Made by a program: the position numbers and the translations under genes
Notes under the pieces: generated by a model
The model's input: only the letters and a program-made list of their open reading frames with translations
Databases searched by the model: none
What the model was told of the DNA's origin: nothing
Shown here: in pieces, positions 1 to 64,000 of the stretch
How the letters are laid out: the number at the start of each line of letters is the position of its first letter
Numbering within the stretch: the stretch's first letter is position 1
DNA from: Shouchella clausii
Lineage (GTDB): Bacteria > Bacillota > Bacilli > Bacillales > Bacillaceae_D
Reading direction: 5' to 3'
Assembly: GCF_001598215.1 (NCBI RefSeq)
Contig: NZ_BCXJ01000005.1
Span: forward strand, 496,001-560,000
DNA length: 64,000 bases

Positions 1-1317
1 CGTAAAGTATTGCCAAATTTCGCGGTCAAGCCCGGCTTTTTTGATTTCTTCACGCAAGATTGCGTCTGATTCACGGACAATTTTTAGCTTCTCATCGGTA
101 ATTTCGCCAAGGACGCGAATGCCGAGGCCTGGGCCAGGGAATGGTTGGCGCCATACAATCTCATCTGGAATGCCAAGTTCTGTGCCAAGAGCACGCACTT
201 CGTCTTTAAATAGCGCATTGAGTGGCTCAATTAATTCAAAAGCCATGTCTTCTGGCAAACCGCCTACATTATGGTGCGATTTAATCGTTTGGGCCGTGTC
301 TGTTCCTGACTCAATGATGTCGGTATAAAGTGTTCCTTGAGCGAGGAAGTCCATTTTCTTATCTTTTAGTTTTGCCGCTTCTTCATCAAAGACGTAAATA
401 AATTCGTTGCCGATAATTTTCCGTTTTTGTTCTGGATCGGTAACGCCTTTTAATTTAGTCAAGAACCGTTCTGATGCGTCAATTTTGACGACATTCATGT
501 TAAAGCCTTGGCTGAATGTTTCCATGACGCTTTCTGCTTCTCCTTTGCGAAGCAAGCCATGGTCAATGAACATGCATGTCAATTGATCGCCAATGGCTTT
601 ATGGATGAGCACCGCCACTACGGAGGAGTCAACGCCACCGCTTAATGCGCACAACACGTGGCGGTCCCCTACTTGTTCGCGGATTTTCTTGATTTCCTCT
701 TCAATGAAGTTTTCCATTGACCAATCGCCTTTAGCGCCGCAAATGTCAAACGCAAAATTTTTCAAAAGGTCATTGCCAAATTCGGAATGCCGCACTTCGG
801 GATGAAACTGCACGCCGTACAAGTTGCGGGACTCATCGCTCATAGCTGCAACTGGGCAGGAAGGATTGGAAGCGTCGACGGTAAAGCCCTCTGGAGGAGC
901 CACAATTTTGTCGCCATGGCTCATCCAAACGGTTTGCTCAATAGGCAAGCCTTTAAAGAGCGACGATTGGTTTTCCACATTTAATAACGCTTTTCCGTAT
1001 TCACGATGGGAAGCCTTGTCGACTTTGCCGCCAAAGTGATGTGTCATTAATTGGACGCCATAACAAATCCCTAAAATCGGAATGCCTAAATCATAAATGG
1101 CAGGGTCGCATTTAGGGGAACCTTCTGCATACGCGCTGTTAGGCCCGCCTGAAAAGATAATGCCGATTGGGTTCATTTCTTTTAATTCATCCGCCGTCAG
1201 TTTGTGTGAATGCAGTTCGCTATACACACCGAGGTCGCGGATCCGTCTTGTGATCAGTTGATTGTATTGCCCACCAAAGTCAAGGACAACAATCGTTTCA
1301 TGATTCGTTACTTGCAT
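1..1317 (-). CDS. guaA: GMP synthase (glutamine-hydrolysing), 3' end cut by window edge
   Basis: Converts XMP to GMP with glutamine as amino donor, in cytoplasmic purine synthesis. The N-terminal class I glutamine amidotransferase domain shows [11 protein letters not shown] near the start and the nucleophile motif GICYG. The ATP-pyrophosphatase domain shows the P-loop SGGVDSS. 439 codons are present and about 70 C-terminal residues lie beyond base 1, judged from the usual length of about 513. ATG at 1317 has an AAAGGGTG ribosome site 7-8 nt upstream. It follows yebA as in B. subtilis, with about 200 bp between. No purine riboswitch was recognised in that gap. Confidence 0.97.
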
Positions 1318-1518
1318 GCAGCTTCACCCTTTGCTAAAGAAATTCTATATAGGAAAAAAAGTCAATCGCTATCGCAAATAAAACGGCTACAAGAGCAATC
1401 GCCCCTCGGCATTGCCTTTGCAGCCATATAAATGAATGCTCTCCCCTTTGTTTCGGGATCACGCATTTCTTTATGCAGCTTATACGCCAATAATCATAAC
1501 AAGCCTGCTTGAATGCGG

Positions 1519-3729
1519 TCAAGTTCTGATTTTGTTGAGGATGTTTTTCCAATTTTCATGAAAGCGGTCCCCGTCAATGTTAGGTTTTTTATTGCTGTAT
1601 AAATATTGCTCGTAGGCCTCGGTTAGCTCCCGCATTCCAGTAGACTCCAGTTCGCTGTCCACGTCGGTTGCATATTCACGCAACGTCTGCGTTGTTTTCC
1701 GCTTATAGCCATGAAAACCGAGCAACCATAGCAAGCGCTCATAGGAGCGGACAAAGGTCTCTGTTCGCCCGTCATTTTTGTACATTCCGCTTACATAAGC
1801 ACGGGCAATCGCTTTGCGGAACAGAAACAAAACCAACGCCGCCACTGCAAGTATCCCTATAGCGGCTCCTAGCCACCAGCTCGGGCCTTCTTTCGTTTGG
1901 CCTAACGTTTGTGATTCATCTGTTTCTTCTTCGTTTTCAGGCTCTTGCACTTCGTCTTCATCCTGCTCAGGCTCTTCTCTTTGTTCAGGCTCCATATCCT
2001 CCTCATCGCCGTTTTCTATGTCAATTTCGGGCTGTTGAAAGGAAAAACCTGAAAAGCTAGGCGTCGGTTCAAACGGTACCCAGCCGACTTCCGGAAAATA
2101 TACTTCTACCCAAGAATGGGCATTGCTATTGGCAATAACGTATTCTTGATAGGTTCCATCCTCGCCGACAGTTCCCTGTGCTTCACCCTCTGTAAACCCT
2201 TTTGCCCATCTAGTCGGAATGTCAAGTGTTCGCAGCATGACAGCCATCGCTGTCGAAAAGTTATCGCAATACCCTCGGGCTGTTTCAAACAAAAACTGGT
2301 CGACGTAGTCTTGGCCTTCGGCTGGAATAGCCACATCCTCTGTTTCGTATTCAAAATTAGGCCCGCTTAAATATTGTTCAATCGCCACGGCCATGTCGTA
2401 CTGGTTGTCCGCGTCTTTCGTAATGTCTTCGGCCAACTCGCCGATACGCTCAGGCAATCCTTCTGGCAATGCTAAATAATCCGCTAGCTCTTCATCGTTG
2501 CTGTAATCAGGTCGGCCAACGTTTCGCAAGCCTTCCACATAGTACGTTTGCTCGTAAAATTGAAACTCGTATCGCTGTGGCACCAATTCGCCATTCGCGA
2601 TGGTGGCCATTGCCGAAACAGGATCAATTTGCAACGGATAGTCTTGTTCGCCAACCAAATCTGTTACCGTTGGCGAAGCAAGCTCTCCTGGATAAAACAA
2701 GTGGCCGAATTGTTGCTCCCCTTCACTATACAATTGCAACTCCGCCTGCTGCTCTTCTACTTCAACGGCATCGGCACGTTTGCTTCCTTGCAACGGTGGC
2801 GTCACGCTCCGTTCTTCGACTTCCAATGCGTCGGAAAGCTGCCAACCTCTCCCCGTATACTCGTTTTTTGTCTCCCCTTTCCAATATTGGCCGTTTTCTA
2901 CTCGAGCAATAAAAATAGGCGTGTCATCTTGGACAAAGCCACCACCGAGGCGGCGATCGTCCTCACTGTAGCCAATCCGTTGCACAGGAGTGCCTATGCC
3001 GCTCGGAACAAAGCCAAATACCGATTGGAGATAAGGAAGAGGGTCCGGCCACTGCGGTTCAGGTTTTGGCATCGCATAGCCAATCGACGCTGCTAGCATG
3101 ATAAACACGCCTAGCAAAGCAAAAGAGCGGCCAAATGTACGAAATGATAAAACGGCGTGCGTGCCTTTTTGTTCGCCGCGTTTAAGCAACAGCAGCAGCC
3201 CAAACAGAAACAACCCAACAATAAAGGTGCGAACAATCGCCCAGCTCCCGCTATAATCGGTAAATGTGTCAATTGTACCAATATAGACGATGCTGATCGC
3301 TAAAAAAAGCAATATTCGCCGTGCCTGAACAATCCAGTAAAACAGTAGGTAACTGAGGATGGACAAGAGAATCAAAAATAAAAACGTCCGGTGCATATCA
3401 GTAATGTCCGCCAAATTGCCAGCAGTCAGCAAATAGATGTTGTAAAATAGATCGTCTAAAAAAGCAAACATCCACATTTGCTCAGTGCTTGATCCTGGAA
3501 ACAACAAGTACAACGATCCGAGAATGACAGCAAAGCGGAGAAGCAGTGACCAGACAAGGTGTATTTTAAAGAATGTGATCAAGAAAAATACAGCAGAAAC
3601 AGCGACAAACAGAGCAATCGAATCCGTGTGCGTAATTTCTGAGACAGGATAAAGCCATTCCATCAATAGAAGAAAACCGAACATGTATAACACAAAATCA
3701 CGATAAAGTTGTCTTTTTTTATGCATCAT
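1519..3729 (-). CDS. yebA: Membrane transglutaminase-like protein with DUF4129 tail
   Basis: About 736 aa. The N-terminal 200 residues hold several hydrophobic membrane segments (TgpA-type N-terminus). An extracytoplasmic region follows, with a transglutaminase-like core showing GYCDNFSTA (catalytic Cys), NSNAHSWVEVYF (His) and VPFEPTP (Asp/Glu region). Next come a very acidic linker, one further membrane helix (WWLGAAIG) and a cytoplasmic DUF4129-type tail. It is the last gene of the MoxR/DUF58/transglutaminase trio, just upstream of guaA as in B. subtilis. The start is ATG at 3729 or 3726, overlapping the end of yeaD. The substrate is unknown; a cell-surface or secreted protein modification role is inferred from the family. 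Confidence 0.9.
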   Translation of the reverse strand: MMHKKRQLYRDFVLYMFGFLLLMEWLYPVSEITHTDSIALFVAVSAVFFLITFFKIHLVWSLLLRFAVILGSLYLLFPGSSTEQMWMFAFLDDLFYNIYLLTAGNLADITDMHRTFLFLILLSILSYLLFYWIVQARRILLFLAISIVYIGTIDTFTDYSGSWAIVRTFIVGLFLFGLLLLLKRGEQKGTHAVLSFRTFGRSFALLGVFIMLAASIGYAMPKPEPQWPDPLPYLQSVFGFVPSGIGTPVQRIGYSEDDRRLGGGFVQDDTPIFIARVENGQYWKGETKNEYTGRGWQLSDALEVEERSVTPPLQGSKRADAVEVEEQQAELQLYSEGEQQFGHLFYPGELASPTVTDLVGEQDYPLQIDPVSAMATIANGELVPQRYEFQFYEQTYYVEGLRNVGRPDYSNDEELADYLALPEGLPERIGELAEDITKDADNQYDMAVAIEQYLSGPNFEYETEDVAIPAEGQDYVDQFLFETARGYCDNFSTAMAVMLRTLDIPTRWAKGFTEGEAQGTVGEDGTYQEYVIANSNAHSWVEVYFPEVGWVPFEPTPSFSGFSFQQPEIDIENGDEEDMEPEQREEPEQDEDEVQEPENEEETDESQTLGQTKEGPSWWLGAAIGILAVAALVLFLFRKAIARAYVSGMYKNDGRTETFVRSYERLLWLLGFHGYKRKTTQTLREYATDVDSELESTGMRELTEAYEQYLYSNKKPNIDGDRFHENWKNILNKIRT

Positions 3730-4894
3730 CCGCACTTCGCCTCTTGCCCTCCTCAAACTGGGGATGGAAAAGCTGTGCCTTTAACCGCTTAAACTGCTCC
3801 TGTTCCCACTCGCCAACCGGAGCGGCAGCAGCAACAAACACAAGCGTTTTACGCTTTTCAAGCTGACGTACTAAACGAATCGTGTTCTCCTCTATTTGTG
3901 GCGTTATCAATAGAGTCACCCCTCCTAGTAGCTGAAGATTAGGAGGAAGTGGGGCTTGCTTTTTCGTTTTCAGCGGCTTCACTTTGGCAAGCAAGCGCAG
4001 GCCTGATTTCCATGTTCGCTCATTAAGTGGCAGCTGATTCCAACGATTTGGATACGTGTGCAAAACAACCTCCGTACGTGCTGACACAAAAGTGGCTGCC
4101 AAAGATGCGGCCCAACTCACACTTTCTTCAAACCATTCTTTTTCTAACTCTGTTTCCACTGTGCTTGGCAATAAAAATAACGATATTTCTTCGCTCTGGT
4201 CCGTTTCAAACTCTTTTGTGACGAGCCCTACTACACCTGCCGAGCGCTTCCAATCAATTTGCGCCATGCGGTCGCCTGCCACATAGGGGCGTACGCCAGA
4301 AACAGCATGGTCCTCATAGTTCTTTTTTAATTGCTTGGCAACATGGGAAGCGCCGACTATCCCTAAGCCGTGCTTTACATGGTAATAAGCAGGATAGACA
4401 AGCAACTCCGTATGAATGGGAATCCTTTTTTTAACGCGGATAAGGCCGAACAAATCATTTGCTGTTACAACGAGTTGGCCAAATTGTTGTTCCCCTCGTT
4501 GCAACGCTTTGGCCTCATATGAAAAACGCAGCTCTTTTTTTAACGTGAAAAAGAAAATCGCTTCATGCCGCTCTGCCAATATAGAAGCAGGAATGGTGTC
4601 ACTTGCTTCATAATAAAAAAATGGAAGCAATCGTGGCCTTGAGATCGTTACATCTACGTTAAATCCTTCACCTGTTCGTAGTTCCTGTTTCGATATATAG
4701 CGCGTGGCCTTCACTCCAAACAAGGAAAGAAAAGAAACAAGACATGAACAGACAAACACAATGACGACACTGTAAAACAAAAACCAACTGACAAAGCCGC
4801 CTTGGAACATGCCAAAGACAAAGGTAGCAGCAAGAATAAACAGGACAATCAACCATCGGAAAGCAAAATAAACAAATGGCTTTACTCGTTTCAT
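3719..4894 (-). CDS. yeaD: DUF58 membrane-anchored protein
   Basis: 391 aa. Two adjacent N-terminal membrane helices (about residues 8-60) are followed by a beta-rich region and the DUF58 signature VRPYVAGDRMAQIDWKRSA. The C-terminal part resembles a von Willebrand A-like fold, as is usual for the family. The start ATG overlaps the stop of the MoxR gene (TAATG), so translation is probably coupled. DUF58 proteins accompany MoxR ATPases and are thought to act with them in assembling or activating cell-surface proteins; the exact target here is unknown. Confidence 0.9.
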   Translation of the reverse strand: MKRVKPFVYFAFRWLIVLFILAATFVFGMFQGGFVSWFLFYSVVIVFVCSCLVSFLSLFGVKATRYISKQELRTGEGFNVDVTISRPRLLPFFYYEASDTIPASILAERHEAIFFFTLKKELRFSYEAKALQRGEQQFGQLVVTANDLFGLIRVKKRIPIHTELLVYPAYYHVKHGLGIVGASHVAKQLKKNYEDHAVSGVRPYVAGDRMAQIDWKRSAGVVGLVTKEFETDQSEEISLFLLPSTVETELEKEWFEESVSWAASLAATFVSARTEVVLHTYPNRWNQLPLNERTWKSGLRLLAKVKPLKTKKQAPLPPNLQLLGGVTLLITPQIEENTIRLVRQLEKRKTLVFVAAAAPVGEWEQEQFKRLKAQLFHPQFEEGKRRSADDA

Positions 4895-5853
4895 TAGGTT
4901 GCATGCCTTTTCCGCTCTACTGGAACGCGGATTTGTTTTATCAGATCAGCCAGTACCTCATCAGCGGCTTCTTCACGCATGAGCACATCATGGTGCAGTC
5001 GAATTCGATGCCCTAGTACATAGGGAGCAACAGCCTTAACGTCATCAGGAGCAACAAAATCACGACCCATAATGAGCGCATAAGCTTGGCTTGTCCGCAT
5101 CAGTGCAATGGAAGCGCGGGGACTTGCGCCTAGTTCAATCTTTCCGCTTGTTCTGGTGGCATGGACGATGTTTACTAAATACTCTTTGACATACCCATCG
5201 ATGTAAATGTTTTTGACTTCTTGCTGCAAAGCGGAAATTTCATCAAGTGTCACGACCGCTTCTAGATCCTCAATTGGATGCTTCTGCTCAACACGCCCTA
5301 AAAGTTCCAGCTCTTCTTCAATCGTTGGGTAGCCTAAGCTAATTCTGACTAAAAACCGGTCCAGTTGCGCTTCTGGAAGGGGGAATGTTCCAGCGTATTC
5401 AACGGGGTTCTGAGTCGCCATTACAAAAAAAGGCGAATGGATGACCATCGTCTCTCCGTCAACGGTGACGTTTCCTTCTTCTAGTGCCTCCAGCAAAGCC
5501 GATTGGGTTTTAGGCGACGTACGGTTAATTTCATCGGCAAGCACGACATTCGCCATAACTGGGCCAGGACGAAACTCAAACGCTTGCTTGTTTTGATTGT
5601 AAATCGATACGCCCGTCACATCCGACGGCAGTAAGTCGGGAGTAAACTGAATTCGCTTGAACGAGCCGTTAATTGTTTTCGCCATTGCTTTAACAAAAAC
5701 GGTTTTGCCAACACCAGGCACATCTTCAAGAAGCACATGCCCCCCTGCAAGCAAGGCGACAAGACTAAGACGGATTTCCGCTCGTTTGCCAATCATCACT
5801 TTTTCAACATTTTCAATGATCTCATCTATTTTAGCTGTGCTTGTAGTCAACAA
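4894..5853 (-). CDS. yeaC: MoxR-family AAA+ ATPase
   Basis: 319 aa cytoplasmic AAA+ ATPase. Walker A is LLEDVPGVGKT, Walker B is VVLADEINRTSP, and MATQNPVEYAGTFPLPEAQLDRF matches the MoxR sensor and arginine-finger region. It is presumed to be a chaperone-like ATPase working with the DUF58 and transglutaminase proteins encoded next. The start is TTG at 5853 or 5850, with GGAGAGGGG 11-14 nt upstream; no in-frame ATG lies nearby. First gene of the yeaC-yeaD-yebA unit. Confidence 0.93.
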   Translation of the reverse strand: MLTTSTAKIDEIIENVEKVMIGKRAEIRLSLVALLAGGHVLLEDVPGVGKTVFVKAMAKTINGSFKRIQFTPDLLPSDVTGVSIYNQNKQAFEFRPGPVMANVVLADEINRTSPKTQSALLEALEEGNVTVDGETMVIHSPFFVMATQNPVEYAGTFPLPEAQLDRFLVRISLGYPTIEEELELLGRVEQKHPIEDLEAVVTLDEISALQQEVKNIYIDGYVKEYLVNIVHATRTSGKIELGASPRASIALMRTSQAYALIMGRDFVAPDDVKAVAPYVLGHRIRLHHDVLMREEAADEVLADLIKQIRVPVERKRHAT

Positions 5854-5883
5854 ATCCTAGGCCCCTCTCCGTTTCTTTTTTTC

Positions 5884-5889
5884 ATTGTA
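5884..5889 (-). promoter_or_regulatory. Extended -10 sigma-A promoter for yeaC operon
   Basis: Reading the minus strand, TGGTACAATG gives an extended -10 (TGnTACAAT) about 30 bp before the yeaC start. The -35 match is weak, as is common when the extended -10 is present. Confidence 0.5.
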
Positions 5890-5938
5890 CCATTGTCCTG
5901 TTTTTTTATCATTACAGAACAAGCGTTACCTTTCACCC

Positions 5939-5967
5939 AAAAAACCGTGCACCTTTAAAGTGCACGG
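5939..5967 (-). terminator. Intrinsic terminator after thioredoxin-like gene
   Basis: The inverted repeat CCGTGCAC...GTGCACGG (8 bp, 7-nt loop) is followed on the minus strand by six T residues, 12 bp after the stop codon. Confidence 0.85.
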
Positions 5968-5978
5968 CTTTGCTTTTG

Positions 5979-6536
5979 TTACAGTTGCGACATTGTTCGC
6001 AGCATGTCTGCTTCAATTTTATCCCAAGTCTCTTTTTGCTGGAACAGCTTTCGCGTTTTCGGGATCAGTTCTGTCTTAAACGCTTCTTTATAGGCGTCCG
6101 TTCCAGGATCAGGAAGCTGCTTTTTCCATTCGGTTACACGAGCCTCTATCTCGCCAGCTCGCGGCCCCCATTTGCCTGCTTCTTTTCCTTCTCTATCGAA
6201 AAAGACGATAATCGGAATTGATCGAGCACGGCCATTGGTTAAGTACTGGTCCATCAACTCAAGGTTTTCATCGCGGATTAAAAAACGCACATCCATTAAA
6301 GCCGTTTGCGCCAATTTAAGAAAAATCGGCACGTTTACCATCGCATCCCCGCACCAATCAGCGGTAAGCACAACGGCTTTCAAGCCTTTCCCTTGGAGGA
6401 GCTCCATTTCTTGCACGGCGTCTCCGCTAGGGATGTAGTGATTGTATATGTGAAGCAACGTCTCTTTGTTTACTTCCATCGATTCAATGTAGTCTTGGGC
6501 AGTCGCCCCTTTTTCAAACCAATCAAGAAGTGTCAT
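5979..6536 (-). CDS. Thioredoxin-fold protein with single-cysteine WCGD site
   Basis: 185 aa. The central region TADWCGDAMVN has a thioredoxin-like active site in which the second Cys of CxxC is replaced (WCGD). A cis-proline region (ARSIPIIVFFD) follows. This matches the Bacillaceae thioredoxin_9-type family, of unknown substrate. With one cysteine it cannot form the usual intramolecular disulfide, so a mixed-disulfide, bacilliredoxin-like or binding role is more likely; this is inference. Monocistronic, with its own terminator. Confidence 0.82.
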   Translation of the reverse strand: MTLLDWFEKGATAQDYIESMEVNKETLLHIYNHYIPSGDAVQEMELLQGKGLKAVVLTADWCGDAMVNVPIFLKLAQTALMDVRFLIRDENLELMDQYLTNGRARSIPIIVFFDREGKEAGKWGPRAGEIEARVTEWKKQLPDPGTDAYKEAFKTELIPKTRKLFQQKETWDKIEADMLRTMSQL

Positions 6537-6653
6537 AAGCTTGCTCCTTTTTTACTGATCGTACCATGCTTGGCTCATGGGACGCAAAAAATTTGATCTT
6601 TCTAGACATATTTTTGCTGACAATCCAAACACTACATCCAAAGGAGTGGTGAG

Positions 6654-7598
6654 ATGTTCAATCGTTTTTTGCTTGCCCCGACTCTTATTTTTCTTCTGCT
6701 TTTAGGCATCGGGCAAGTGTCAACTCCAACCGCCTATGCCATCGGCAACAAGCCGTTTACATTCGTGTGGATGTCTGACACGCAGTATTACTCGCAGCAT
6801 TACCCGTATATTTACGACAGCATGACGGAGTGGATTGTCGAAAACGAACGGAGCCAGTCGATTAAATATGCGATTCATACGGGCGATATCGTTGACCATA
6901 TGACGAATGAATTCGAATGGGTTCAGGCAGACTTAGCAATGAAAAAACTAGATCAAGCCAAGATTCCATACGGCGTGCTGGCAGGCAACCATGATGTCGG
7001 ACATAGCAAATTGGACTACAGCACATACAGCCGCTATTTTGGCGATGCTCGTTTTAATAAAAGCCATGCCTTCAAAGGGTCTTACAAAGACAATGAAGCC
7101 CACTTTGACGAAATTCATGTTAGCGGGCACAAATTCCTTATTCTTTACCTCGGTTTTGGCTGGAATGACGAAACGCTCCAGTGGGCCAAAGAAGTGGTTG
7201 AAGATCATCCTCATCATGCAACGATTGTTGCCACGCATCGTTACTTGCAAGTCAATGGCAAACGCTCTGAGGATGGAGACAAACTGTTTAAGGAATTAAT
7301 CAAACCAAGCCCTTCCATTCAGCTGGTCCTAAGCGGGCACTACCACGGCACCGCCCAGCGGTTTGACCGTATTGATGACGATGGCGACGGTGTAAATGAA
7401 CGAACTGTGGTCCAGATTTTATCCGATTACCAAGGATATGAAAAAGGCGGAAATGGCTTTATGCGCCTTTTGACATTCCAACCAAAATCCCAAGCAGTGA
7501 CAATCAGCACCTATTCTCCTTATACAAAGGAAGACTCATTAGAAAACGAGGACTTTCATAAAGCGCCGATGACGTTTAGTTTTCCAATGGATTTTTAG
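6654..7598 (+). CDS. Secreted metallophosphoesterase
   Basis: 314 aa. An N-terminal signal peptide (about residues 1-29, hydrophobic core LIFLLLLGIG, ending TAYA) predicts export. Calcineurin-type motifs are in order: WMSDTQYY, HTGDIVDH, LAGNHDV, ATHRY and LSGHYHG, which supply the two-metal site. AAAGGAGTGGTGAG precedes ATG. The substrate is not deducible; extracellular phosphate scavenging or wall-polymer hydrolysis are options. Single gene between divergent and unrelated neighbours. Confidence 0.92.
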   Translation: MFNRFLLAPTLIFLLLLGIGQVSTPTAYAIGNKPFTFVWMSDTQYYSQHYPYIYDSMTEWIVENERSQSIKYAIHTGDIVDHMTNEFEWVQADLAMKKLDQAKIPYGVLAGNHDVGHSKLDYSTYSRYFGDARFNKSHAFKGSYKDNEAHFDEIHVSGHKFLILYLGFGWNDETLQWAKEVVEDHPHHATIVATHRYLQVNGKRSEDGDKLFKELIKPSPSIQLVLSGHYHGTAQRFDRIDDDGDGVNERTVVQILSDYQGYEKGGNGFMRLLTFQPKSQAVTISTYSPYTKEDSLENEDFHKAPMTFSFPMDF

Positions 7599-7626
7599 CC
7601 CCTTGCCCAAATTGTAATGGTTCATC

Positions 7627-7654
7627 ACCTTTTTAGATGGATATCCATATCGTG
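7627..7654 (+). promoter_or_regulatory. Sigma-K-like promoter (AC-N17-CATATCGTG)
   Basis: AC at 7627-7628 and CATA at 7646-7649 are 17 bp apart, as in mother-cell sigma-K promoters (AC-N16/17-CATAnnnTA). The last two -10 bases are TG rather than TA. It lies about 30 bp before the 7684 gene. Confidence 0.3.
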
Positions 7655-7683
7655 TACTATCCTAGAAAAAGGTGGTGCAATGC

Positions 7684-7890
7684 TTGGGCTATTATTACGG
7701 AGGATTTGAAAACAACTGCTGCTGCCCTCCCCCGCCTTGTGGGGGATACGGTTATGGACCTGGCCCTTACTACGGGCCGAGAGGATTTGGCGGCGGCGGC
7801 TTTGCGATTGCGATTGTTGTCGTGCTCTTCATTTTGATTATTATCATTGGCGGCGCCGGCTTTTGGGGTGGGCGTGGACTGCCTTGCTAA
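7684..7890 (+). CDS. Small Gly/Tyr/Cys-rich membrane protein, YjcZ-like
   Basis: About 68 aa. The Gly/Tyr-rich N-terminus contains Cys-Cys-Cys followed by four prolines. The single hydrophobic C-terminal helix (FAIAIVVVLFILIIII) ends in Gly-rich residues, as in small YjcZ-family sporulation proteins. I prefer TTG at 7684 because AAGGTGG lies 8 nt upstream and the protein then begins MGYYYGG; a GTG at 7672 would overlap the ribosome site. Function unknown. The sigma-K-like promoter and the family suggest expression in the mother cell. Confidence 0.6.
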   Translation: MGYYYGGFENNCCCPPPPCGGYGYGPGPYYGPRGFGGGGFAIAIVVVLFILIIIIGGAGFWGGRGLPC

Positions 7891-7893
7891 ATG

Positions 7894-7932
7894 AAAAAAG
7901 AACATTAGCGTCCTTCGCTAATGTTCTTTTCT
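7894..7932. terminator. Bidirectional terminator between two Gly/Tyr-rich genes
   Basis: A 14-bp perfect stem, AAAGAACATTAGCG/CGCTAATGTTCTTT, with loop TCCTT and A- and T-runs on either side serves the convergent genes ending at 7890 and 7933. Confidence 0.88.
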
Positions 7933-8169
7933 TTAATAATAATATCCATAGGGCGGGTACCCATAAGGTCCAGGTCCATAACCATAAGGCGGATAGCCGT
8001 ATCCGTAACCGTAACCTCCGTATAAAAACGGCGCAGCAATGAGTGATCCCCCAAGACCGCCTACGAGCCCGCCTAGAAATGCACTTCCCCCATAGCCAAA
8101 TGGCCTTCCGCCATAGTAACCAGGTGGGCGCCGATAACCGGGCTGCTGATAATGCCATTGCGTCTGCAT
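7933..8169 (-). CDS. Tyr/Gly/Pro-rich low-complexity protein, probable spore coat or crust component
   Basis: 78 aa. The sequence is dominated by Tyr, Gly and Pro, with GYG and PPYGY repeats at the C-terminus, and a hydrophobic glycine-zipper-like middle (FLGGLVGGLGGSLIAAPF). AAGGGGG precedes ATG. No recognised domain. The composition and the good sigma-K-like promoter suggest a structural outer-spore protein; this is inference. Confidence 0.6.
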   Translation of the reverse strand: MQTQWHYQQPGYRRPPGYYGGRPFGYGGSAFLGGLVGGLGGSLIAAPFLYGGYGYGYGYPPYGYGPGPYGYPPYGYYY

Positions 8170-8196
8170 CGTGGTCCCCCTTCACATCTGATGGGG

Positions 8197-8224
8197 TATC
8201 TTATGCACAAGCAGGCAGGCATGT
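8197..8224 (-). promoter_or_regulatory. Sigma-K-like promoter (AC-N17-CATAAGATA)
   Basis: On the minus strand CATAAGATA (8205-8197) fits CATAnnnTA exactly, and AC lies 17 bp upstream (8224-8223). The start codon is about 28 bp downstream. Confidence 0.5.
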
Positions 8225-8233
8225 GCGGAAGTT

Positions 8234-10234
8234 TTACCGAGTTGCTTCAAAAATGGCCTTTACTTTTGGGACAACTTCACCGCTCCTTGCCCCTTCCTGC
8301 ATAAACGCCACCAACATTTCGGGATCATCTTGGTTATAGGCGACAACCCATCCAAGAACATCGTCATTCGATTCGCCTTGACCACCGCTTAATTCAGCTG
8401 TTCCTGTTTTTGCTGCTAACGGATAGCCATCTATTTCCATTGCATGGGCCGTCCCGCTTTTTTCAGACACAACTTTCCCAAGTGCCTCATCAATAATTGC
8501 GGCGGTTTCAGGCGTCAGATGGTCTTTCCACACGACGCCGGTTTGTTCACTTTGCTCAAGCACTGGTTGAATCATAGCGCCGTCATTGGAAAAGGCCGTA
8601 TACATCGTGGCAAGATGAACTGGATTGACGAGCACTTGCCCTTGTCCAGATCCTGAATAAGCGAGTTCAGGCTCCGAGCGGAACCCGTCTTCCCCGGTTA
8701 TTTGTGATTTCTTCAACGGATACAAATAATCGATTGATTCCCCAAAACCAACGGCTTCAGCCTGCTCGATTAGCTTCTCTTCCCCTAGTTTTAGTGCTTC
8801 CATCGCAAAATAAATATTATCCGAGTACATAAGGGCACCTTCTAAATCGACTGGACCGCCTGGATCAGTGACGCGGTGGATATGGTAATCGCCCCAACCA
8901 GATGCATCGTCCGGCTGCCAGTCGTGGCCGCTTACTTCAATCGTCTCTTCTGGGACAAGCGTTCCAGCTTCTAGTCCAAACGCAGCAGTTAATGCCTTCA
9001 TTGTCGACCCTGGAGAAAAACTGGCACTAAAACGGTTCAACAGCGGCATTTCTTCATTTTCCTCGATTTTTTTGCGCTCCTCGCTGGAAAAACCAAGTGC
9101 TGCTAAATTCGGATCGTAAGCTGGCGAACTAACCAACGCCAACGTTTCCCCTGTGAGAGGATCTAGCGCCACACTTGTACCTGATTTTCCAGCAAATTCG
9201 TTAAAAATCGCTTCTTGAACGTCCATATCAATCGTTAAGTGGATATCCTCGCCATCCTCGCTTTCAGACTCGATAATGGTTTCCTTCCGCTCACCATCTG
9301 CACTTGCTGTATAAATTTCTATCCCGTCTTTTGCGCGCAAACGGTCTTCGAGCACCAATTCCAACCCGGCTAAACCAATGTTTGAAGAAGAAGAGTATCC
9401 TTCGCTGCTGCGCTTTTCTAATTCTTCCGCCGTAATCGGCCCGATGTATCCGGTCAAATGGGCTGCTGCTTCGCCGAATGGGTAAACCCGACCGTTCAAG
9501 CGCCTGTAGGAGGCGGCAGATACTTGCTCTGTGATCGAATCTGCTAGGCGACTTTCACTAGCAGGCAATTGCTTAAGCGGCACAAACGCTTCTGGCGTCA
9601 CCCAGCCTTGACTCAACTGTTCATCAATGTAGTCTTCCGTTATCCCTAACTTATTGGCTAAGATGGCCACAGCATCATCTTGCCCTTCAAGCAAGCTTGG
9701 CTGAACACCCATTTCGAGCACTTCGCCATTAGTGGCTAGCGCCTGCCCATGAACATCATAAAGATCGCCCCGCTCTCCTGGTATGCGGTTAAGCCTTACC
9801 ACATCATCGCCCTCCAACTGGGGAAATAAAAGGCTCGGCTCCCATTCTAAATGCCACTCATTTTCCTCTTCTGCTGTCTGTACCCATTCCATTCCTTCCT
9901 CAAAGGAATAAGGTCCAGCAATCGTATCCATTGAAATGGCAATCGGAACCGATTCGATCCCTTCCCCTTCGTAGTCTTCCGGGAAACGCGGCTCGACTGC
10001 AAACTCTGTTATCAAATCACTAAAAATGCGCTCGTGTTTCGTGATAAATGTTTCCTCGTCAACGTTTTCCTTTGCTTCATTTGTAAGCATAGCGTACATA
10101 TCCTTGTATTCGCCGTTTTTCCAATGTTCGATATAAGCCTTAGCAGTATCTTCTGGAGACGAACTTGAACAAGCCGCCAAAGCAAGTGTCATTCCGGCGA
10201 ATGCAGAAAAAAGTAGTAATCCCGACCGCTTCAA
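8234..10234 (-). CDS. pbpC: Class B penicillin-binding protein, PBP2a/PBP3-like lipoprotein
   Basis: About 666 aa. The lipoprotein signal LALAACSS gives a lipid-anchored protein. An NTF2-like MecA_N domain follows (about residues 30-150), then the PBP dimer domain and a transpeptidase domain with SPGSTMK (active-site Ser/Lys), YSDN and KTGTAE. It catalyses peptidoglycan cross-linking outside the membrane. MecA_N-bearing class B PBPs include staphylococcal PBP2a and B. subtilis PbpC, which often bind beta-lactams weakly. The likely start is TTG at 10234, with AAGGGAG 11 nt upstream; the open frame continues to 10324, but that extension would place about 30 odd residues before the signal peptide. 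Confidence 0.88.
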   Translation of the reverse strand: MKRSGLLLFSAFAGMTLALAACSSSSPEDTAKAYIEHWKNGEYKDMYAMLTNEAKENVDEETFITKHERIFSDLITEFAVEPRFPEDYEGEGIESVPIAISMDTIAGPYSFEEGMEWVQTAEEENEWHLEWEPSLLFPQLEGDDVVRLNRIPGERGDLYDVHGQALATNGEVLEMGVQPSLLEGQDDAVAILANKLGITEDYIDEQLSQGWVTPEAFVPLKQLPASESRLADSITEQVSAASYRRLNGRVYPFGEAAAHLTGYIGPITAEELEKRSSEGYSSSSNIGLAGLELVLEDRLRAKDGIEIYTASADGERKETIIESESEDGEDIHLTIDMDVQEAIFNEFAGKSGTSVALDPLTGETLALVSSPAYDPNLAALGFSSEERKKIEENEEMPLLNRFSASFSPGSTMKALTAAFGLEAGTLVPEETIEVSGHDWQPDDASGWGDYHIHRVTDPGGPVDLEGALMYSDNIYFAMEALKLGEEKLIEQAEAVGFGESIDYLYPLKKSQITGEDGFRSEPELAYSGSGQGQVLVNPVHLATMYTAFSNDGAMIQPVLEQSEQTGVVWKDHLTPETAAIIDEALGKVVSEKSGTAHAMEIDGYPLAAKTGTAELSGGQGESNDDVLGWVVAYNQDDPEMLVAFMQEGARSGEVVPKVKAIFEATR

Positions 10235-10537
10235 CTCCCTAACAGCTCCCTTGCTAATTGGTAAGTCTTCAAAAAATATGACAAAAATCATAGGATAAAA
10301 GATTCTACTGTTAGAGTAGCACACTTGCCGATACCTTTGAACCTCTCATGACTAAAGTCACAAGATTGTTTGCAAACAGAACATCTTTGATGTGTCGTTG
10401 CATCCTCAAGCATCAGCGTTTTGCCCTTCTCCTTTCGAAGAAAACCGGGAATCTTACATCTTTTGTTTTTTCCTTCTGAGGAATGATCACAAGGAGACCA
10501 TACTATCTCTTCTTTCGTATGTTAAACCCATTATAAA

Positions 10538-10573
10538 TAAAAAAAGCGTACGAAAGCCTCTGCTTTCGTACGC
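10538..10573 (-). terminator. Terminator after nitroreductase gene
   Basis: A 12-bp perfect stem, GCGTACGAAAGC/GCTTTCGTACGC, with a 4-nt loop. Seven T residues follow on the minus strand. Confidence 0.9.
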
Positions 10574-10581
10574 TCTTGTCA

Positions 10582-11154
10582 TTAAGAACGGATAATATTG
10601 ATTTTATCAGCAATTGGCGTCCGTTCTTTTGCTTCAGGAATAAAATCGCCATAACCAATCATTAACGTTGCGACAATTTTTTCTCCAGGCTGAACACCAA
10701 TGGCTTCACGGAAGACAGGATTGTAAATCCAATCATTGGTACGCCAAATCATGCCAATGCCTCTGGCCCAGGCAGCAAGCTGGATGTTTTGAATCATGGC
10801 ACAAACCGCCCCATAATCTTCATCCCACGTTTTTTGACGCGGATCCTCAGGCATAACTACAACAAGATGGAGGGGAATTTCCCTAAAATAAGCTGCCTTT
10901 TTTTGCGCTTTTTCAGGGATCTTCCCATCGCTCCCTGCTTGTGTTTTCAAATAGGCGTCTACAAACTGTTTTTTCCCTTCTTCAGCGTATAGAAGAAAAC
11001 GCCAAGGTTCCGTTAATTTATGGTTGGGCGCCCACTTTGCAACTTCTAATACATCGACTATTTCTTCAATGGATACAGGATCAGGTTTAAATTTTTTAAT
11101 AGAGCGCCTTCCCTTAATAAGCTCGTCAATTGCTTTTACTTGGTTCAATTCCAT
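10582..11154 (-). CDS. NAD(P)H nitroreductase family protein
   Basis: 190 aa, full length for a short FMN-dependent nitroreductase. The N-terminal RRSIKKFKP is the FMN-phosphate-binding pattern of the family. WAPNHKLTEPWRF and the C-terminal GYGDFIPEAKERTP are also typical. It would reduce nitro or quinone compounds with NAD(P)H in the cytoplasm; the true substrate is unknown. ATG at 11154 with AAGGA 10 nt upstream is preferred to GTG at 11160. A sigma-A promoter and a Fur-type box lie directly upstream. Confidence 0.9.
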   Translation of the reverse strand: MELNQVKAIDELIKGRRSIKKFKPDPVSIEEIVDVLEVAKWAPNHKLTEPWRFLLYAEEGKKQFVDAYLKTQAGSDGKIPEKAQKKAAYFREIPLHLVVVMPEDPRQKTWDEDYGAVCAMIQNIQLAAWARGIGMIWRTNDWIYNPVFREAIGVQPGEKIVATLMIGYGDFIPEAKERTPIADKINIIRS

Positions 11155-11190
11155 TTTCACTCATTCCTTCGTTCTCCATTCTTACCCTTT

Positions 11191-11238
11191 AGTCTAACGA
11201 AAGGATCAGGCAAACGCAAGGAATGATTCTCATTTTCA
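11191..11238 (-). promoter_or_regulatory. Promoter with adjacent Fur-family box, nitroreductase gene
   Basis: The minus strand has TTGCGT (11219-11214), a 17-bp spacer and TAGACT (11196-11191). Five bp upstream of the -35 lies TGAAAATGAGAATCA (11238-11224), 12 of 15 matches to the 7-1-7 Fur consensus TGATAATNATTATCA. PerR or Zur could use a similar site. Confidence 0.5.
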
Positions 11239-11239
11239 T

Positions 11240-12010
11240 TTAGATCGTGATAATAATCGCATCATATCCCCGGCTCTTTAATTCAGCAACAAGCGCTTCT
11301 GCATTGGCTCTAACCGAAAAAGCGCCAACTTGCACACGGTAAAGAGAACCACTTCGGATAATTAAGGCTTCATAGCCGTCTGCTTGAAGCCGTGCTTGGA
11401 GGGCTTCTGCATTAGCGCGTTGGGAAAAAGCGCCTGCTTGCACACGGTAAATCGTGCCGTTACCGCCAGAATTACGCTGCAAATCGAACGCTTGCGCCAA
11501 ACCATTTACATGACCACGAGCGACACGGGTCAAAAAGGCCGGATCCCGAAGCTTGGCCGCATCGTTGGCGTTATCAATGAACAGGTTTTCTGTTAAAATC
11601 GCTGGCATTGTGGACGTACGTAAAACTGCAAAATTAGCGGTTTTCTTTCCTCGGTCCGTTCCGCCAAGTTGTTGCATAATCGCCGGATGGATAATATTTT
11701 GTGCCCGAACAGACCCGCTTGTCTGCGATGTGTGAATAAACGACTCAAACCCGGTTCCACCCCCTGCGTTAATATGCACAGATAGAAAATAATCAGCACC
11801 CCAGTTGTTTGCCATATTCGTCCGTTCTGATAAAGAGACGGCCGTATCGCCTGTTCGGCTCATCCGGACTTCTGCGTTTTCATATTCAGACACTAACATA
11901 TCACGAATTTGCGTCGCAATTGACAGTGTTAAGTTCTTCTCTTGCATGCCATTTCCTACCGCACCTGGATCGTTACCACCATGTCCTGGATCAATAAAAA
12001 TTTTAACCAT
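11240..12010 (-). CDS. N-acetylmuramoyl-L-alanine amidase with two SPOR repeats (endolysin)
   Basis: 256 aa. The N-terminal Amidase_3 domain has zinc-ligand motifs DPGHGG, the QEKN region, SVHINA and the catalytic Glu in AILTENLF. Two SPOR-type repeats follow (YRVQAGAFSQRANAEAL and YRVQVGAFSVRANAEAL), which bind denuded glycan. It cuts the amide between MurNAc and L-alanine. GGAGG lies 8 nt before ATG at 12010. It is the last gene of the tail cassette, after the holin, so it most likely lyses the producing cell. CwlC-type amidases of sporulating bacilli have the same layout, so a host origin of the module is possible. Confidence 0.9.
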   Translation of the reverse strand: MVKIFIDPGHGGNDPGAVGNGMQEKNLTLSIATQIRDMLVSEYENAEVRMSRTGDTAVSLSERTNMANNWGADYFLSVHINAGGGTGFESFIHTSQTSGSVRAQNIIHPAIMQQLGGTDRGKKTANFAVLRTSTMPAILTENLFIDNANDAAKLRDPAFLTRVARGHVNGLAQAFDLQRNSGGNGTIYRVQAGAFSQRANAEALQARLQADGYEALIIRSGSLYRVQVGAFSVRANAEALVAELKSRGYDAIIITI

Positions 12011-12300
12011 AAATAATTCCTCCTTAATAATAGTAGGTGCTTGTCCTAAGCGTATATAGGCTGAAGGCAACGCCAACAGCCTTCCACAATGTTGATTAGG
12101 ACAGGACTCCTCCCATCCTGTAAGGGTTAATCTCAACACCTGACCAGTAGTAGTCAACCCTTACAATCTACTTGTATGAAACAAAGGGTCCTGCCGACAT
12201 GGACAAACGTTAGAAACGAATTGAATTAGGTGAAAAATCCCGCGAATAGCTAGGATTGATCCTCTTTGCATTTCCATTACACACTAAATTTAGAATTTTT
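12011..12300 (-). other. 290-bp structured gap between holin and amidase
   Basis: No convincing gene. There are two inverted repeats: ACAGGA/TCCTGT (12101-12121) and the 10-bp TGTAAGGGTT/AACCCTTACA (12119-12165, 27-nt loop). They share three bases and so could be alternative structures in the transcript. No T-run follows, so a simple terminator is not supported. Confidence 0.4.
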
Positions 12301-12729
12301 CTATAAACCCTTTTGATTTTTCTTATTTGGCTTGTCTTCACCTGAGTCCCTATCTTCATCGCTTTTCGCAAAACCTAACAATTTTTCCCGAATCACAGGT
12401 GGGATTTTCACTCCACTGGCCGCTAAATTTTCTACAATACTCAAGCACTCATTCGCGATATAAAAAAGCACAGTTGCCGACGCAACCATGCCTTTCAAAT
12501 CTAATACAATATCAATCATATTGGAAACAATAATAACGACGAAAATCCCAATTTTCTGAGCAAAACCGTACAAAGAAACCCGGCTGCGAACGCTTTTGTT
12601 TTTAATTGCTTTTGCAATACCGGTGGCAATGTCAAGAACCATCAGCAAGATAAGCAAATCAAGAAATTTGACATTGCCGAAAAGGTAAAGGCGAGCGACA
12701 TCTAAGGACAAGTCAGCGAACGTGCCTAT
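12301..12729 (-). CDS. Phage-type holin with no standard start codon
   Basis: About 142 aa of the phage_holin_4/TcdE-like family. Three hydrophobic segments are visible (LLILLMVLDIATG, IFVVIIVSNMIDIVL, ATVLFYIANECL), then a charged C-terminal tail (KSDEDRDSGEDKPNKK), as usual for holins. It would form membrane lesions that release the amidase. The frame has no ATG or GTG where one is expected. The strong site AAAGGGGGG is 7 nt before an in-frame ATA (12729). An out-of-frame ATG at 12736 stops after seven codons, and an in-frame TTG at 12711 has no ribosome site. Open frame extends to 12804 upstream. Confidence 0.8.
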   Translation of the reverse strand: MGTFADLSLDVARLYLFGNVKFLDLLILLMVLDIATGIAKAIKNKSVRSRVSLYGFAQKIGIFVVIIVSNMIDIVLDLKGMVASATVLFYIANECLSIVENLAASGVKIPPVIREKLLGFAKSDEDRDSGEDKPNKKNQKGL

Positions 12730-12829
12730 ATAGCATCCCCCCTTTCGATGGCATGCTGTTATTCTTAAGCGGTTCTTGTTTCCTGCTTGAAATCCGTTAA
12801 CCAAACACGATTATCCTAAATAGAGTATG

Positions 12830-13060
12830 TTACTCAGAAAGGCTTTCCTGTGTTTCTTCCTGCTTGATGTCCTCATTTTCTTTTTGCAGTAAAGCGTAAG
12901 CGTTTTTAAAGGTTTGTAATTGCGCATCCATTTCTGATAACTCTAACTCCCGCTGTCCTAGCCTTTCCGCTAAATACTCAACACGTGCATTGGCTTTTTG
13001 TACCTCATACTCGAGTGATTGGATGTATTGCTTTTGTTCAGAGGATAACTCTTGACTCAC
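12830..13060 (-). CDS. Small coiled-coil phage protein
   Basis: 76 aa, highly charged, with a heptad pattern through most of its length (EYEVQKANARVEYLAERLGQ). No membrane segment. GTG start at 13060 overlaps the stop of the tail-tip gene, with AAAGGAGG upstream. It sits between tail tip and holin, where siphophages often place small accessory tail or lysis-regulating proteins. Function unknown. Confidence 0.7.
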   Translation of the reverse strand: MSQELSSEQKQYIQSLEYEVQKANARVEYLAERLGQRELELSEMDAQLQTFKNAYALLQKENEDIKQEETQESLSE

Positions 13061-13061
13061 A

Positions 13062-16000
13062 TCAGCGACCTCCTTTCAGAGCATTGACTTGCCTTTGAAT
13101 CTCTTTAATCTCATTTGCCTGTTGTTTTATTATCCGGTCTTGTACTTTCACTTTAGCTAGAATCCCAGCGATAAAGTCATCCATTGACAATGCCGGACCT
13201 TCGTCAGACGGCGTGCGAAACTCTTCCGGTAAATCCTCTGAAATAGGACCATAATTTGGTCGAACAAAAGCACCATTTCTATCTGGTGTTTTGTAGTGGT
13301 AAGACATTAATTCAACTTGGTCTATTAAATGAGCGAAGTAATCCAGGTCAAGGGGTTCAATGTTTTCCTTTACGTTACGTGATGAAATCTTGTGCATCGT
13401 AAAGTAATGCATATTGTTGGTCCAAACTTCCCATAACCGGAAATTACTCATCCCTACAAGACCCCATCCAGAGGTATCAGGCCTAAAAGTTGGATGAAGT
13501 CCTGATTTACTTGACGTATTTCCCCTTCCCATTACCCAATATCTGCTGCCGCTGCTGCCACGCATTGGATCAAAACGAAACTCCGTGGACCTTGAGATAA
13601 TCCGGTTGACTGAATCAATAAATGTAGAACTTGCACTGTAAATGGTAAACGTATCATTTGTGTTTGCACCAATATAACCCATGTTTTTGCCGCCAGGGTC
13701 GAAAAACCTTACAAGGGCCGGATCGCTGCCCTGACCATTAAAATTTCGTATGCCGATTAGAATTCGGTTCCGGGCATTGCTGTCAAACGCCTTAAATCCG
13801 TCCGCATCCATCTGCACAGCCATACTGCCATTCATCGCCCTAACCATAATATTGGCTGCATCTAACGTGCCACTTGTGATTTTAGCGGCACTAATGTCGC
13901 TAATTTTGGCATTGGTAATAGTGGCATTTGCAATTTTCGCGTTGTCAATTTGCCCATTGCCAATTTTTGCGTTTGTGATTGCGCCGTTTTCGATCTGTGC
14001 CGTGCCGATAATGGCGTTTTGCAACTTCGCCTTGCTGATGGATGCATCGGCGATCGCAGCGGTACCGACTGCTGCCTCCCCAATATGGGCCGTCTTAATT
14101 ACGCCATTGTCAATTAGTGTTTGCCCTGTGATGCGTGTTTTTGCACCATCAATGCGGACACCTTCACTAGATAAGTTAATGGCTGCAATGACACCGTTTT
14201 TCTCGACACGGGCATTGATTTGATCGGCTTGTACACTTAACTTAGACTCTGCTTGTGACATGCGGTTCCCTAAACCAGTGGTTTCAGACGCTACTAGGCT
14301 GATCTCGCGTGCATTTTGGTCGATTGATGTTTGGAGGCTGGATACTTCCGATATATCAACCACCTCTATATCATCGACACGAACCCAACCGACGCTATGA
14401 TTAGTCACCATAGACACCGATAAAGCCTTGACGTTACTAGGACACTTCCACGTACCTTTTATTTGTCGCCACTCTGTTTGCGCTCCATCCCATCCCCAGT
14501 CTGCTACCAACGTACCTGTATCTGCGTTGCCAAACCTAAATTTCTGGTTATCTCGTACTCCATTTGCGTCAGCACTCGTCTTATACCAATAGGAAATTCG
14601 GTAAGTGTGCCCAGGTACTACCGCAACAGGGTTAGTAACGCTTTGGCTTCGAGTTCTAGGGGATGAACCTCCCTTAAATTCCAATGCTTTCTTACCTGAA
14701 TAGGCATCGTCCACGATCTCGCCAGGCCCATGCCAGCCTAGCCCCCCGCCCTCAAAACTTCCGTCTGGGATGATATTGTCGCCCGTTGTAGCAACGTGCG
14801 ACAGCTCTGAAATTGTAGTGCTGAATTGGTCAGCTCTTAACTCTAGCCGGGACGTACGACTACTGACATTAGTAATAGCTCCGGCATTATTATCTACTCT
14901 TGTCTCCACGTTTGAGACATCGGCCTTTAGCCCGTTAATTGTCGTTTCAAAATTAGACTGCTTCTCTGACACTCCTTCAACCGTCTTGCTCAGTTCGCCA
15001 AAATCAGTCCTTAATCCGCTAGCGGTTAACTCTAATTCGCCAATTTGGCTGGAGAGTTGCCCTGTCGTGTCCTCAAACTCGTCTTTCGTGATTCTTGCAG
15101 AAATGGCCTCTGCATTCGCTCGTATGTCTGCCTCTTGAGCACTCAGCTTTCCGTCCATATTCGTTAAGCGGCTAGCTGTGGTTGATAGTTCGCCTTCAAT
15201 GACGTCTATGTTAGTCGCTATGTCAGATACAGTCCCGTTAATGTCACCAACCTCACGGGTTAGATTATCGGTAATGCTGTCTAACTCAGCTAGTTTGCCA
15301 TCTGTGAATTGGAACTTGCCGTCCACATACTCTAACCCAGCTTTTTCAGCCAATTCGCTATTTATTTGCTCGGTAACGGTCTTGATTTCCTCGTCGGTGT
15401 ACTGCTTGGCATCTTGCTTTAATTGCTCGCGGGCCGACTCTTCCAGTTGATCCAAATTAATTGACCCATCGGCAATAATTTGCGCTTCCTTACTTAGTTC
15501 GCGAAGTTTGGCAGCCAAGTCCTCGCCAAAGAAAATGTCCTCTGATACGATTCGTGCTGTCGTAGCGCTTACTTCTTCCGACAAAGGCGAGTAACGCTCG
15601 TAATAGTTAAAAGCACGGACACGGAAATAATACTGTTTGTTCGGTTCGCCATGAAAGCTATAAGTATTGCCACCCCCTCGGTAAACGAGTGTTTCTGGGC
15701 TTCCTGCAAACCCTTGTACTTCGCTTGCATAGACTTCATAACCTGCAATATACGTGTCTAAATGGCTAAAATCCCATTCCACCATGACGGCAGCATATAA
15801 ACCGGTAGCTGTCACATTAGCGGGTACTTCAGGAACAATGTCTGGATACGAATTGGGCTGAATTGGCCTCCCTGCCCTATCCCATACATGGGCATTTTCC
15901 TTTACTTTTGCCAGCACCCTTTCCACTTCTTGATTTGGGGTTGAAAATAGCGGCAGAAACTCCCCTAATACGACTTCATCCTTGCTAGGATCAAGCAAGT

Positions 16001-17051
16001 CGCGTTTTAGCTCAATTACTCTCGTCTTTTCTTGAATGATCGGATAAATGTCTTCATCAAGGACAGCAGCCGTGTCCCCTAATTGAATACGTTCATGTTC
16101 AAAATTGGAGAGTCTGAATAAATCGACAACCTTTCCAGAATAATGGACAAGTGGCGTACATACCGTTTGCAAATATTCATAGGTTTGTTCTAATAAACGG
16201 ACAGGGTTGTCTTCATCTGATTCTTCCAAAATGCCAAATCGATGCCTTTTTCCTTCATAATCCCCTCGTCCCCATAAAGCTCTTGCCTGCTCATCGCCAA
16301 GCCAGTCTTGCCCTTTTGGTTTATCAATAGGGTCGCCTTTCGCTTTGCTCCATTCGATATCTTTAAACGTAATCGGTTTGCCTTGGTCCCCATTTTCATT
16401 CTCGGTCGGTTTCCCGTAAGCTCTGATCGCCGTTTTGACATTGCTCATATCAATGGTGCGTTCAATTTCGGTTAAGTCTTTTCTATATTCAAACCGTTTG
16501 CCTGTATCTGCCCCTCGGCGTGAAAGAATATCAATGTACCGCCCGGTAATTTTATTTCCTTCAATTGTCACTCGACATCTTAGTTCGCCTTTAAATGTAT
16601 TTAGCAACTCGGCTACACAATATTTGGCGTTGGTTTGGCTAAACTCTACAGGAGCTTCCCCTAATTCGGCAACGACGCCTGGCTGCCACCGTGTCCCAGC
16701 AAGAATACTAGAAAGGGCTTGCCTGACGTTTGTCTGATTATACAGAATATGCTCTATATGTTCATCAAGCAGTTCATTGACGGCATGTTCACATATAACC
16801 GTTTTATAAGCGGCATCCCCATGGCGGTCTTCTACAACAACAATTTCAAAAAGTTGAAAATCGCCATCGACATCATAAAAAGCGACTTGTTGGCCTTCGA
16901 CGATTTCAAGTGCATGGTCACAATCGGCAAGGATTTTAAATTCAAAGGAATGTGCATTGTTCAGTTGTTCTGTATGCACCGCTTCGATTAGATGCCGTTC
17001 ATCGAGAACAGCTCTGCATGTTTCGTGCTTGTCGAAAATAAATACGTTCAT
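13062..17051 (-). CDS. Tail-tip/receptor-binding protein (Tal-like) with CBM-like and S74 chaperone domains
   Basis: 1329 aa. The first ~370 residues match the phage minor structural/Tal N-terminus that caps the tail. A fibronectin type III module follows at about 404-499 and a long coiled coil at 510-750. A jelly-roll carbohydrate-binding-like module spans about 760-897 (NIIPDGSFEGGGLGW to VRVDDIEV), and pseudo-repeats of the type NAKIxNGxI at about 990-1060 suggest a beta-helical or fibrous stem. From about 1220 comes a Peptidase_S74-type intramolecular chaperone with the Ser/Lys region SSRNVKENI and a terminal coiled coil. It probably defines target specificity. ATG at 17051 is preceded by GGAGAGGGGG. 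It lies 17 nt after the distal tail gene. Confidence 0.9.
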   Translation of the reverse strand: MNVFIFDKHETCRAVLDERHLIEAVHTEQLNNAHSFEFKILADCDHALEIVEGQQVAFYDVDGDFQLFEIVVVEDRHGDAAYKTVICEHAVNELLDEHIEHILYNQTNVRQALSSILAGTRWQPGVVAELGEAPVEFSQTNAKYCVAELLNTFKGELRCRVTIEGNKITGRYIDILSRRGADTGKRFEYRKDLTEIERTIDMSNVKTAIRAYGKPTENENGDQGKPITFKDIEWSKAKGDPIDKPKGQDWLGDEQARALWGRGDYEGKRHRFGILEESDEDNPVRLLEQTYEYLQTVCTPLVHYSGKVVDLFRLSNFEHERIQLGDTAAVLDEDIYPIIQEKTRVIELKRDLLDPSKDEVVLGEFLPLFSTPNQEVERVLAKVKENAHVWDRAGRPIQPNSYPDIVPEVPANVTATGLYAAVMVEWDFSHLDTYIAGYEVYASEVQGFAGSPETLVYRGGGNTYSFHGEPNKQYYFRVRAFNYYERYSPLSEEVSATTARIVSEDIFFGEDLAAKLRELSKEAQIIADGSINLDQLEESAREQLKQDAKQYTDEEIKTVTEQINSELAEKAGLEYVDGKFQFTDGKLAELDSITDNLTREVGDINGTVSDIATNIDVIEGELSTTASRLTNMDGKLSAQEADIRANAEAISARITKDEFEDTTGQLSSQIGELELTASGLRTDFGELSKTVEGVSEKQSNFETTINGLKADVSNVETRVDNNAGAITNVSSRTSRLELRADQFSTTISELSHVATTGDNIIPDGSFEGGGLGWHGPGEIVDDAYSGKKALEFKGGSSPRTRSQSVTNPVAVVPGHTYRISYWYKTSADANGVRDNQKFRFGNADTGTLVADWGWDGAQTEWRQIKGTWKCPSNVKALSVSMVTNHSVGWVRVDDIEVVDISEVSSLQTSIDQNAREISLVASETTGLGNRMSQAESKLSVQADQINARVEKNGVIAAINLSSEGVRIDGAKTRITGQTLIDNGVIKTAHIGEAAVGTAAIADASISKAKLQNAIIGTAQIENGAITNAKIGNGQIDNAKIANATITNAKISDISAAKITSGTLDAANIMVRAMNGSMAVQMDADGFKAFDSNARNRILIGIRNFNGQGSDPALVRFFDPGGKNMGYIGANTNDTFTIYSASSTFIDSVNRIISRSTEFRFDPMRGSSGSRYWVMGRGNTSSKSGLHPTFRPDTSGWGLVGMSNFRLWEVWTNNMHYFTMHKISSRNVKENIEPLDLDYFAHLIDQVELMSYHYKTPDRNGAFVRPNYGPISEDLPEEFRTPSDEGPALSMDDFIAGILAKVKVQDRIIKQQANEIKEIQRQVNALKGGR

Positions 17052-17068
17052 TCTATCCCCCTCTCCCT

Positions 17069-17788
17069 TTATAACCATTTCTCCTTATATGCCATCTCTA
17101 CTGTCGCGGTTTCCGGTCGAACGGCAATATGATTTTCGCCAGGATGTAAAAATATATCTTTAAATCCTGAACGCAGATCAAGCAAAGGCATCGCCCATTC
17201 ATCGTTATAACGAATTGATGATTTTTCACTGTCAATCACAACCTGGTCGCCTGAATGGAATACTCGATTTAACTTAAATCGTTTCCCGTCTTTTTCTATT
17301 TGCATGTTTTCTGTTTCTTCATGGAAAAGAATTGAGTAAACCGGCATCGCTGGTGCAGTAGCTGTATAGTCGACAACTATGCTCTCCGTGAAATCAAGCT
17401 CTTTTTTTGCCCCTTCTGCGACAGGATCAGATACTTGAAAGACTAATTTTCCTGTTTTCAACAAGCCTTTGCCTGTAAAATCGGAAAAGTCGACTACAAA
17501 TGCATGGTAGGCTTTATCTGGCTCATCAAAAAATACCAGTTTGCCTTCTTCTGCCGAAAGGTAATAAGCCATTTCTCGCATGGCTTTTCTTTGTTCTTCA
17601 TAACTATTGGAAATCATTAAAACATCAAGCTCGATCAAGTACTCGCCCCACCGTTTATTTGAAGCGTGGACGCCGTGGTGGACTTCAGTGTTTGTAAATT
17701 TCCGTGGCGGCAAAGAGGCGCGGTTGTCATCGACCAGTTTGAGCCACTTTGAAAAATTCACGCCATTAAAAGAAAACCAAGCATTCAT
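17069..17788 (-). CDS. Distal tail protein (Dit family)
   Basis: 239 aa, the usual size for siphophage Dit proteins that form the hexameric hub joining tail tube to tail tip. The N-terminus (MNAWFSFNGVNFSKWLKL) and the KRWGEYLIELDVLM and KLVFFDEP regions are typical of the phage tail family. The second half is a galectin-like region. It sits between tape measure and Tal, the canonical position. Confidence 0.9.
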   Translation of the reverse strand: MNAWFSFNGVNFSKWLKLVDDNRASLPPRKFTNTEVHHGVHASNKRWGEYLIELDVLMISNSYEEQRKAMREMAYYLSAEEGKLVFFDEPDKAYHAFVVDFSDFTGKGLLKTGKLVFQVSDPVAEGAKKELDFTESIVVDYTATAPAMPVYSILFHEETENMQIEKDGKRFKLNRVFHSGDQVVIDSEKSSIRYNDEWAMPLLDLRSGFKDIFLHPGENHIAVRPETATVEMAYKEKWL

Positions 17789-17803
17789 TTTCTCGCCTCC
17801 TTT

Positions 17804-19585
17804 TTAGTAGTGTCCTCTTGCACGCTGTGCCATTTGTCCTCTCCGTCCAAGTTCAACATCCATAAACGGTGCGGTCACTCTAGCAATTTGTTTGCCTTCA
17901 AGGTGGACTGGCACTTCAATCGTCATCTTGCTAGAAGGATTTGCTGACAGCCCCTGCAACTCTCTTGCTTGTACATTGCTATCTAACCGCGCCAATCCCC
18001 GTCCTAGTGAAGAACCAATATCATGAAGAGAAGGCAGCGTTAATGCTTTTTCAAACGCATGTTCAATTTTAGGCACATCTCGGTTAATGGAGTCTTTTAT
18101 TGGCCCGCCAAAGTTAAGACGGTGAATGTCTTGCAGTGGTCCTTCTTTAGCAGGAGAGAAAGGCAAGAAATCCCGTATCTTTCCTGCAACATTGGAGATT
18201 GCATTTTTTACTGCCCCAACTGCACTTGTAATTCCCTCTGCAATGCTATTAACAATGTTTTTCCCTGCTTCGCGAAAACGGCCAACAAAATTCAACACGG
18301 CTTGCCATGCGCTTTGAATTCCATTAGAGATAGCCGTTTTGATATTAGTCATTGCGGTTGTCACACTTGAGCGGACAGCGTTAAAAATAGTTGTAAATGT
18401 GTTTTTTATCGCATTAAGAGCACTTGTTACCGCTGTACGTGCCGCCGAAATCCCGGTTGAAATAAAATTCTGTACAAAGCTAATCGCCGTTGTAACTACA
18501 TTGCGAACAGCATTAAATACAGTTAAAAATACTGTCCTAATTGCCGTTAACACAGATTGAACCACATTCGAGGCAGTTGTTAAGCCTGTTGAAATGGCAT
18601 TGCGGATAAAGCCCATTACTGTCATGACTACGTTTTGAATAGGAGTAAAAATGGTGGAGAAAAACGACCTTATTCCATTTAATGCCGTCAAAAACAAATT
18701 GCTTATTGCTCCCCACATTTTCGAAAAAACACCCATTAAACCGGTAAACAAAGAACTAGCAATTTTTAAAAGCCGCCCAAACAATAACAACTGAACGACA
18801 TTCCATATCGCCTCAAGCGCGCCAGAAAAAAGCTGCTTAATTCCTTCCCACATTAAAGAAAAATCTCCAGTAAAAAGGCCTGCAAACGCCTTTACTAGCC
18901 CCATGATGATGTTCAATGCTCCCGAAATAACTCCTTGAATATTGCCCCATACCATTTGAATAAGCGACACAATGAACGGCCAAACAAATTGCATAATCGC
19001 CAGAATGCCGTTCATAACTGGTTCAATAATGCTCTTAATTCCATTAAATATATTGGTTACTGCTTGCATAACAGCAGCTCCATGTTCATCCCAAAACGCC
19101 TTGATTTGCGCCAATTTTTCAGCAACAAAGGTAACAATCGTAGCCACTACCGTTTCCATCGTGGCCTTTATTGCCTCCCACGCTTGGATGACCCCATTGC
19201 GAAACGTTTCGTTTGTCTGCCAAAGATACATAATGCCTGCAACAAGAGCGGCAATCGCAGCGGTGATCAAAATGATTGGCGTTAATGTCCCTGCTAATCC
19301 TCCTGCGATTGCAGTAAACCCAGCGGCTATAAGGCGGCCTGTCGAAGCTAGTGCATCAAATGCAGTTTTAAGTGCAACTATTCCTAACAAAGAGGCTCCT
19401 AAACCAGATATTAATCCTAGAAAGACCTCTTCCCAATTTCCTGCTGACATACTAATGTTAATATTATTTACCTCTTCAACAATACCTTGTAGACTACTTT
19501 TTAATCCCACCAGAGCTTTCCCGTTCTTCTCCAAATCCTCAAAATTAATCCCGACATTTGGTGACTCTCCTATTGAAATTGCCAT
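17804..19585 (-). CDS. Tail tape measure protein
   Basis: 593 aa. Alpha-helical, Ala/Ile/Val-rich, with hydrophobic segments near residues 55-110 and tandem helical repeats around 350-450 (blocks such as ISTGISAARTAVTSALNAI). The C-terminal segment has DFLPFSPAKEGPL, common to Bacillus-group tape measures. It sets tail length and guides tube polymerisation. At about 0.15 nm per residue a tail near 90 nm is expected (inference). ATG at 19585 has AGGAGG 6 nt upstream; ATG at 19588 is the alternative. The stop of the frameshifted chaperone overlaps this start. Confidence 0.93.
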   Translation of the reverse strand: MAISIGESPNVGINFEDLEKNGKALVGLKSSLQGIVEEVNNINISMSAGNWEEVFLGLISGLGASLLGIVALKTAFDALASTGRLIAAGFTAIAGGLAGTLTPIILITAAIAALVAGIMYLWQTNETFRNGVIQAWEAIKATMETVVATIVTFVAEKLAQIKAFWDEHGAAVMQAVTNIFNGIKSIIEPVMNGILAIMQFVWPFIVSLIQMVWGNIQGVISGALNIIMGLVKAFAGLFTGDFSLMWEGIKQLFSGALEAIWNVVQLLLFGRLLKIASSLFTGLMGVFSKMWGAISNLFLTALNGIRSFFSTIFTPIQNVVMTVMGFIRNAISTGLTTASNVVQSVLTAIRTVFLTVFNAVRNVVTTAISFVQNFISTGISAARTAVTSALNAIKNTFTTIFNAVRSSVTTAMTNIKTAISNGIQSAWQAVLNFVGRFREAGKNIVNSIAEGITSAVGAVKNAISNVAGKIRDFLPFSPAKEGPLQDIHRLNFGGPIKDSINRDVPKIEHAFEKALTLPSLHDIGSSLGRGLARLDSNVQARELQGLSANPSSKMTIEVPVHLEGKQIARVTAPFMDVELGRRGQMAQRARGHY

Positions 19586-20282
19586 CATCTTCCTCCTTTC
19601 CATTTGTTTGCTTCCATTTGCATGTTGCCTTCATCCCATTCGGCAGCGCTGCGTTTCTTTTTGTCTTGCAAAAAACGTTGGAAGGCGCTGTCTTCGGGCA
19701 AGCCTCTAACAAATACTAAGAACCGCCTCCAAGATAGGCGGTTCTCAAATCCTTCTTTTGTTAAATTTATGCCATAAAACCGGTAGAAATCTGCTTCTAG
19801 CGCTGCCCACGCCCAAATGATTATCCGCGAATCTTGGTTTTTTTTTGCGCTTCGGCTGATTGTGCGCTTGAGCCTTTGACATCATATCCCCAAAGTTTCA
19901 TAATGTCAGGCACAATATGTTTAAAAACGAAATTGACGCCTGCTTTCGACTGTTCGAGATGGGCTAAAAATTCCTTCCCTAACATTAGTTCAATAAATTC
20001 ATACATTTTTTCTTCTGGCACAGCCATTTGCGTTTTGCCTCTCACTTTTTGTACACAATGGCGAAAGTAAAATGTCGCAAACTGGAAGGGCATTTCAGTT
20101 GGAATTTGAAAATATTCGCCCGCAAACTTGACATATTGATGCTTTTGTTCATTCGCTAGCTCAGCTAAAGCATCATCATAATCGGCAACTAGCTGTTCTT
20201 GTTGGATTTGGGCAAGCTCTTCCGCTTTTTCATTGAGCAATTGCAAACGGTCCGCCGATTTATTCGCCACCTGGAGCACCAT
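19585..20282 (-). CDS. Tail assembly chaperone, -1 frameshift product (gpGT-like)
   Basis: The upstream protein reads through to the A-run at 19838-19846, slips back one base and continues 84 codons in the -1 frame to TGA at 19587-19585. The extension contains EADFYRFYGINLTKEGF and NRLSWRRFLVFVRGLP, a strong match in style to the Gp15/T-extension of Gram-positive siphophages. The fused protein is about 232 aa. It would carry the tape measure while the tube protein is recruited. The extension has no start codon or ribosome site of its own, which supports frameshifting. Confidence 0.85.
19821..20282 (-). CDS. Tail assembly chaperone, zero-frame product (gpG-like)
   Basis: 153 aa from ATG at 20282; TTG at 20291 is also open. 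Largely helical and charged; FQIPTEMPFQFATFYFRHCVQ and the DIMKLWGYD region are visible. It lies between tube protein and tape measure, as in lambda G and in Gram-positive siphophages. Its 5' end overlaps the tube gene. The zero-frame stop (TAA) is 15 nt after the slippery run. No DNA or enzyme motif. Confidence 0.88.
   Translation of the reverse strand: MVLQVANKSADRLQLLNEKAEELAQIQQEQLVADYDDALAELANEQKHQYVKFAGEYFQIPTEMPFQFATFYFRHCVQKVRGKTQMAVPEEKMYEFIELMLGKEFLAHLEQSKAGVNFVFKHIVPDIMKLWGYDVKGSSAQSAEAQKKTKIRG
19838..19846 (-). other. Programmed -1 ribosomal frameshift site
   Basis: Nine consecutive A residues on the minus strand are read as CAA AAA AAA ACC in the zero frame, containing the slippery heptamer A AAA AAA. 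The -1 frame stays open for 84 codons with a recognisable protein family signature, while the zero frame stops 15 nt later. Polymerase slippage on A9 is an alternative mechanism. Confidence 0.85.
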
Positions 20283-20688
20283 CTTCCACAACTGCTTGTT
20301 TTGTGTTTACTCGGAACTCACCAGAGAACGTATATACACCTTCAGATACAGAACCTTCTTCTTCATACGTGGTAAAGAACCCTGTTAAGGCGTACCCAGC
20401 TCCGTTTGCATCTGTATGCTTAATAACCGCTTCTTGACCTAATTCAGCTACTCGCTTTAACTCTGTTTGGCCATCATCTTCAAGCAGTGCGATCCCTTCC
20501 ATCGCCACCGTCTCTCCAACAGAGGCAGCAATGAATTTTTGGCGGAAAACGCCGCCTCCTTCGACTGTGTCCCCAAGACCAGTTACATCCGCCTCTTCAA
20601 CCTCTAGTGAGTGTGTGAAAGACGTTAATTTCGCTACTACTCGTCCATTTACTTCTACCCGTGTTCCAGCAAATTTCTTTTCTGCCAT
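20260..20688 (-). CDS. Major tail tube protein
   Basis: 142 aa, beta-rich. The N-terminus MAEKKFAGTRVEVNGRVV and the EEADVTGLGDTVEGGGVF segment fit siphophage major tail proteins, which stack as hexameric rings to make the tube. ATG at 20688 has GGAGGA 6 nt upstream. It is the first gene of the tail operon. No sheath gene accompanies it, so the tail is non-contractile. Confidence 0.88.
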   Translation of the reverse strand: MAEKKFAGTRVEVNGRVVAKLTSFTHSLEVEEADVTGLGDTVEGGGVFRQKFIAASVGETVAMEGIALLEDDGQTELKRVAELGQEAVIKHTDANGAGYALTGFFTTYEEEGSVSEGVYTFSGEFRVNTKQAVVEDGAPGGE

Positions 20689-20808
20689 GTCCATTCCTCC
20701 AAAATTAATGTTTGTCCGTTTATCCAAAGCAAAGGCGGTGCCGGCACCAGTAACAAATGGATAACGAATGTGCAGCTTGGTTTTAGCTAACCTTGCTACA
20801 CTACCATC

Positions 20809-20875
20809 ATAATACGGAACAAGCGTTCGTTCCTGTCATGTTTCTGCCATGATTCTGCCACGATTATGGTAAAAT
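20809..20875. promoter_or_regulatory. Divergent control region of tail operon: LexA box and three 11-bp repeats
   Basis: GAACAAGCGTTCG at 20817-20829 fits the Bacillus LexA box CGAAC-N4-GTTCG at 9 of 10 fixed positions. On the minus strand it lies between ATGACA (20839-20834) and TATTAT (20814-20809), a 19-bp spacing that is poor for an unaided promoter. Three head-to-tail 11-mers follow at 20833-20843, 20844-20854 and 20855-20865 (ctgtcatgttt, ctgccatgatt, ctgccacgatt), one helical turn each, overlapping that -35. On the plus strand an extended -10 (TGGTAAAAT, to 20875) serves the 20918 gene. Confidence 0.7.
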
Positions 20876-20917
20876 AGTAGAATGGGAGAACACCTTACGA
20901 AAGGATGGTTGCTAGCT

Positions 20918-21757
20918 ATGGAACACACTTTTAAAGGGCACGGATCAACATTAGTAGTTTTAGAAGATAGTATTTTACTAAATCACGGAAAAGGTAAGCA
21001 ATTTACAAGTAGATCTAAATCCACAGTACAGATTTTTTTTACAGAGTTAGATACATTAATATTGAATAAACCGGGGCTACTTTCGGGTTATTGCTACTTT
21101 TTACGAAAAGGCTACACCATAGAGGGAATGTCCAAACCGGATATAATGGTTGACGAATACGCTATCACATTAGCTTTTTCTCACCAATATAAACGCTTTT
21201 TAAAAGCTAAAGACCTAATCGATAAACACTTAAAAAATATTTCAGATTCACCGACTGATAATACAAAAACAACTAAACTAAATAACATGATCGCTGACTT
21301 GATTCAGGATCCTAATAAAAGTGTTAAATATAGCGGTTATTCAGGAAGCCTTCTCATAAAAGCTGACACAGTGACTATTCAGTATAAAGCAATATTGCAT
21401 AGGGGAGGAAAAGGGTTTAAAACAATTGATATTGATAAGATATCTAGTTTAGCTCTTGCAAAGCCATCCTTTTCCGGTGGAAAAGTAAAAATTTTTTATG
21501 AAGGTTTCACAAATCGTGGGTACCGAGATTTAAACGAAGAGGCTAACGAAATCACGATCACAAACATTAATCAATACAACCAAATGCTTGAAGCCAAGGA
21601 GCTAATTCTCGCTCTCAAACGTTATCATGAGAATCAAGTACATTCGACTGATCCGCTCTCTCCCGCTGAAGAAATTCGCAAATATAAATCATTGCTTGAT
21701 GACGGTATCATATCTGAAGAGGAATTTGAGAAAAAGAAGAAGGAATTGCTTGGCTAA
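20918..21757 (+). CDS. DUF4429-like tandem PH-type protein with C-terminal SHOCT domain
   Basis: 279 aa. Two related halves, about residues 1-75 and 135-215, each show the pattern of a short beta-strand domain (HTFKGHGSTLVVLEDSILL and GYSGSLLIKADTVTIQYK). The C-terminal ~30 residues form a SHOCT motif (IRKYKSLLDDGIISEEEFEKKKKELL). ATG at 20918 has AAAGGA 12 nt upstream; an upstream ATG at 20882 lies at the predicted transcription start. It is more AT-rich than its neighbours. It is divergent from the tail operon and shares its control region. Function unknown; a role in tailocin control or self-protection is only a positional guess. Confidence 0.7.
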   Translation: MEHTFKGHGSTLVVLEDSILLNHGKGKQFTSRSKSTVQIFFTELDTLILNKPGLLSGYCYFLRKGYTIEGMSKPDIMVDEYAITLAFSHQYKRFLKAKDLIDKHLKNISDSPTDNTKTTKLNNMIADLIQDPNKSVKYSGYSGSLLIKADTVTIQYKAILHRGGKGFKTIDIDKISSLALAKPSFSGGKVKIFYEGFTNRGYRDLNEEANEITITNINQYNQMLEAKELILALKRYHENQVHSTDPLSPAEEIRKYKSLLDDGIISEEEFEKKKKELLG

Positions 21758-21791
21758 AAACAGGCATGGCCGATTAAACTGTTGAAACAAT

Positions 21792-21823
21792 AAAACCAGC
21801 GTTCATTTGCTCATGAACGCTGG
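21792..21823 (-). terminator. Terminator after ArpU-like regulator
   Basis: A 10-bp perfect stem, CCAGCGTTCA/TGAACGCTGG, with TTTTATT following on the minus strand. It may also stop the convergent 20918 gene. Confidence 0.85.
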
Positions 21824-21841
21824 CAAAGTGTTGTCTTCCGC

Positions 21842-22267
21842 TCAGATGCCTTCCAACTCCCCGTGTTCTTCCTCCCAAACAGAAAACAAATAGTGTAGCT
21901 TTGTAAACGCCCTGTTTTTTATGCGGTAATATTGGCGCTCGCTAATGAGCATATCCATGTATACTTGATAATCGAACCGGTCTGCCTCTTGCAAATAGCG
22001 GCGGACAATCAACTCGCGTTCAGCAGGCGGCAAGCGATTGACGCATTGTTCGATCATGTTCATGTAGTTCTTTCTTTTTTGGGCGGCTTCGATATTTTTT
22101 AGCGCCGTCTGTTCGGTTGTAGAAAAGAACGATCGAGCTCCCGTGTGAGCAGGAACGAATTGAAAGCTCTGTGTCGTTTTTGGAAGTTCTTCATAGGTTA
22201 GGGTCAGTCGATAAAGATTGTACGTTTCAAGCTTTTTTTCGACATAGCGTTTTTCTGTTTTGTTCAT
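21842..22267 (-). CDS. ArpU-family phage late transcriptional regulator
   Basis: 141 aa. The C-terminal half has a sigma-70 region 4-like helix-turn-helix (LPPAERELIVRRYL to SERQYYRIKNRAFTKLHYLF), as in ArpU/RinA/LtrA regulators that switch on phage late genes. The N-terminal part is helical. ATG at 22267 has AAGGGG 7 nt upstream. A LexA-type box lies in its promoter. The likely role is SOS-triggered activator of the tail operon to its left; this is inference. It lies about 80 bp downstream of ehuA, so read-through from that operon could also express it. Confidence 0.82.
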   Translation of the reverse strand: MNKTEKRYVEKKLETYNLYRLTLTYEELPKTTQSFQFVPAHTGARSFFSTTEQTALKNIEAAQKRKNYMNMIEQCVNRLPPAERELIVRRYLQEADRFDYQVYMDMLISERQYYRIKNRAFTKLHYLFSVWEEEHGELEGI

Positions 22268-22303
22268 AACCATTCCCCTTCATGCTCTCTTTCCTACTAA
22301 AAG

Positions 22304-22326
22304 AGAACGAAGGTTCGCTAAATCAA
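22304..22326 (-). promoter_or_regulatory. LexA-type box in the regulator promoter
   Basis: The minus strand reads TTGATT (22326-22321) followed by CGAACCTTCGTTCT (22317-22304), which carries GAAC-N4-GTTC, then TTTTAG as a weak -10 18 bp after the -35. The box sits between -35 and -10, the usual repressing position, about 38 bp before the regulator start. Confidence 0.65.
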
Positions 22327-22346
22327 AGAAAACTAGAAAATTTTCC

Positions 22347-23168
22347 TCAGGCGTGGAAACGCCCTAAAAATGTTTTTAGCCGTTCTGTTTTTGGGTGGTT
22401 TAAGACGTCATCAGGCGTGCCTTGTTCGGCAATGCTGCCTTTATCAAGAAACAAAATCCGGTCAGCGACGTCACGGGCAAAATCCATTTCATGGGTAATC
22501 AACATCATCGTTGTTTTTCCTTCTTCTGCAATATCGCGAATCACTTGGAGCACTTCCCCGACCAGCTCAGGATCAAGGGCTGCCGTTACTTCATCAAACA
22601 GCATCACTTTCGGCTGCATAACCAGCGAACGGGCAATGGCTACACGTTGCTGCTGCCCACCGGACAATTGCGATGGATACATGTCAACTTTGTCGGCAAG
22701 CCCGACTTTTTCAAGCATGGCGACAGCCCGTTCTTTTGCCTCGTCTTTGCTCAAGCCAAGGACGTGGATGGGCGCTTCGATGCAATTTTTCATGATCGTC
22801 ATATGGGGAAACAAATTGTATTGTTGAAACACCATCCCGATATTGCCCCGTACTTTGCGCAAATGCTTTTCGTCTGCTGGCTTTAGCTCACCGTTCACTT
22901 TTTTATGCCAGAGCATTTCTCCATCCACTTCAATCGTCCCTGCCGTTGGCTGCTCCAATGTCATTAGCATGCGAATAATTGTTGTTTTGCCAGATCCAGA
23001 CGGGCCGATCAAAGCGATTTTTTCGCCTTTTTTTACGTCAATGTCTAAATTGTTCAAAACGACCGTATCGCCAAATGCTTTTTTCACATTGCGGTAACGG
23101 ACAAGCGTTTCTGCTTGCTCCATTTGTACCACAGCAGCTGGTTCCACTTTCTCCATGACTTCACTCAT
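22347..23168 (-). CDS. ehuA: Ectoine/hydroxyectoine ABC transporter, ATP-binding protein
   Basis: 273 aa. Walker A GPSGSGKTT, Q-loop region QQYNLFPH, signature LSGGQQQR, Walker B VMLFDEVTAALDP and switch ITHEMDFA are all present. The insertion KVNGELKPADEKHLRKVRG is characteristic of EhuA-type ATPases rather than general polar amino acid ATPases. It energises import together with the two permeases upstream. ATGA overlap with ehuD shows tight coupling. Last gene of the ehu operon. Confidence 0.88.
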   Translation of the reverse strand: MSEVMEKVEPAAVVQMEQAETLVRYRNVKKAFGDTVVLNNLDIDVKKGEKIALIGPSGSGKTTIIRMLMTLEQPTAGTIEVDGEMLWHKKVNGELKPADEKHLRKVRGNIGMVFQQYNLFPHMTIMKNCIEAPIHVLGLSKDEAKERAVAMLEKVGLADKVDMYPSQLSGGQQQRVAIARSLVMQPKVMLFDEVTAALDPELVGEVLQVIRDIAEEGKTTMMLITHEMDFARDVADRILFLDKGSIAEQGTPDDVLNHPKTERLKTFLGRFHA

Positions 23169-23845
23169 GTTTTCACTCCTCTAGTTTCGATTTTATTGCC
23201 GTGCAGCGTACCGACTTTCCGTTCTAAATAGCGAATAAACGCAGCGGATGGATAGCTTAACGCTAAAAATAAGAAACCAACGATCGTAATCGGCTCTACA
23301 TAACGCCAATCGCTTGTACCGATTGACTGGGCAACAGCCATCATTTCTACGACAAAAATCGCCGAAAGTAACGGGGTTTCCTTAAATAAGACGATTAAAT
23401 AGTTTCCAAGCATTGGAATGACTGGAGGAATAGCTTGGGGCAAAATGATTCGTCTCCATGTTTGGGCACGAGTGAAATTTAATGCCTTGCTTGCTTCCCA
23501 TTGGCTTTTAGGAACAGCTTCAATCCCCGAGCGGTAAATTTCTGAAACGTACGTAGCATAATGGAGGCCAAGTACGATGGCGCCTGTTTGGAAGCCTGTT
23601 AATGGCGTTGTATAGTAAACGAAAAACAGTTGGACAAGCGGTGGTGTTGCCCGAATAAATTCAATAATACCGGCAACCGTGAGTGCCAACGGCTTAAAAG
23701 AAGCACGTCGCAAAAGCGTTAAAACGAGGCCAGCTGTTAGCGAAATGCAATAAGCAATGATCGTAGCTGCAATCGTTACTGTAATAGCGGAAAGAATTTC
23801 AGGAAAGATCGCGATCGCAAATTCCCAATCCCATGTTTTGTTCAT
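23165..23845 (-). CDS. ehuD: Ectoine/hydroxyectoine ABC transporter permease
   Basis: 226 aa polar-amino-acid-type permease with about five membrane helices. The EAA-loop region GIEAVPKSQWEASKALNFTRAQTWRRIILPQA contacts the ATPase. The start ATG overlaps the ehuC stop (ATGA). It is assigned to ehuD from operon position and partners. The ligand is inferred from the adjacent EhuA and EhuB proteins. Confidence 0.85.
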   Translation of the reverse strand: MNKTWDWEFAIAIFPEILSAITVTIAATIIAYCISLTAGLVLTLLRRASFKPLALTVAGIIEFIRATPPLVQLFFVYYTTPLTGFQTGAIVLGLHYATYVSEIYRSGIEAVPKSQWEASKALNFTRAQTWRRIILPQAIPPVIPMLGNYLIVLFKETPLLSAIFVVEMMAVAQSIGTSDWRYVEPITIVGFLFLALSYPSAAFIRYLERKVGTLHGNKIETRGVKT

Positions 23846-24513
23846 GATGTGCTCACTCCTTTAGAAGCCCGTTTTTCCAGCCAGCGGGCAAGGAAAATCA
23901 AAGGCAGCGCTAAAATAAAGTAAGCGACCAGCAAGTATGTGTAAATTTCAATTTGGTTGGACAGTGAGTTGTTGCTGCCTCGGAGTACATTGGCTTGGAA
24001 CGTCATGTCGGCAAGCGCGATAAAATAAACAAGCGATGTCCCTTTCAATAATTCAATCGCGTTATTGCCAAAACCCGGCAACATCAAACGGACAGCTTGT
24101 GGCAAAATCACAAGCCTCATCCGCTGCCATTTTGACATGTTCAACGAAATGGCAGCTTCCGTCTGGCCAACGGCAATTGAATGAATCGCCCCTCTCACCA
24201 CTTCTGAAGCATACGCGCCGTAATTTAAACCAACGGCAATTGAACCAGCTAAAAAATTGGACATCGACAGGCCAGGGAAAATCATCGGTAGCGCGTAAAC
24301 AAAAAAGAACATTTGCACAAGCAACGATGTGCCACGGAACAGCTCAACGAAAACAGCAGCCACACTGCGGACGACTGGATTTTTTGAAGTTCGCATCAAT
24401 CCAGCAACGAGAGCGATGCTGTACGCGACGACAGCGCCTACTAAAAAAACTTGGACCGTGATTTCTAGCCCTTTTAGAATAAACGGCATAAAGCTAGAAA
24501 AGTTATTGAACAT
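23842..24513 (-). CDS. ehuC: Ectoine/hydroxyectoine ABC transporter permease
   Basis: 223 aa permease of the same family, about five helices. The EAA loop AIHSIAVGQTEAAISLNMSKWQRMRLVILPQAVR is clear. ATG at 24513 is preferred, with AGAGGTGAG upstream; the frame is open to 24531. It follows ehuB after 75 bp and is coupled to ehuD. Confidence 0.85.
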   Translation of the reverse strand: MFNNFSSFMPFILKGLEITVQVFLVGAVVAYSIALVAGLMRTSKNPVVRSVAAVFVELFRGTSLLVQMFFFVYALPMIFPGLSMSNFLAGSIAVGLNYGAYASEVVRGAIHSIAVGQTEAAISLNMSKWQRMRLVILPQAVRLMLPGFGNNAIELLKGTSLVYFIALADMTFQANVLRGSNNSLSNQIEIYTYLLVAYFILALPLIFLARWLEKRASKGVSTS

Positions 24514-24588
24514 CCTCTCACCTCTTATCAACTAAAAAAGGGAGCATGGGATTCCACCTATGTGAGCACCATGCTTCCCTCTTGCCCT

Positions 24589-25422
24589 TTAGGCATTGCA
24601 GCGATCTTCCATTGTGATGTCTTCAGGAGGCAAATTTGCTTCAGTGAAGCCAAACTGTTCAATGATTTCAAGCAACTCCCCTGAATCAATGAGTTCTTGC
24701 AGAGCGGCATTGTATTCTTCCCGCATCTCTTCTCCTGCTTCCGATTGTGGGAAGACAGCTGCGCCGTAGGCGATTTGCTCTTCGCCGTCAATCACAGGTT
24801 GTGTAAAATCTTCTACAAATTCGACTTTATCTGACGTATTGTTTTGAGCAGCAGAGTTTGCTGTCGCATCAGTAGCGACCATTACATCTGCCTGGCCATT
24901 TTCAACGGCGGCAATATTATCAGCAATGCTGTTTCCGCTGACAAATTGGCTTTCATCTGCTCCTAGTGCGAGCAACATCGCTTCTTGGTTCGCGCCTGCC
25001 ATAAGCGCAACACGAATGTCTGGATCTTCCGCAATGTCTTCATAGCTTGTAATGTTTAGCGGGTTGCCTGAGGCGACGACGATTCCTTCCCCGTATTGCA
25101 TTTCAATATTGCCGAAATTACCATTTGCGCACCGTTCTGGCTGGATGTCCATCCCGGCTGTAACAATGTCAAACTGTCCGCTGTTGACGCCTTGGATCAA
25201 TGCTCCAAAATCAACAACAGTCCCTTCAATATCCTCATAGCCCATTTTTTGCAGTACAGCCCGGGCAATTTCAGGGCTGGCTCCCGTTACTTCTCCCGCG
25301 TCTGTGTCAATATAGCCGTAGGGCTCTTCATTTGCCACCCCTACCTGGATTGTGTTTCCGCCGCCACATGCAGCCAATACAACAGCAGACGTTAATAAAC
25401 CGAAGATTCCTGCTTTTTTCAC
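24589..25422 (-). CDS. ehuB: Ectoine/hydroxyectoine-binding lipoprotein
   Basis: 277 aa. The lipobox VVLAACGGG anchors it outside the membrane. The SBP_bac_3 fold is shown by NEEPYGYIDTDAGEVTGASPEIARAVL and FDIVTAGMDIQPERC. The C-terminal FTQPVIDGEEQIAYGAAVF and FGFTEANLPPEDITMEDRC segments follow the EhuB pattern. It delivers ectoines, used as osmoprotectants or as food. GTG start at 25422 with AGGAGGAG 9 nt upstream. Confidence 0.87.
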   Translation of the reverse strand: MKKAGIFGLLTSAVVLAACGGGNTIQVGVANEEPYGYIDTDAGEVTGASPEIARAVLQKMGYEDIEGTVVDFGALIQGVNSGQFDIVTAGMDIQPERCANGNFGNIEMQYGEGIVVASGNPLNITSYEDIAEDPDIRVALMAGANQEAMLLALGADESQFVSGNSIADNIAAVENGQADVMVATDATANSAAQNNTSDKVEFVEDFTQPVIDGEEQIAYGAAVFPQSEAGEEMREEYNAALQELIDSGELLEIIEQFGFTEANLPPEDITMEDRCNA

Positions 25423-25778
25423 TACTCAATCTCCTCCTGCTGTCCATCACCAAAAACAAGCTATTTTTACTTTCCCAACCAACAGCCTCTTTTTAATGAG
25501 GACGCTTTTTCGGTCTGTTTTTAACATGATAGCACAGATACACATTCTTACAAATTTCGTATCACTTAAAATCAGCGCATTTAGTCGCCTATTTCTTACT
25601 TACGTTCGTTGTCGTTCGAGTATGTCTTAATTTCTTATGAATAAGTCCATATCCTCTTTGATACGCAAATATAACTATAATTTTCAATTTTCTTCATGTT
25701 AATTTTCGGCTTTTTTGCTATTCCTGGGTAGATTTCGAACAAAAAGCCCCTTTTCGCTGCTGAAAAGGGGCGCATTCG
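25423..25778 (-). promoter_or_regulatory. Intergenic region with ehu promoter
   Basis: No gene seen. On the minus strand TTGTAA (25553-25548), a 16-bp spacer and TATCAT (25531-25526) make a good sigma-A promoter about 100 bp before ehuB. The rest of the gap is AT-rich with no further structure apart from the terminator at 25739-25771. Confidence 0.6.
25739..25771 (-). terminator. Terminator after lipoprotein gene
   Basis: A 10-bp stem, GCCCCTTTTC/GAAAAGGGGC, followed by TTTTT on the minus strand, 8 bp after the stop. Confidence 0.9.
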
Positions 25779-26618
25779 CTATTCTTCACTGTCTCCGTTC
25801 GATTGTGCCTCTTGTTCCAACTCGGCTTGTTGTTGCTCCATCCTTTTCTGTGCTTCTTCTACATCGATTGCTTCGTTTATGACTTCCTCTGGCACATGAA
25901 TGTCTTCTACTTCGTTAAATTGGCTATACGTGGTTGTAAGCGATTGTGTTTGCACGTCTGCTTCCTCTTCATTTTCTTGCTGGTTAGGCACCTGAAATCC
26001 TAACGTCATTGTTGTCTTTTTTTGCAACAGGGAGCTTTTGTCAATCACAATTTCGATATCAAAATCGGTTACTTCTAAGCCCATCTCTTTTGCTTGTTGG
26101 CCTCCAGCCATTTCCAAAGCCAACTCCTTTAATTCCTCGTCCTCCGTTCCTGAGGCAGAGAGGATATAGTCATCGCCTTTGTCATTTAGTTCAAGCTGAT
26201 CGCTATACTGTTTCAGCATGTCCAGTTGCGCTTCAGCAGGGCGGAGGCTTTCCGCGCCCGTTATGCCAGCTTCTTCCGCATCAAACTTAATCCATTCACC
26301 TATGCTTGGCTCTTCATAATAGTAAATGCCGTCTTCAATAAACTCCCTGTTGGCATCTGTTTCTCCACTTACAGCATCGGGCTGCCTATGTTCGTTCGTT
26401 AAAGCTACCGGATCCCTTGTAAGTTGAAGGGACGCATTGTTTTCAAAATCATCGCTATGCACAGCCGTTTCTACGGCATAACTGTCCAAATTTCCCATCG
26501 CTTCATTTGAATCGGTTAACAGCTGCTCGATTTCTTCGCCAGTTGCATTGTCACCGCAAGCAGTAAGCGCCCCTGCGCTCACCAGTACCGAAACAACTGC
26601 AAGTCCATATTTTTTCAT
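25779..26618 (-). CDS. DUF6612-type lipoprotein
   Basis: 279 aa. The lipobox GALTACGD gives a lipid-anchored protein. The body is acidic and beta-rich, with the repeated style of LolA/LppX-like Bacillus lipoproteins (SYAVETAVHSDDFENNASLQL, DGIYYYEEPSIGEWIKF). The Glu/Gln-rich C-terminal tail is probably coiled. ATG at 26618 starts a clean signal peptide (MKKYGLAVVSVLVSAG), with AAAGGAGG about 11 nt upstream; the frame is open to 26708 without support. Function unknown. Confidence 0.75.
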   Translation of the reverse strand: MKKYGLAVVSVLVSAGALTACGDNATGEEIEQLLTDSNEAMGNLDSYAVETAVHSDDFENNASLQLTRDPVALTNEHRQPDAVSGETDANREFIEDGIYYYEEPSIGEWIKFDAEEAGITGAESLRPAEAQLDMLKQYSDQLELNDKGDDYILSASGTEDEELKELALEMAGGQQAKEMGLEVTDFDIEIVIDKSSLLQKKTTMTLGFQVPNQQENEEEADVQTQSLTTTYSQFNEVEDIHVPEEVINEAIDVEEAQKRMEQQQAELEQEAQSNGDSEE

Positions 26619-26748
26619 CGCCTTTACGTCCTCCTTTAAACCTTTGTTCGTTGCCGCTTGTGCCACACTAACACAAGTGCCTGTAACAAAAAAAGGAGTA
26701 AGCGCCATTTCCAGCTACTTTATAGATTCGTTTGTTATTTTTGCATAT

Positions 26749-27555
26749 TTACCATAGCTCAAGGACAGTGCTTACAACACGTACTTGCTCCAACTCGACC
26801 TTTGGCCGTTGCGGATGGATGTATACCGCATTCATTCCGAGCAAAACAGCGGGGGCGATTTCGTTAATGAAATTATCGCCAACACTGACTGCTTCTTCTG
26901 GTTTTACCTCGTAGTGGGACAGAAGTTGTTCAAAAAGGCCCATCGTTCTAGTCGGTTTTTGGGCAGATGAAATGATATGCTCAAACACGCCTTCAAGCCG
27001 TAATTCTTTAAATAAGCGCCCAACATCATCCCGGTCACTATTTGTCATCACAACCACATTTGCGTGTTTCTTCAGCTCAAGAAGCTTGTCCCGCAGCCCA
27101 GGAAGAGGCTCAAGTTGAAATTTGTCTGATACCATATATTCTTTTGTCGCTTGATAGCTGGAATAACAGTCTGTTACTCCGTAGTGTTTGGCACAAACAA
27201 ATGGATACCACCAACCGTCGCCAATCGCGATCATGTCTTCAAAGTTAAACAACAATTTACCAGTATACACTTCATCGACAGAGGCCTGGTCGTACTGTTC
27301 GCCTTCCCATGTATGAGCGGCGATTACTTTTAATGTCATCGGATCAATCGTTAGAACAGCGTCACGGGCGACATCGTATGCTTTTCCAATTTGCACAACA
27401 TGATTCCCTGCTTTCATCGCCTCGTAATCAAGCTGAAATTCAAGCCGGTCTTTTTTAGCAACCTTTTGTTGCAAATGGGTTGCATAAAAATCAAAATGGT
27501 CGGTCCCTTCGTATAAGGTTCCATCCAAATCAAAAACAACCAATTTATAGTTCAT
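26749..27555 (-). CDS. HAD-superfamily hydrolase
   Basis: 268 aa cytoplasmic phosphatase-like protein. Motif I is FDLDGTLYEG (nucleophile and acid Asp), motif II VVMTNSD, motif III a lysine in SSAQKPTR, and motif IV SVGDNFINEI. A helical cap of about 130 residues lies between motifs I and II. The substrate is not deducible. AAAGGAGAG precedes ATG at 27555. Confidence 0.88.
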   Translation of the reverse strand: MNYKLVVFDLDGTLYEGTDHFDFYATHLQQKVAKKDRLEFQLDYEAMKAGNHVVQIGKAYDVARDAVLTIDPMTLKVIAAHTWEGEQYDQASVDEVYTGKLLFNFEDMIAIGDGWWYPFVCAKHYGVTDCYSSYQATKEYMVSDKFQLEPLPGLRDKLLELKKHANVVVMTNSDRDDVGRLFKELRLEGVFEHIISSAQKPTRTMGLFEQLLSHYEVKPEEAVSVGDNFINEIAPAVLLGMNAVYIHPQRPKVELEQVRVVSTVLELW

Positions 27556-27759
27556 AAAAAACTCTCCTTTCAAGTCCCTTTCCAGTTTAAACCGATCTCA
27601 TTTGGCGCGCCAGCTGTTAGCGGCAAAAAACACAGAGAATCAACAAGCTAATCTGTCGGCAACTTGTTTGTACTTTTATTTACAAATTGAAAACGGTTCA
27701 CTGAGATACTTTTTTACAAGCAACCATAGTTTTTCGCATTTTGCAAACGAACTGTAAGA

Positions 27760-27789
27760 TTGAATAGGCGTGAAACAGGGTAAGATAAA
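27760..27789 (+). promoter_or_regulatory. Possible promoter of the glycosylation cassette
   Basis: TTGAAT (27760-27765) and GATAAA (27784-27789) are 18 bp apart, 38 bp before the start codon. The rest of the gap from 27556 shows nothing I recognise. Confidence 0.35.
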
Positions 27790-27826
27790 ATGGAGCAATA
27801 TCTTGTAAAGAAATGGAGGCTCGGAG

Positions 27827-28783
27827 ATGAACAAGCCGTTGCTTTCTGTTATCGTCCCTTCATTTAATGAAGAGGAAAATGTTGAACCTTTTTACTTTGC
27901 TTTAAGGGAAACTCTTAAGGATACCCACTACCGCTGGGAAGTCATCTATATAGACGATGGCAGTTCCGATGGCACGCTGCCGTTGCTCCAGCGTTTATCT
28001 ACTTGGCATCCACAAGTACATTATGTGTCATTTACACGGAATTTTGGCAAGGAAGCTGCTATCGTCGCAGGATTCCAGCATGCCAAAGGAGACTGTGTTG
28101 TTGTTATTGACGCTGATTTGCAACATCCGGTCCATTTGATCAAAGACCTGCTAGAAGGTTTTGAAGAAGGGTATGATCAAGTGATTGCTTGCCGTGACCG
28201 AAAAGGAGAGGGCTTTTTTCGTAGCACAGCCTCAAAACTGTATTACAAGTTCATCAACAAAATTGTCGATGTTGAGCTCGAAGACGGTGTCGGCGATTTT
28301 CGCTTGTTAAGCAGACGCGCTGTCGACGCGCTTTTGATTATGAGCGAAGGCAACCGCTTCTCAAAAGGGCTGTTTTCTTGGATCGGTTTTGACCAAAAAG
28401 TCGTTTATTACGAAAATGTTTCCCGGCAAAATGGCGAATCAAAATGGTCTTTCTCTAAGTTGGTCAATTATGGCATTGATGGAATCGTGTCTTTTAATAT
28501 GAAGCCATTGCGCATTTGCTTTTACATGGGCGGCTTTATTTTAGCAGCTGCTCTTCTGTACATTTTCATTATGTTTGCTGAAATCATCCGTACAGGCATT
28601 GATGTCCCTGGCTACTTTACGATTATTTCAGCCGTGTTGTTTTTAGGAGGCGTACAGCTTGTGTCTCTAGGGATCATCGGTGAGTATATTGGCAGGATTT
28701 ACAATGAAACGAAACGTCGCCCCCATTATTTAGTGAAAGAAACAAATGCGACTAAAGGAAAACGGTATGAACGAGCGCACTAA
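27827..28783 (+). CDS. Polyprenyl-phosphate glycosyltransferase, GT2 family (CsbB/GtrB-like)
   Basis: 318 aa. The GT2 domain has VPSFNEEENV, VIYIDDGSSDGT, the metal motif DADLQHP and the QNGESKWSFSKL region, followed by two C-terminal membrane helices. This is the CsbB/GtrB layout, which transfers a sugar from a nucleotide donor to undecaprenyl phosphate on the cytoplasmic face. It is the first gene of a three-gene operon with a GtrA flippase and a YfhO transferase. The sugar (GlcNAc in known CsbB systems) cannot be read from sequence. Confidence 0.9.
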   Translation: MNKPLLSVIVPSFNEEENVEPFYFALRETLKDTHYRWEVIYIDDGSSDGTLPLLQRLSTWHPQVHYVSFTRNFGKEAAIVAGFQHAKGDCVVVIDADLQHPVHLIKDLLEGFEEGYDQVIACRDRKGEGFFRSTASKLYYKFINKIVDVELEDGVGDFRLLSRRAVDALLIMSEGNRFSKGLFSWIGFDQKVVYYENVSRQNGESKWSFSKLVNYGIDGIVSFNMKPLRICFYMGGFILAAALLYIFIMFAEIIRTGIDVPGYFTIISAVLFLGGVQLVSLGIIGEYIGRIYNETKRRPHYLVKETNATKGKRYERAH

Positions 28784-29186
28784 CATATGGAAGAAAATCT
28801 ACCACAACTCGTTTGTCCGTTTTGCTTTCGTCGGCGGAATTAATACAGGAACGTTTTACTTGCTTTACTTGCTGTTTCAGCAAGTCTTTTCGCTCCATTA
28901 TTTAGCTGCCCATGTGACAGCTTTTTTACTGAGTATGATTGGCTCTTATTTTTTAAATGTATTTTTTACATTTGGCGTTAAGCCTTCTTGGAAAACATTC
29001 CTGCAATTTCCGTTGACGCAAGCTGTCAACTTTAGCGTATCGACAGTGCTTGTTTTTGTACTCGTTGAATGGATCGGGTTGCCTGCCCCTCTTGCACCTT
29101 TAGTGGCTGTCCTATTCACTGTCCCAATTACGTATATTGTCACTGCAAAAATTTTAAAACGAGATGGAGTCCAACATGAAGTTTAA
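28767..29186 (+). CDS. GtrA-family membrane protein, candidate lipid-linked sugar flippase
   Basis: 139 aa with four membrane helices and the GtrA signatures RFAFVGGINTGTFYLLYLL and GSYFLNVFFTFG. It would move undecaprenyl-phosphate sugar across the membrane for use by YfhO. The start ATG at 28767 has AAAGGA 7 nt upstream, inside the end of the GT2 gene. Confidence 0.87.
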   Translation: MNERTNIWKKIYHNSFVRFAFVGGINTGTFYLLYLLFQQVFSLHYLAAHVTAFLLSMIGSYFLNVFFTFGVKPSWKTFLQFPLTQAVNFSVSTVLVFVLVEWIGLPAPLAPLVAVLFTVPITYIVTAKILKRDGVQHEV

Positions 29187-31767
29187 TTTAAGGACGTTGC
29201 TTTCTTTATTGATCGGAAGCGTGCTTTTTGCAGCAGCTGCGCACGCTTTTTTCTTTTATCAGTCGGCAAACGGCCAATTCATGGTCGGTCCCAATGACGG
29301 CACAGCGCAAATGTTGCCCTTTAAGCAATTTCTGTACAGCCTGTACAGTGAAGGATCGTTCTTTTATTCCCTTCAGTTTGGCCTCGGAGGAGGGATTTTC
29401 AGCCAACTTGCTTATTATTTTGCCACAAGCACTGTATTCTTCCTTACATTTCTTGTTATCTATTCTGGCGAAGTACTTGGGCTGTTTGCTGATCCTGACA
29501 CGGTCCTTTTTTGGGGGCAAGCGGCTGTCTTTGTAAACGCATTCCGCCTTGCGGCTGTTGTGTTCATTACATCACTCGTATTTTGCTATATGGACATAAA
29601 AGCCAAGTACGCCTTTATCGGAGCCGTGTTATATGGCGGAAGTGTAATGTATTTTAGACACGCTGCTTTTTGGGAATTTTTTGCGGATGCTTATTTATGG
29701 TTGCCTCTACTCGTGCTTGGCGTTGAGAAAATCATTCGCGAACAGAAACCATGGTGGCTGATTGCTGCTATTGCTTTGTCACTAGTGAACAATTTTTACT
29801 TTGCCTACATGAACTTTCTGTTTATTGGCCTTTATGCACTCTTGCGCTTTTTCTTTCCTTTGTCCGATCATGAAAGTTCAATCAAGCAACAGCTGCGCTT
29901 GTATATCCCTTCTGTTTTAATCGGCTTTTTGATCGGAGCCATCGCCTTTATACCGGCGGTTTACGGGTATGTCAATAATTATCGCCCCGCCTTTACTGAT
30001 CCAATTAAATGGGTTGAATTGCATGACAACGTTTTTTATACGAGCAGGCTGCTCATTTTGCCAGCCATTTTCATCTTTTGCCTGTTTGCGCGCTCTCTTT
30101 ATAAACAAAAGCCTTTTCGCTTTTTTGCGTTTATGGCCTTGTTGTTTGTCGCTTTCCATTATAGCCCGATGATCGGTAGCGTCTTTAATGGCTTTTCAGC
30201 TCCCCAATACCGGTTTCGATATATGGGGTCTTTTTTGCTAGCAGCTGCCGTTGCCGTTGCCTTGCCGTCATTAAAAACATTGGCCAAACGCGACTTTTGG
30301 ATTGCCTTTTTTCTAACAGGCTTCGCTTTCGCGCTCAGCTATTTATTAGGATATGAAACATCGTCCTTATTCCAATCTGGCCAAGCTTATTTGCTGATGA
30401 TTAGCGCTGTGCTAACACTGGTGCTTTTGCTCTTCGTGCAAAAACATCCTAAAGTTTGGATGCCCATCTTACTTGTTAGCCTTGCCGTTTTACAGCTTGG
30501 ACTTGCGAATATTTACCAAAAAGAGCGCCTCTATGAAAACGGAAACTTGCACAATACATCGGCAGCATTTTTACAAAGCCATGAGTATGACCACGACGCT
30601 CAGCGGGAGCTGCTTACAGAGGCAGTCGATGAAAGGCCTCTTTCCAGAGTGGAGTGGGTCGCTGATTTCCGCAACAACACACCACTTGTTCAAGATTTTC
30701 ATGGGACGAGCGCCTATTCGAGTGTGTTAAATAAGCATCTTCTGTTCTTCTACTATCATGATTTGCAAATTGACATGAACCGAGAAAGCGTCAGCCGTTA
30801 TTCGGGCTTTGGAGATCGCGCTAACTTGCATAGCTTATTCCAAGTCAAATATAAACTCGCCGATCAACATAAAGAATCGCCGATCCCATACGGTTTTTCA
30901 AAAGTGGCCAACAATGAACGCTATACACTTTACGAGAACGAAAACGTCCTTCCTTTTGCCCGTGTCTCTTCTTCGACCTATAGTGAAGATCAGCTTTCGT
31001 CGTTAAGCATCCTTGATCGGGAGCACGCCATGCTTGAAGGCATTATTGTCGAACCGGGTCTAGAGACGGCCGAGTTTACACCACAAGCCCAAAACCGTAT
31101 AAACGAAGCTGAAATTGAAGCAGTAGGCGGAACATATGAAAATGGCCGATTGACTGTGACGGAAGAAATAGGGGGGATTGACATTTACATAGGTGAACGG
31201 GATGAAAGCGAGATCGATGACTACTTGTCATTTTATCTCCGGAACAATTCTGAGACTGCTCCATTATTTCAGTTAACAGTCAATGAATTCAAAACCTCGC
31301 GCAAATCCCGTGAGTCGATTTACCGAACCGATGTAAACCACATAACGATTCGTGTAGCGGCCAATGACGTATTATCGTTACGCGTCCCAGAAGGAAGCTA
31401 TACATTAGACGAGTTGGCGCTTTACACAGAAACCTATAGCCGCCTTGATGAAGCAGTTGAAACGAACGAAGACATTCCTGTTCAATTGTCTTCGCGGGAA
31501 ATAGCGATTGATTATGCCAATGATGAGGAGAACAAGGTGCTGGCCATACCTGTGCCTTATGAAAAAGGCTGGGAAGTGGAGGTTAATGGTGAAAAGGCTG
31601 AACTGCTTAAAGTAAACTATGCCTTTCTCGGCGTACCCTTGCAAGCAGGCGAAAATCACATCGTCTTTTCTTACTTGCCTCCATTCTTCCGCCTTTCCGC
31701 CTTTTTAACAGCCACTGGTTTGCTTTTAGCGGCTGGTTGGGCGATTGCAAGAAAAAAACAGCGATAA
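29176..31767 (+). CDS. yfhO: YfhO-family membrane glycosyltransferase
   Basis: 863 aa. About a dozen helices fill the first ~440 residues, with a large extracytoplasmic part and one last helix near the C-terminus. The family (GT-C fold) adds the lipid-linked sugar to a surface polymer, lipoteichoic acid in B. subtilis and Listeria. ATG at 29176 with GGAG 6 nt upstream overlaps the end of the gtrA gene. Together the three genes form a complete flip-and-transfer glycosylation unit. Confidence 0.88.
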   Translation: MKFNLRTLLSLLIGSVLFAAAAHAFFFYQSANGQFMVGPNDGTAQMLPFKQFLYSLYSEGSFFYSLQFGLGGGIFSQLAYYFATSTVFFLTFLVIYSGEVLGLFADPDTVLFWGQAAVFVNAFRLAAVVFITSLVFCYMDIKAKYAFIGAVLYGGSVMYFRHAAFWEFFADAYLWLPLLVLGVEKIIREQKPWWLIAAIALSLVNNFYFAYMNFLFIGLYALLRFFFPLSDHESSIKQQLRLYIPSVLIGFLIGAIAFIPAVYGYVNNYRPAFTDPIKWVELHDNVFYTSRLLILPAIFIFCLFARSLYKQKPFRFFAFMALLFVAFHYSPMIGSVFNGFSAPQYRFRYMGSFLLAAAVAVALPSLKTLAKRDFWIAFFLTGFAFALSYLLGYETSSLFQSGQAYLLMISAVLTLVLLLFVQKHPKVWMPILLVSLAVLQLGLANIYQKERLYENGNLHNTSAAFLQSHEYDHDAQRELLTEAVDERPLSRVEWVADFRNNTPLVQDFHGTSAYSSVLNKHLLFFYYHDLQIDMNRESVSRYSGFGDRANLHSLFQVKYKLADQHKESPIPYGFSKVANNERYTLYENENVLPFARVSSSTYSEDQLSSLSILDREHAMLEGIIVEPGLETAEFTPQAQNRINEAEIEAVGGTYENGRLTVTEEIGGIDIYIGERDESEIDDYLSFYLRNNSETAPLFQLTVNEFKTSRKSRESIYRTDVNHITIRVAANDVLSLRVPEGSYTLDELALYTETYSRLDEAVETNEDIPVQLSSREIAIDYANDEENKVLAIPVPYEKGWEVEVNGEKAELLKVNYAFLGVPLQAGENHIVFSYLPPFFRLSAFLTATGLLLAAGWAIARKKQR

Positions 31768-31780
31768 TGCTGTTTTTTTC
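31752..31780 (+). terminator. Terminator overlapping the yfhO stop codon
   Basis: AAAAAACAGC/GCTGTTTTTT with the stop codon TAA in the loop, ending in seven T residues. Confidence 0.85.
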
Positions 31781-31809
31781 TTGCCTTTAAACAACGAAAC
31801 TGTTATTAT
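31781..31809 (+). promoter_or_regulatory. Sigma-A promoter for small membrane protein gene
   Basis: TTGCCT, a 17-bp spacer, then TATTAT at 31804-31809. The -35 begins directly after the terminator T-run. The predicted transcript leader is about 70 nt. Confidence 0.6.
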
Positions 31810-31886
31810 GGAGGTTAAATCTACAAAAAACGGCCATGGCAATATTCATATGATTATGACAAAATATTAAAGAAGGAGGATTCTTA

Positions 31887-32051
31887 ATGAAACGAATTTT
31901 TATTGGTTATGTCGCTTTGCTCATTGGACTTGGCGTTCTACTGCTTTACTTAGGTGTTTCAGAATTGGCAATTACTTGCACCATGTTTGTTTTACTCGTA
32001 CTCGGTTCAATCCTTTCTCTACTATTCAAACCCCGCAACGCTCAAAGCTAA
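31887..32051 (+). CDS. 54-aa two-helix membrane protein
   Basis: Starts MKRIFIGYVALLIG and has two hydrophobic helices (about residues 4-23 and 28-47), ending with basic residues KPRNAQS. AAGGAGG lies 7 nt before ATG and a clean sigma-A promoter is upstream. Too short for family assignment. Not related in sequence to the next small gene beyond being hydrophobic. Confidence 0.7.
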   Translation: MKRIFIGYVALLIGLGVLLLYLGVSELAITCTMFVLLVLGSILSLLFKPRNAQS

Positions 32052-32076
32052 CAATGAACCAGGAGCTAGCGATCTT

Positions 32077-32105
32077 TTGACCGCAGCAGAGTTGTCCGCT
32101 ACAAT
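32077..32105 (+). promoter_or_regulatory. Strong sigma-A promoter
   Basis: TTGACC, 17-bp spacer and TACAAT (32100-32105) differ from consensus at one base in each hexamer. About 30 bp before the 32135 start codon. Confidence 0.75.
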
Positions 32106-32134
32106 ACATGTAGCAACACTACTGGAGGTTCGAC

Positions 32135-32314
32135 ATGTCCAAAGCTACCCAAAAGAAACCACCTAATGAGACATTCGGAATGATTTTTGGCCTTTTGATT
32201 GGAATTGCCGTTAGTATTGCTTTAAATAGCATCCCACTTGGAATCGTTATTGGCATTGTTGTCGGTACAATGGCAAGTTTTTATTCAAAAAAACAGAAAC
32301 CAGACAAAGATTAA
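32135..32314 (+). CDS. 59-aa membrane protein with Gly-rich helix pair
   Basis: A charged N-terminus (MSKATQKKPPNE) is followed by two helices rich in Gly and Ile (FGLLIGIAVSIAL and LGIVIGIVVGTMA) and a basic tail. GGAGG precedes ATG. It resembles glycine-zipper type small membrane proteins; function unknown. It has its own strong promoter and a short hairpin after the stop. Confidence 0.7.
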   Translation: MSKATQKKPPNETFGMIFGLLIGIAVSIALNSIPLGIVIGIVVGTMASFYSKKQKPDKD

Positions 32315-32335
32315 CCGGCTCATTTCAGGCCGGTT
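32313..32335 (+). terminator. Short hairpin after 59-aa gene
   Basis: AACCGGC/GCCGGTT with a 9-nt loop immediately at the stop codon. The following TATATTGT is only weakly T-rich. Nothing else is recognised up to 32510. Confidence 0.5.
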
Positions 32336-32526
32336 TATATTGTAAAAACGCTAACAGCTAGTTTAATGGTTGCTCACCTTCTATTCGGATGCTCATTCTC
32401 GTTCTTCCCCCAGCTGACAAGTGTTCTCTATTAGTCTAAGTGATGGTTAGGGCCGGTTATTTGTGAATGTCTGCCTTTTTCAGCGCATAAACATAGGTTC
32501 ATACCATTTATGCGAGGAGGTAAACT

Positions 32527-33036
32527 ATGTTTAAAAAACGGGCCGCTCCCTCTTTCTCGGGCCCTCCACCTACTCCATCTGCTGGGCCAGTGACGCGGGG
32601 AGCAAGTTCGCCAACTGTATCCAAAGAGCAGCGGGCTGAGTTGCAGCAATTTACCCAATTGTCTTACCAATCAGTGGCGGAATATGAGCAGCTTCGCAGC
32701 CAAGCGCCTACGCAACACTTGGCTTCTCTTATTGATGCGACCATTGAAGAAGAAAAAAATCATTATCAAACGCTGGTTCATGCTTACAAGCAATTAAGCG
32801 GCAAAGACCCTACTATTACCGAACCTACCTTACCTCGAAACGACTATATACCGGCTTTAAAAGCGGCGTTTGAAAAAGAACAAGCTGCAGCTTATGCGTT
32901 TGAACAGGCGGCTCGCTTTGCCCCTCACCCTGCTTTGAAAGAAATGTATGCTTCTCTTGCTCGTGATGAGCAGCGACATGCCTTATGGCTACTATCTTTC
33001 TTAACGATCTACAGCACTGGCGGAATTTCATATTAA
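32527..33036 (+). CDS. Ferritin-like domain protein
   Basis: 169 aa. After a Pro/Ser-rich N-terminal 30 residues comes a four-helix ferritin-like domain. Metal ligands can be placed in SVAEYEQLR, EEEKNHYQTL, FEKEQAAAYAFEQA and ARDEQRHALWL (two ExxH motifs), as in rubrerythrin-type di-iron proteins. Likely role in iron or peroxide handling, or spore-coat association as for some YhjR/CotJC-type proteins. AGGAGG precedes ATG. Confidence 0.8.
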   Translation: MFKKRAAPSFSGPPPTPSAGPVTRGASSPTVSKEQRAELQQFTQLSYQSVAEYEQLRSQAPTQHLASLIDATIEEEKNHYQTLVHAYKQLSGKDPTITEPTLPRNDYIPALKAAFEKEQAAAYAFEQAARFAPHPALKEMYASLARDEQRHALWLLSFLTIYSTGGISY

Positions 33037-33067
33037 AAAAGCTAGAAGCGGTTCGCTCTAGCTTTTT
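33035..33067. terminator. Bidirectional terminator, ferritin-like gene/fdhD
   Basis: AAAAAGCTAGAAGCG/CGCTCTAGCTTTTT with a 3-nt loop and one mismatch, between convergent genes. Confidence 0.85.
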
Positions 33068-33867
33068 AGCTCGATTCGTTCTGGCACCGTATAGACATTC
33101 ATCGAGCGATTGCGAATAAAACCGACTGTTGTTATGTTCAATTCCTCGGCAATTTGCAGTGCCCTATCGGTTGGGGCCGATTTGGACAGAACTAGCTCAC
33201 AACCGATTTTAGCCACTTTAAGAATAATTTCCGCTGACAGCCGGCCGCTAAAAACCACTAATTTGCCTTGCAGGGAAAGCCCGTTTTGCAAACAATGGCC
33301 GTAGAGTTTATCTAAAGCATTGTGGCGGCCGACATCTTCCCGCATGAGAAGCAGTCCATCCTTCGCCGCCAATGCTGCATTGTGGACACCGCCTGTTTGC
33401 TGAAATGTACGTGCATTTTCCTGGAGCTCCGCCATTAACCGGAAACAATCGCCAGCATTTAGCTTCACATCTCTTGTTTGCACTTTCTTCGCTGTCTTTG
33501 CATCGGCCGCAAAGACGAACCCTTGCCTGCTCATCCCACAGCATGATCCCATATACCGTTTTGTTTGCAAGTGCTGGTGCAAGCGATCTATTGGCCGTAC
33601 TAGTTCAATATGGATAAACCCTTGCCTATCATCGATCCATATCGTCTTTACTTCCTCATACGCTCGGATAAGGCCTTCGGAAACTAGAAATCCAATGGCC
33701 ATTTCTTCCAAATAGGTTGGCGTACAAACAAGCGTAGCAAACTCCTCACCGTTGATTTTCAGCGTTACAGGCTGTTCCCTCGCAATGGGATCGTCTATCC
33801 GCAGTGGCTCTCCTGACTGAAAACGCCATATTTGTCTTGATGTTTGTATGTTCTTTTCCATAGGCAT
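33058..33867 (-). CDS. fdhD: Formate dehydrogenase accessory sulfurtransferase
   Basis: 269 aa. FdhD passes sulfur from a cysteine desulfurase to the molybdenum cofactor of formate dehydrogenase. The family landmarks IREQPVTLKING-like start (AREQPVTLKINGEEF), GFLVSEGLI, cysteine motif GSCCGMS and REDVGRHNALDKLYG are present. Here the cysteine pair is Cys-Cys rather than the CxxC of E. coli. ATG at 33867 with AAGGAAAT upstream, 5 nt after the yrhD stop. Confidence 0.93.
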   Translation of the reverse strand: MPMEKNIQTSRQIWRFQSGEPLRIDDPIAREQPVTLKINGEEFATLVCTPTYLEEMAIGFLVSEGLIRAYEEVKTIWIDDRQGFIHIELVRPIDRLHQHLQTKRYMGSCCGMSRQGFVFAADAKTAKKVQTRDVKLNAGDCFRLMAELQENARTFQQTGGVHNAALAAKDGLLLMREDVGRHNALDKLYGHCLQNGLSLQGKLVVFSGRLSAEIILKVAKIGCELVLSKSAPTDRALQIAEELNITTVGFIRNRSMNVYTVPERIELKS

Positions 33868-33872
33868 AACCG

Positions 33873-34499
33873 TTATTTCCTTTTCCAGATAAGCGGAAGC
33901 GCGCAAGCAAGAGCGCCTGCCGCTAACATGTACCACTTTCCTTGTGCAGGTTGGCGCTTTGGTGCATTCCGACGGGTAACGGGTTCGGAACGCTCGTGCA
34001 TCGTTTGGTTTTCTTCTATGTCTTCCTGATTGATGCCCAATCCTTTTACGATTGCAAGCAGCACATTCATTCCTTCGATCACTTGCTCGTCTCTCAACGC
34101 GCGGAGCAAACCGGCAAAGCCTCCACCTTGGCCCTCAACATGTTCATAATCGGCAACTTTTTCAATGCTTGAGTTGATTTTATAAACGATTGGTTCCAAG
34201 TCTGCCATTCTCACTGTACCCAATGCTTCAACGAGTAATAACATGTTCTTGAGCGACTGTGTCACATTGGGATGATCAAGTGCTATTACAATTCGCTCCA
34301 ATATTTTATCGCTTTGGCCTATTGCGCCGTGGGCGATATCAAGCGCCCCCTTTTCGTGGATACGGCCAAGGAGCTTTACGGCGGACTCGATCGCCTCCTT
34401 GTTGTCTAAAAAAGCGTCTTCCAGCTCTTTTAAATCGTTTTGGCGCTTCTCTGCTGGGTCTATTTCAAGCTTACGGATGACCGTCGTCGCCTTAGCCAT
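33873..34499 (-). CDS. yrhD: DUF1641 protein next to formate dehydrogenase
   Basis: 208 aa, helical DUF1641 protein ([30 protein letters not shown]) with a basic linker and a single C-terminal membrane helix ([17 protein letters not shown]). DUF1641 proteins accompany NAD-linked or membrane formate dehydrogenases and may be a docking or electron-transfer subunit; this is inference from context. The start overlaps the end of yrhE by 8 nt. Confidence 0.87.
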
Positions 34500-37449
34500 T
34501 GGTCTGCGCTCTCCTTTCCTTTACCACATCGCCAGGAAACACATAATCCTTTCGGGCCCACTTTTCTTGAACGCGCACGCCTATTTGTGGCTGAGGATTG
34601 CCATAGCGGTGGTTCGTCTTTGGAAGTGGGTTATTGCCTTGTGGCTCTAACACTTCCATTTTAGCAGCTACCTCTTTATAAGCAGGCGTGTCGGTGTCTT
34701 TGTCTGAATGAGAGCTTGTCAAATAATTGATTGCTCCCTCTCCGCTCGTGTTCATCGGCAAATAGACTTCTTTTCCTGCGACTCGTTCAGTGACAATGCA
34801 CCTTACTTTCACGCTGCCGTATGGCGATGTAAGCCGTACTTTTGTGCCATCCGTAATGCCCCGGTCTTTAGCAAGCTCCTTCGATACTTCTAAAAATACT
34901 TCTGGCGTTTTTCCGCTGATCGCTTTCGATTTATACGTCAGATTGCCTTCATGGAAATGTTCAAGCAACCTTCCATTGTTAACGTGAATGTCATACTCAT
35001 CCCCAAATTCAAGCGGCTTCGTCCATGCAACCGGGTATAGGCGGGCTTTTCCTTCTGGCAGCGGGAATTTGTCTTTAAACAGCAAAGGTGTATCTGTGCC
35101 ATCTTCTGCAACTGGCCATTGCAAGCTGTTGTAGCCTTCAAGGCGGTCGTAGCGTACGCCAGCAAACAATGGCGCTAGCGATGCTGCCTCGTCCATAATC
35201 TCAGATGGATGTTTATAAGACCAAGCGGCACCAAGGCGATTGGCAATGTCTCGGATAATCATCCAGTCAGGGCGAGAATCGCCAAGTGGTTCAAGGACTT
35301 GATATAGCCTTTGCACACGCCGCTCCGTATTTGTAAATGTCCCTTCTTTTTCAAGGCTCGGGCTTGCTGGCAAGACTACATCGGCGAATTGGGCCGTTTT
35401 CGAAAAGAACACGTCTTGGACAACAAAAAAGTCCAGCTTTTCAAAAGCAGCTTGCACATAGTTGGCATTTGAATCGACTATGCCCATGTCCTCGCCTTTT
35501 AAATAGAGGATATTCAACTTCCCTTCATGGATCGCGTCGACCATTTCATGGTTATTCAAGCCAGGTTCTGCTGGGATTTTAACACCCCATTTTTGTTCAT
35601 AGCGCTGGCGCACCTCGTCATCGCTAACAAATTGGTATCCAGGGAACCGATCAGGCATGCTGCCAAAATCACTAGCGCCTTGGACATTGTTATGGCCTCG
35701 CAGCGGGTAAGCTCCTGCGCCTGGCCTCATATAGTTGCCTGTAACAAGGAGTAAGTTTGAAATGGCTGTGCTCGTATCGCTTCCGCCGCCATGTTGGGTA
35801 ACGCCCATTGCCCAGAGAATGCAAGTTGTATCAGCCTCGTGGATGGCTGTAGCAACCGCAATCATTTCTTCTTTTGACAAATTTGTTGCTTTTTCGGCGT
35901 AATCGAGTGTATATACGGCTAAGCTGTCAATAAATGTTTCCACATTGTTGACATGCTTTCGCAAAAACGCTTCATCGTGCCAACCTTGGTCAATGATGTA
36001 TTTCGTCACAGCAGACAGCCACACGAGGTCGCTGCCTGGTGCTGGCTTAATAAATACATCCGCACGTTCAGCAAGCTCATGCTTGCGAATGTCGGCGACA
36101 ATCACTTTTTGCCCATGTAGTTTTTGCGCTCGTTTCACCCGTGTTGCCAAAACCGGATGTGATTCTGTTGTATTGGAACCAATGGAAATAACCAATTTTG
36201 CTTTTGCGATATCTTCAATTCCCCCTGAATCGCCACCGTAGCCGACAGTGCGCCACAATCCTTTCGTCGCTGGAGACTGGCAGTAGCGGGAACAATTGTC
36301 GATGTTATTCGTGCCAACTACAGCTCTTGCCAATTTTTGCATCAAATACGATTCTTCGTTCGTACATTTAGACGAGGAAATGAAGGCGAGTGAATCAGGA
36401 CCGTTCTGATCGATCGCTTCCTTAAATTTACGAGCGATAACGTCGAGCGCCTCTTCCCAATTCGTTTCGCGGAATCCGTCCCCTTCACGAATCAATGGTT
36501 TTGTTAATCGTTCCTCACTATTGACAAAATCCCAGCCGAATTTGCCTTTGACACAAGTAGAAATGCCGTTTGCCGGTGCTTCAGGTTGTGGTTCGACTTT
36601 TAAAATCTGTCTCCCTTTTGTCCACACATCGAATGAACAACCTACGCCACAGTACGTGCAAACAGTCTTTGTTTTATTGATCCGCTCTTCTCGCATAATC
36701 GCTTCTACATCGGAAACAGCCATTAATGATTGATAGCCTGTTTCTACATTCTTTGTAATGTTAATCATCGGCCGCATTGAATTTTCCTTAATCGCTGTTA
36801 AATACCCAGCCTCACCTTCCATGCCAACTTCCATCATTGCATTGCAAGGACACACCGTTGAACAGTGTCCACAGTTGACACAAGATGATTCGTCAATGGG
36901 TGAGTGTTTATCCCAAATAACGCGTGGCCGTTCTAAACTCCAATCAATCGATAGTGTTTCCGTTACTTGCAAGTCTTGGCATGCTTCAACACAGCGCCCG
37001 CATAATATGCACTGGTCTGGATCATAGCGATAAAATGCGTTACGCTGTACTTCTGCCTTTTTTGAAGAATGTTCCGTTTCCTGGTGTGTCATCTTCATTT
37101 CTTTGACCGCATTATGTATCTCGCAGTTGCCGTTATTGTAATCGCATACCGTACAATACAGTTCGTGATTGCCAAGAATGCGGTCCATTGCGATAAATTG
37201 AGCCTCATGCACGCCAGCGTTTTTTGTATTAATCGTATCGCCAGGCTTGATATCTGTCGAGCATGAGCGGACAAATTCGCCGTTTACTTCTACAATACAA
37301 GTGTCGCACGTTTCGATCGCCCCTAAACTTGGATGATAGCACAGGCTAGGCACTTCCACTTTTTTCTCCGCTAGGAAAGTGAAGAGTGAGCGTGCGTTTG
37401 TAACCGTTTCCTTTTTCCCGTTCAACGTAACTTCGAACTGTCTGGCCAA
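34492..37449 (-). CDS. yrhE: Formate dehydrogenase, catalytic (alpha) subunit
   Basis: 985 aa. Order: 2Fe-2S ferredoxin domain ([15 protein letters not shown]), His-Cys 4Fe-4S region ([11 protein letters not shown]), two further 4Fe-4S clusters ([11 protein letters not shown] and [13 protein letters not shown]), then the molybdopterin oxidoreductase domain starting [10 protein letters not shown]. The active-site metal ligand is Cys in [13 protein letters not shown] (selenocysteine in some homologues). The C-terminal molydop-binding domain ends near the stop. It oxidises formate to CO2 with molybdenum bis-MGD; the gene neighbours supply cofactor and sulfuration. ATG at 37449 is preceded by AAGGGGGG. 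Confidence 0.95.
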
Positions 37450-37533
37450 TTTTTATTCCCCCCTTATTTCCTCTTTCCTCCCCTACCCGCAAAATCCTGC
37501 AATAAAACCTAGACGTTTTCCGCTTATGAAACC

Positions 37534-37559
37534 GTTTTAAAATGGAAGCGACTGGGTAT
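37534..37559 (+). promoter_or_regulatory. Sigma-B-like promoter for formate/nitrite channel
   Basis: GTTTTA (37534-37539), 14-bp spacer and GGGTAT (37554-37559) fit the general stress pattern GTTTaa-N12/15-GGGTAT. The start codon is 29 bp downstream. Confidence 0.5.
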
Positions 37560-37587
37560 ACGGGTAACGATGAAAGGAGGGCCATTT

Positions 37588-38397
37588 ATGTATAACAACA
37601 CACTGGCCAAGCTAGACTCTCAGGCGAAACAGAAACACGGGCTGCTCCACTCTTCTCCACTGCGTTATTTTCTTGCTGCCATGCTTGCCGGTGCTTATGT
37701 TGGCGTCGGCTCGATTGTGCTTTTTTCTGTCGGCGATCCACTCTATCAGGTCAGCTCACCATTTTTGTCTGTCGTGACTGGCGCTACGTTTGGACTTGCT
37801 TTAGCACTCGTGCTCTGGGGTGGCTCAGAACTTTTCACAGGCAACCATTTAATTTTTACTGCCAGCTCATTAAGTGGTACCACCACTTGGAAACAAACAG
37901 CCTCAATTTGGAGTTGGAGCTTTGTAGGCAATTTAGTCGGCGCGTTGCTGCTCTCGTATCTCGTCTTCCTTACTGGCATTTTTGCTGACGCTGGGGCCAA
38001 TCATTATATGATGTCTCTTGCGGCCGATAAGATGAATGCGCCTCTATACGAGTTGTTTTTCAGAGGCATCCTCTGCAATTGGATCGTTTGCCTCGCGATT
38101 TGGACTTCGCTCCGAGCGGAAGGCGACATCGCCAAACTTTTTCTCATTTTTGTGCTCATTTTTGCCTTTATCGCATCCGGTTTCGAACATAGTGTCGCCA
38201 ACATGTCTCTTCTTGGTATGGCCCTGTTCCATGGCGGCAGTGATATCGTCACAATTGGCGGATTTTTTTATAATTTGATTCCTGTTACGATCGGCAATGT
38301 CATTGGTGGCTCTCTGTTTGTCGCTGGTGCTTATGTAGCCATTAGCCAAAAAAAGAATGAGTCGTCTCGGAAACAAGTTGACAAAAAAAGCGGTTAA
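37588..38397 (+). CDS. yrhG: Formate/nitrite transporter (FNT family)
   Basis: 269 aa with six membrane helices. FNT landmarks are LAGAYVGVGS, the WGGSELFTGNHL region and FEHSVANMSLLGMALFHGG, which contains the central His of the pore. It passes formate or nitrite across the membrane. GGAGGG precedes ATG at 37588. It is divergent from yrhE, so formate supply is likely, as for B. subtilis yrhG; NirC-type nitrite transport is the alternative. Confidence 0.9.
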   Translation: MYNNTLAKLDSQAKQKHGLLHSSPLRYFLAAMLAGAYVGVGSIVLFSVGDPLYQVSSPFLSVVTGATFGLALALVLWGGSELFTGNHLIFTASSLSGTTTWKQTASIWSWSFVGNLVGALLLSYLVFLTGIFADAGANHYMMSLAADKMNAPLYELFFRGILCNWIVCLAIWTSLRAEGDIAKLFLIFVLIFAFIASGFEHSVANMSLLGMALFHGGSDIVTIGGFFYNLIPVTIGNVIGGSLFVAGAYVAISQKKNESSRKQVDKKSG

Positions 38398-38428
38398 AAC
38401 CTTGCAGTGTTTGCAAGGTTTTAACCGC
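38383..38428 (-). terminator. Strong terminator after moaD
   Basis: A 17-bp perfect stem, GCGGTTAAAACCTTGCA/TGCAAGGTTTTAACCGC, with a 5-nt loop and seven T residues on the minus strand. The stem contains the stop codons of both convergent genes. Confidence 0.92.
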
Positions 38429-38660
38429 CGCTTACAGGGGGGATAAAAGCCACGACATCCCCTGCCGTCAGCTCAGTCGACTGGCTCGCAAACTCTTCGT
38501 TTACTGCAACCATTGCATCGTTCAGTGAAGCGGGAGAAAGTCGATGCATGTCGATGGCCCACTCCGTCAATTCTTCTACTGTCCTTCCAGCAAAATCAAC
38601 TTTTGTTTCTGCCCGGCCAGCTTGTTCGGCTAGCCCGGCAAAAAAAAGAACTGTAATCAT
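38421..38660 (-). CDS. moaD: Molybdopterin synthase small subunit
   Basis: 79 aa ubiquitin-like sulfur carrier ending in the essential Gly-Gly (FIPPVSGG). It carries thiocarboxylate sulfur to the MoaE active site. ATG at 38660 with AAGGGGG upstream. Last gene of the minus-strand cofactor operon. Confidence 0.93.
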   Translation of the reverse strand: MITVLFFAGLAEQAGRAETKVDFAGRTVEELTEWAIDMHRLSPASLNDAMVAVNEEFASQSTELTAGDVVAFIPPVSGG

Positions 38661-38670
38661 GTTGTCCCCC

Positions 38671-39099
38671 TTATGTATACCGTTTGGTTTCAAGCTGGTC
38701 GCCAATCCACGAACTGCCATCTTCCCAAATTTCTTTTTTCCATATTGGCACCATCGCTTTTATCCGTTCCATTGCGTATGCATTGGCCTCATACGCGGCC
38801 TGTCGATGTGGTGAACTGACTGCGATCACGACCGCTGCTTCAGAAATATCGAGAACGCCGAGCCTGTGTACAATCGCTACATTTGTACCTGGCCATCTTT
38901 CGTTTATTTCAGCGCCAATCCGTTTCAGCATTTTTTCAGCCATTGATTCATAGGCGATGTATTCCAGACGCACTGTTTTTTTGCCATTGGTAAACTCACG
39001 GACAGTGCCGATAAAAGTGGCGATCGCTCCGCAGTTTCTGTCGGTCACTTGGTTGATTACCTGTTGGACATCAATCGGTTTATCGGTTAACTGAAACAC
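38671..39099 (-). CDS. moaE: Molybdopterin synthase large subunit
   Basis: 142 aa. MoaE motifs GAIATFIGTVREF, YEAYESMAE-like LEYIAYESMAEKML, VSSPHRQAAYEA and PIWKKEIW with catalytic Lys residues. It converts cPMP to molybdopterin with MoaD. GTG start shares a base with the mobB stop (TAGTG). Confidence 0.95.
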   Translation of the reverse strand: MFQLTDKPIDVQQVINQVTDRNCGAIATFIGTVREFTNGKKTVRLEYIAYESMAEKMLKRIGAEINERWPGTNVAIVHRLGVLDISEAAVVIAVSSPHRQAAYEANAYAMERIKAMVPIWKKEIWEDGSSWIGDQLETKRYT

Positions 39100-39615
39100 T
39101 AAAAATAAGCCCCGCTTTCTAGAATTTGCTTTTTCAAGTATGGAATATAGCGTTGATGTTCATTGATGCCAAAAACAGGAAACGCCCTCTTTTCCTTGTT
39201 ATTGCCCCAATCGATGGCGCACTGTACTTGTTCCAACTCGAGAAGGGGCCAGTCGCCGTCATCGCACAGCAAAACGACTTTTGGGTACGGAGCGTTTTTC
39301 CACCCCTCTACTAAAATGACGTCTGGTTGATCGATAAGCACTTGAAGCTGCAACAATTGCGCAAGCGTCCATTCCCGCTTTTTCGCAACGATTTTTAATA
39401 CGCCATCTCCCTCGACCGAGCTCCCATTGGCTCCGGCAAGAAGAAACCGGTCACTGTCTGTGCTGCCCGCAGGCGCTCCCCCATGGCCATGATGCTTCAG
39501 GCAGGATACCCCCATCCCTTCATTGCGAAGGACCGCAATTAATTGCTCCATTAATGTCGTTTTGCCTGCATTTTTTGTAGCCTACGACTTGGAAGATACG
39601 GCAACGCTTCCCCAC
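39099..39615 (-). pseudogene. mobB: mobB with a +1 frameshift splitting its P-loop
   Basis: From GTG at 39615, inside the 3' end of moeA, the frame reads VGKRCRIFQVVGYK and enters a run of six A (39576-39571). Continuing MobB (NAGKTTLMEQLIAVL) needs five A. The two halves of the Walker A motif GYKNAGKTT are therefore in different frames. The downstream frame alone (39099-39551) encodes 150 aa without the P-loop. MobB is a GTP-binding accessory of molybdenum cofactor dinucleotide formation and is dispensable in known bacteria. Sequencing error or transcript slippage could explain it too. Confidence 0.8.
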
Positions 39616-40868
39616 GGCCATTCACTTCCTTGTTGTTCACCTAAAAGCAATATATCCACTTCCATACCAGATTGATAGCCACGCGTCCCCCCAGGCAACA
39701 TCATCAACACATCTGCTTCAGCAAGAGAAATGACCGACCCTGACTTGTCGAGGCCAGAGGGCGCTACTTTATGAATGCCATCTTCTTCTGAAAGAGTACC
39801 GCGCACCAATCTTGTAAATGGGTTCGGTTTTGGAAAATCAACCGCTAAAATCGCTTTGCTCTTTTTCAAATGGATGTTTTGAGCTTGAAGGCTACGCCGG
39901 ATGAGGGGGCGGACAAACAACTCGCAGCCAACAAAACAAGCCCCTGGATTGCCTGACAAACCGAAAAACGGCTTGCCGCCAACATGAGCCGCTGTTGTGA
40001 CACTTCCTGGCCTCATTGCTACTTTGTTAAAAATTTGCTTGGCGCCTATTTTCTCAATTAATTGAGGCACAAGATCAAAATCACCGACAGAAGCCCCTCC
40101 AGTTGTAATAACAATATCGACTTCTTCAAGCATATTGCGCACTGCCTGCTCACATAGATTGAGATCATCTGGTAGCTGTCCATATATAACAGGCTGTCCA
40201 CCTGCTTGCCTTACTTGGGCTGCAATCATATACGCATTGCTGTTGCGGATTTTCCCAGGCGTTAGCGGTTCGCCGACTTCCAACAGTTCGCTTCCCGTCG
40301 ACAAAATGCCAACGGTTGGCTGAACGGCCACAGGCACGTGGTTGTATCCAAACGTCGCCAGTAAAGCGGCGACGCCTGGATGGATATAGCTACCTTTTTT
40401 GACAAGGGATGTCCCCTTTCGCGTGTCTTCTCCTTGAAAAGAAATATTCGTGTTCGCTGCAAAGGGGCGAACAATGGTGATATAGCCATCGCCCTCTTCT
40501 TTAACGACTTCAAGCATCGCTACGGCATCACAACCGTTCGGAATTTTTGCCCCTGTCATAATGCGCACCGTTTCCCCTGCTTTCACGTCTCCTGTAAAGA
40601 CAGTCCCCGCACCAATCTCACCAACTGTTTTTAAACGCACTGGGTTTGTTCGACTTGCTTGCGCCGTATCCAACGAGCGAAGCGCATAGCCATCGTACGG
40701 CGAACGGTCAAAAGAAGGGACGTCGTGGTCCGCAACAAGATCAGCAGCCAAAAAACGTTGCGTGGCATCTAGAAGTGGGACTGACTCTGTACGAACAGGG
40801 ACATCCATTTCTTGCAATACACGCTCTACTGCCTCTTCGATTTGAATCGGCAATCTTCGCTCTACCAT
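39582..40868 (-). CDS. moeA: Molybdopterin molybdenumtransferase
   Basis: 428 aa, full length. MoeA landmarks: DVPSFDRSPYDGYA, the G-rich GEIGAGTVF region, PNGCDAVAMLE, GILSTGSELLE and TTGGASVGDFD. It inserts molybdate into adenylated molybdopterin. ATG at 40868 has AGGAGG 6 nt upstream; that site lies between the intended moaA stop and moeA. Its 3' end overlaps the original start of mobB. Confidence 0.95.
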   Translation of the reverse strand: MVERRLPIQIEEAVERVLQEMDVPVRTESVPLLDATQRFLAADLVADHDVPSFDRSPYDGYALRSLDTAQASRTNPVRLKTVGEIGAGTVFTGDVKAGETVRIMTGAKIPNGCDAVAMLEVVKEEGDGYITIVRPFAANTNISFQGEDTRKGTSLVKKGSYIHPGVAALLATFGYNHVPVAVQPTVGILSTGSELLEVGEPLTPGKIRNSNAYMIAAQVRQAGGQPVIYGQLPDDLNLCEQAVRNMLEEVDIVITTGGASVGDFDLVPQLIEKIGAKQIFNKVAMRPGSVTTAAHVGGKPFFGLSGNPGACFVGCELFVRPLIRRSLQAQNIHLKKSKAILAVDFPKPNPFTRLVRGTLSEEDGIHKVAPSGLDKSGSVISLAEADVLMMLPGGTRGYQSGMEVDILLLGEQQGSEWPWGSVAVSSKS

Positions 40869-40871
40869 TTT

Positions 40872-41897
40872 TTACCTCCTGTTAACCTCCAATATAAGAC
40901 ATCTCAATTTTTTTCTTGTTTTTGCTGTTTCTTCCGTACGTAGCTCTGAGTAGCGATCAGCCCGCACTGCCCATATTTGCCTGATTTTTTGCTGCAATGC
41001 CTCGTCGGAAATTCCCTTGCGCAAATCAGCACGCAAGTCTGTGCCATTTTCCGAGAATAAGCATGTAAATAATTTTCCATCAGCCGATAGGCGCGCACGA
41101 GTGCACGAATGGCAAAACGTTTCGGTAACCGAAGAAATAAAGCCAACTTCCGTATCTGTGCCACTATAGCGATAACGGGAGGCTACTTCACCGTAATAGG
41201 CTTGATTTACCGGCTCTAATGGCCCAATTTGTGAGACGAGCTTGTACAATTCCTTTTTCGATACAACATAGGAAAAATCCCAGCCATTCGTTTGCCCAAC
41301 ATCCATAAATTCAATAAAGCGCAATGTGACACCAAGCTCCTTTGCATAACGTGCAAGGGGAATGACCTCCTGTTCATTTGCGCCTCGTTTGACTACCATG
41401 TTTATTTTCACGCCGAGTCCCGCGTCCTTGGCAGCAGCAATACCGTTAAACACCGCTTGCGGCTTCGTCTTACGTCCGCTCATTTTTTGAAATGTTTCCG
41501 TGGACAACGCATCTAGGCTAATATTGACCCGTTGCAATCCAGCGTCTTTAAGGGCTTTCGCCAACTTTGGCAACATCACGCCATTTGTCGTCAACGCTAG
41601 ATCTTCCAAGCCCTCTATAGCATGGAGTCGGCCAATCAAAAGCGGCACTTCTTTGCGAAGCAGCGGCTCTCCCCCTGTAATGCGGATTTTTTTGACGCCT
41701 AACTGCACAAACTGCTCTGCTGTGCGAACAATTTCATCAACAGAAAGAAGCTCGCTTTCATCCATAAAAGCATGATCTGGGCCAAACACTTCTGCTGGCA
41801 TGCAATAAGAGCAACGGAAATTGCAGCGATCCATGATTGAGATGCGTAAATCTTGCAAAGGCCGCTCTAGCTTATCACAAATTCGTTGGTTCGCCAC
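40872..41897 (-). CDS. moaA: GTP 3',8-cyclase, C-terminus altered by frameshift
   Basis: 341 aa radical-SAM enzyme that starts molybdenum cofactor synthesis from GTP. CNFRCSYC binds the SAM cluster, TGGEPLLR and ISLDAL follow, and CHSC...CLF provides the C-terminal cluster. The normal end IEMSYIGG with the functional Gly-Gly is visible in another frame: an A-run at 40914-40908 has seven A where eight are needed. The annotated frame instead ends LRCLILEVNRR, running into the moeA ribosome site. The intended stop would be TAA at 40884-40882. ATG at 41897 with AAGGAGG upstream. Confidence 0.85.
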   Translation of the reverse strand: MANQRICDKLERPLQDLRISIMDRCNFRCSYCMPAEVFGPDHAFMDESELLSVDEIVRTAEQFVQLGVKKIRITGGEPLLRKEVPLLIGRLHAIEGLEDLALTTNGVMLPKLAKALKDAGLQRVNISLDALSTETFQKMSGRKTKPQAVFNGIAAAKDAGLGVKINMVVKRGANEQEVIPLARYAKELGVTLRFIEFMDVGQTNGWDFSYVVSKKELYKLVSQIGPLEPVNQAYYGEVASRYRYSGTDTEVGFISSVTETFCHSCTRARLSADGKLFTCLFSENGTDLRADLRKGISDEALQQKIRQIWAVRADRYSELRTEETAKTRKKLRCLILEVNRR

Positions 41898-41985
41898 TTT
41901 ACGCCTCCTTCCTCCCTCACTTACAATAAGTATGAAGAAGCTATTTCCACAATTTTAGTATAGCTGAAGTGGAGGGTAAAAGAAA

Positions 41986-42474
41986 ATGCATCATACTCAC
42001 GATGTGCCAGTTGTAAAAGTTGCGGTCCTCACACTCTCAGATAGCCGCAGTGAGGCAGAAGACAAAAGCGGCCAAACCATTCAATCGCTATTAAAACAGC
42101 ACCATCAAGTCGTCCGTTACAAACTGATCGACGATGATGCAGACAAACTGCACCAGACTGTGACAGAATGGGCTCAAGCCGTCGATATTGATGCGATCAT
42201 CACGAACGGTGGCACCGGGCTTAGCAAGCGCGATATCACGATTCAAACCGTTTACCCGCTTCTTGATAAAGAAATGAAAGGTTTTGGCGAATTGTTCCGC
42301 GTTAAAAGTTACGAGCAGATCGGCGCAAAGGCACTCCTTAGCAATGCACTTGCTGGCGTACGCGAGAACACAGCCATCTTTTGCCTGCCTGGCTCAAAGA
42401 ATGCTGTTACATTCGCAATGGAAGCCTTTATCTTGCCGATTTTATCTCATTTAGCTGGAGAATTGCGCAAATGA
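41986..42474 (+). CDS. moaB: Molybdenum cofactor protein MoaB/MogA-type
   Basis: 162 aa. MoCF_biosynth motifs TLSDSRSEAEDKSG and ITNGGTGLSKRD are present, and PGSKNAV near the end. It is thought to adenylate molybdopterin before metal insertion by MoeA. First gene of the plus-strand cofactor operon, divergent from moaA. GGAGGG precedes ATG. Confidence 0.92.
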   Translation: MHHTHDVPVVKVAVLTLSDSRSEAEDKSGQTIQSLLKQHHQVVRYKLIDDDADKLHQTVTEWAQAVDIDAIITNGGTGLSKRDITIQTVYPLLDKEMKGFGELFRVKSYEQIGAKALLSNALAGVRENTAIFCLPGSKNAVTFAMEAFILPILSHLAGELRK

Positions 42475-43043
42475 ACATTGCCGGTCTTGTCCTAGCTGGC
42501 GGGAAATCTTCCAGATATGGAAGTCAAAAACTATTTGCCGACCATCAAGGAATTCCCCTTGTCATGCGTAGTTTTATCGCGTTAGAACAAGCTGGCATTG
42601 CCAATGTTTACGCCGTTACCAACAGTGCCCTAGCGCCTGCTTTTACCAACATCGGGGTGCCAGTCATTTGTGATACGACTCCTTACGAAGGGCCGCTCAT
42701 TGCCCTTCAACATGCGATAGAAAAGGGGAGTGCTATAGGGCATGAGTGGTTCCAAGTCTTGGCCGGTGACTTACCCTATGTCCACTCAGCTATGATCAAA
42801 CAGCTCGTCCATGAAGGTCGCTCTACCCCAGGCGTTGATATCGTCTTGCCAATAAGCGGCACGAGAGCACAACCGCTCCATGCTCTTTACCATAGACGCT
42901 GTTTGCACTATTTTCCTAAACTTGGGCAGGAAGAAAAGCGAATGCGCGCTTTATATCAAATCGCAACGTCTAAACATGTTTCTTTTTCAGCAGATGAACC
43001 TGCATTTATCAACATTAATTTCCAGTCAGACTGGAAGGAGTGA
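42471..43043 (+). CDS. mobA: Molybdenum cofactor guanylyltransferase
   Basis: 190 aa NTP-transferase. The N-terminal LVLAGGKSSRYGSQK binds GTP and the DLPY segment (LAGDLPYVH) binds metal. It makes the MGD form of the cofactor, which formate dehydrogenase needs. ATGA overlap with moaB. Confidence 0.92.
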   Translation: MNIAGLVLAGGKSSRYGSQKLFADHQGIPLVMRSFIALEQAGIANVYAVTNSALAPAFTNIGVPVICDTTPYEGPLIALQHAIEKGSAIGHEWFQVLAGDLPYVHSAMIKQLVHEGRSTPGVDIVLPISGTRAQPLHALYHRRCLHYFPKLGQEEKRMRALYQIATSKHVSFSADEPAFININFQSDWKE

Positions 43044-43048
43044 TTCCC

Positions 43049-43552
43049 TTGAGCCAATTCTCACACTACAACGAAGACGGGCTTCCTAAAATGGTTGACA
43101 TCTCCTCTAAATCAGCAACAAGTCGAACTGCGACAGCAGAATGCCGCGTCCGGATTTCGAACCACCTTTACGAGGCGATCCATGAACAATCATTAAAAAA
43201 AGGCAACCCTTTGCCAGTTGCCCAAGTAGCAGGAATCATGGCCGCCAAGAAGACGGCTGAGTGGATTCCAATGTGTCACCCCATCCTCATCCAAGGGACA
43301 GACCTTTCTTTTAAGTATGAACCAGTTAAAGACGGCTACATGCTCGTGATTGGCGCAACTGTGACCGTTGACGGCAACACAGGCGTTGAAATGGAAGCAT
43401 TAACAGCTGTTACAGCTGCTGCGCTGACTTTTTACGATATGTGCAAAGCGGTCGATAAAAGCATGGTGATTGAAGAAACGTTGCTTGTCAAAAAAACAGG
43501 CGGCAAAAACGGTGACTTTTACCACCCACGCAGACGAGAAAAAATGGATTAG
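43049..43552 (+). CDS. moaC: Cyclic pyranopterin monophosphate synthase
   Basis: 167 aa. MoaC landmarks KMVDIS, AGIMAAKKTAEWIPMCHPI, GVEMEALTAV and DMCKAVDK with catalytic Lys. It works after MoaA to form cPMP. TTG at 43049 is chosen: GAAGGAG is 8 nt upstream and the protein then begins MSQFSHYNE like other MoaC proteins; GTG at 43040 would overlap the ribosome site. Confidence 0.95.
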   Translation: MSQFSHYNEDGLPKMVDISSKSATSRTATAECRVRISNHLYEAIHEQSLKKGNPLPVAQVAGIMAAKKTAEWIPMCHPILIQGTDLSFKYEPVKDGYMLVIGATVTVDGNTGVEMEALTAVTAAALTFYDMCKAVDKSMVIEETLLVKKTGGKNGDFYHPRRREKMD

Positions 43553-43572
43553 GATTGCCCCTAATCCATTTT
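43541..43572. terminator. Bidirectional terminator moaC/hpaB-like
   Basis: A 13-bp stem, AAAATGGATTAGG/CCTAATCCATTTT, flanked by A- and T-runs, between convergent genes. Confidence 0.9.
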
Positions 43573-45000
43573 TTTCAAAAAGGTTTGCACCCATTCCACG
43601 TACTTCCGTTTTTCACAATCTGAAAAATGGTAAAGACCAGAAGCGACACGAACTGGATCACCGAAAAAATAACGTTCGTACAACATTTGCCGTGAGCCAA
43701 ATTCGCTAATGCTTAGATCGCGAGCAAGGCGGAGCAATTTCGTTTTTTCCTTCGCGCTCGTATATTCTCCGCGCATAAAACGTTCTAATCTCCCGGCGAT
43801 CGGCGAGGCAAAATCCTTTTTGCTTGGCGCCGAGATGAAGTGGCTTGCGCCAAGCAATTGAATGATCTCAATCAAGCGCGGGTACGTCATTTGAAAATAA
43901 CACGCACTAGCTTTTAGCGGTTCTAACTTCGGTACCATTATATTGTACTCATTTGCTTGCGCTTGCGTTTCTGCTGAGTAAACAAATCCACGCATTGCTT
44001 CAAGAGCCACAATTACTTCTGATACTTTCCCTTGCACATGAGTGTGCTGGCCGATATCCAGTGTATCGACAAGCGCTTGGGCAATGCCGAGCAGCCACTC
44101 CGTTTTAACGATTTGCCTGTTCGCCGCCTGATACAGCAAAAATGCTTCAATGCCTGTTCTAGCAAAGAGCTGGCTCATTAGCCATTCATTTCTATACATA
44201 AATATCCGTTCCCACGGGACAAAGACATGGTCGAACACGACAACTGCATCGCCCTCTTCAAGAGTAGCTGATAAAGGGTAGTCAAACCGCGTTTCTTTGT
44301 CAAAAGAAGGCCTGCTTAAAAATATGAGCCCTTCTGCATCTGAAGGGACAGTGCAGCCAAACAAATAATCGCTATCGACAAATGCAGCTGATGGAAGGAC
44401 TAGAAGTTCGTCAGTAATCCCCCCTTGTGTTGCCAAAAGCCGCGCTCCGTCTATCACGACTCCCTTTTCGTTTTCCTCGACAATTTTTGCAGCAACTGGC
44501 TGCTCTACGCTTTCTCCGTCAGGATAAAATGGCTTCCTGCTAATTGAAGGATTGACAAACGTGTGCGTAAACGTGTAGTCGTTCTTTACAGCTCGTTCAT
44601 AAATGGATTGTATGCTTTCCCCATACTCTTTTCCATCTTCAGCAAAGAAATCTTTTGCCCCTGCCATAATCGCAATCATTGTATTCACATATTCAGGAGA
44701 ACGGCCTAGTACGCCTAAAGTTGATTGTGCCCACAATTGAGTCGCTTTCCTGCGCTTCGCTAAATCTGCTTTTGTGCGTGGGATTTCAAAAGAAAAATTA
44801 GAGTTTTTGTCGCTTGCTTGCAAAATATCCCCGTGGGCATCGTCCAGCACCATATCGTACAAGCTCGCTTTTGCTTCTAACACTGCCTTAAAAGCAGGAT
44901 GTTCTGTACTTTTCCCTTTTACGCATTCACCATCAATCCAAATTGTGCTTTCTAGTTGGGCAATTCGCTTTAAATATTCAGCACCAGTCGCCATTGCCAT
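43561..45000 (-). CDS. hpaB: 4-hydroxyphenylacetate 3-monooxygenase-type flavoprotein (HpaB family)
   Basis: 479 aa, full length. Acyl-CoA-dehydrogenase-like fold: RRKATQLWAQSTLGVLGRSPEY, FVNPSISRKPFYPDG, GVVIDGARLLATQG and FDHVFVPWERIF are typical. It uses reduced flavin from a separate reductase to hydroxylate phenols. No HpaC reductase lies adjacent, so the reductase must be elsewhere. Monocistronic; AAGGAGG precedes ATG. Confidence 0.9.
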   Translation of the reverse strand: MAMATGAEYLKRIAQLESTIWIDGECVKGKSTEHPAFKAVLEAKASLYDMVLDDAHGDILQASDKNSNFSFEIPRTKADLAKRRKATQLWAQSTLGVLGRSPEYVNTMIAIMAGAKDFFAEDGKEYGESIQSIYERAVKNDYTFTHTFVNPSISRKPFYPDGESVEQPVAAKIVEENEKGVVIDGARLLATQGGITDELLVLPSAAFVDSDYLFGCTVPSDAEGLIFLSRPSFDKETRFDYPLSATLEEGDAVVVFDHVFVPWERIFMYRNEWLMSQLFARTGIEAFLLYQAANRQIVKTEWLLGIAQALVDTLDIGQHTHVQGKVSEVIVALEAMRGFVYSAETQAQANEYNIMVPKLEPLKASACYFQMTYPRLIEIIQLLGASHFISAPSKKDFASPIAGRLERFMRGEYTSAKEKTKLLRLARDLSISEFGSRQMLYERYFFGDPVRVASGLYHFSDCEKRKYVEWVQTFLKKMD

Positions 45001-45105
45001 ATCAACGCCTCCTTAGACGCTATTAGCCTATGCGACGGACAAAATGGAGGTGTATAACGAAATGGGCCCAGGTAAAAACTAACTAAATAGAGAGGAGTGA
45101 CTGCG

Positions 45106-45909
45106 ATGCCTGAGATGCCTGAAATGGCCACCTATCAAAAATGGCTCACCCGTACTGTAGTTGGCCAAATGATCACGGACATAGAGGTGAACCGAGAGAA
45201 ATCCATCAATGTGCCTGTCGTCGATTTTAAGTCAGCGTTACAACATCAGACTGTTACGGAAGTCTCACGACGAGGTAAACAGTTGCTCTTCCACTTGGCG
45301 AACGGGCAAATGCTTTTGCTTCATTTAATGCTAGGTGGGTGGCTGTATTGGGGGACAGAGGAAGATGCGCCAGATCGAACCAAACAAGTGATTCTCTCCT
45401 TTTCACTACACAACCTTTATTTTATCGGGCTACGCCTCGGCTACCTTCACCTCCATGACCAACAGTCTGCTAAGCGCGTTCTTGCTAAGCTTGGCCCAGA
45501 AGCAAGTGGCGTTAACGCTGACGATTTTAAGGCCATTGCCGAGCATAAGCGTACGATGGTAAAACCTTTTTTAACCAACCAAGCCTATCTTTCTGGGATT
45601 GGCAATTGCTATGCAGATGAAATTTGTTTTCATGCTAAGTTAATCCCTTTACGGACAATCGACTCCCTCTCTTCCAAGGAATTAGAGGCACTGTACCAAG
45701 CAATCGCACCGACGCTGCAAGCGGCTGCCGATGCCGGCGGCTATATGAGCCACCCTTTTACTGCTTTCGATCGGTTGACAGGCGGCATGGACAGTAAACT
45801 TCGTGTGTATGATCGTGAAGGCAAAGCATGCTTCCGTTGCGGCAACCTCATTATTCGTCAGGAAGTATCAAAGAAAAACGTGTTTTTTTGTCAAGTTTGC
45901 CAACATTAG
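45106..45909 (+). CDS. Fpg/Nei-family DNA glycosylase
   Basis: 267 aa. The catalytic N-terminus Pro-Glu is kept (MPEMPEM), followed by the beta-sandwich with Lys at the RGKQLLF strand, the H2TH region (FLTNQAYLSGIGNCYADEI) and a C-terminal zinc finger CFRCG...CQVC. It removes oxidised bases and nicks DNA. It departs from strict Fpg in several places, so the exact lesion is open. ATG at 45106 with GGAG upstream. Confidence 0.88.
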   Translation: MPEMPEMATYQKWLTRTVVGQMITDIEVNREKSINVPVVDFKSALQHQTVTEVSRRGKQLLFHLANGQMLLLHLMLGGWLYWGTEEDAPDRTKQVILSFSLHNLYFIGLRLGYLHLHDQQSAKRVLAKLGPEASGVNADDFKAIAEHKRTMVKPFLTNQAYLSGIGNCYADEICFHAKLIPLRTIDSLSSKELEALYQAIAPTLQAAADAGGYMSHPFTAFDRLTGGMDSKLRVYDREGKACFRCGNLIIRQEVSKKNVFFCQVCQH

Positions 45910-45989
45910 CGCTTCGTTTCGTGTAACGCTTGTCACAAAAATCTGCCTGTACTTCTTGAATGAGATGTGGTAAAGTGTCCTACGGTAAC

Positions 45990-46030
45990 AACGCAGTTCG
46001 AAACCTTCCTGCGTTATCTAAACGAAGGAG
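45990..46030 (+). promoter_or_regulatory. PreQ1-like H-type pseudoknot sequestering the Shine-Dalgarno
   Basis: Stem P1 AACGCAG (45990-45996) pairs with CTGCGTT (46009-46015). Loop TTCGAAA is followed by CCTTC (46004-46008), which can pair with GAAGG (46024-46028) in the Shine-Dalgarno of the queuosine-precursor transporter. The A-rich linker ATCTAAAC lies between. Order and sizes match the class I preQ1 riboswitch fold, translational type. The nucleotide consensus is only partly met. Confidence 0.6.
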
Positions 46031-46040
46031 ATTTTGCATT

Positions 46041-46727
46041 ATGCCGACAGAGTTATATGGGTTTATTTTCGCCCTCATCAATTTTTTATTGCTTGTCCTT
46101 TTTTATAAAGTATTTGGCAAGACTGGCATGATTTGTTGGATCGGGTTTGCTACTATCCTTGCCAATTTGCAGGTTGTAAAAACGGTTGAGTTGTTTGGGC
46201 TAATCGTGACGCTTGGAAATGTGATGTATGCGACTACATTCTTGGCCACTGATTTGCTAAATGAAAAACACGATAAACAAACGGCGAGGACGGCTGTATG
46301 GCTTGGTTTTGCCACTTTGTTCATTTCAACAGTCATTATGCAGTTCGTTGTCCATTTCCCGCCCCATAGCGAAGACTTAGCACAACAACACTTGGAATTC
46401 ATCTTTGACTTCGCACTTCGCATTGCCGCAGGCAGCCTTATTGCTTACTTAATTAGTAACCATTTGAATGTATACATTTTCGCTTTTTTCAAAAGGCTAT
46501 TCCCAAAGCCGTCGATGCTCTGGCTCCGCAATAGTGCCTCTAGTTTTATTGGCCAAGCCTTTGATACACTCATCTTTTGCTCGATCGCCTTCCTCGGTGT
46601 TTACTCGTTTGATATCTGGCTCGAAATTGCTTTCACCACTTACTTGATGAAATTTCTTGTCGCGTTGCTTGGCATCCCATTCATTTATTGGTTGAGAAGC
46701 ATTAAACCATTAGAGCTGATCAAGTAA
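46041..46727 (+). CDS. yhhQ: Queuosine precursor transporter (YhhQ/VUT family)
   Basis: 228 aa with about six membrane helices. The DUF165/VUT family pattern is visible: GNVMYATTFLATDLLNEKH and RNSASSFIGQAFDTLIFC. It imports queuine or pre-queuosine bases for tRNA modification. ATG at 46041, GAAGGAG 10 nt upstream; the upstream in-frame extension to 45960 is non-coding leader. The leader structure supports control by a queuosine precursor. Confidence 0.88.
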   Translation: MPTELYGFIFALINFLLLVLFYKVFGKTGMICWIGFATILANLQVVKTVELFGLIVTLGNVMYATTFLATDLLNEKHDKQTARTAVWLGFATLFISTVIMQFVVHFPPHSEDLAQQHLEFIFDFALRIAAGSLIAYLISNHLNVYIFAFFKRLFPKPSMLWLRNSASSFIGQAFDTLIFCSIAFLGVYSFDIWLEIAFTTYLMKFLVALLGIPFIYWLRSIKPLELIK

Positions 46728-46761
46728 AAAAACAGGACTCACTCAATTGTCCTGTTTTTTT
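46726..46761. terminator. Bidirectional terminator
   Basis: A 13-bp perfect stem, AAAAAAACAGGAC/GTCCTGTTTTTTT, with a 10-nt loop, between the convergent transporter and SIS genes. Confidence 0.92.
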
Positions 46762-46763
46762 AC

Positions 46764-47504
46764 TTACATATAGTGAATTTGATGTTTGTGCCGCTCCATC
46801 ATGGCTTCATTATACGCGTCGCCACCATCTAAGTTAGCACTGCGGAAGACTGGAACTTCACGCCCCGCATCTTCAAGTTGTTCAATCATTTTTAGAACGA
46901 TTGAATGAATGATAAAGCTGCCAACAATCGTTGAAGTCGGAGCGACCTTTTGCGACAACGATTTTACAGAAACAGCCGCGTCACCTGGCTCACCGTGGTT
47001 GTCAATCACCAAATCGCTTGCTTCAAACAACCGTTTCCCAGAAGAGTGACGGGACTCCACACTTTGAGAGTAGGAAACGTTGGTCAGCGCTATGACGGTC
47101 ATTCCTTTTTGTTTTGCTGCTATCGCCATATCGATCGCAACAGGATTTCTGCCAGACACCGAGTGGATAAACAACACATCGCCTTGTTTTACCGGCTTTG
47201 ATTCAAGCAAAAGATTTCCGTATCCTTCAAGCCGTTCCAATTTAGAAGTCAATGTGATCGGTTCAACATTCAGCATAAGCGCTGGGCTAAAAATTGGATT
47301 GAACAGTGCCAAGCCGCCGGCACGGTAAAAGGCATCTTCTGCAATAATGCCGGCATGGGAAGCGCCAAAAAGATAGAGTGACTTGCCTTCGTTAATGGCA
47401 TTGACCATGATATCAGCCGCTTTTTCGAGAACATCTTCCCCCTCTTCGACTGCTTGCTGTAAGAGACGGTTAACCGCCTCGTAATATTGCTCCACGTAAG
47501 ACAT
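46764..47504 (-). CDS. SIS-domain sugar-phosphate-binding protein
   Basis: 246 aa. SIS fold with LYLFGASHAGIIAEDAFYRAGG and IHSVSGRNPVAIDMAIAAKQKG as phosphosugar-binding loops. Members isomerise or bind phosphosugars. It is the last gene of the PTS operon and probably processes the phosphorylated sugar delivered by it. It lacks a DNA-binding domain, so it is not an RpiR regulator. Confidence 0.87.
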   Translation of the reverse strand: MSYVEQYYEAVNRLLQQAVEEGEDVLEKAADIMVNAINEGKSLYLFGASHAGIIAEDAFYRAGGLALFNPIFSPALMLNVEPITLTSKLERLEGYGNLLLESKPVKQGDVLFIHSVSGRNPVAIDMAIAAKQKGMTVIALTNVSYSQSVESRHSSGKRLFEASDLVIDNHGEPGDAAVSVKSLSQKVAPTSTIVGSFIIHSIVLKMIEQLEDAGREVPVFRSANLDGGDAYNEAMMERHKHQIHYM

Positions 47505-47518
47505 TGATTTCGTCCTCC

Positions 47519-48796
47519 TTAAGGAAAGAGTTTGGCAACTAAATCACCGATAAAAGACCAGAGCGAGAAATCGTTGCCGCCAAAAATCACAATCCAGTCT
47601 GACACCGTTCCGCTCAACACTGGTACAGAAAGGCCGACAAGTAAAATCATCACGACACCTGCCGTGGCTGACCCAGCAATGGCTCCTTTTAGCCCGCCAG
47701 TTGCGTTTCCAATAATAGCAGCCGTGCCAATTTCAAAAAAGCATGTAATGGTAAGAGGCACAATGACAAAGCTAAACAAACCGAGGCTGCCCGTCACGAA
47801 AATCGTTGCCACCGAGGTAATCATGGAAACAATAAACCCAATCAGTACAGCATTTGGGGCAAACGGAAACAAAATTGGCGCATCGAGTGCTGGAACGGCA
47901 TTTGGAATCCATTTTTGTGAAATCCCTTGGAATGCTGGAATAATTTCCGCAAGCATCATTCGTACACCTAGCAATAAGATCGTTAATCCAGCGCCAAACA
48001 AAATCCCTTGCATGAGGCTATAAATAAACAAGTTCTGTTCCGCTCCAAACGCTGTTGAAGCAGCGTCAAACCCGATAATAAGGGACACGACCATATAAAC
48101 AAAAAACATCGTAATCGAAGACGTGATGCTAATTTCACGCAAGAATTCGGTAGATTTAGGGAATTTTATTTCTTCCGACGATCTTCCTTTCGTGCCAAAC
48201 AGCATCCCCACCCAACCAGAAACAAGGGACAGGATCGTGGTCGGATGGCCAATGATAAAATCATCTGAACCCGTTACTTTGCGAATAAATGGGCGCAAAA
48301 GCGCGGGCGCTATAATAATATAGAGTGCTGTCATCAATGAAGCAAACAAGATTATTTGCGTATTGCTAAGAGCGTTTTCAACTCCAACTGCCACAAAGAT
48401 AAACGGAAACCAAAACAACATATGACCAGTTAAAAACACGTGTTTGATCTTCGTAAAGCGTGCGACAAGCAAATTAATGACGAAAGCAATGAGCATTGCG
48501 ATTCCGATTTGCGTCCCATATTGGCTTAAAATCGTATCAGACCCTAACGCAGGCGCTACTTCCGCTTCTTGGATGTCATACATTAAGTTAAAACCTTCTG
48601 TTAGCGGCGCAATCGAGCTTGTTAAAATATTTGTTCCCTGTGTTAAAATGACAACACCAATGATCGTTTTCGCCGTTCCTGAGACAACAGTCGAAAAATC
48701 TTTTTTCAACAACAACAAGCCAATCAATGCAATAAGCCCAAGAAAAATTGCTGGTTCCCGGATGATTTCAATAAAAAAGTTCATAACTCCTTGCAT
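47519..48796 (-). CDS. PTS EIIC component, ascorbate/Ula (SgaT) family
   Basis: 425 aa with about 11 membrane helices. SgaT/UlaA-type features are GTAKTIIGVVILTQGTNIL, the long loop GTKGRSSEEIKFPKSTEFLREIS and the re-entrant region near ALDAPILFPFAPNA. It moves the sugar across the membrane during phosphorylation. The substrate may not be ascorbate: no UlaG or UlaE-type gene is adjacent. Confidence 0.88.
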   Translation of the reverse strand: MQGVMNFFIEIIREPAIFLGLIALIGLLLLKKDFSTVVSGTAKTIIGVVILTQGTNILTSSIAPLTEGFNLMYDIQEAEVAPALGSDTILSQYGTQIGIAMLIAFVINLLVARFTKIKHVFLTGHMLFWFPFIFVAVGVENALSNTQIILFASLMTALYIIIAPALLRPFIRKVTGSDDFIIGHPTTILSLVSGWVGMLFGTKGRSSEEIKFPKSTEFLREISITSSITMFFVYMVVSLIIGFDAASTAFGAEQNLFIYSLMQGILFGAGLTILLLGVRMMLAEIIPAFQGISQKWIPNAVPALDAPILFPFAPNAVLIGFIVSMITSVATIFVTGSLGLFSFVIVPLTITCFFEIGTAAIIGNATGGLKGAIAGSATAGVVMILLVGLSVPVLSGTVSDWIVIFGGNDFSLWSFIGDLVAKLFP

Positions 48797-48839
48797 GGGA
48801 AACCCCCCTTTTTATGTTGGAAAGCAAAGCGGCCAAGGC

Positions 48840-49121
48840 TTAAGCCTTGATTTCCGCCGCTGCTTTTTCTTTGATCTCTGCCTTGTTGACAAAACTGTTA
48901 ATGATGACAACTGGTTTCCCAGCTGACTCCTGCAACTTTTCCCCTAACTCTTTGCTTGTGAAGATATAGTCCGCAGGCGTACTTTGCGCAGAAGCGACAT
49001 CTCCAGTAAACACATCGGCGTCTATGCCCAACTCTTTTAAAACACTTTCCAAGTTCATTTTTAGTACCATGGAAGAACCAAGGCCAAACCCACATACTGT
49101 CATAATTTTTAATTTGCTCAT
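48840..49121 (-). CDS. PTS EIIB component, Ula/Asc type
   Basis: 93 aa. The phospho-accepting Cys lies in TVCGFGLGSSMVLK at the N-terminus. It passes phosphate from EIIA to the incoming sugar. ATG at 49121 with AAGGAG upstream, 12 bp after the EIIA stop. Confidence 0.92.
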   Translation of the reverse strand: MSKLKIMTVCGFGLGSSMVLKMNLESVLKELGIDADVFTGDVASAQSTPADYIFTSKELGEKLQESAGKPVVIINSFVNKAEIKEKAAAEIKA

Positions 49122-49133
49122 ACGACTCACTCC

Positions 49134-49571
49134 TTATGAAATAATTTGATACGCGTCCTCGGCTGATTTTGCTTCACGCAGCTGACCGACTTTTTCTTCA
49201 TCAAGCAAAAGACGCGATAGCCTCTCAATCAAATGCAAATGGGACTCTGCTCCCGTTGCCGAAAATGAAAAGACAAGGTCAACTGGATCGTTCTCTTCAT
49301 TGCCAAACGGCACAGCCTCTTTTAAGATCGCTAACGAAACGGCATCCGTATGCACCGCCTCACTAGGTCGGGCGTGGGCAATCGCCATCCCAGGGCCAAT
49401 GACAATGTAAGGCCCGTTTTCTTTGACGGAATCAATCATTTGCTTGACATACTCTGAAGTTACCGCTCCTGACTTGACCAGCAAGGAACCTGATGCTTCA
49501 ATGGCCCTCTCCCAGTCTTCTGCTTGAACGCCAACCGCAACATGTTCTTTTTTTATTAGTTCTTCTGTCAT
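49134..49571 (-). CDS. PTS EIIA component, mannitol/fructose type
   Basis: 145 aa. The phospho-His is in GMAIAHARPSEAV and a second conserved His in ESHLHLIERLSRLL. The start ATG overlaps the stop of the regulator gene (ATGA), so expression is coupled to it. Confidence 0.92.
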   Translation of the reverse strand: MTEELIKKEHVAVGVQAEDWERAIEASGSLLVKSGAVTSEYVKQMIDSVKENGPYIVIGPGMAIAHARPSEAVHTDAVSLAILKEAVPFGNEENDPVDLVFSFSATGAESHLHLIERLSRLLLDEEKVGQLREAKSAEDAYQIIS

Positions 49572-51472
49572 GTTGCACTCTTCCTCCCAATCCATTTCGT
49601 TATAAGCTGCTCTCTTTTCTCTTGTGTTTCCAAATAGCGGAAAAGTTGCAAGAAATCCTGGTTATGTGCTTCTTTAATCGCAAGCACGATCACCACTTCC
49701 ACACGTTCAGGGTTAAAAGAGCCAAAATCAATTTCGTGTTCAAATATGGTCATGCTAATGCCTTCTTTAATGACATTTTCTGGTCCAGCATGGACAAACG
49801 CTACCTTTGGCAAGAACACCATGTACGTGCCATTCCGTTCCACAGACATAATCATTTCTTGTACATACCCTTGGCGGATGTAGCCGGCCTTGAGCAGCGG
49901 CGCTGCCGCCAGAGCAATGCTTTCCTTCCAGTCGCTCGTGTCGGCAGTATGAACCGTCTCATCAAAAAGCGTTGGCTCAACGGCTGAAGCATGGGCATAT
50001 ACTTGATTGAAACAAGCGAGCTGTTTGCGATTAATCATTTTTTGCGCTTCGTGCTGAATCGTCCGTTTGTCCTCGTCATTTAACAGTGGACTCACACGGA
50101 AAATTTTCGTGTCATTCCATTGTTTGATCGGCAGCTCTTGTGTGGTTAAGACAAAGTCGACATCACTTTCTTCAAGTGCTTTTTCTAAATCATCGGTGTT
50201 CACCACGTTAATTAAATGGAAACCAGGCTCAGCCTGTTGCAGTTTTGTGGTCAAAATGGAAGAAGTGGCAAGCCCCGTTGAACAAACGACAATCACAGTC
50301 GGCAAAAACCGTTTGCTTTTACTACGGTCAAAGCCAGCGCTCACATGCATCGTAATAAAAGCGACTTCCGCAGCTACAAGCGTATACCCCATATCCGCTG
50401 TAATTTGGTGGACCATTTCGTAAATGGCACGATACCGAACTTTAATTTCTTCCGTATACGGATTGTCAATGACAAGCCCTTGTTCAATCCGTAAAAAAGC
50501 CGCTTTCATGTGATAAACCAAGTCATTCATCAGTTTTTTGTCTTTTAACAAGTCGACTTGGAGAATAGTAGAAATTTGTTCGAGCAAATACGTGCAAAAA
50601 TCTTTTTCCTTCTGATAACTCTCCCCTAAAACGGCATCATTTTTATAGGAAACGACTTTGGCTTGTCCTAGCAGCGTGTTCAGAAATGCCTGCTCGTGCT
50701 CAGCAACACGGTTATCGCATAGCGCGGAAACAACTTCGCTTAATTCACCAAGGCGGTGTCCTGCTTCCCGCTCTTCCTGAGGAATATACACATAATGGCC
50801 GTGCAATATTCGCTCATACCACCAACAAAGAAAAATCGTCAATACACGCAAGGAGACCTCGCTATAAAACACTTGCCGATCCTCTTGGCAAGAACGAAGC
50901 CACCTATCAATTTGGCCGCGATCGCCATCCTTTTCACAATCAAACCAGCGTTCCACTCGCTCTAAGTCAACCTGTTTGTCTGTAAGCCAATGAAAAATGG
51001 CCCGTCGGATGCTCCGCTCTGTCCCATTCACAAAAAACCCTTTGCGAGCCTGCCTTGCCAGCTGCAAACCAAAACGGTCAAGTGTCTCCTCAATATCAGG
51101 TAAATATTTTTGAATACTTGACCGGCTTAAATGGAATTCATCCGCCAACTGTTGGATCGTTACTGTTTCATGCATAACAGCAAACAAGCTCATCATCGCA
51201 ATGTGAACATTTTTATCAAAAAAGACTTGATGGCCTTCAGCAATACGGAACAGTTCAGCACGCTTTTCCTCACCAACATGCAAAAATACGCCTTTGCCAG
51301 GCTCCCGTTTTAAGGGGGCACCTGCCTGTTTTAACATGTCATCAATCGCATCTAAGTCATAACGTATGGTGCGACCGCTAACATTTTGCCATTTCGCCAA
51401 AAACTCAATAGTGACATAGTGGTTGCTGCGGAGCAATTTCGTTAAAACGCTTTTTTGTCTGGACGATAACAT
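49568..51472 (-). CDS. PRD-type transcriptional activator of the PTS operon (BglG/MtlR-like)
   Basis: 634 aa. Two N-terminal helix-turn-helix segments (ITVEFLAKW-type and TVTIQQLADEFHLSRSSIQ), two PTS regulation domains in the middle, an EIIB-like domain with Cys in VVCSTGLATSS and a C-terminal EIIA-like domain with FVHAGPEN. The PTS would control its activity by phosphorylation at these sites. ATG at 51472 has AAGGG 8 nt upstream. It leads the operon it presumably regulates. Confidence 0.9.
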   Translation of the reverse strand: MLSSRQKSVLTKLLRSNHYVTIEFLAKWQNVSGRTIRYDLDAIDDMLKQAGAPLKREPGKGVFLHVGEEKRAELFRIAEGHQVFFDKNVHIAMMSLFAVMHETVTIQQLADEFHLSRSSIQKYLPDIEETLDRFGLQLARQARKGFFVNGTERSIRRAIFHWLTDKQVDLERVERWFDCEKDGDRGQIDRWLRSCQEDRQVFYSEVSLRVLTIFLCWWYERILHGHYVYIPQEEREAGHRLGELSEVVSALCDNRVAEHEQAFLNTLLGQAKVVSYKNDAVLGESYQKEKDFCTYLLEQISTILQVDLLKDKKLMNDLVYHMKAAFLRIEQGLVIDNPYTEEIKVRYRAIYEMVHQITADMGYTLVAAEVAFITMHVSAGFDRSKSKRFLPTVIVVCSTGLATSSILTTKLQQAEPGFHLINVVNTDDLEKALEESDVDFVLTTQELPIKQWNDTKIFRVSPLLNDEDKRTIQHEAQKMINRKQLACFNQVYAHASAVEPTLFDETVHTADTSDWKESIALAAAPLLKAGYIRQGYVQEMIMSVERNGTYMVFLPKVAFVHAGPENVIKEGISMTIFEHEIDFGSFNPERVEVVIVLAIKEAHNQDFLQLFRYLETQEKREQLITKWIGRKSAT

Positions 51473-51822
51473 CTTCATCACCCTTGCTGTAATCATATCT
51501 TGTGGCTGTCTGTAATTAAAGAGTGAAGTTTATCACAGTTGTGGCAAGAAAGTGATGGTTGTTGTCAAATAACTTTACATCTGCCAAGCCAAAGACAAGG
51601 GATTTTTAAGCTCTTGTTTTTAGAAGGAGTTGGCACAAAATAGTGTGCCCGTTTATACTAAAAAAAACCAAACTAGCTCCAATTGGTTTTTCGACTTAGC
51701 CCATGTAAGCGATTTGCAGGACTTATCCCTCTATTTACAGCTTTTCTGTAAAAAAATGAACATGAGGCTGTTCCCAAAATTTGCTTTGGGAACAGCCTCC
51801 GAATATCATAAATGGTTTAAAT
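51473..51822 (-). other. 350-bp gap with two hairpins
   Basis: No gene seen. A 15-bp perfect stem, GAGGCTGTTCCCAAA/TTTGGGAACAGCCTC, at 51764-51799 is followed on the minus strand by a T-run about 9 nt later and probably ends the oxidoreductase transcript. A weaker AAAACCAA/TTGGTTTT pair lies near 51660-51690. The PTS operon promoter must lie to the left, but I could not place it. Confidence 0.6.
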
Positions 51823-52740
51823 TTAGTCAATGGTCAGGACAACTTTTCCGCAACCATGCCCCGTTTCAACTGCCCGATGGGCATCTGCTGCCTGCTCAAG
51901 TGTGAATGTATTTCGAACGTGGATTTTTATCTTTCCTTGAACATAAAGGGTTACAAGTTCGGACAGCTGCTCCGTTGAACGTTCACTTCGTATCAGTTGA
52001 ACGCCAAGTTCTTCTCCACGCTCAAACGTAACAATTGTGCCAATTCGCTCCTTATTTTTAACCAGCTTTGCAGAAGCAACTAACGCATCGTTACCCGCAG
52101 CGTCTAAAGCCACATCTATACCTTTGGGGGAGAGAGAACGCACCCTATCAACAAGCCCTGTTCCATAGACAACAGGGATCGCGCCTAATGAATGAAGGTA
52201 ATCGTGATTGCGTTCGCTGGCAGTGCCTATGACTGTTGCCGCTCCCCATGCTTTCGCCAGTTGTACCGCAAAACTGCCAACTCCCCCTGCTGCAGCATGA
52301 ATCAATACAGTGTCTCCCTTATAAACACCCAGCTTGCGTAATGCCGTGTAAGCGGTTTGCCCAGAAGCTGTTAAAACACCTGCATGTTCCCATGGCATTT
52401 CCTTAGGCTTTTTTACAATTTGCTCGACATTGACAACTACATATTCGGCATAACAAGCGATTAACGCCCAGCCTAAAACCTCATCACCGACATTGAAACT
52501 GGTAACGCCTGTCCCAACTTGATCGATGATCCCAGAGAATTCGTTGCCGAGAATTTGTGGAAAAGCAATCTGTAGCCCCGGCGGTGCCCAACCCGTACTA
52601 CGCACTGCACAATCAAATGGTTGGACGCCAGCTGCTTTAACCTGGACACGAACTTGACCGGCTCCAGCTTGCGGGTCATCCATTTCCATTACACGTAATA
52701 CTTCTGGAGGGCCGTAACTAGTAAATGCCGCTGCTCGCAT
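51823..52740 (-). CDS. Zinc-independent quinone oxidoreductase-type MDR protein
   Basis: 305 aa medium-chain dehydrogenase/reductase. The N-terminal GroES-like domain (VLRVMEMDDPQAGAGQVRV) lacks the catalytic zinc cysteines. The NADPH site is HAAAGGVGSFAVQLAK. It would reduce quinones or enones. ATG at 52740 with AGGGG upstream. Second gene of a pair with a VOC protein, divergent from a LysR regulator. Confidence 0.9.
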   Translation of the reverse strand: MRAAAFTSYGPPEVLRVMEMDDPQAGAGQVRVQVKAAGVQPFDCAVRSTGWAPPGLQIAFPQILGNEFSGIIDQVGTGVTSFNVGDEVLGWALIACYAEYVVVNVEQIVKKPKEMPWEHAGVLTASGQTAYTALRKLGVYKGDTVLIHAAAGGVGSFAVQLAKAWGAATVIGTASERNHDYLHSLGAIPVVYGTGLVDRVRSLSPKGIDVALDAAGNDALVASAKLVKNKERIGTIVTFERGEELGVQLIRSERSTEQLSELVTLYVQGKIKIHVRNTFTLEQAADAHRAVETGHGCGKVVLTID

Positions 52741-52767
52741 CGAACACACCCCTTTTTTAATATTGAT

Positions 52768-53103
52768 TTAGTGGAAAACTTCAACTTTGAATCCTCCAGG
52801 GGCTTCAACATAAAAAGTCCAACGATGAGCCCTTTTTGGCGGTTTAACTTTAAACCCATCCTCCATCAATCGTTGATTGATTTTATTTACCTGCTCTTCA
52901 CTCTCTTGCTCAAAACCTATATGAAAGCCCTTTGGATAGTTGATTTGAGAGCCTTTCATCAAGGCGAGCAAAAACCCGTTTTTATCGGCCATGATTGCGA
53001 AAGAATCACTACTGCTTCGTGCATGTACATCGAAATACTTCTCCAAAAACTCTCGCGTAGCATTTACGTCAGTAACGGTAAGGTTTATGTGGTTTAATTT
53101 CAT
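52768..53103 (-). CDS. VOC-family (glyoxalase/dioxygenase-like) protein
   Basis: 111 aa, one VOC module. Metal-ligand positions can be placed at HINLTV (His), FHIGFEQE (His) and KVEVFH (Glu). The small size suggests a homodimeric lyase, isomerase or binding protein. GAGGGAGAGG precedes ATG at 53103. It is likely co-transcribed with the oxidoreductase and controlled by the divergent LysR protein. Confidence 0.85.
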   Translation of the reverse strand: MKLNHINLTVTDVNATREFLEKYFDVHARSSSDSFAIMADKNGFLLALMKGSQINYPKGFHIGFEQESEEQVNKINQRLMEDGFKVKPPKRAHRWTFYVEAPGGFKVEVFH

Positions 53104-53290
53104 AGTTCCCTCTCCCTCTTCATCCATATTTTACAGAGAACAACGATTTGAAAAGCCAACAAGACATAGTAGGGAATATGTTCTCTTTGTCATCTTGCAA
53201 TGATTATCTTATGATAAATAATAAATAAATTAAAATATATCTATCTATATAAATAAATAACCTTAAGTATATGAAAAAGGAGTGAACATA

Positions 53291-54190
53291 ATGGAGCTGC
53301 TACAACTGTATTATTTCCGAACTGTTGCCAGGTTGGAACATATGACAAAAGCAGCCCAAGAAATTCGTATCGCCCAACCCGCTCTTAGTAAGACGATTGC
53401 TCGGTTGGAAGAAGACTTGGGCGTACCGTTGTTTGACCGCAAGGGAAGGAATATTCGACTGAATTCGTTTGGAAAGGTATTTCTCGAAAAAGTAGAAATG
53501 GCGCTAACGGCACTTGAAGACGGAAGAAAAGAAATCGAGGATCTAGCAGGGATGGAAAGAGGCCGTGTTTTTTTATCAACAACTACTCATAAATGCTTTT
53601 CTGACCTCATTGGCACTTTCATTTCCAAGCATCCTGACATTCAGCTCCAAATTAATCAAGCCTCATCTTATGAAAAGATAAAACAACTAAGGAATGGCGA
53701 TATTGATTTTTGCATTACGTTTCCCCCATTGAAAGTCGAGGGAATAAGCGGGAAATCCTTTCTCACTGAAGAAATTTTACTGGCTGTGCCTTTCACCCAT
53801 CGATTTGCAAATCGGAAAAGCATTGACCTAAGTGAATTGGCAGATGATGCTTTTATAAACATAAAAGAGGGGAATCCTTTTCGAGAAATGACAGATGATT
53901 TTTGTAAACAGGCGGGGTTTTCCGCAAATATCGTTTGCGAAGTTGACGAACTTTCTGCAATAAGTCATTTCCTTCGTACTGGGATTGGCGTTGCTTTTTT
54001 ACCAGAAACGTTTATAGAAGACAAACAGGTACCGTTTCACCTTTTGCATATTGACAATCCAGTTTGCCAGCGTACTTACCAAATCGCATGGCTTGAAGGC
54101 CGTTACTTATCCAGTGCGGCACGGCAATTTCGAGATTTTATGTACGATTATTTTAACGAATTTCGGAATCAAAAAAACGGAGTCTCATAA
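53291..54190 (+). CDS. LysR-family transcriptional regulator
   Basis: 299 aa. The N-terminal winged helix-turn-helix is clear (MTKAAQEIRIAQPALSKTIARLEEDLGVPLFDRKGR), followed by a periplasmic-binding-like effector domain. ATG at 53291 with AAAAGGAG upstream. It is divergent from the VOC/oxidoreductase pair across an AT-rich 187-bp gap where its operator is expected. Confidence 0.93.
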   Translation: MELLQLYYFRTVARLEHMTKAAQEIRIAQPALSKTIARLEEDLGVPLFDRKGRNIRLNSFGKVFLEKVEMALTALEDGRKEIEDLAGMERGRVFLSTTTHKCFSDLIGTFISKHPDIQLQINQASSYEKIKQLRNGDIDFCITFPPLKVEGISGKSFLTEEILLAVPFTHRFANRKSIDLSELADDAFINIKEGNPFREMTDDFCKQAGFSANIVCEVDELSAISHFLRTGIGVAFLPETFIEDKQVPFHLLHIDNPVCQRTYQIAWLEGRYLSSAARQFRDFMYDYFNEFRNQKNGVS

Positions 54191-54429
54191 TCTTCCAACT
54201 ATATCTGCTTATTAAGAAGATCACTAATAATGAGAAGTACAAAAGGATGTAGACCTGATAATTCGACAACAATTCTAGTTACTTAACAAGAGCCGTTATC
54301 ACTACTAAATTTTTGAATGCGTAAAAGCCATGGGCCACGTTGGGTTTCCCTTTTTTAGTTAGCTTTTTAATCTAAACGCTCTCCATTAGCAGTGCTTACC
54401 TTCTAATGGTTTTCCATCCTTTATTGTAC
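54191..54429. other. Gap after LysR gene
   Basis: No coding or structural signal recognised in this stretch before the groEL terminator. Confidence 0.5.
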
Positions 54430-54510
54430 AAAAAAAGCCTGCCGACTGTTTCGGTAAAACCGAAACTTTGTCGACAGGCTTGAAGGTTGCTAGCTAACAA
54501 GCAACCTTCA
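54430..54510 (-). terminator. Tandem hairpins ending the groESL operon
   Basis: AAGCCTGCCGAC/GTCGACAGGCTT (54435-54481) is followed on the minus strand by seven T residues and contains an inner TTTCGGT/ACCGAAA stem. Nearer to groEL a second 10-bp stem, TGAAGGTTGC/GCAACCTTCA, lies at 54481-54510. Confidence 0.9.
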
Positions 54511-54561
54511 CCTCTTTATAAGGAAAGGGGCGCGCAAGGCACCCCAAGGTGGAAGAATGCC

Positions 54562-56223
<1,662 letters not shown>

Positions 56224-56236
56224 TTAGTTCCCTTAC

Positions 56237-56521
56237 TTAGCCAATAATCGCTAGTACATCGCTCTCGCGAAGAATGAGGTATTCTGTGCCTTCATACTTC
56301 ACTTCTGTACCTGCATATTTAGAGAAGATGATTGAATCGCCTTCTTTTACTTCAAGTGCCACTTTTTCGCCGTTGTCTGTAACGCGACCTGTGCCGACAG
56401 CAACAACCTTGCCTTCTTGCGGCTTTTCTTTTGCAGAATCAGGCAAAACAATCCCACTTGCAGTTTTTTCCTCAGATTGGATTTGCTCAATGATGATGCG
56501 ATCTCCTAATGGTTTTAACAA
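56237..56521 (-). CDS. groES: Co-chaperonin GroES
   Basis: 94 aa. GroES landmarks [12 protein letters not shown], the mobile-loop region [20 protein letters not shown] and [16 protein letters not shown] at 56521 gives the normal MLKPLGDR start with AAAGGAGGG 10 nt upstream; GTG at 56530 is open too but overlaps the ribosome site. Confidence 0.97.
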
Positions 56522-56557
56522 GGAAAACACCCTCCTTTGAAGACGTATGTAGTCTTA

Positions 56558-56584
56558 TTAGCACTCGGATTCGATGAGTGCTAA
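56558..56584 (-). promoter_or_regulatory. CIRCE operator (HrcA) for groESL
   Basis: Exact TTAGCACTC-N9-GAGTGCTAA palindrome between promoter and groES. Confidence 0.97.
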
Positions 56585-56594
56585 CACAATTATT

Positions 56595-56623
56595 ATAATA
56601 ATCATTCCCCACTTGTTTTGCAA
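56595..56623 (-). promoter_or_regulatory. Sigma-A promoter for groESL
   Basis: TTGCAA (56623-56618), 17-bp spacer, TATTAT (56600-56595) on the minus strand, directly upstream of CIRCE. Confidence 0.75.
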
Positions 56624-56750
56624 GGGGGTTGCTTGACTTTTTTTGTCGATTTACAAGAGATTTTTATTCTAAGTGCTGTTCACTGAATTTATGGATAAAC
56701 TATGGTATGATGAAGCAACGAAAGTCTGATTATGTTAAAGGAGTTACGCT

Positions 56751-57473
56751 GTGACAAAACGTTATTTACTCGTCGTGTTTGCTTATATCGTCATGCAGAC
56801 TGGTCTGGCTATTTTTGTAAGCTGGCTGCTGATACGTTATTTTGCCATTTCCGGCGCCTTGAACATCGGCTTGTCATCCATTATTACATTTACGATTGGT
56901 TTAATCGCCATCCTCCTTATTTTACGCAAAGACGAAGACAGAGGCGGGGGCCTTCCTGGAAAGAAAGCGACTGTTCCAGAAACAATCGCGTGGTCGCTTA
57001 TCGGTATCTTCCTTGTATTTGCGACACAAACCGTTGCCGGCTTGATTGAGCAACAGCTTCTTGGGATTGACCAAGGGTCTGAAAATACTGCGCAACTGGT
57101 TCAAGTCGCCCAAGATTTTTTGCCTTTTATTCTTGTTGTGGCGATTCTTGGCCCGATTATTGAGGAACTTGTTTTTCGAAAAGCCATTTTTGGCTGGATT
57201 TATGTCCGCACCAATTTTTTTGTTGCGGCGCTCATAAGCTCGATTATTTTTGCTGTCATCCACTTTGATTTTCAACATATTTTGATATATGCTGCTATGG
57301 GTTTTTCGTTTGCCTTCTTATACGTAAAAACGAAACGGATTATTGTACCTATTATCTCCCATATGGCGATCAACAGTTTTGTCGTCATTGTCCAAGTCGT
57401 GTTTGCTGAGCAACTAACGGAGATTATGGAGCAATACGAGCAGCAGTCATCCTTTATCCAGTTATTCTTTTAG
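56751..57473 (+). CDS. ydiL: CPBP-family intramembrane protease
   Basis: 240 aa, about seven helices. The three CPBP (Abi/Rce1) motifs are intact: EELVFRK, FAVIHFD and HMAINSF, which form the glutamate/histidine active site in the membrane. Substrate unknown. GTG start at 56751 with AAAGGAG upstream. It is divergent from groESL as in B. subtilis, where the order is ydiK-ydiL. Confidence 0.9.
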   Translation: MTKRYLLVVFAYIVMQTGLAIFVSWLLIRYFAISGALNIGLSSIITFTIGLIAILLILRKDEDRGGGLPGKKATVPETIAWSLIGIFLVFATQTVAGLIEQQLLGIDQGSENTAQLVQVAQDFLPFILVVAILGPIIEELVFRKAIFGWIYVRTNFFVAALISSIIFAVIHFDFQHILIYAAMGFSFAFLYVKTKRIIVPIISHMAINSFVVIVQVVFAEQLTEIMEQYEQQSSFIQLFF

Positions 57474-57482
57474 GGGTGCCCT

Positions 57483-57677
57483 ATGACAAAGTCGCCAATT
57501 TTTATAGGTCTATCGTATTTGTTGCTCGGGGTTGGCTTCATTGCGCTGACGTTCATTAACGTCAACCAAAATGGCTGGGGATTTATGTCTTATCTTACTG
57601 CCTTTATCGCAGCTGTCGATTTGTACGTGGGCTGGCTCAATCTTCAACGAGGGTTTAAAAAGAAACCAAATCAATAA
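57483..57677 (+). CDS. ydiK: Small membrane protein YdiK (DUF4305)
   Basis: 64 aa with two membrane helices (GLSYLLLGVGFIALTFI and LTAFIAAVDLYVGWL) and a basic tail, as in B. subtilis YdiK. It follows ydiL after 9 bp. Function unknown. Confidence 0.85.
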   Translation: MTKSPIFIGLSYLLLGVGFIALTFINVNQNGWGFMSYLTAFIAAVDLYVGWLNLQRGFKKKPNQ

Positions 57678-57725
57678 GACTTTAAGGGCAAAACGACGAC
57701 GTTTTGAGCATTCGCCTACAATCTG

Positions 57726-57776
57726 AAGCTGCAAGCGGGTTACATTCCTGCATGCAGCTTTTCTTTTTCTTTCAAT
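57726..57776 (+). terminator. Terminator after ydiK
   Basis: AAGCTGCA/TGCAGCTT with a 19-nt loop and a T-rich tail on the plus strand. Confidence 0.7.
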
Positions 57777-57891
57777 TTTTATAGCAGAGAGTACAGCATT
57801 GGCTCATACTGGAAACGGCATTACATGAATCATTTACCACGGTTTTGCAAAAAGCAGTGCTACCCTTTAAAACATTTATTGGCAGCAACGC

Positions 57892-57925
57892 AAAAACACG
57901 TTTTTTACTTTGAAAAACGTGTTTT
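57892..57925 (-). terminator. Terminator after tatC
   Basis: AAAACACGTTTTT/AAAAACGTGTTTT stem (13 bp), T-rich on the minus strand, 12 bp after the stop. Confidence 0.8.
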
Positions 57926-57936
57926 GTGTGTTTGTT

Positions 57937-58683
57937 TCATCTAGCGCTTTCTTGACCATTCTGATCGGTGTTTCCATGGTATTTTCGGTGTGTAATCGCC
58001 GAAATCGTAATGCTGATCTCATATAAAATAAACATCGGCACAGTAACAAACAAATGCGAAGTCAATTCAGGTGGTGTAATAATGCCAGCGATCACAAGCA
58101 AGGCAAAATATGCGTATTTACGGATTTTCCGCAAAAATGCTGGCGTGACCACTCCTAGCCTCGTTAAAAACATCACAACTACGGGAAGCTGAAACAAAAG
58201 CCCAAAAGGGATTGTCAATTGGAACAAAAATGAAAAATATTCATTGATTCCATACATCTCATTTATTTCCAGGCGGTCGGCCATTTGCCCCATAAAGGAA
58301 ATGACAAAAGGCAATAAAATAAAATAGGAAAAAGCAATGCCTGCCAGAAACAAAAGGAAAGCAATTGGAATGTATGCGAGCGTCGCTTTTTGTTCGTTTT
58401 CTTTTAATCCCGGTGAAACAAACGCCCATAATTGGTACAAAATCACTGGGATAATAAGCACAAGCGCCGTTATCACAGCAAAGTTCATATAGACACGAAG
58501 TGGGTCGGTCAATCGAAAAGCATTAAACGGCATATCAGCAGCTTGGGGGGAGTTCTGCAAAAACGTAATAACAGGGACCGCCAAGAAAAAACCGCCAACA
58601 AGCGCGACAATAAAAAAGGCGAGGACCACAAAAATCCTGCGCCTTAGCTCTTCCGCGTGATCCATAATGGACATGTCTTCCAT
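57937..58683 (-). CDS. tatC: Sec-independent translocase subunit TatC
   Basis: 248 aa, six membrane helices. HAEELRRRIF near the N-terminus and FRLTDPLRVYMNF are TatC signatures that recognise twin-arginine signals. ATG at 58683 has AAAAGGG upstream and gives the normal N-terminus; the frame is open to 58755 but that overlaps tatA. Acts with TatA in export of folded proteins. Confidence 0.94.
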   Translation of the reverse strand: MEDMSIMDHAEELRRRIFVVLAFFIVALVGGFFLAVPVITFLQNSPQAADMPFNAFRLTDPLRVYMNFAVITALVLIIPVILYQLWAFVSPGLKENEQKATLAYIPIAFLLFLAGIAFSYFILLPFVISFMGQMADRLEINEMYGINEYFSFLFQLTIPFGLLFQLPVVVMFLTRLGVVTPAFLRKIRKYAYFALLVIAGIITPPELTSHLFVTVPMFILYEISITISAITHRKYHGNTDQNGQESAR

Positions 58684-58705
58684 TGGGACACGCCCTTTTC
58701 TGCCT

Positions 58706-58897
58706 TTACGCTTTTTCTTTTTGGACGTTTGTTGATTTGGTATCATCATCGTCATCCGCTAATCCTTTGGTAGCATTTTTAAACTCACGCAATGTGCTTC
58801 CCGCTGCTTTTCCGAGTTCCGGCAGCTTTTTCGGCCCGAAAATCAGCAATGCGACAAGTGCAATTAATACGACACTCCCTACAGAAAGTCCTCCCAT
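58706..58897 (-). CDS. tatA: Twin-arginine translocase subunit TatA
   Basis: 63 aa. N-terminal membrane helix ending in the [11 protein letters not shown] hinge, then an amphipathic helix and an Asp-rich tail (DDDDDT). It forms the pore with TatC. AAGGAGG precedes ATG. Confidence 0.95.
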
Positions 58898-58913
58898 TGT
58901 TGTTGCCTCCTTC

Positions 58914-59549
58914 TTATAGTGGGTAATGCTTTAAAAAGTAAACAAGCGCCTGCAGTTCCACTGCAAGGTCGATATGATGAACGCGAATATGTGCTGGTAC
59001 TGATAAGCGCACTGGGGTAAAGTTTAGGATCCCTTCAATTCCCGCTTTTACGAGACGGTCGGCACTTTTTTGCGCCTGGGAAGCAGGCACAGTCAGAACG
59101 GCGATCGAAACATTTTGCAACCCAATTTCTTCAAGCTTGTCCCAGTTATACACGGGAACTTCGCCGACTTGCGTACCAATTTTCTTTTCATCGACATCAA
59201 AGGCATGGGTAATTACGGTATTGTTGTTTTTCGAAAAATTATACTGCAATAATGCAGTTCCAAGATTTCCTACACCGACTAAAATCACGTTTGTCCGCTC
59301 ATCTTGGTCTAACGTCTCCCTAAAAAAAGAAAGGAGATATTGGACATTATACCCATACCCTTTTTTTCCTAACGCACCAAAGTAGGAAAAATCTCTTCGA
59401 ATTGTTGCAGAATCTACTTTCACTGCCTGGCTTAATTCAGTTGAAGAAACCCGCTGTTTTCCGGCAGCATGCAAGCTTTCGATAAAGCGGTAATAAAGCG
59501 GCAAGCGTTTTGCTGTTGCCTGAGGAATCTTCAGTTGTTCTGATTTCAT
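58914..59549 (-). CDS. rex: Redox-sensing transcriptional repressor Rex
   Basis: 211 aa. A winged-helix domain ([20 protein letters not shown]) precedes a Rossmann NAD(H) domain ([16 protein letters not shown]). It senses the NADH/NAD ratio and represses fermentation and respiration genes. ATG at 59549 with AAAGGGG upstream; the frame is open to 59594. First gene of rex-tatA-tatC. Confidence 0.96.
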
Positions 59550-59598
59550 GTCCGCCCCTTTCTGAGCTTTGGCTGCTGGCGCAGCATGATTCAACTCT

Positions 59599-59604
59599 AT
59601 TGTA
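59599..59604 (-). promoter_or_regulatory. -10 element of rex promoter
   Basis: TACAAT on the minus strand about 50 bp before rex. The -35 (TTTCAT at 16 bp) is weak. No Rex operator palindrome was found here. Confidence 0.4.
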
Positions 59605-59666
59605 CACGATTTTCGCTAAAATGAAAGAGCTCTCATTATGAACCTTTATTGTTGTTTGTGTCCAAA

Positions 59667-59696
59667 TTGATGTACACTTATTAAAGAACTTATTAT
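59667..59696 (+). promoter_or_regulatory. Sigma-A promoter of ydiF
   Basis: TTGATG (59667-59672), 18-bp spacer, TATTAT (59691-59696). The leader before ATG at 59717 is only about 15 nt, so leader-peptide attenuation is not possible. Confidence 0.6.
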
Positions 59697-59716
59697 GAAC
59701 GCGAGGTTTGCTTTTT

Positions 59717-61630
59717 ATGATTGTACTACAATGCGTAAACGTATCAAAGGCTTTTGGCACCGAACCTGTGCTCGAACAGGTGAAATTAGAAGTACAGGCG
59801 AAAGATCGAGTCGGCTTAGTCGGGCGAAACGGGGCAGGTAAATCGACGCTTTTAAAAATTATTACCGGCGAAATTAGCCAAGATACAGGCGAAATCGTCA
59901 TCCCTAAGCAAACCACAATTGGCTACCTTGCCCAGCATACTGGGCTTGCTTCAAACCGTTCCATTTGGGATGAAATGCTTGAAGTATTTGCGCCGCTGTT
60001 GGAAATGGAACGCTCACTCCGTTCGTTGGAACAGCAAATGGCCAATCCAGAGGCGATAGGGCAAAACAGTTACCAAAAACTGCTTGCAGAATATGACCAG
60101 TTGCAGCTCGCTTTTAAAGATTCCGGTGGTTACCAATACGAAGCAAATATCCGCAGTGTGCTGGCCGGACTCCATTTTCATCATTTGGATTACAGCACAG
60201 CGATTTCCACGCTTAGCGGCGGGCAGAAAACAAGGCTCGCTTTAGCCAAATTGCTCCTTTCAAAACCAGATATTCTTGTCCTCGATGAACCAACGAACCA
60301 TCTGGATATGGAAACATTGTCTTGGCTCGAACAGTATTTGGCTAACTACTCTGGGGCGATTTTAGTCGTTTCCCATGACCGTTATTTTCTGGACAAGCTT
60401 GTAACCAAGACAGTGGAATTATCACGGGGCAAAACCACAACATTTTATGGGAATTATAGCCATTACCTCGACGAAAAAGCAAAACGTTATCAACAAGCAG
60501 TCAAACAATACGAGAAACAGCAAGAGGAAGTCGCCAAATTAGAAACGTTTATTGCCAAAAACATTGCCCGTGCTTCGACTACGAAACGGGCGCAAAGCCG
60601 AAGAAAGCAACTCGAAAAAATGGACATGATTGATCGCCCAGATGGCGAAAAATCAGTTGTTTTTTCGTTCGGCATTAACAAGCAAACAGGAAATGACGTG
60701 CTCACCATTCGTGATTTGGCTGTCGGATACGAACAAGACACGGTTTTTGAAGGCTTGCATTTATCATTAACACGAGGTGAATCAGTCGGTTTAATTGGTG
60801 AAAATGGAGCAGGCAAATCGACGTTATTAAAAGCAATCACGCAACAACTCTCTCCACAAAAAGGTTCGATCATTTACGGCAGCAATGTCGTTATTGGCTA
60901 CTACGATCAAGAACAAGCAAAACTGTCGAGCAACAAAACCATTTTGCATGAATTATGGGACGAGTATCCCTCTACTCCCGAAAAAGACATTCGCGCGGTA
61001 CTTGGCCGATTTTTATTTACTGGCGAAGACGTACTAAAATCCGTTTCCTCACTAAGCGGCGGCGAGAAAGCGCGTGTCGCACTCGCCAAATTAATGATGC
61101 AGCAAGCCAATTTTCTCATTTTAGACGAGCCAACAAACCACTTGGACTTGGATGCTAAAGAAGTATTGGAAGCCGCACTGCTTGACTACCCAGGGACCAT
61201 TTTATTTGTTTCCCATGACCGTTACTTTATTAATCGCCTCGCGACGCGAGTTATCGAATTGGATCAAGGTGGCATAAATGTCTATTTGGGCAATTACAAT
61301 GACTATCTTGAAAAAAAACGGCAAAACGCCGAGCGTGCTGCCTTGAAAAAAGAAGAAACCCCAAAAAAGCAGGCAGCGGAGACAGACCGAAATACGTTTC
61401 AGCTTGATAAAGAGGCCAAACGGCAAGAGCGGCAAAAAAAGCGAAGGATTGAAGCAATTGAAACAGAAATGGAACAAATTGAAGCTTCCATTTCCACTCT
61501 TCACCAACAACTTGCTGACCCAGACGTTTATACAGATCATCAAAAGGCGCAAACGATTCAAGCCGAACTCGAGCAGCAAAACAACGCTCTCGAAACATTA
61601 ATGGAAGAATGGGAAATGCTATCGACATAA
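59717..61630 (+). CDS. ydiF: ABC-F ribosome-associated ATPase
   Basis: 637 aa. Two nucleotide-binding domains without membrane segments: Walker A GRNGAGKST and GENGAGKST, signatures LSGGQKTR and LSGGEKAR, Walker B LVLDEPTNHLD and LILDEPTNHLD. The interdomain linker of about 80 residues is basic and helical, and a C-terminal coiled coil ends the protein. ABC-F members act on the ribosomal E site in translation rescue or antibiotic resistance; the short linker and core location favour a housekeeping role. Confidence 0.93.
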   Translation: MIVLQCVNVSKAFGTEPVLEQVKLEVQAKDRVGLVGRNGAGKSTLLKIITGEISQDTGEIVIPKQTTIGYLAQHTGLASNRSIWDEMLEVFAPLLEMERSLRSLEQQMANPEAIGQNSYQKLLAEYDQLQLAFKDSGGYQYEANIRSVLAGLHFHHLDYSTAISTLSGGQKTRLALAKLLLSKPDILVLDEPTNHLDMETLSWLEQYLANYSGAILVVSHDRYFLDKLVTKTVELSRGKTTTFYGNYSHYLDEKAKRYQQAVKQYEKQQEEVAKLETFIAKNIARASTTKRAQSRRKQLEKMDMIDRPDGEKSVVFSFGINKQTGNDVLTIRDLAVGYEQDTVFEGLHLSLTRGESVGLIGENGAGKSTLLKAITQQLSPQKGSIIYGSNVVIGYYDQEQAKLSSNKTILHELWDEYPSTPEKDIRAVLGRFLFTGEDVLKSVSSLSGGEKARVALAKLMMQQANFLILDEPTNHLDLDAKEVLEAALLDYPGTILFVSHDRYFINRLATRVIELDQGGINVYLGNYNDYLEKKRQNAERAALKKEETPKKQAAETDRNTFQLDKEAKRQERQKKRRIEAIETEMEQIEASISTLHQQLADPDVYTDHQKAQTIQAELEQQNNALETLMEEWEMLST

Positions 61631-61666
61631 AACAAACAGCCTAGAGTTATTAGGCTGTTTGTTTTT
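61629..61666. terminator. Bidirectional terminator ydiF/tsaD
   Basis: AAAACAAACAGCCTA/TAGGCTGTTTGTTTT, 15 bp with a 7-nt loop, between convergent genes. The tsaD stop lies in its right edge. Confidence 0.9.
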
Positions 61667-62672
61667 AAAATGAGGAAAGGGGCAACCCTGGCCGCGCGTT
61701 CATGGCCATATTCCCAGAAATGCCACGTAACCACATGCTATGGGCACAGGCGCCGATCATCGCAGCATTGTCCGTACATAATGATAGCGGCGGAACCAAT
61801 AACGTTACGTCTTTGTTGGCAAACGCCTCTGTCAGTGCTTTGCGCAGCCCCTTATTAGCAGCCACTCCACCGGCAAGTACTACTTGCTTAACGTCAAATT
61901 GCGTTTGCGCTCTAACCGTTTTAGCAACCAGGACGTCAACAACACTTTCTTGAAACCCTTTTGCGAGCGCTGCCCGGTCGGTTTCGATTCCCCGCTGTTT
62001 GTCATTGTTCAGCCGGTTGAGCACAGCCGACTTCAGGCCGCTAAAGCTAAAATCATAGCTGTCCTTTTCCAGCCACGACCGCGGCAAGGCAAGTGCCGCT
62101 TCCGCTGTATCCGCTAATTGTTCCACATTCGGGCCGCCTGGGTAAGGCAAGGCAAGAGCTCTGGCGACTTTGTCGTATGCTTCTCCCACTGCATCATCCC
62201 GCGTTTGCCCAATTACTTGGAAATGCCCATCTTTCTCCATATAAATAAGTTCCGTGTGCCCCCCGGAAACGACTAAGGCGAGCAACGGGAACTGTAGCTT
62301 CGTAACGAGTTGGTTTGCATAAATATGCCCAGCAATATGATGAACGCCGATTAGCGGCAAACCATGGGCAAAAGCAATCGCTTTAGCAGCATGGATACCT
62401 ACTAAAAGAGCGCCGACAAGACCCGGTCCCTCAGTCACTGCAACAGCCGTTAAATCCTGGTAAGTCACATTCGCTTTTCCCAACGCTTCCTCTACGACGG
62501 CAGTCACTACCTCTACGTGGTGCCTAGAGGCTATTTCCGGCACTACCCCGCCAAAACGGGCATGGCTTTCCATTTGAGTCGCGACAACATTCGAGCGAAT
62601 CGTATCGCCATTTTCAATGACGGCCGCTGCCGTCTCGTCGCAACTCGTTTCAATTGCTAGTATCGTTGTCAT
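61665..62672 (-). CDS. tsaD: tRNA threonylcarbamoyl transferase component TsaD
   Basis: 335 aa. ASKHA fold with the start [15 protein letters not shown], metal-binding [10 protein letters not shown] and [12 protein letters not shown]. It transfers threonylcarbamoyl to A37 of ANN-reading tRNAs, with TsaB and TsaE encoded just upstream. Start overlaps the rimI end. Confidence 0.97.
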
Positions 62673-63132
62673 TTAGCTTCACCCACATGACCCACGCATC
62701 TTCTTGGTTGTCTGCGTAGTAATTTTTTCGAATTCCAGCTTTTCGGAAACCAAGCTTTTGATATAAAGACTGGGCTGGCGTATTCGATACGCGCACTTCT
62801 AAGGATAGGCTCGCGACGCCCAGTGCCTTTAACCACTCCATCGCATAACGCATTAAGCTTTCTCCATAAGAATGGCCGCGGTAATCGGAAGAGACTGCCA
62901 CATTGGTAATTTGCGCTTCATCCATCACTTTCCACAGTCCACAGTAACCAACGACTTTCCCGTCTACGACGACAACATAGTAACAAGCGAATTGGTTTTT
63001 CGTCAGCTCTGTTTCAAAAGCTTCCCTTTCCCATGGCGTCGTAAAGGCATCACGCTCAATCAGCAGCACCTCGTCGATGTCATCTAGCACCATTTGTCTA
63101 ATATAAGCCTTCGTGTCTGTCCTTTTGTGCAC
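62650..63132 (-). CDS. rimI: Ribosomal-protein S18 alanine N-acetyltransferase
   Basis: 160 aa GNAT protein. The acetyl-CoA loop is visible in [19 protein letters not shown], and the typical tail [17 protein letters not shown] follows. GTG at 63132 has GGAGGTG upstream and overlaps the tsaB end by 35 nt. It sits between tsaB and tsaD as in most Bacillaceae. Confidence 0.92.
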
Positions 63133-63817
63133 GCTGCCAGTTCACCTCCGCCTCTGCTTGGCGCAAGTACATTGGCTCAAACGCATGGACATGTTGAACA
63201 GGCTCCCGCTTGCTCGCAAGCGCACAAAGCTCGCCAGGCCGGGCATCAGCAAGCATCCTAGGGGCGAATACAGCCTGTTCCCCAAGTGTTGCCACAATCG
63301 TTTCACGGTGAAGACGGGTATCCTCGCCGACAAACAAAAACGGGCCATCGAGCGTTTGCAAATCGGAGAGCCAGCCTGTTAAAGAGCTATGCCTATCAGG
63401 CAGTTCCATCGTTATGTCTCGAGTCCCCCCACTGCGATAAGCACCTGTAAACACCGTTTGTCGTCTCGCATCAATGATCGGGACAACATAGCCATTAAAA
63501 TAGGCACCTGCTTGTGCCATAAGCTCAATCGTGGAAATCGCCACAAGCGGAAGGCCCAGCGTCCAAGCCAATGTCTTCGCAGCTGTTGTCGCCATCCGCA
63601 CTCCTGTGTAAGAACCAGGACCTTTCGCAACTGCAATAACATCAAGATCGCCTGGCTTTATCCCTACCTCTTGTAAAAGGGCTTCTACAGCAGGCATGAG
63701 CCGCAGGGCATGATTCTTTTTCAACTGTGTCATGTATTCCCCTATAACGGTATCACCATCACTTACAGCGACACCAAGCTTATAGGAGGATGTATCCATT
63801 GCTAAAATTTTTGCCAT
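63098..63817 (-). CDS. tsaB: tRNA threonylcarbamoyladenosine dimerisation protein TsaB
   Basis: 239 aa. The ASKHA start ILAMDTSSYKLGVAV and VAKGPGSYTGVRM are typical; the metal site of TsaD is missing, as in all TsaB proteins. It scaffolds TsaD. ATG at 63817 overlaps the tsaE end. Confidence 0.95.
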   Translation of the reverse strand: MAKILAMDTSSYKLGVAVSDGDTVIGEYMTQLKKNHALRLMPAVEALLQEVGIKPGDLDVIAVAKGPGSYTGVRMATTAAKTLAWTLGLPLVAISTIELMAQAGAYFNGYVVPIIDARRQTVFTGAYRSGGTRDITMELPDRHSSLTGWLSDLQTLDGPFLFVGEDTRLHRETIVATLGEQAVFAPRMLADARPGELCALASKREPVQHVHAFEPMYLRQAEAEVNWQRAQKDRHEGLY

Positions 63818-64000
63818 TGCATGAGCCCCTCCAAACGTGTTCGATTCCCCTCGCCGACTGGTTTTAGGATCAGCTCCCTTTTTGTTTCACCAAGCAAATG
63901 AATCGTACAAGCAAACCGGTTGTTCGGAAGCGCTTCTTCCAAAAGGCTTGCCCACTCTACAACCGTTACGCCGTCCCCATAGAAATATTCTTCCAATCCT
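63802..64000 (-). CDS. tsaE: tRNA threonylcarbamoyladenosine ATPase TsaE, 5' part cut off
   Basis: Only the last 65 or so residues lie in the window. EEYFYGDGVTVVEWASLLEEALP matches the C-terminal half of TsaE; the P-loop lies beyond base 64000. It powers the TsaBD complex. Confidence 0.9.
   Translation of the reverse strand, partial: GLEEYFYGDGVTVVEWASLLEEALPNNRFACTIHLLGETKRELILKPVGEGNRTRLEGLMQWQKF

Follow-up and report, generated by a model that had tools for sequence, protein, structure and literature searches.

Comparative analysis of a tail-gene locus in the genus Shouchella suggests an SOS-controlled F-type (noncontractile) tailocin that carries its own immunity gene, a reading to which we assign a probability of about 0.5. 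The locus occupies positions 11240 to 22273 of the window (the whole 64,000-nucleotide stretch of DNA analyzed), where siphophage-type tail and lysis genes with intact frames are encoded on the minus strand without head genes. The initial annotation listed these genes correctly, but missed a plus-strand gene inside the block and its link to the tape measure protein (TMP). The product of this gene has a C-terminal SHOCT domain and a predicted PH-type fold, and its alleles vary together with those of the TMP N-terminus. Considered alone, the assignment of the block as a domesticated, headless F-type tailocin is very probable on the sequence evidence. Its features, in window coordinates, are as follows.

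10582-11160, minus strand: flanking nitroreductase (PF00881, 5.6e-28).
11240-12010, minus strand: endolysin with Amidase_3 and SPOR domains (Pfam, 3.4e-49 and 6e-20).
12301-12711, minus strand: holin, probable TTG start at 12711 (Phage_holin_4_1, 1.1e-29; same start codon in G007 and G001).
12713-12736, minus strand: mini-ORF of seven codons that has a ribosome site of its own and stops 1 base ahead of the holin TTG (arrangement shared by the window with 3 of 3 near relatives).
12830-13060, minus strand: small coiled-coil-like protein without a family match (of 9 other loci, 3 have a homologue, each in a near relative).
13062-17051, minus strand: Tal / receptor-binding protein, 1329 aa (Prophage_tail 9.6e-38, CBM_4_9, Peptidase_S74; phrog_19445 Tal, 1.1e-113).
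14412-14777, minus strand: CBM_4_9 domain of Tal (aa 759-880), varying across species (Pfam and sequence comparison).
17069-17788, minus strand: distal tail protein Dit (SPP1_Dit, 1.7e-19; SPP1 gp19.1 chain 2x8k, 2.3e-6).
17804-19603, minus strand: TMP, 599-aa ORF, start probably 19588 (phrog_58, 9.8e-73; 80alpha TMP, 2.8e-27; monocin FtbJ, 9.1e-19).
19259-19570, minus strand: polymorphic TMP N-terminal block, aa ~12-115 (allele comparison).
19585-19846, minus strand: slippery A9 run (19846-19838) with the chaperone's -1 frame extension (10 of 10 loci).
19821-20291, minus strand: tail assembly chaperone G (position; 69-99% identity to 9 relatives).
20260-20688, minus strand: tail tube protein, 142 aa (fold resemblance of a weak model; 76-100% identity to 9 relatives).
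20809-20860, minus strand: tube promoter (read from sequence).
20817-20828, no strand: LexA-type box GAACAAGCGTTC within the promoter spacer (motif search).
20927-21757, plus strand: PH-PH-SHOCT protein, 276 aa, longer start at 20882 possible, candidate immunity protein (SHOCT, 2.6e-9; AF2 model, pLDDT 82.9; PH-fold matches).
21842-22273, minus strand: ArpU-type phage late transcriptional activator (phrog_248, 2.5e-25).
22305-22316, no strand: second GAACNNNNGTTC box, upstream of arpU (also in 3 near relatives, absent from other loci).
22347-23168, minus strand: flanking ABC transporter ATPase (PF00005, 2e-38).

Family matches, gene positions and conservation bear out the tail and lysis genes and the ArpU-type regulator at the edge of the block. 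Pfam and PHROG searches also agreed with the earlier statement that the block lacks head, portal, terminase, integrase and sheath families (sheath was checked in 10 block proteins), and another prophage in the same genome, serving as a positive control, does yield capsid, portal, terminase and integrase matches. No Rfam family matched between 10000 and 24000. A BFVD fold search gave as its second match a protein named 'Putative tail tape measure protein', from Anoxybacillus phage A403. Neither tube nor chaperone had a match in Pfam or PHROG at E <= 0.01. The tube was identified by its position and by a predicted fold of low confidence (mean pLDDT 58.9); lambda gpV, 80alpha and the monocin tube MttP are among the top Foldseek hits of this model, at E-values of 1.4e-3 to 3.1e-3, none below 0.001. 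A match of the tube to a solved-structure sequence was dismissed as a chance hit (0.033). The proposed chaperone frameshift is real: all 10 loci conserve the A9 run together with a -1 reading frame 84-87 codons long.

The lysis module has both holin and endolysin in the window, as first described, but is less constant across loci: four of the 10 have a holin homologue and eight have the amidase, the G009 contig stopping early. The irregular holin start noted previously is present but is not a sign of decay, since the window and three near relatives share it; the mini-ORF at 12713-12736 may couple translation of the holin. The CBM_4_9 domain of Tal is likely receptor-binding.

The tube gene was found in 10 of 41 genomes of the family, nine of them among the 13 genomes of the genus. 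These Shouchella strains are soil-dwelling, alkaliphilic bacilli that are not known to be pathogenic. Among 397 genomes drawn from the order, only four have it, all of the same family, and it occurs in 0 of 50,697 phage records. The 10 loci occupy three kinds of chromosomal site, and five genomes have an empty site. Adjacent head genes in relatives and broken frames across strains had been named beforehand as signs against a tailocin. None of the 10 loci has a recognized head gene in its mapped surroundings, and in nine every gene from tube to Tal is a single frame, the exception being G009, an 86%-complete assembly whose ABC genes have split frames as well. A genome-wide search with three families, phrog_9 (terminase), phrog_12 (portal) and phrog_10 (major head), found none of them near the loci in the 10 genomes; the closest on the same contig as a locus is about 245 kb away (G006), and the others are on different contigs. 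Recent deletion of a head module was rejected, given that no head-bearing relative was found and that the tube is missing from the phage records. Values of omega between species (0.00-0.31) indicate that the structural genes are under purifying selection. On one IMG/VR contig, the three stretches tested are identical to those of G006.

The tube promoter contains TGGCAG-type repeats every 11 bp (at 20860, 20849 and 20838), a possible -35 element, ATGACA (20839-20834), and a possible -10 element, TATTAT (20814-20809). Similar repeats appear in the eight relatives displayed, and ArpU may be the protein that binds them. At 9 of 9 loci of the genus, the interval that separates the tube from the divergent gene contains a LexA-type GAACNNNNGTTC box; the exact box is absent from the G039 locus. 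By count, such boxes are not significant (two found versus 1.06 expected, with at least two in 28 of 100 shuffles), so the case for LexA rests on box position and conservation.

The divergent PH-PH-SHOCT gene (hereafter PH-SHOCT) adjoins the tube at all 10 loci, in one to three copies. Its product lacks any strongly hydrophobic stretch (maximum over 19 residues, 0.87) and has no match among solved-structure sequences. SHOCT-like domains are predicted membrane anchors for proteins, according to PMC11237479. In G010, the tail operon has been lost and one intact PH-SHOCT gene kept, and in G012, which has no tube, an intact orphan copy lies downstream of an Rhs toxin gene. Of 18 PH/SHOCT relatives found in phages, 13 records were inspected: 12 lie in a lysogeny module by the integrase, and the remaining one follows a minor tail gene, away from any integrase. 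G003 and G009 contain a prophage of another type in which the gene directly upstream of the tape measure encodes a SHOCT protein. No plasmid-borne copies of PH-SHOCT were found in 72,556 records.

Alleles of PH-SHOCT and the TMP N-terminus (TMP-N) are strongly coupled in two clades, as observed first in the same-species pair G000 and G011. These genomes are 98-100% identical in the rest of the block and differ only in PH-SHOCT (dS 2.1) and in TMP residues ~12-115 (dS 2.3), a stretch that contains all of hydrophobic segment 1 (58-80) and part of segment 2 (95-130). Elsewhere, in tube, chaperone, the rest of TMP, Dit, Tal and amidase, dS is 0.01-0.04. At both divergent places, one of the pair matches another species; the intervening 1.2 kb does not. 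Scoring the sites where G000 and G001 differ, G011 is like G000 or like G001, respectively, at 32 and 264 sites in PH-SHOCT and at 5 and 141 in TMP-N, compared with 7 and 0 in the promoter, 17 and 3 in tube plus chaperone, 49 and 0 in the rest of TMP, and 273 and 1 in Tal. These counts therefore point to two separate exchanges involving one allele class.

A second clade agrees with this coupling. Between G003 and G002, dS is 0 for PH-SHOCT and 0.014 for TMP-N versus 0.16 for the chaperone and 0.25 for the rest of TMP, although it is low elsewhere too (tube 0.02, Dit 0.006, Tal 0.04). Between G003 and G005, it is 0.76 for PH-SHOCT and 0.49 for TMP-N versus 0.03 for the tube and 0.05 for the rest of TMP. 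Across the sample of 10 loci, which includes one same-species pair and takes the tube-proximal PH-SHOCT copy as the TMP partner post hoc, PH-SHOCT and TMP-N distances correlate at r = 0.81, compared with 0.59 for the tube, 0.61 for the chaperone and 0.21 for the next 150 aa of TMP. A free Mantel test, which ignores phylogeny, gives p 5e-5; when labels are permuted inside the two close clades, 8 of 144 arrangements fit equally well (p 0.056). G009 groups alike in both trees, and none of the six forks of the TMP-N tree is well supported. G006 fits poorly, its PH-SHOCT being nearest that of G000 (0.39) and its TMP-N far from all others (0.78-0.88), perhaps because of an insertion of about 100 aa.

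We infer the particle and its killing action from gene content and from other tailocins. DNA damage would cause LexA to leave the tube promoter, and ArpU would switch on the operon. Tube, chaperone, tape measure, Dit and Tal would then form a headless tail of about 90 nm, as estimated from the 599-aa TMP, to be released by holin and amidase and directed to its target by Tal through the variable CBM domain. By analogy, the tape measure would enter the target membrane and depolarize it. More tentatively, the polymorphic N-terminal hydrophobic hairpin of TMP would set the killing type, and PH-SHOCT, from the cytoplasm or the inner leaflet, would recognize its own hairpin type and so protect the producer and its kin. 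A wider reading, with somewhat less than an even chance of being right, is that the hairpin itself would be the killing domain, that arrays and orphan copies of its immunity proteins would be kept by strains exposed to several killing types, and that the integrase-side relatives would act in TMP-directed superinfection exclusion.

For this assignment as immunity protein, the gene is encoded beside the weapon at all 10 loci, its alleles are coupled to those of TMP-N, intact copies persist in two genomes that lack the tube, 12 of the 13 phage relatives inspected belong to lysogeny modules, and two proteins, Ltp and Tab, are already known to target tape measures. Against it stand the small number of loci, the post hoc choice of partner copy, the within-clade p value, the G006 misfit, the unsupported TMP-N tree and the single phage relative that follows a minor tail gene. 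In diffocin, TMP N-termini are at the collar end (PMC11329794) and would therefore leave last, and Ltp and Tab work through the C-terminal end of TMP; both points also count against it. A genome-wide 2021 pseudomonad screen (PMC8319346) placed none of nine self-sensitivity hits inside the tailocin cluster, found no tailocin immunity gene and states that none is known.

An ordinary F-type tailocin in which PH-SHOCT is a regulator, envelope-stress sensor, tail part or packaged cargo, needing the TMP N-terminus for that job instead of guarding against it, is unlikely, even though the gene is always beside the tube, the phage copy that follows a minor tail gene and the SHOCT proteins upstream of tape measures recall a tail-assembly helper, and the domain may be a membrane anchor. 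Such a role accords poorly with a gene on the strand opposite to the tail operon, with up to three divergent copies, and with survival of an intact copy where the tail genes are gone.

More doubtful is a PH-SHOCT that acts, like Tab, against foreign tape measures, the resident TMP N-terminus having changed to escape. Tab, made by Pseudomonas prophages, targets the tape measure (PMC10884400), and both the lysogeny-module relatives and the orphan copies fit this role. However, escape alone does not predict joint exchange of both alleles within one allele class, PADLOC 2.0.0 anti-phage defence models matched none of the four copies scanned, and Tab prophages carry an anti-Tab protein rather than a matched TMP. 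Tab also differs in that it blocks tail assembly and depends on the TMP C-terminus. Ltp of phage TP-J34, likewise prophage-encoded, targets the TMP of an invading phage (PMC3952083), but is a lipoprotein displayed on the surface, and its proposed binding site is the C-terminal end of TMP. The coupling observed here is with the N-terminus.

Chance covariation, in which two hypervariable spots at conserved recombination anchors were exchanged within the same allele class, is slightly more doubtful still. Small sample size, the within-clade permutation, the conserved stretches that bound both blocks and the near-identity of Dit and Tal between G003 and G002 are as it would predict; the occurrence of coupling in two clades, the like placement of G009 and the different history retained by the 1.2 kb between the blocks (17 to 3 sites) are not. 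Finally, a functionless, decaying prophage remnant is rejected as scarcely credible, despite a gene order like that of a siphophage late operon, a particle that is so far putative and a holin missing from 6 of 10 loci, because low omega, intact frames, headlessness at every locus and the conserved LexA-type box support the original proposal of a functional tail-like bacteriocin.

Among known systems, the Listeria F-type monocin shares a regulatory module, a tail module with tape measure and receptor-binding protein, a holin-endolysin pair and the lack of capsid genes (PMC6872733). The TMP profile matches monocin FtbJ (622 aa), and the weak tube model resembles MttP. Production under SOS control, described for monocins in that source, is predicted for the Shouchella block. 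The block differs in host genus and sites, in having ArpU as the sole regulator seen, and in its TMP-coupled PH-SHOCT, for which the search covered loci other than those of monocins. A flexible noncontractile phage-tail bacteriocin from a Gram-negative host, related to siphophages, is by its description in PMC10598620 of the same kind. In open-licence PMC, where a null result is no proof that nothing has been published, we found no literature on Shouchella tailocins and none joining tape measure protein, tailocin, immunity and membrane depolarization. Effector-immunity pairs of polymorphic toxins and bacteriocins likewise consist of a linked, variable pair with extra copies, in which immunity outlasts the weapon, and the orphan PH-SHOCT downstream of an Rhs toxin gene adds to this likeness. 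Here, unlike in those pairs, the role of effector would fall to a tape measure housed in a phage tail, and protection by PH-SHOCT is putative.

On the prevailing view, it is the cell surface that makes tailocin producers resistant to their own particles. Tailocins are thought to lack immunity genes, so a matched immunity gene would be unusual. If this reading is true, it would account for rivals that have the same receptor-binding protein as the producer, a situation seen in G000 and G011, and would mark the tape measure as the lethal component of the particle. It would also provide a function for an uncharacterized phage gene family (phrog_888, phrog_2700) that often resides beside integrases.

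The window corresponds to G000:C5:496001-560000 of its source genome (G000, 4.66 Mb) and carries a tail block and a divergent gene, as follows:

22273-11240, minus strand: tail block with ArpU, tube, chaperone, tape measure protein (TMP), Dit, Tal, a small protein, holin and amidase
20927-21757, plus strand: PH-SHOCT, 276 amino acids, a pair of PH-like domains followed by a SHOCT tail

We consider the block very probably an F-type tailocin (probability about 0.88), judging from gene content and comparative genomics. Within it, Pfam and PHROG searches detected none of the head, portal, terminase, integrase and sheath families. The method is able to detect such genes, because capsid, portal, terminase and integrase were all recognized in a separate prophage of G000 (contig C4, within 62-102 kb). 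The block is flanked by nitroreductase and PBP genes at one end and by an ABC transporter gene at the other. The initial annotation was therefore correct that capsid, portal, terminase, integrase and sheath genes are absent and that the flanks are ordinary chromosomal genes. Its proposal of a frameshifting chaperone also agrees with the sequences: at all 10 loci discussed below, an A9 run at the chaperone end leads into a -1 frame, 84-87 codons long, that extends to the TMP start.

The TMP profile matched that of phage 80alpha (2.8e-27) and monocin FtbJ (9.1e-19). Neither tube nor chaperone matched a Pfam or PHROG family. The best Foldseek matches of the tube model, which is weak (pLDDT 58.9), include lambda gpV, 80alpha and monocin MttP (E 1.4e-3 to 3.1e-3), and this likeness of predicted fold is suggestive only.

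Within the genus, 9 of 13 genomes have a match to the tube profile, as does G039, from a different genus, giving 10 of 41 across the family. An order-wide draw of 397 genomes yielded only four, all among these 10. Among 50,697 phage records, tube and chaperone had zero matches; Tal had 543. All 10 loci were mapped. The window's site holds six of them, with both flanks seen in five and one in G009, where the contig ends. Three genomes (G002, G003 and G005) use a second site, with different Dit, Tal and fibre genes, and the G039 locus lies near a gene that, from its sequence, we take to be gyrA. At the empty site (G012, G003, G010, G002 and G005), the nitroreductase gene adjoins the ABC gene, with approximately 125-205 bases between them.

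No head genes were recognized at any of the 10 loci, and the check for such genes beside the locus in related strains thus did not refute the tailocin reading. For a subset of head types, genome-wide searches of the 10 genomes found terminase (phrog_9) in three, portal (phrog_12) in four and major head (phrog_10) in three, always on another contig or distant, the nearest being approximately 245 kb away (G006).

The second-site tailocin of G005 has a 957-amino-acid protein with a GH18 domain in the fibre position (L037:13618-16491). Similar 949-amino-acid proteins occur in G003 and G002, which suggests that whole tip modules are exchanged. An operon of 2-hydroxycarboxylate transporter, malic enzyme and two-component genes lies within the tailocin locus of G007 and G001 (coordinates L034:13860-19059 and L036:13988-19113). 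At the second site, transporter and malic enzyme adjoin the tailocin in G005 (L037:522-3064) and G003, and in G002 malic enzyme is at the edge of the stretch. The transporter was detected at E <= 1e-120 in 3 of 11 genomes searched (G001, G007 and G005), always beside the tailocin, and this operon and the tailocin may travel together.

The initial annotation described intact frames apart from the holin start. This start is indeed odd: a seven-codon mini-ORF (12713-12736) with its own ribosome site stops one base before the TTG at which the holin begins. However, the arrangement is identical in the window and three near relatives (G007, G011 and G001). It thus seems to reflect coupled translation and not damage or decay, and such coupling could possibly set the timing of lysis. 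Holin homologues occur at only these four of the 10 loci. Amidase homologues occur at eight, adjoining arpU in G002, G003 and G005; none was seen in the G039 stretch, and the G009 contig ends. By homology, then, the lysis part is variable among loci, and further, unrecognized holins may be present at the others. The siphophage-type prophage of G000 (L045/L046; G000:C4:62000-101800) encodes an amidase and holin 57-65% identical to those of the tailocin. Adjoining the amidase stop (11165-11240) is a Fur-box-like sequence, which is also found at the empty site, before nitroreductase.

A LexA-type box, GAACNNNNGTTC, lies between PH-SHOCT and tube at all nine genus loci, with no exact copy in G039. 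In the window, it sits in the spacer of a possible -35/-10 pair, after three TGGCAG-type repeats spaced at 11-base intervals; comparable repeats occur in the eight relatives inspected. Two boxes per 64 kb are unremarkable as a bare count. A palindrome, GTGCCGGCAC, is found in the tube leader (20738-20747) and in all eight genus loci inspected, and is absent from G039.

PH-SHOCT stands outside the tail operon. A homologue directed away from the tube occupies this position at 10 of 10 loci, in three copies in G005, two each in G002, G003 and G006, and one at the remaining six. Tube-proximal copies are 30-73% identical in most pairs, and 92% and 100% identical in two. G000 and G011, the same species according to the search tool, are 98-100% identical across the block save in PH-SHOCT and TMP residues ~12-115 (TMP-N). 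For this pair, dS is 2.1 in PH-SHOCT and 2.3 in TMP-N; it is 0.01-0.04 in tube, chaperone, the rest of TMP, Dit, Tal and amidase. We then scored positions at which G000 and G001 differ by which one G011 matches. G011 matches G001 at 264/311 PH-SHOCT and 141/148 TMP-N sites, and G000 at 7/7 promoter, 17/20 tube and chaperone, 49/49 remaining TMP and 273/275 Tal sites. As read from these sites, the pattern is one of two exchanges within one allele class, with the intervening 1.2 kb untouched. Of the two most strongly hydrophobic segments of TMP (58-80 and 95-130 in G000), the variable part includes the first and a portion of the second. Between species, omega is 0.00-0.31 for tube, chaperone, the rest of TMP, Dit, Tal, amidase and ArpU, and highest in the C-terminal part of Tal.

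The second clade points in the same direction. G003 and G002 are alike in PH-SHOCT and TMP-N, with dS of 0.16 in chaperone and 0.25 in the rest of TMP; counter to coupling, their tube, Dit and Tal are near-identical too. G003 and G005 differ in PH-SHOCT (dS 0.76) and TMP-N (0.49), with 0.03 in tube and 0.05 in the rest of TMP. Over 10 loci, using only the tube-adjacent PH-SHOCT copy (a post hoc choice), the distances correlate at 0.81 (partial correlation 0.69 given chaperone, 0.71 given tube). The free Mantel p value of 5e-5 comes from a statistic that ignores ancestry; permuting labels inside each of the two close clades, and not between them, gave an equally good result in 8 of 144 arrangements. 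In the trees of both PH-SHOCT and TMP-N, G009 clusters with G011 and G001, but the TMP-N tree has no well-supported fork. G006 is an exception, with PH-SHOCT closest to that of G000 and TMP-N close to none.

PH-SHOCT also occurs apart from complete tailocins. At the second site, G010 has lost the tube-to-fibre genes (94 residues of one gene are left) and retains ArpU, amidase and two adjacent PH-SHOCT copies, the first intact and the other carrying a stop. G012, which lacks tube, has two PH-SHOCT copies: an uninterrupted one, located approximately 5 kb downstream of an Rhs gene that encodes a Tox-URI2 domain, and an interrupted one elsewhere. In that region (L108:297-10545), the Rhs/Tox-URI2 gene is followed by small genes mostly without family match (one LRR-like) and then the orphan PH-SHOCT. 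Both tube and PH-SHOCT are missing from G004 and G008.

Searches with two PH-SHOCT copies (tblastn) found 18 distinct phage records, the matches often covering little beyond the SHOCT end. In 12 of 13 inspected, the relative is in the lysogeny module, a frequent location of superinfection-exclusion genes: nine lie between the repressor side and integrase (two with one intervening gene), and three just past integrase (two near-identical). The thirteenth, in bajarodcaudo virus 4, is behind a minor tail gene. A SHOCT protein also directly precedes TMP in G003 and G009, within a different type of prophage (L048:7242-7877; L047 ~7250-7770); that of L048 has a weak glycine-zipper match (E 0.053).

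Matched immunity is the best reading of the coupling between PH-SHOCT and TMP-N, and with few genomes we give it roughly even odds. The reading also draws on the hydrophobic content of the variable TMP part, the separateness of PH-SHOCT from the tail operon, its extra copies, the intact copies in genomes without tube and the mostly lysogeny-module location of its phage relatives. Ltp (PMC3952083) and Tab (PMC10884400) are reported precedents for proteins that target a tape measure, but at its C-terminal end, whereas PH-SHOCT is coupled with the N terminus. Two points count against immunity. Diffocin TMPs have their N terminus at the collar (PMC11329794), so its route to the target membrane is a difficulty. 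Also, according to earlier literature, tailocins lack known immunity genes (PMC8319346).

No report of a tailocin in Shouchella was found in the open-licence literature searched. The F-type tailocin of Shouchella would represent a new member of this class, and its PH-SHOCT-matched form a new variant of F-type tailocin.
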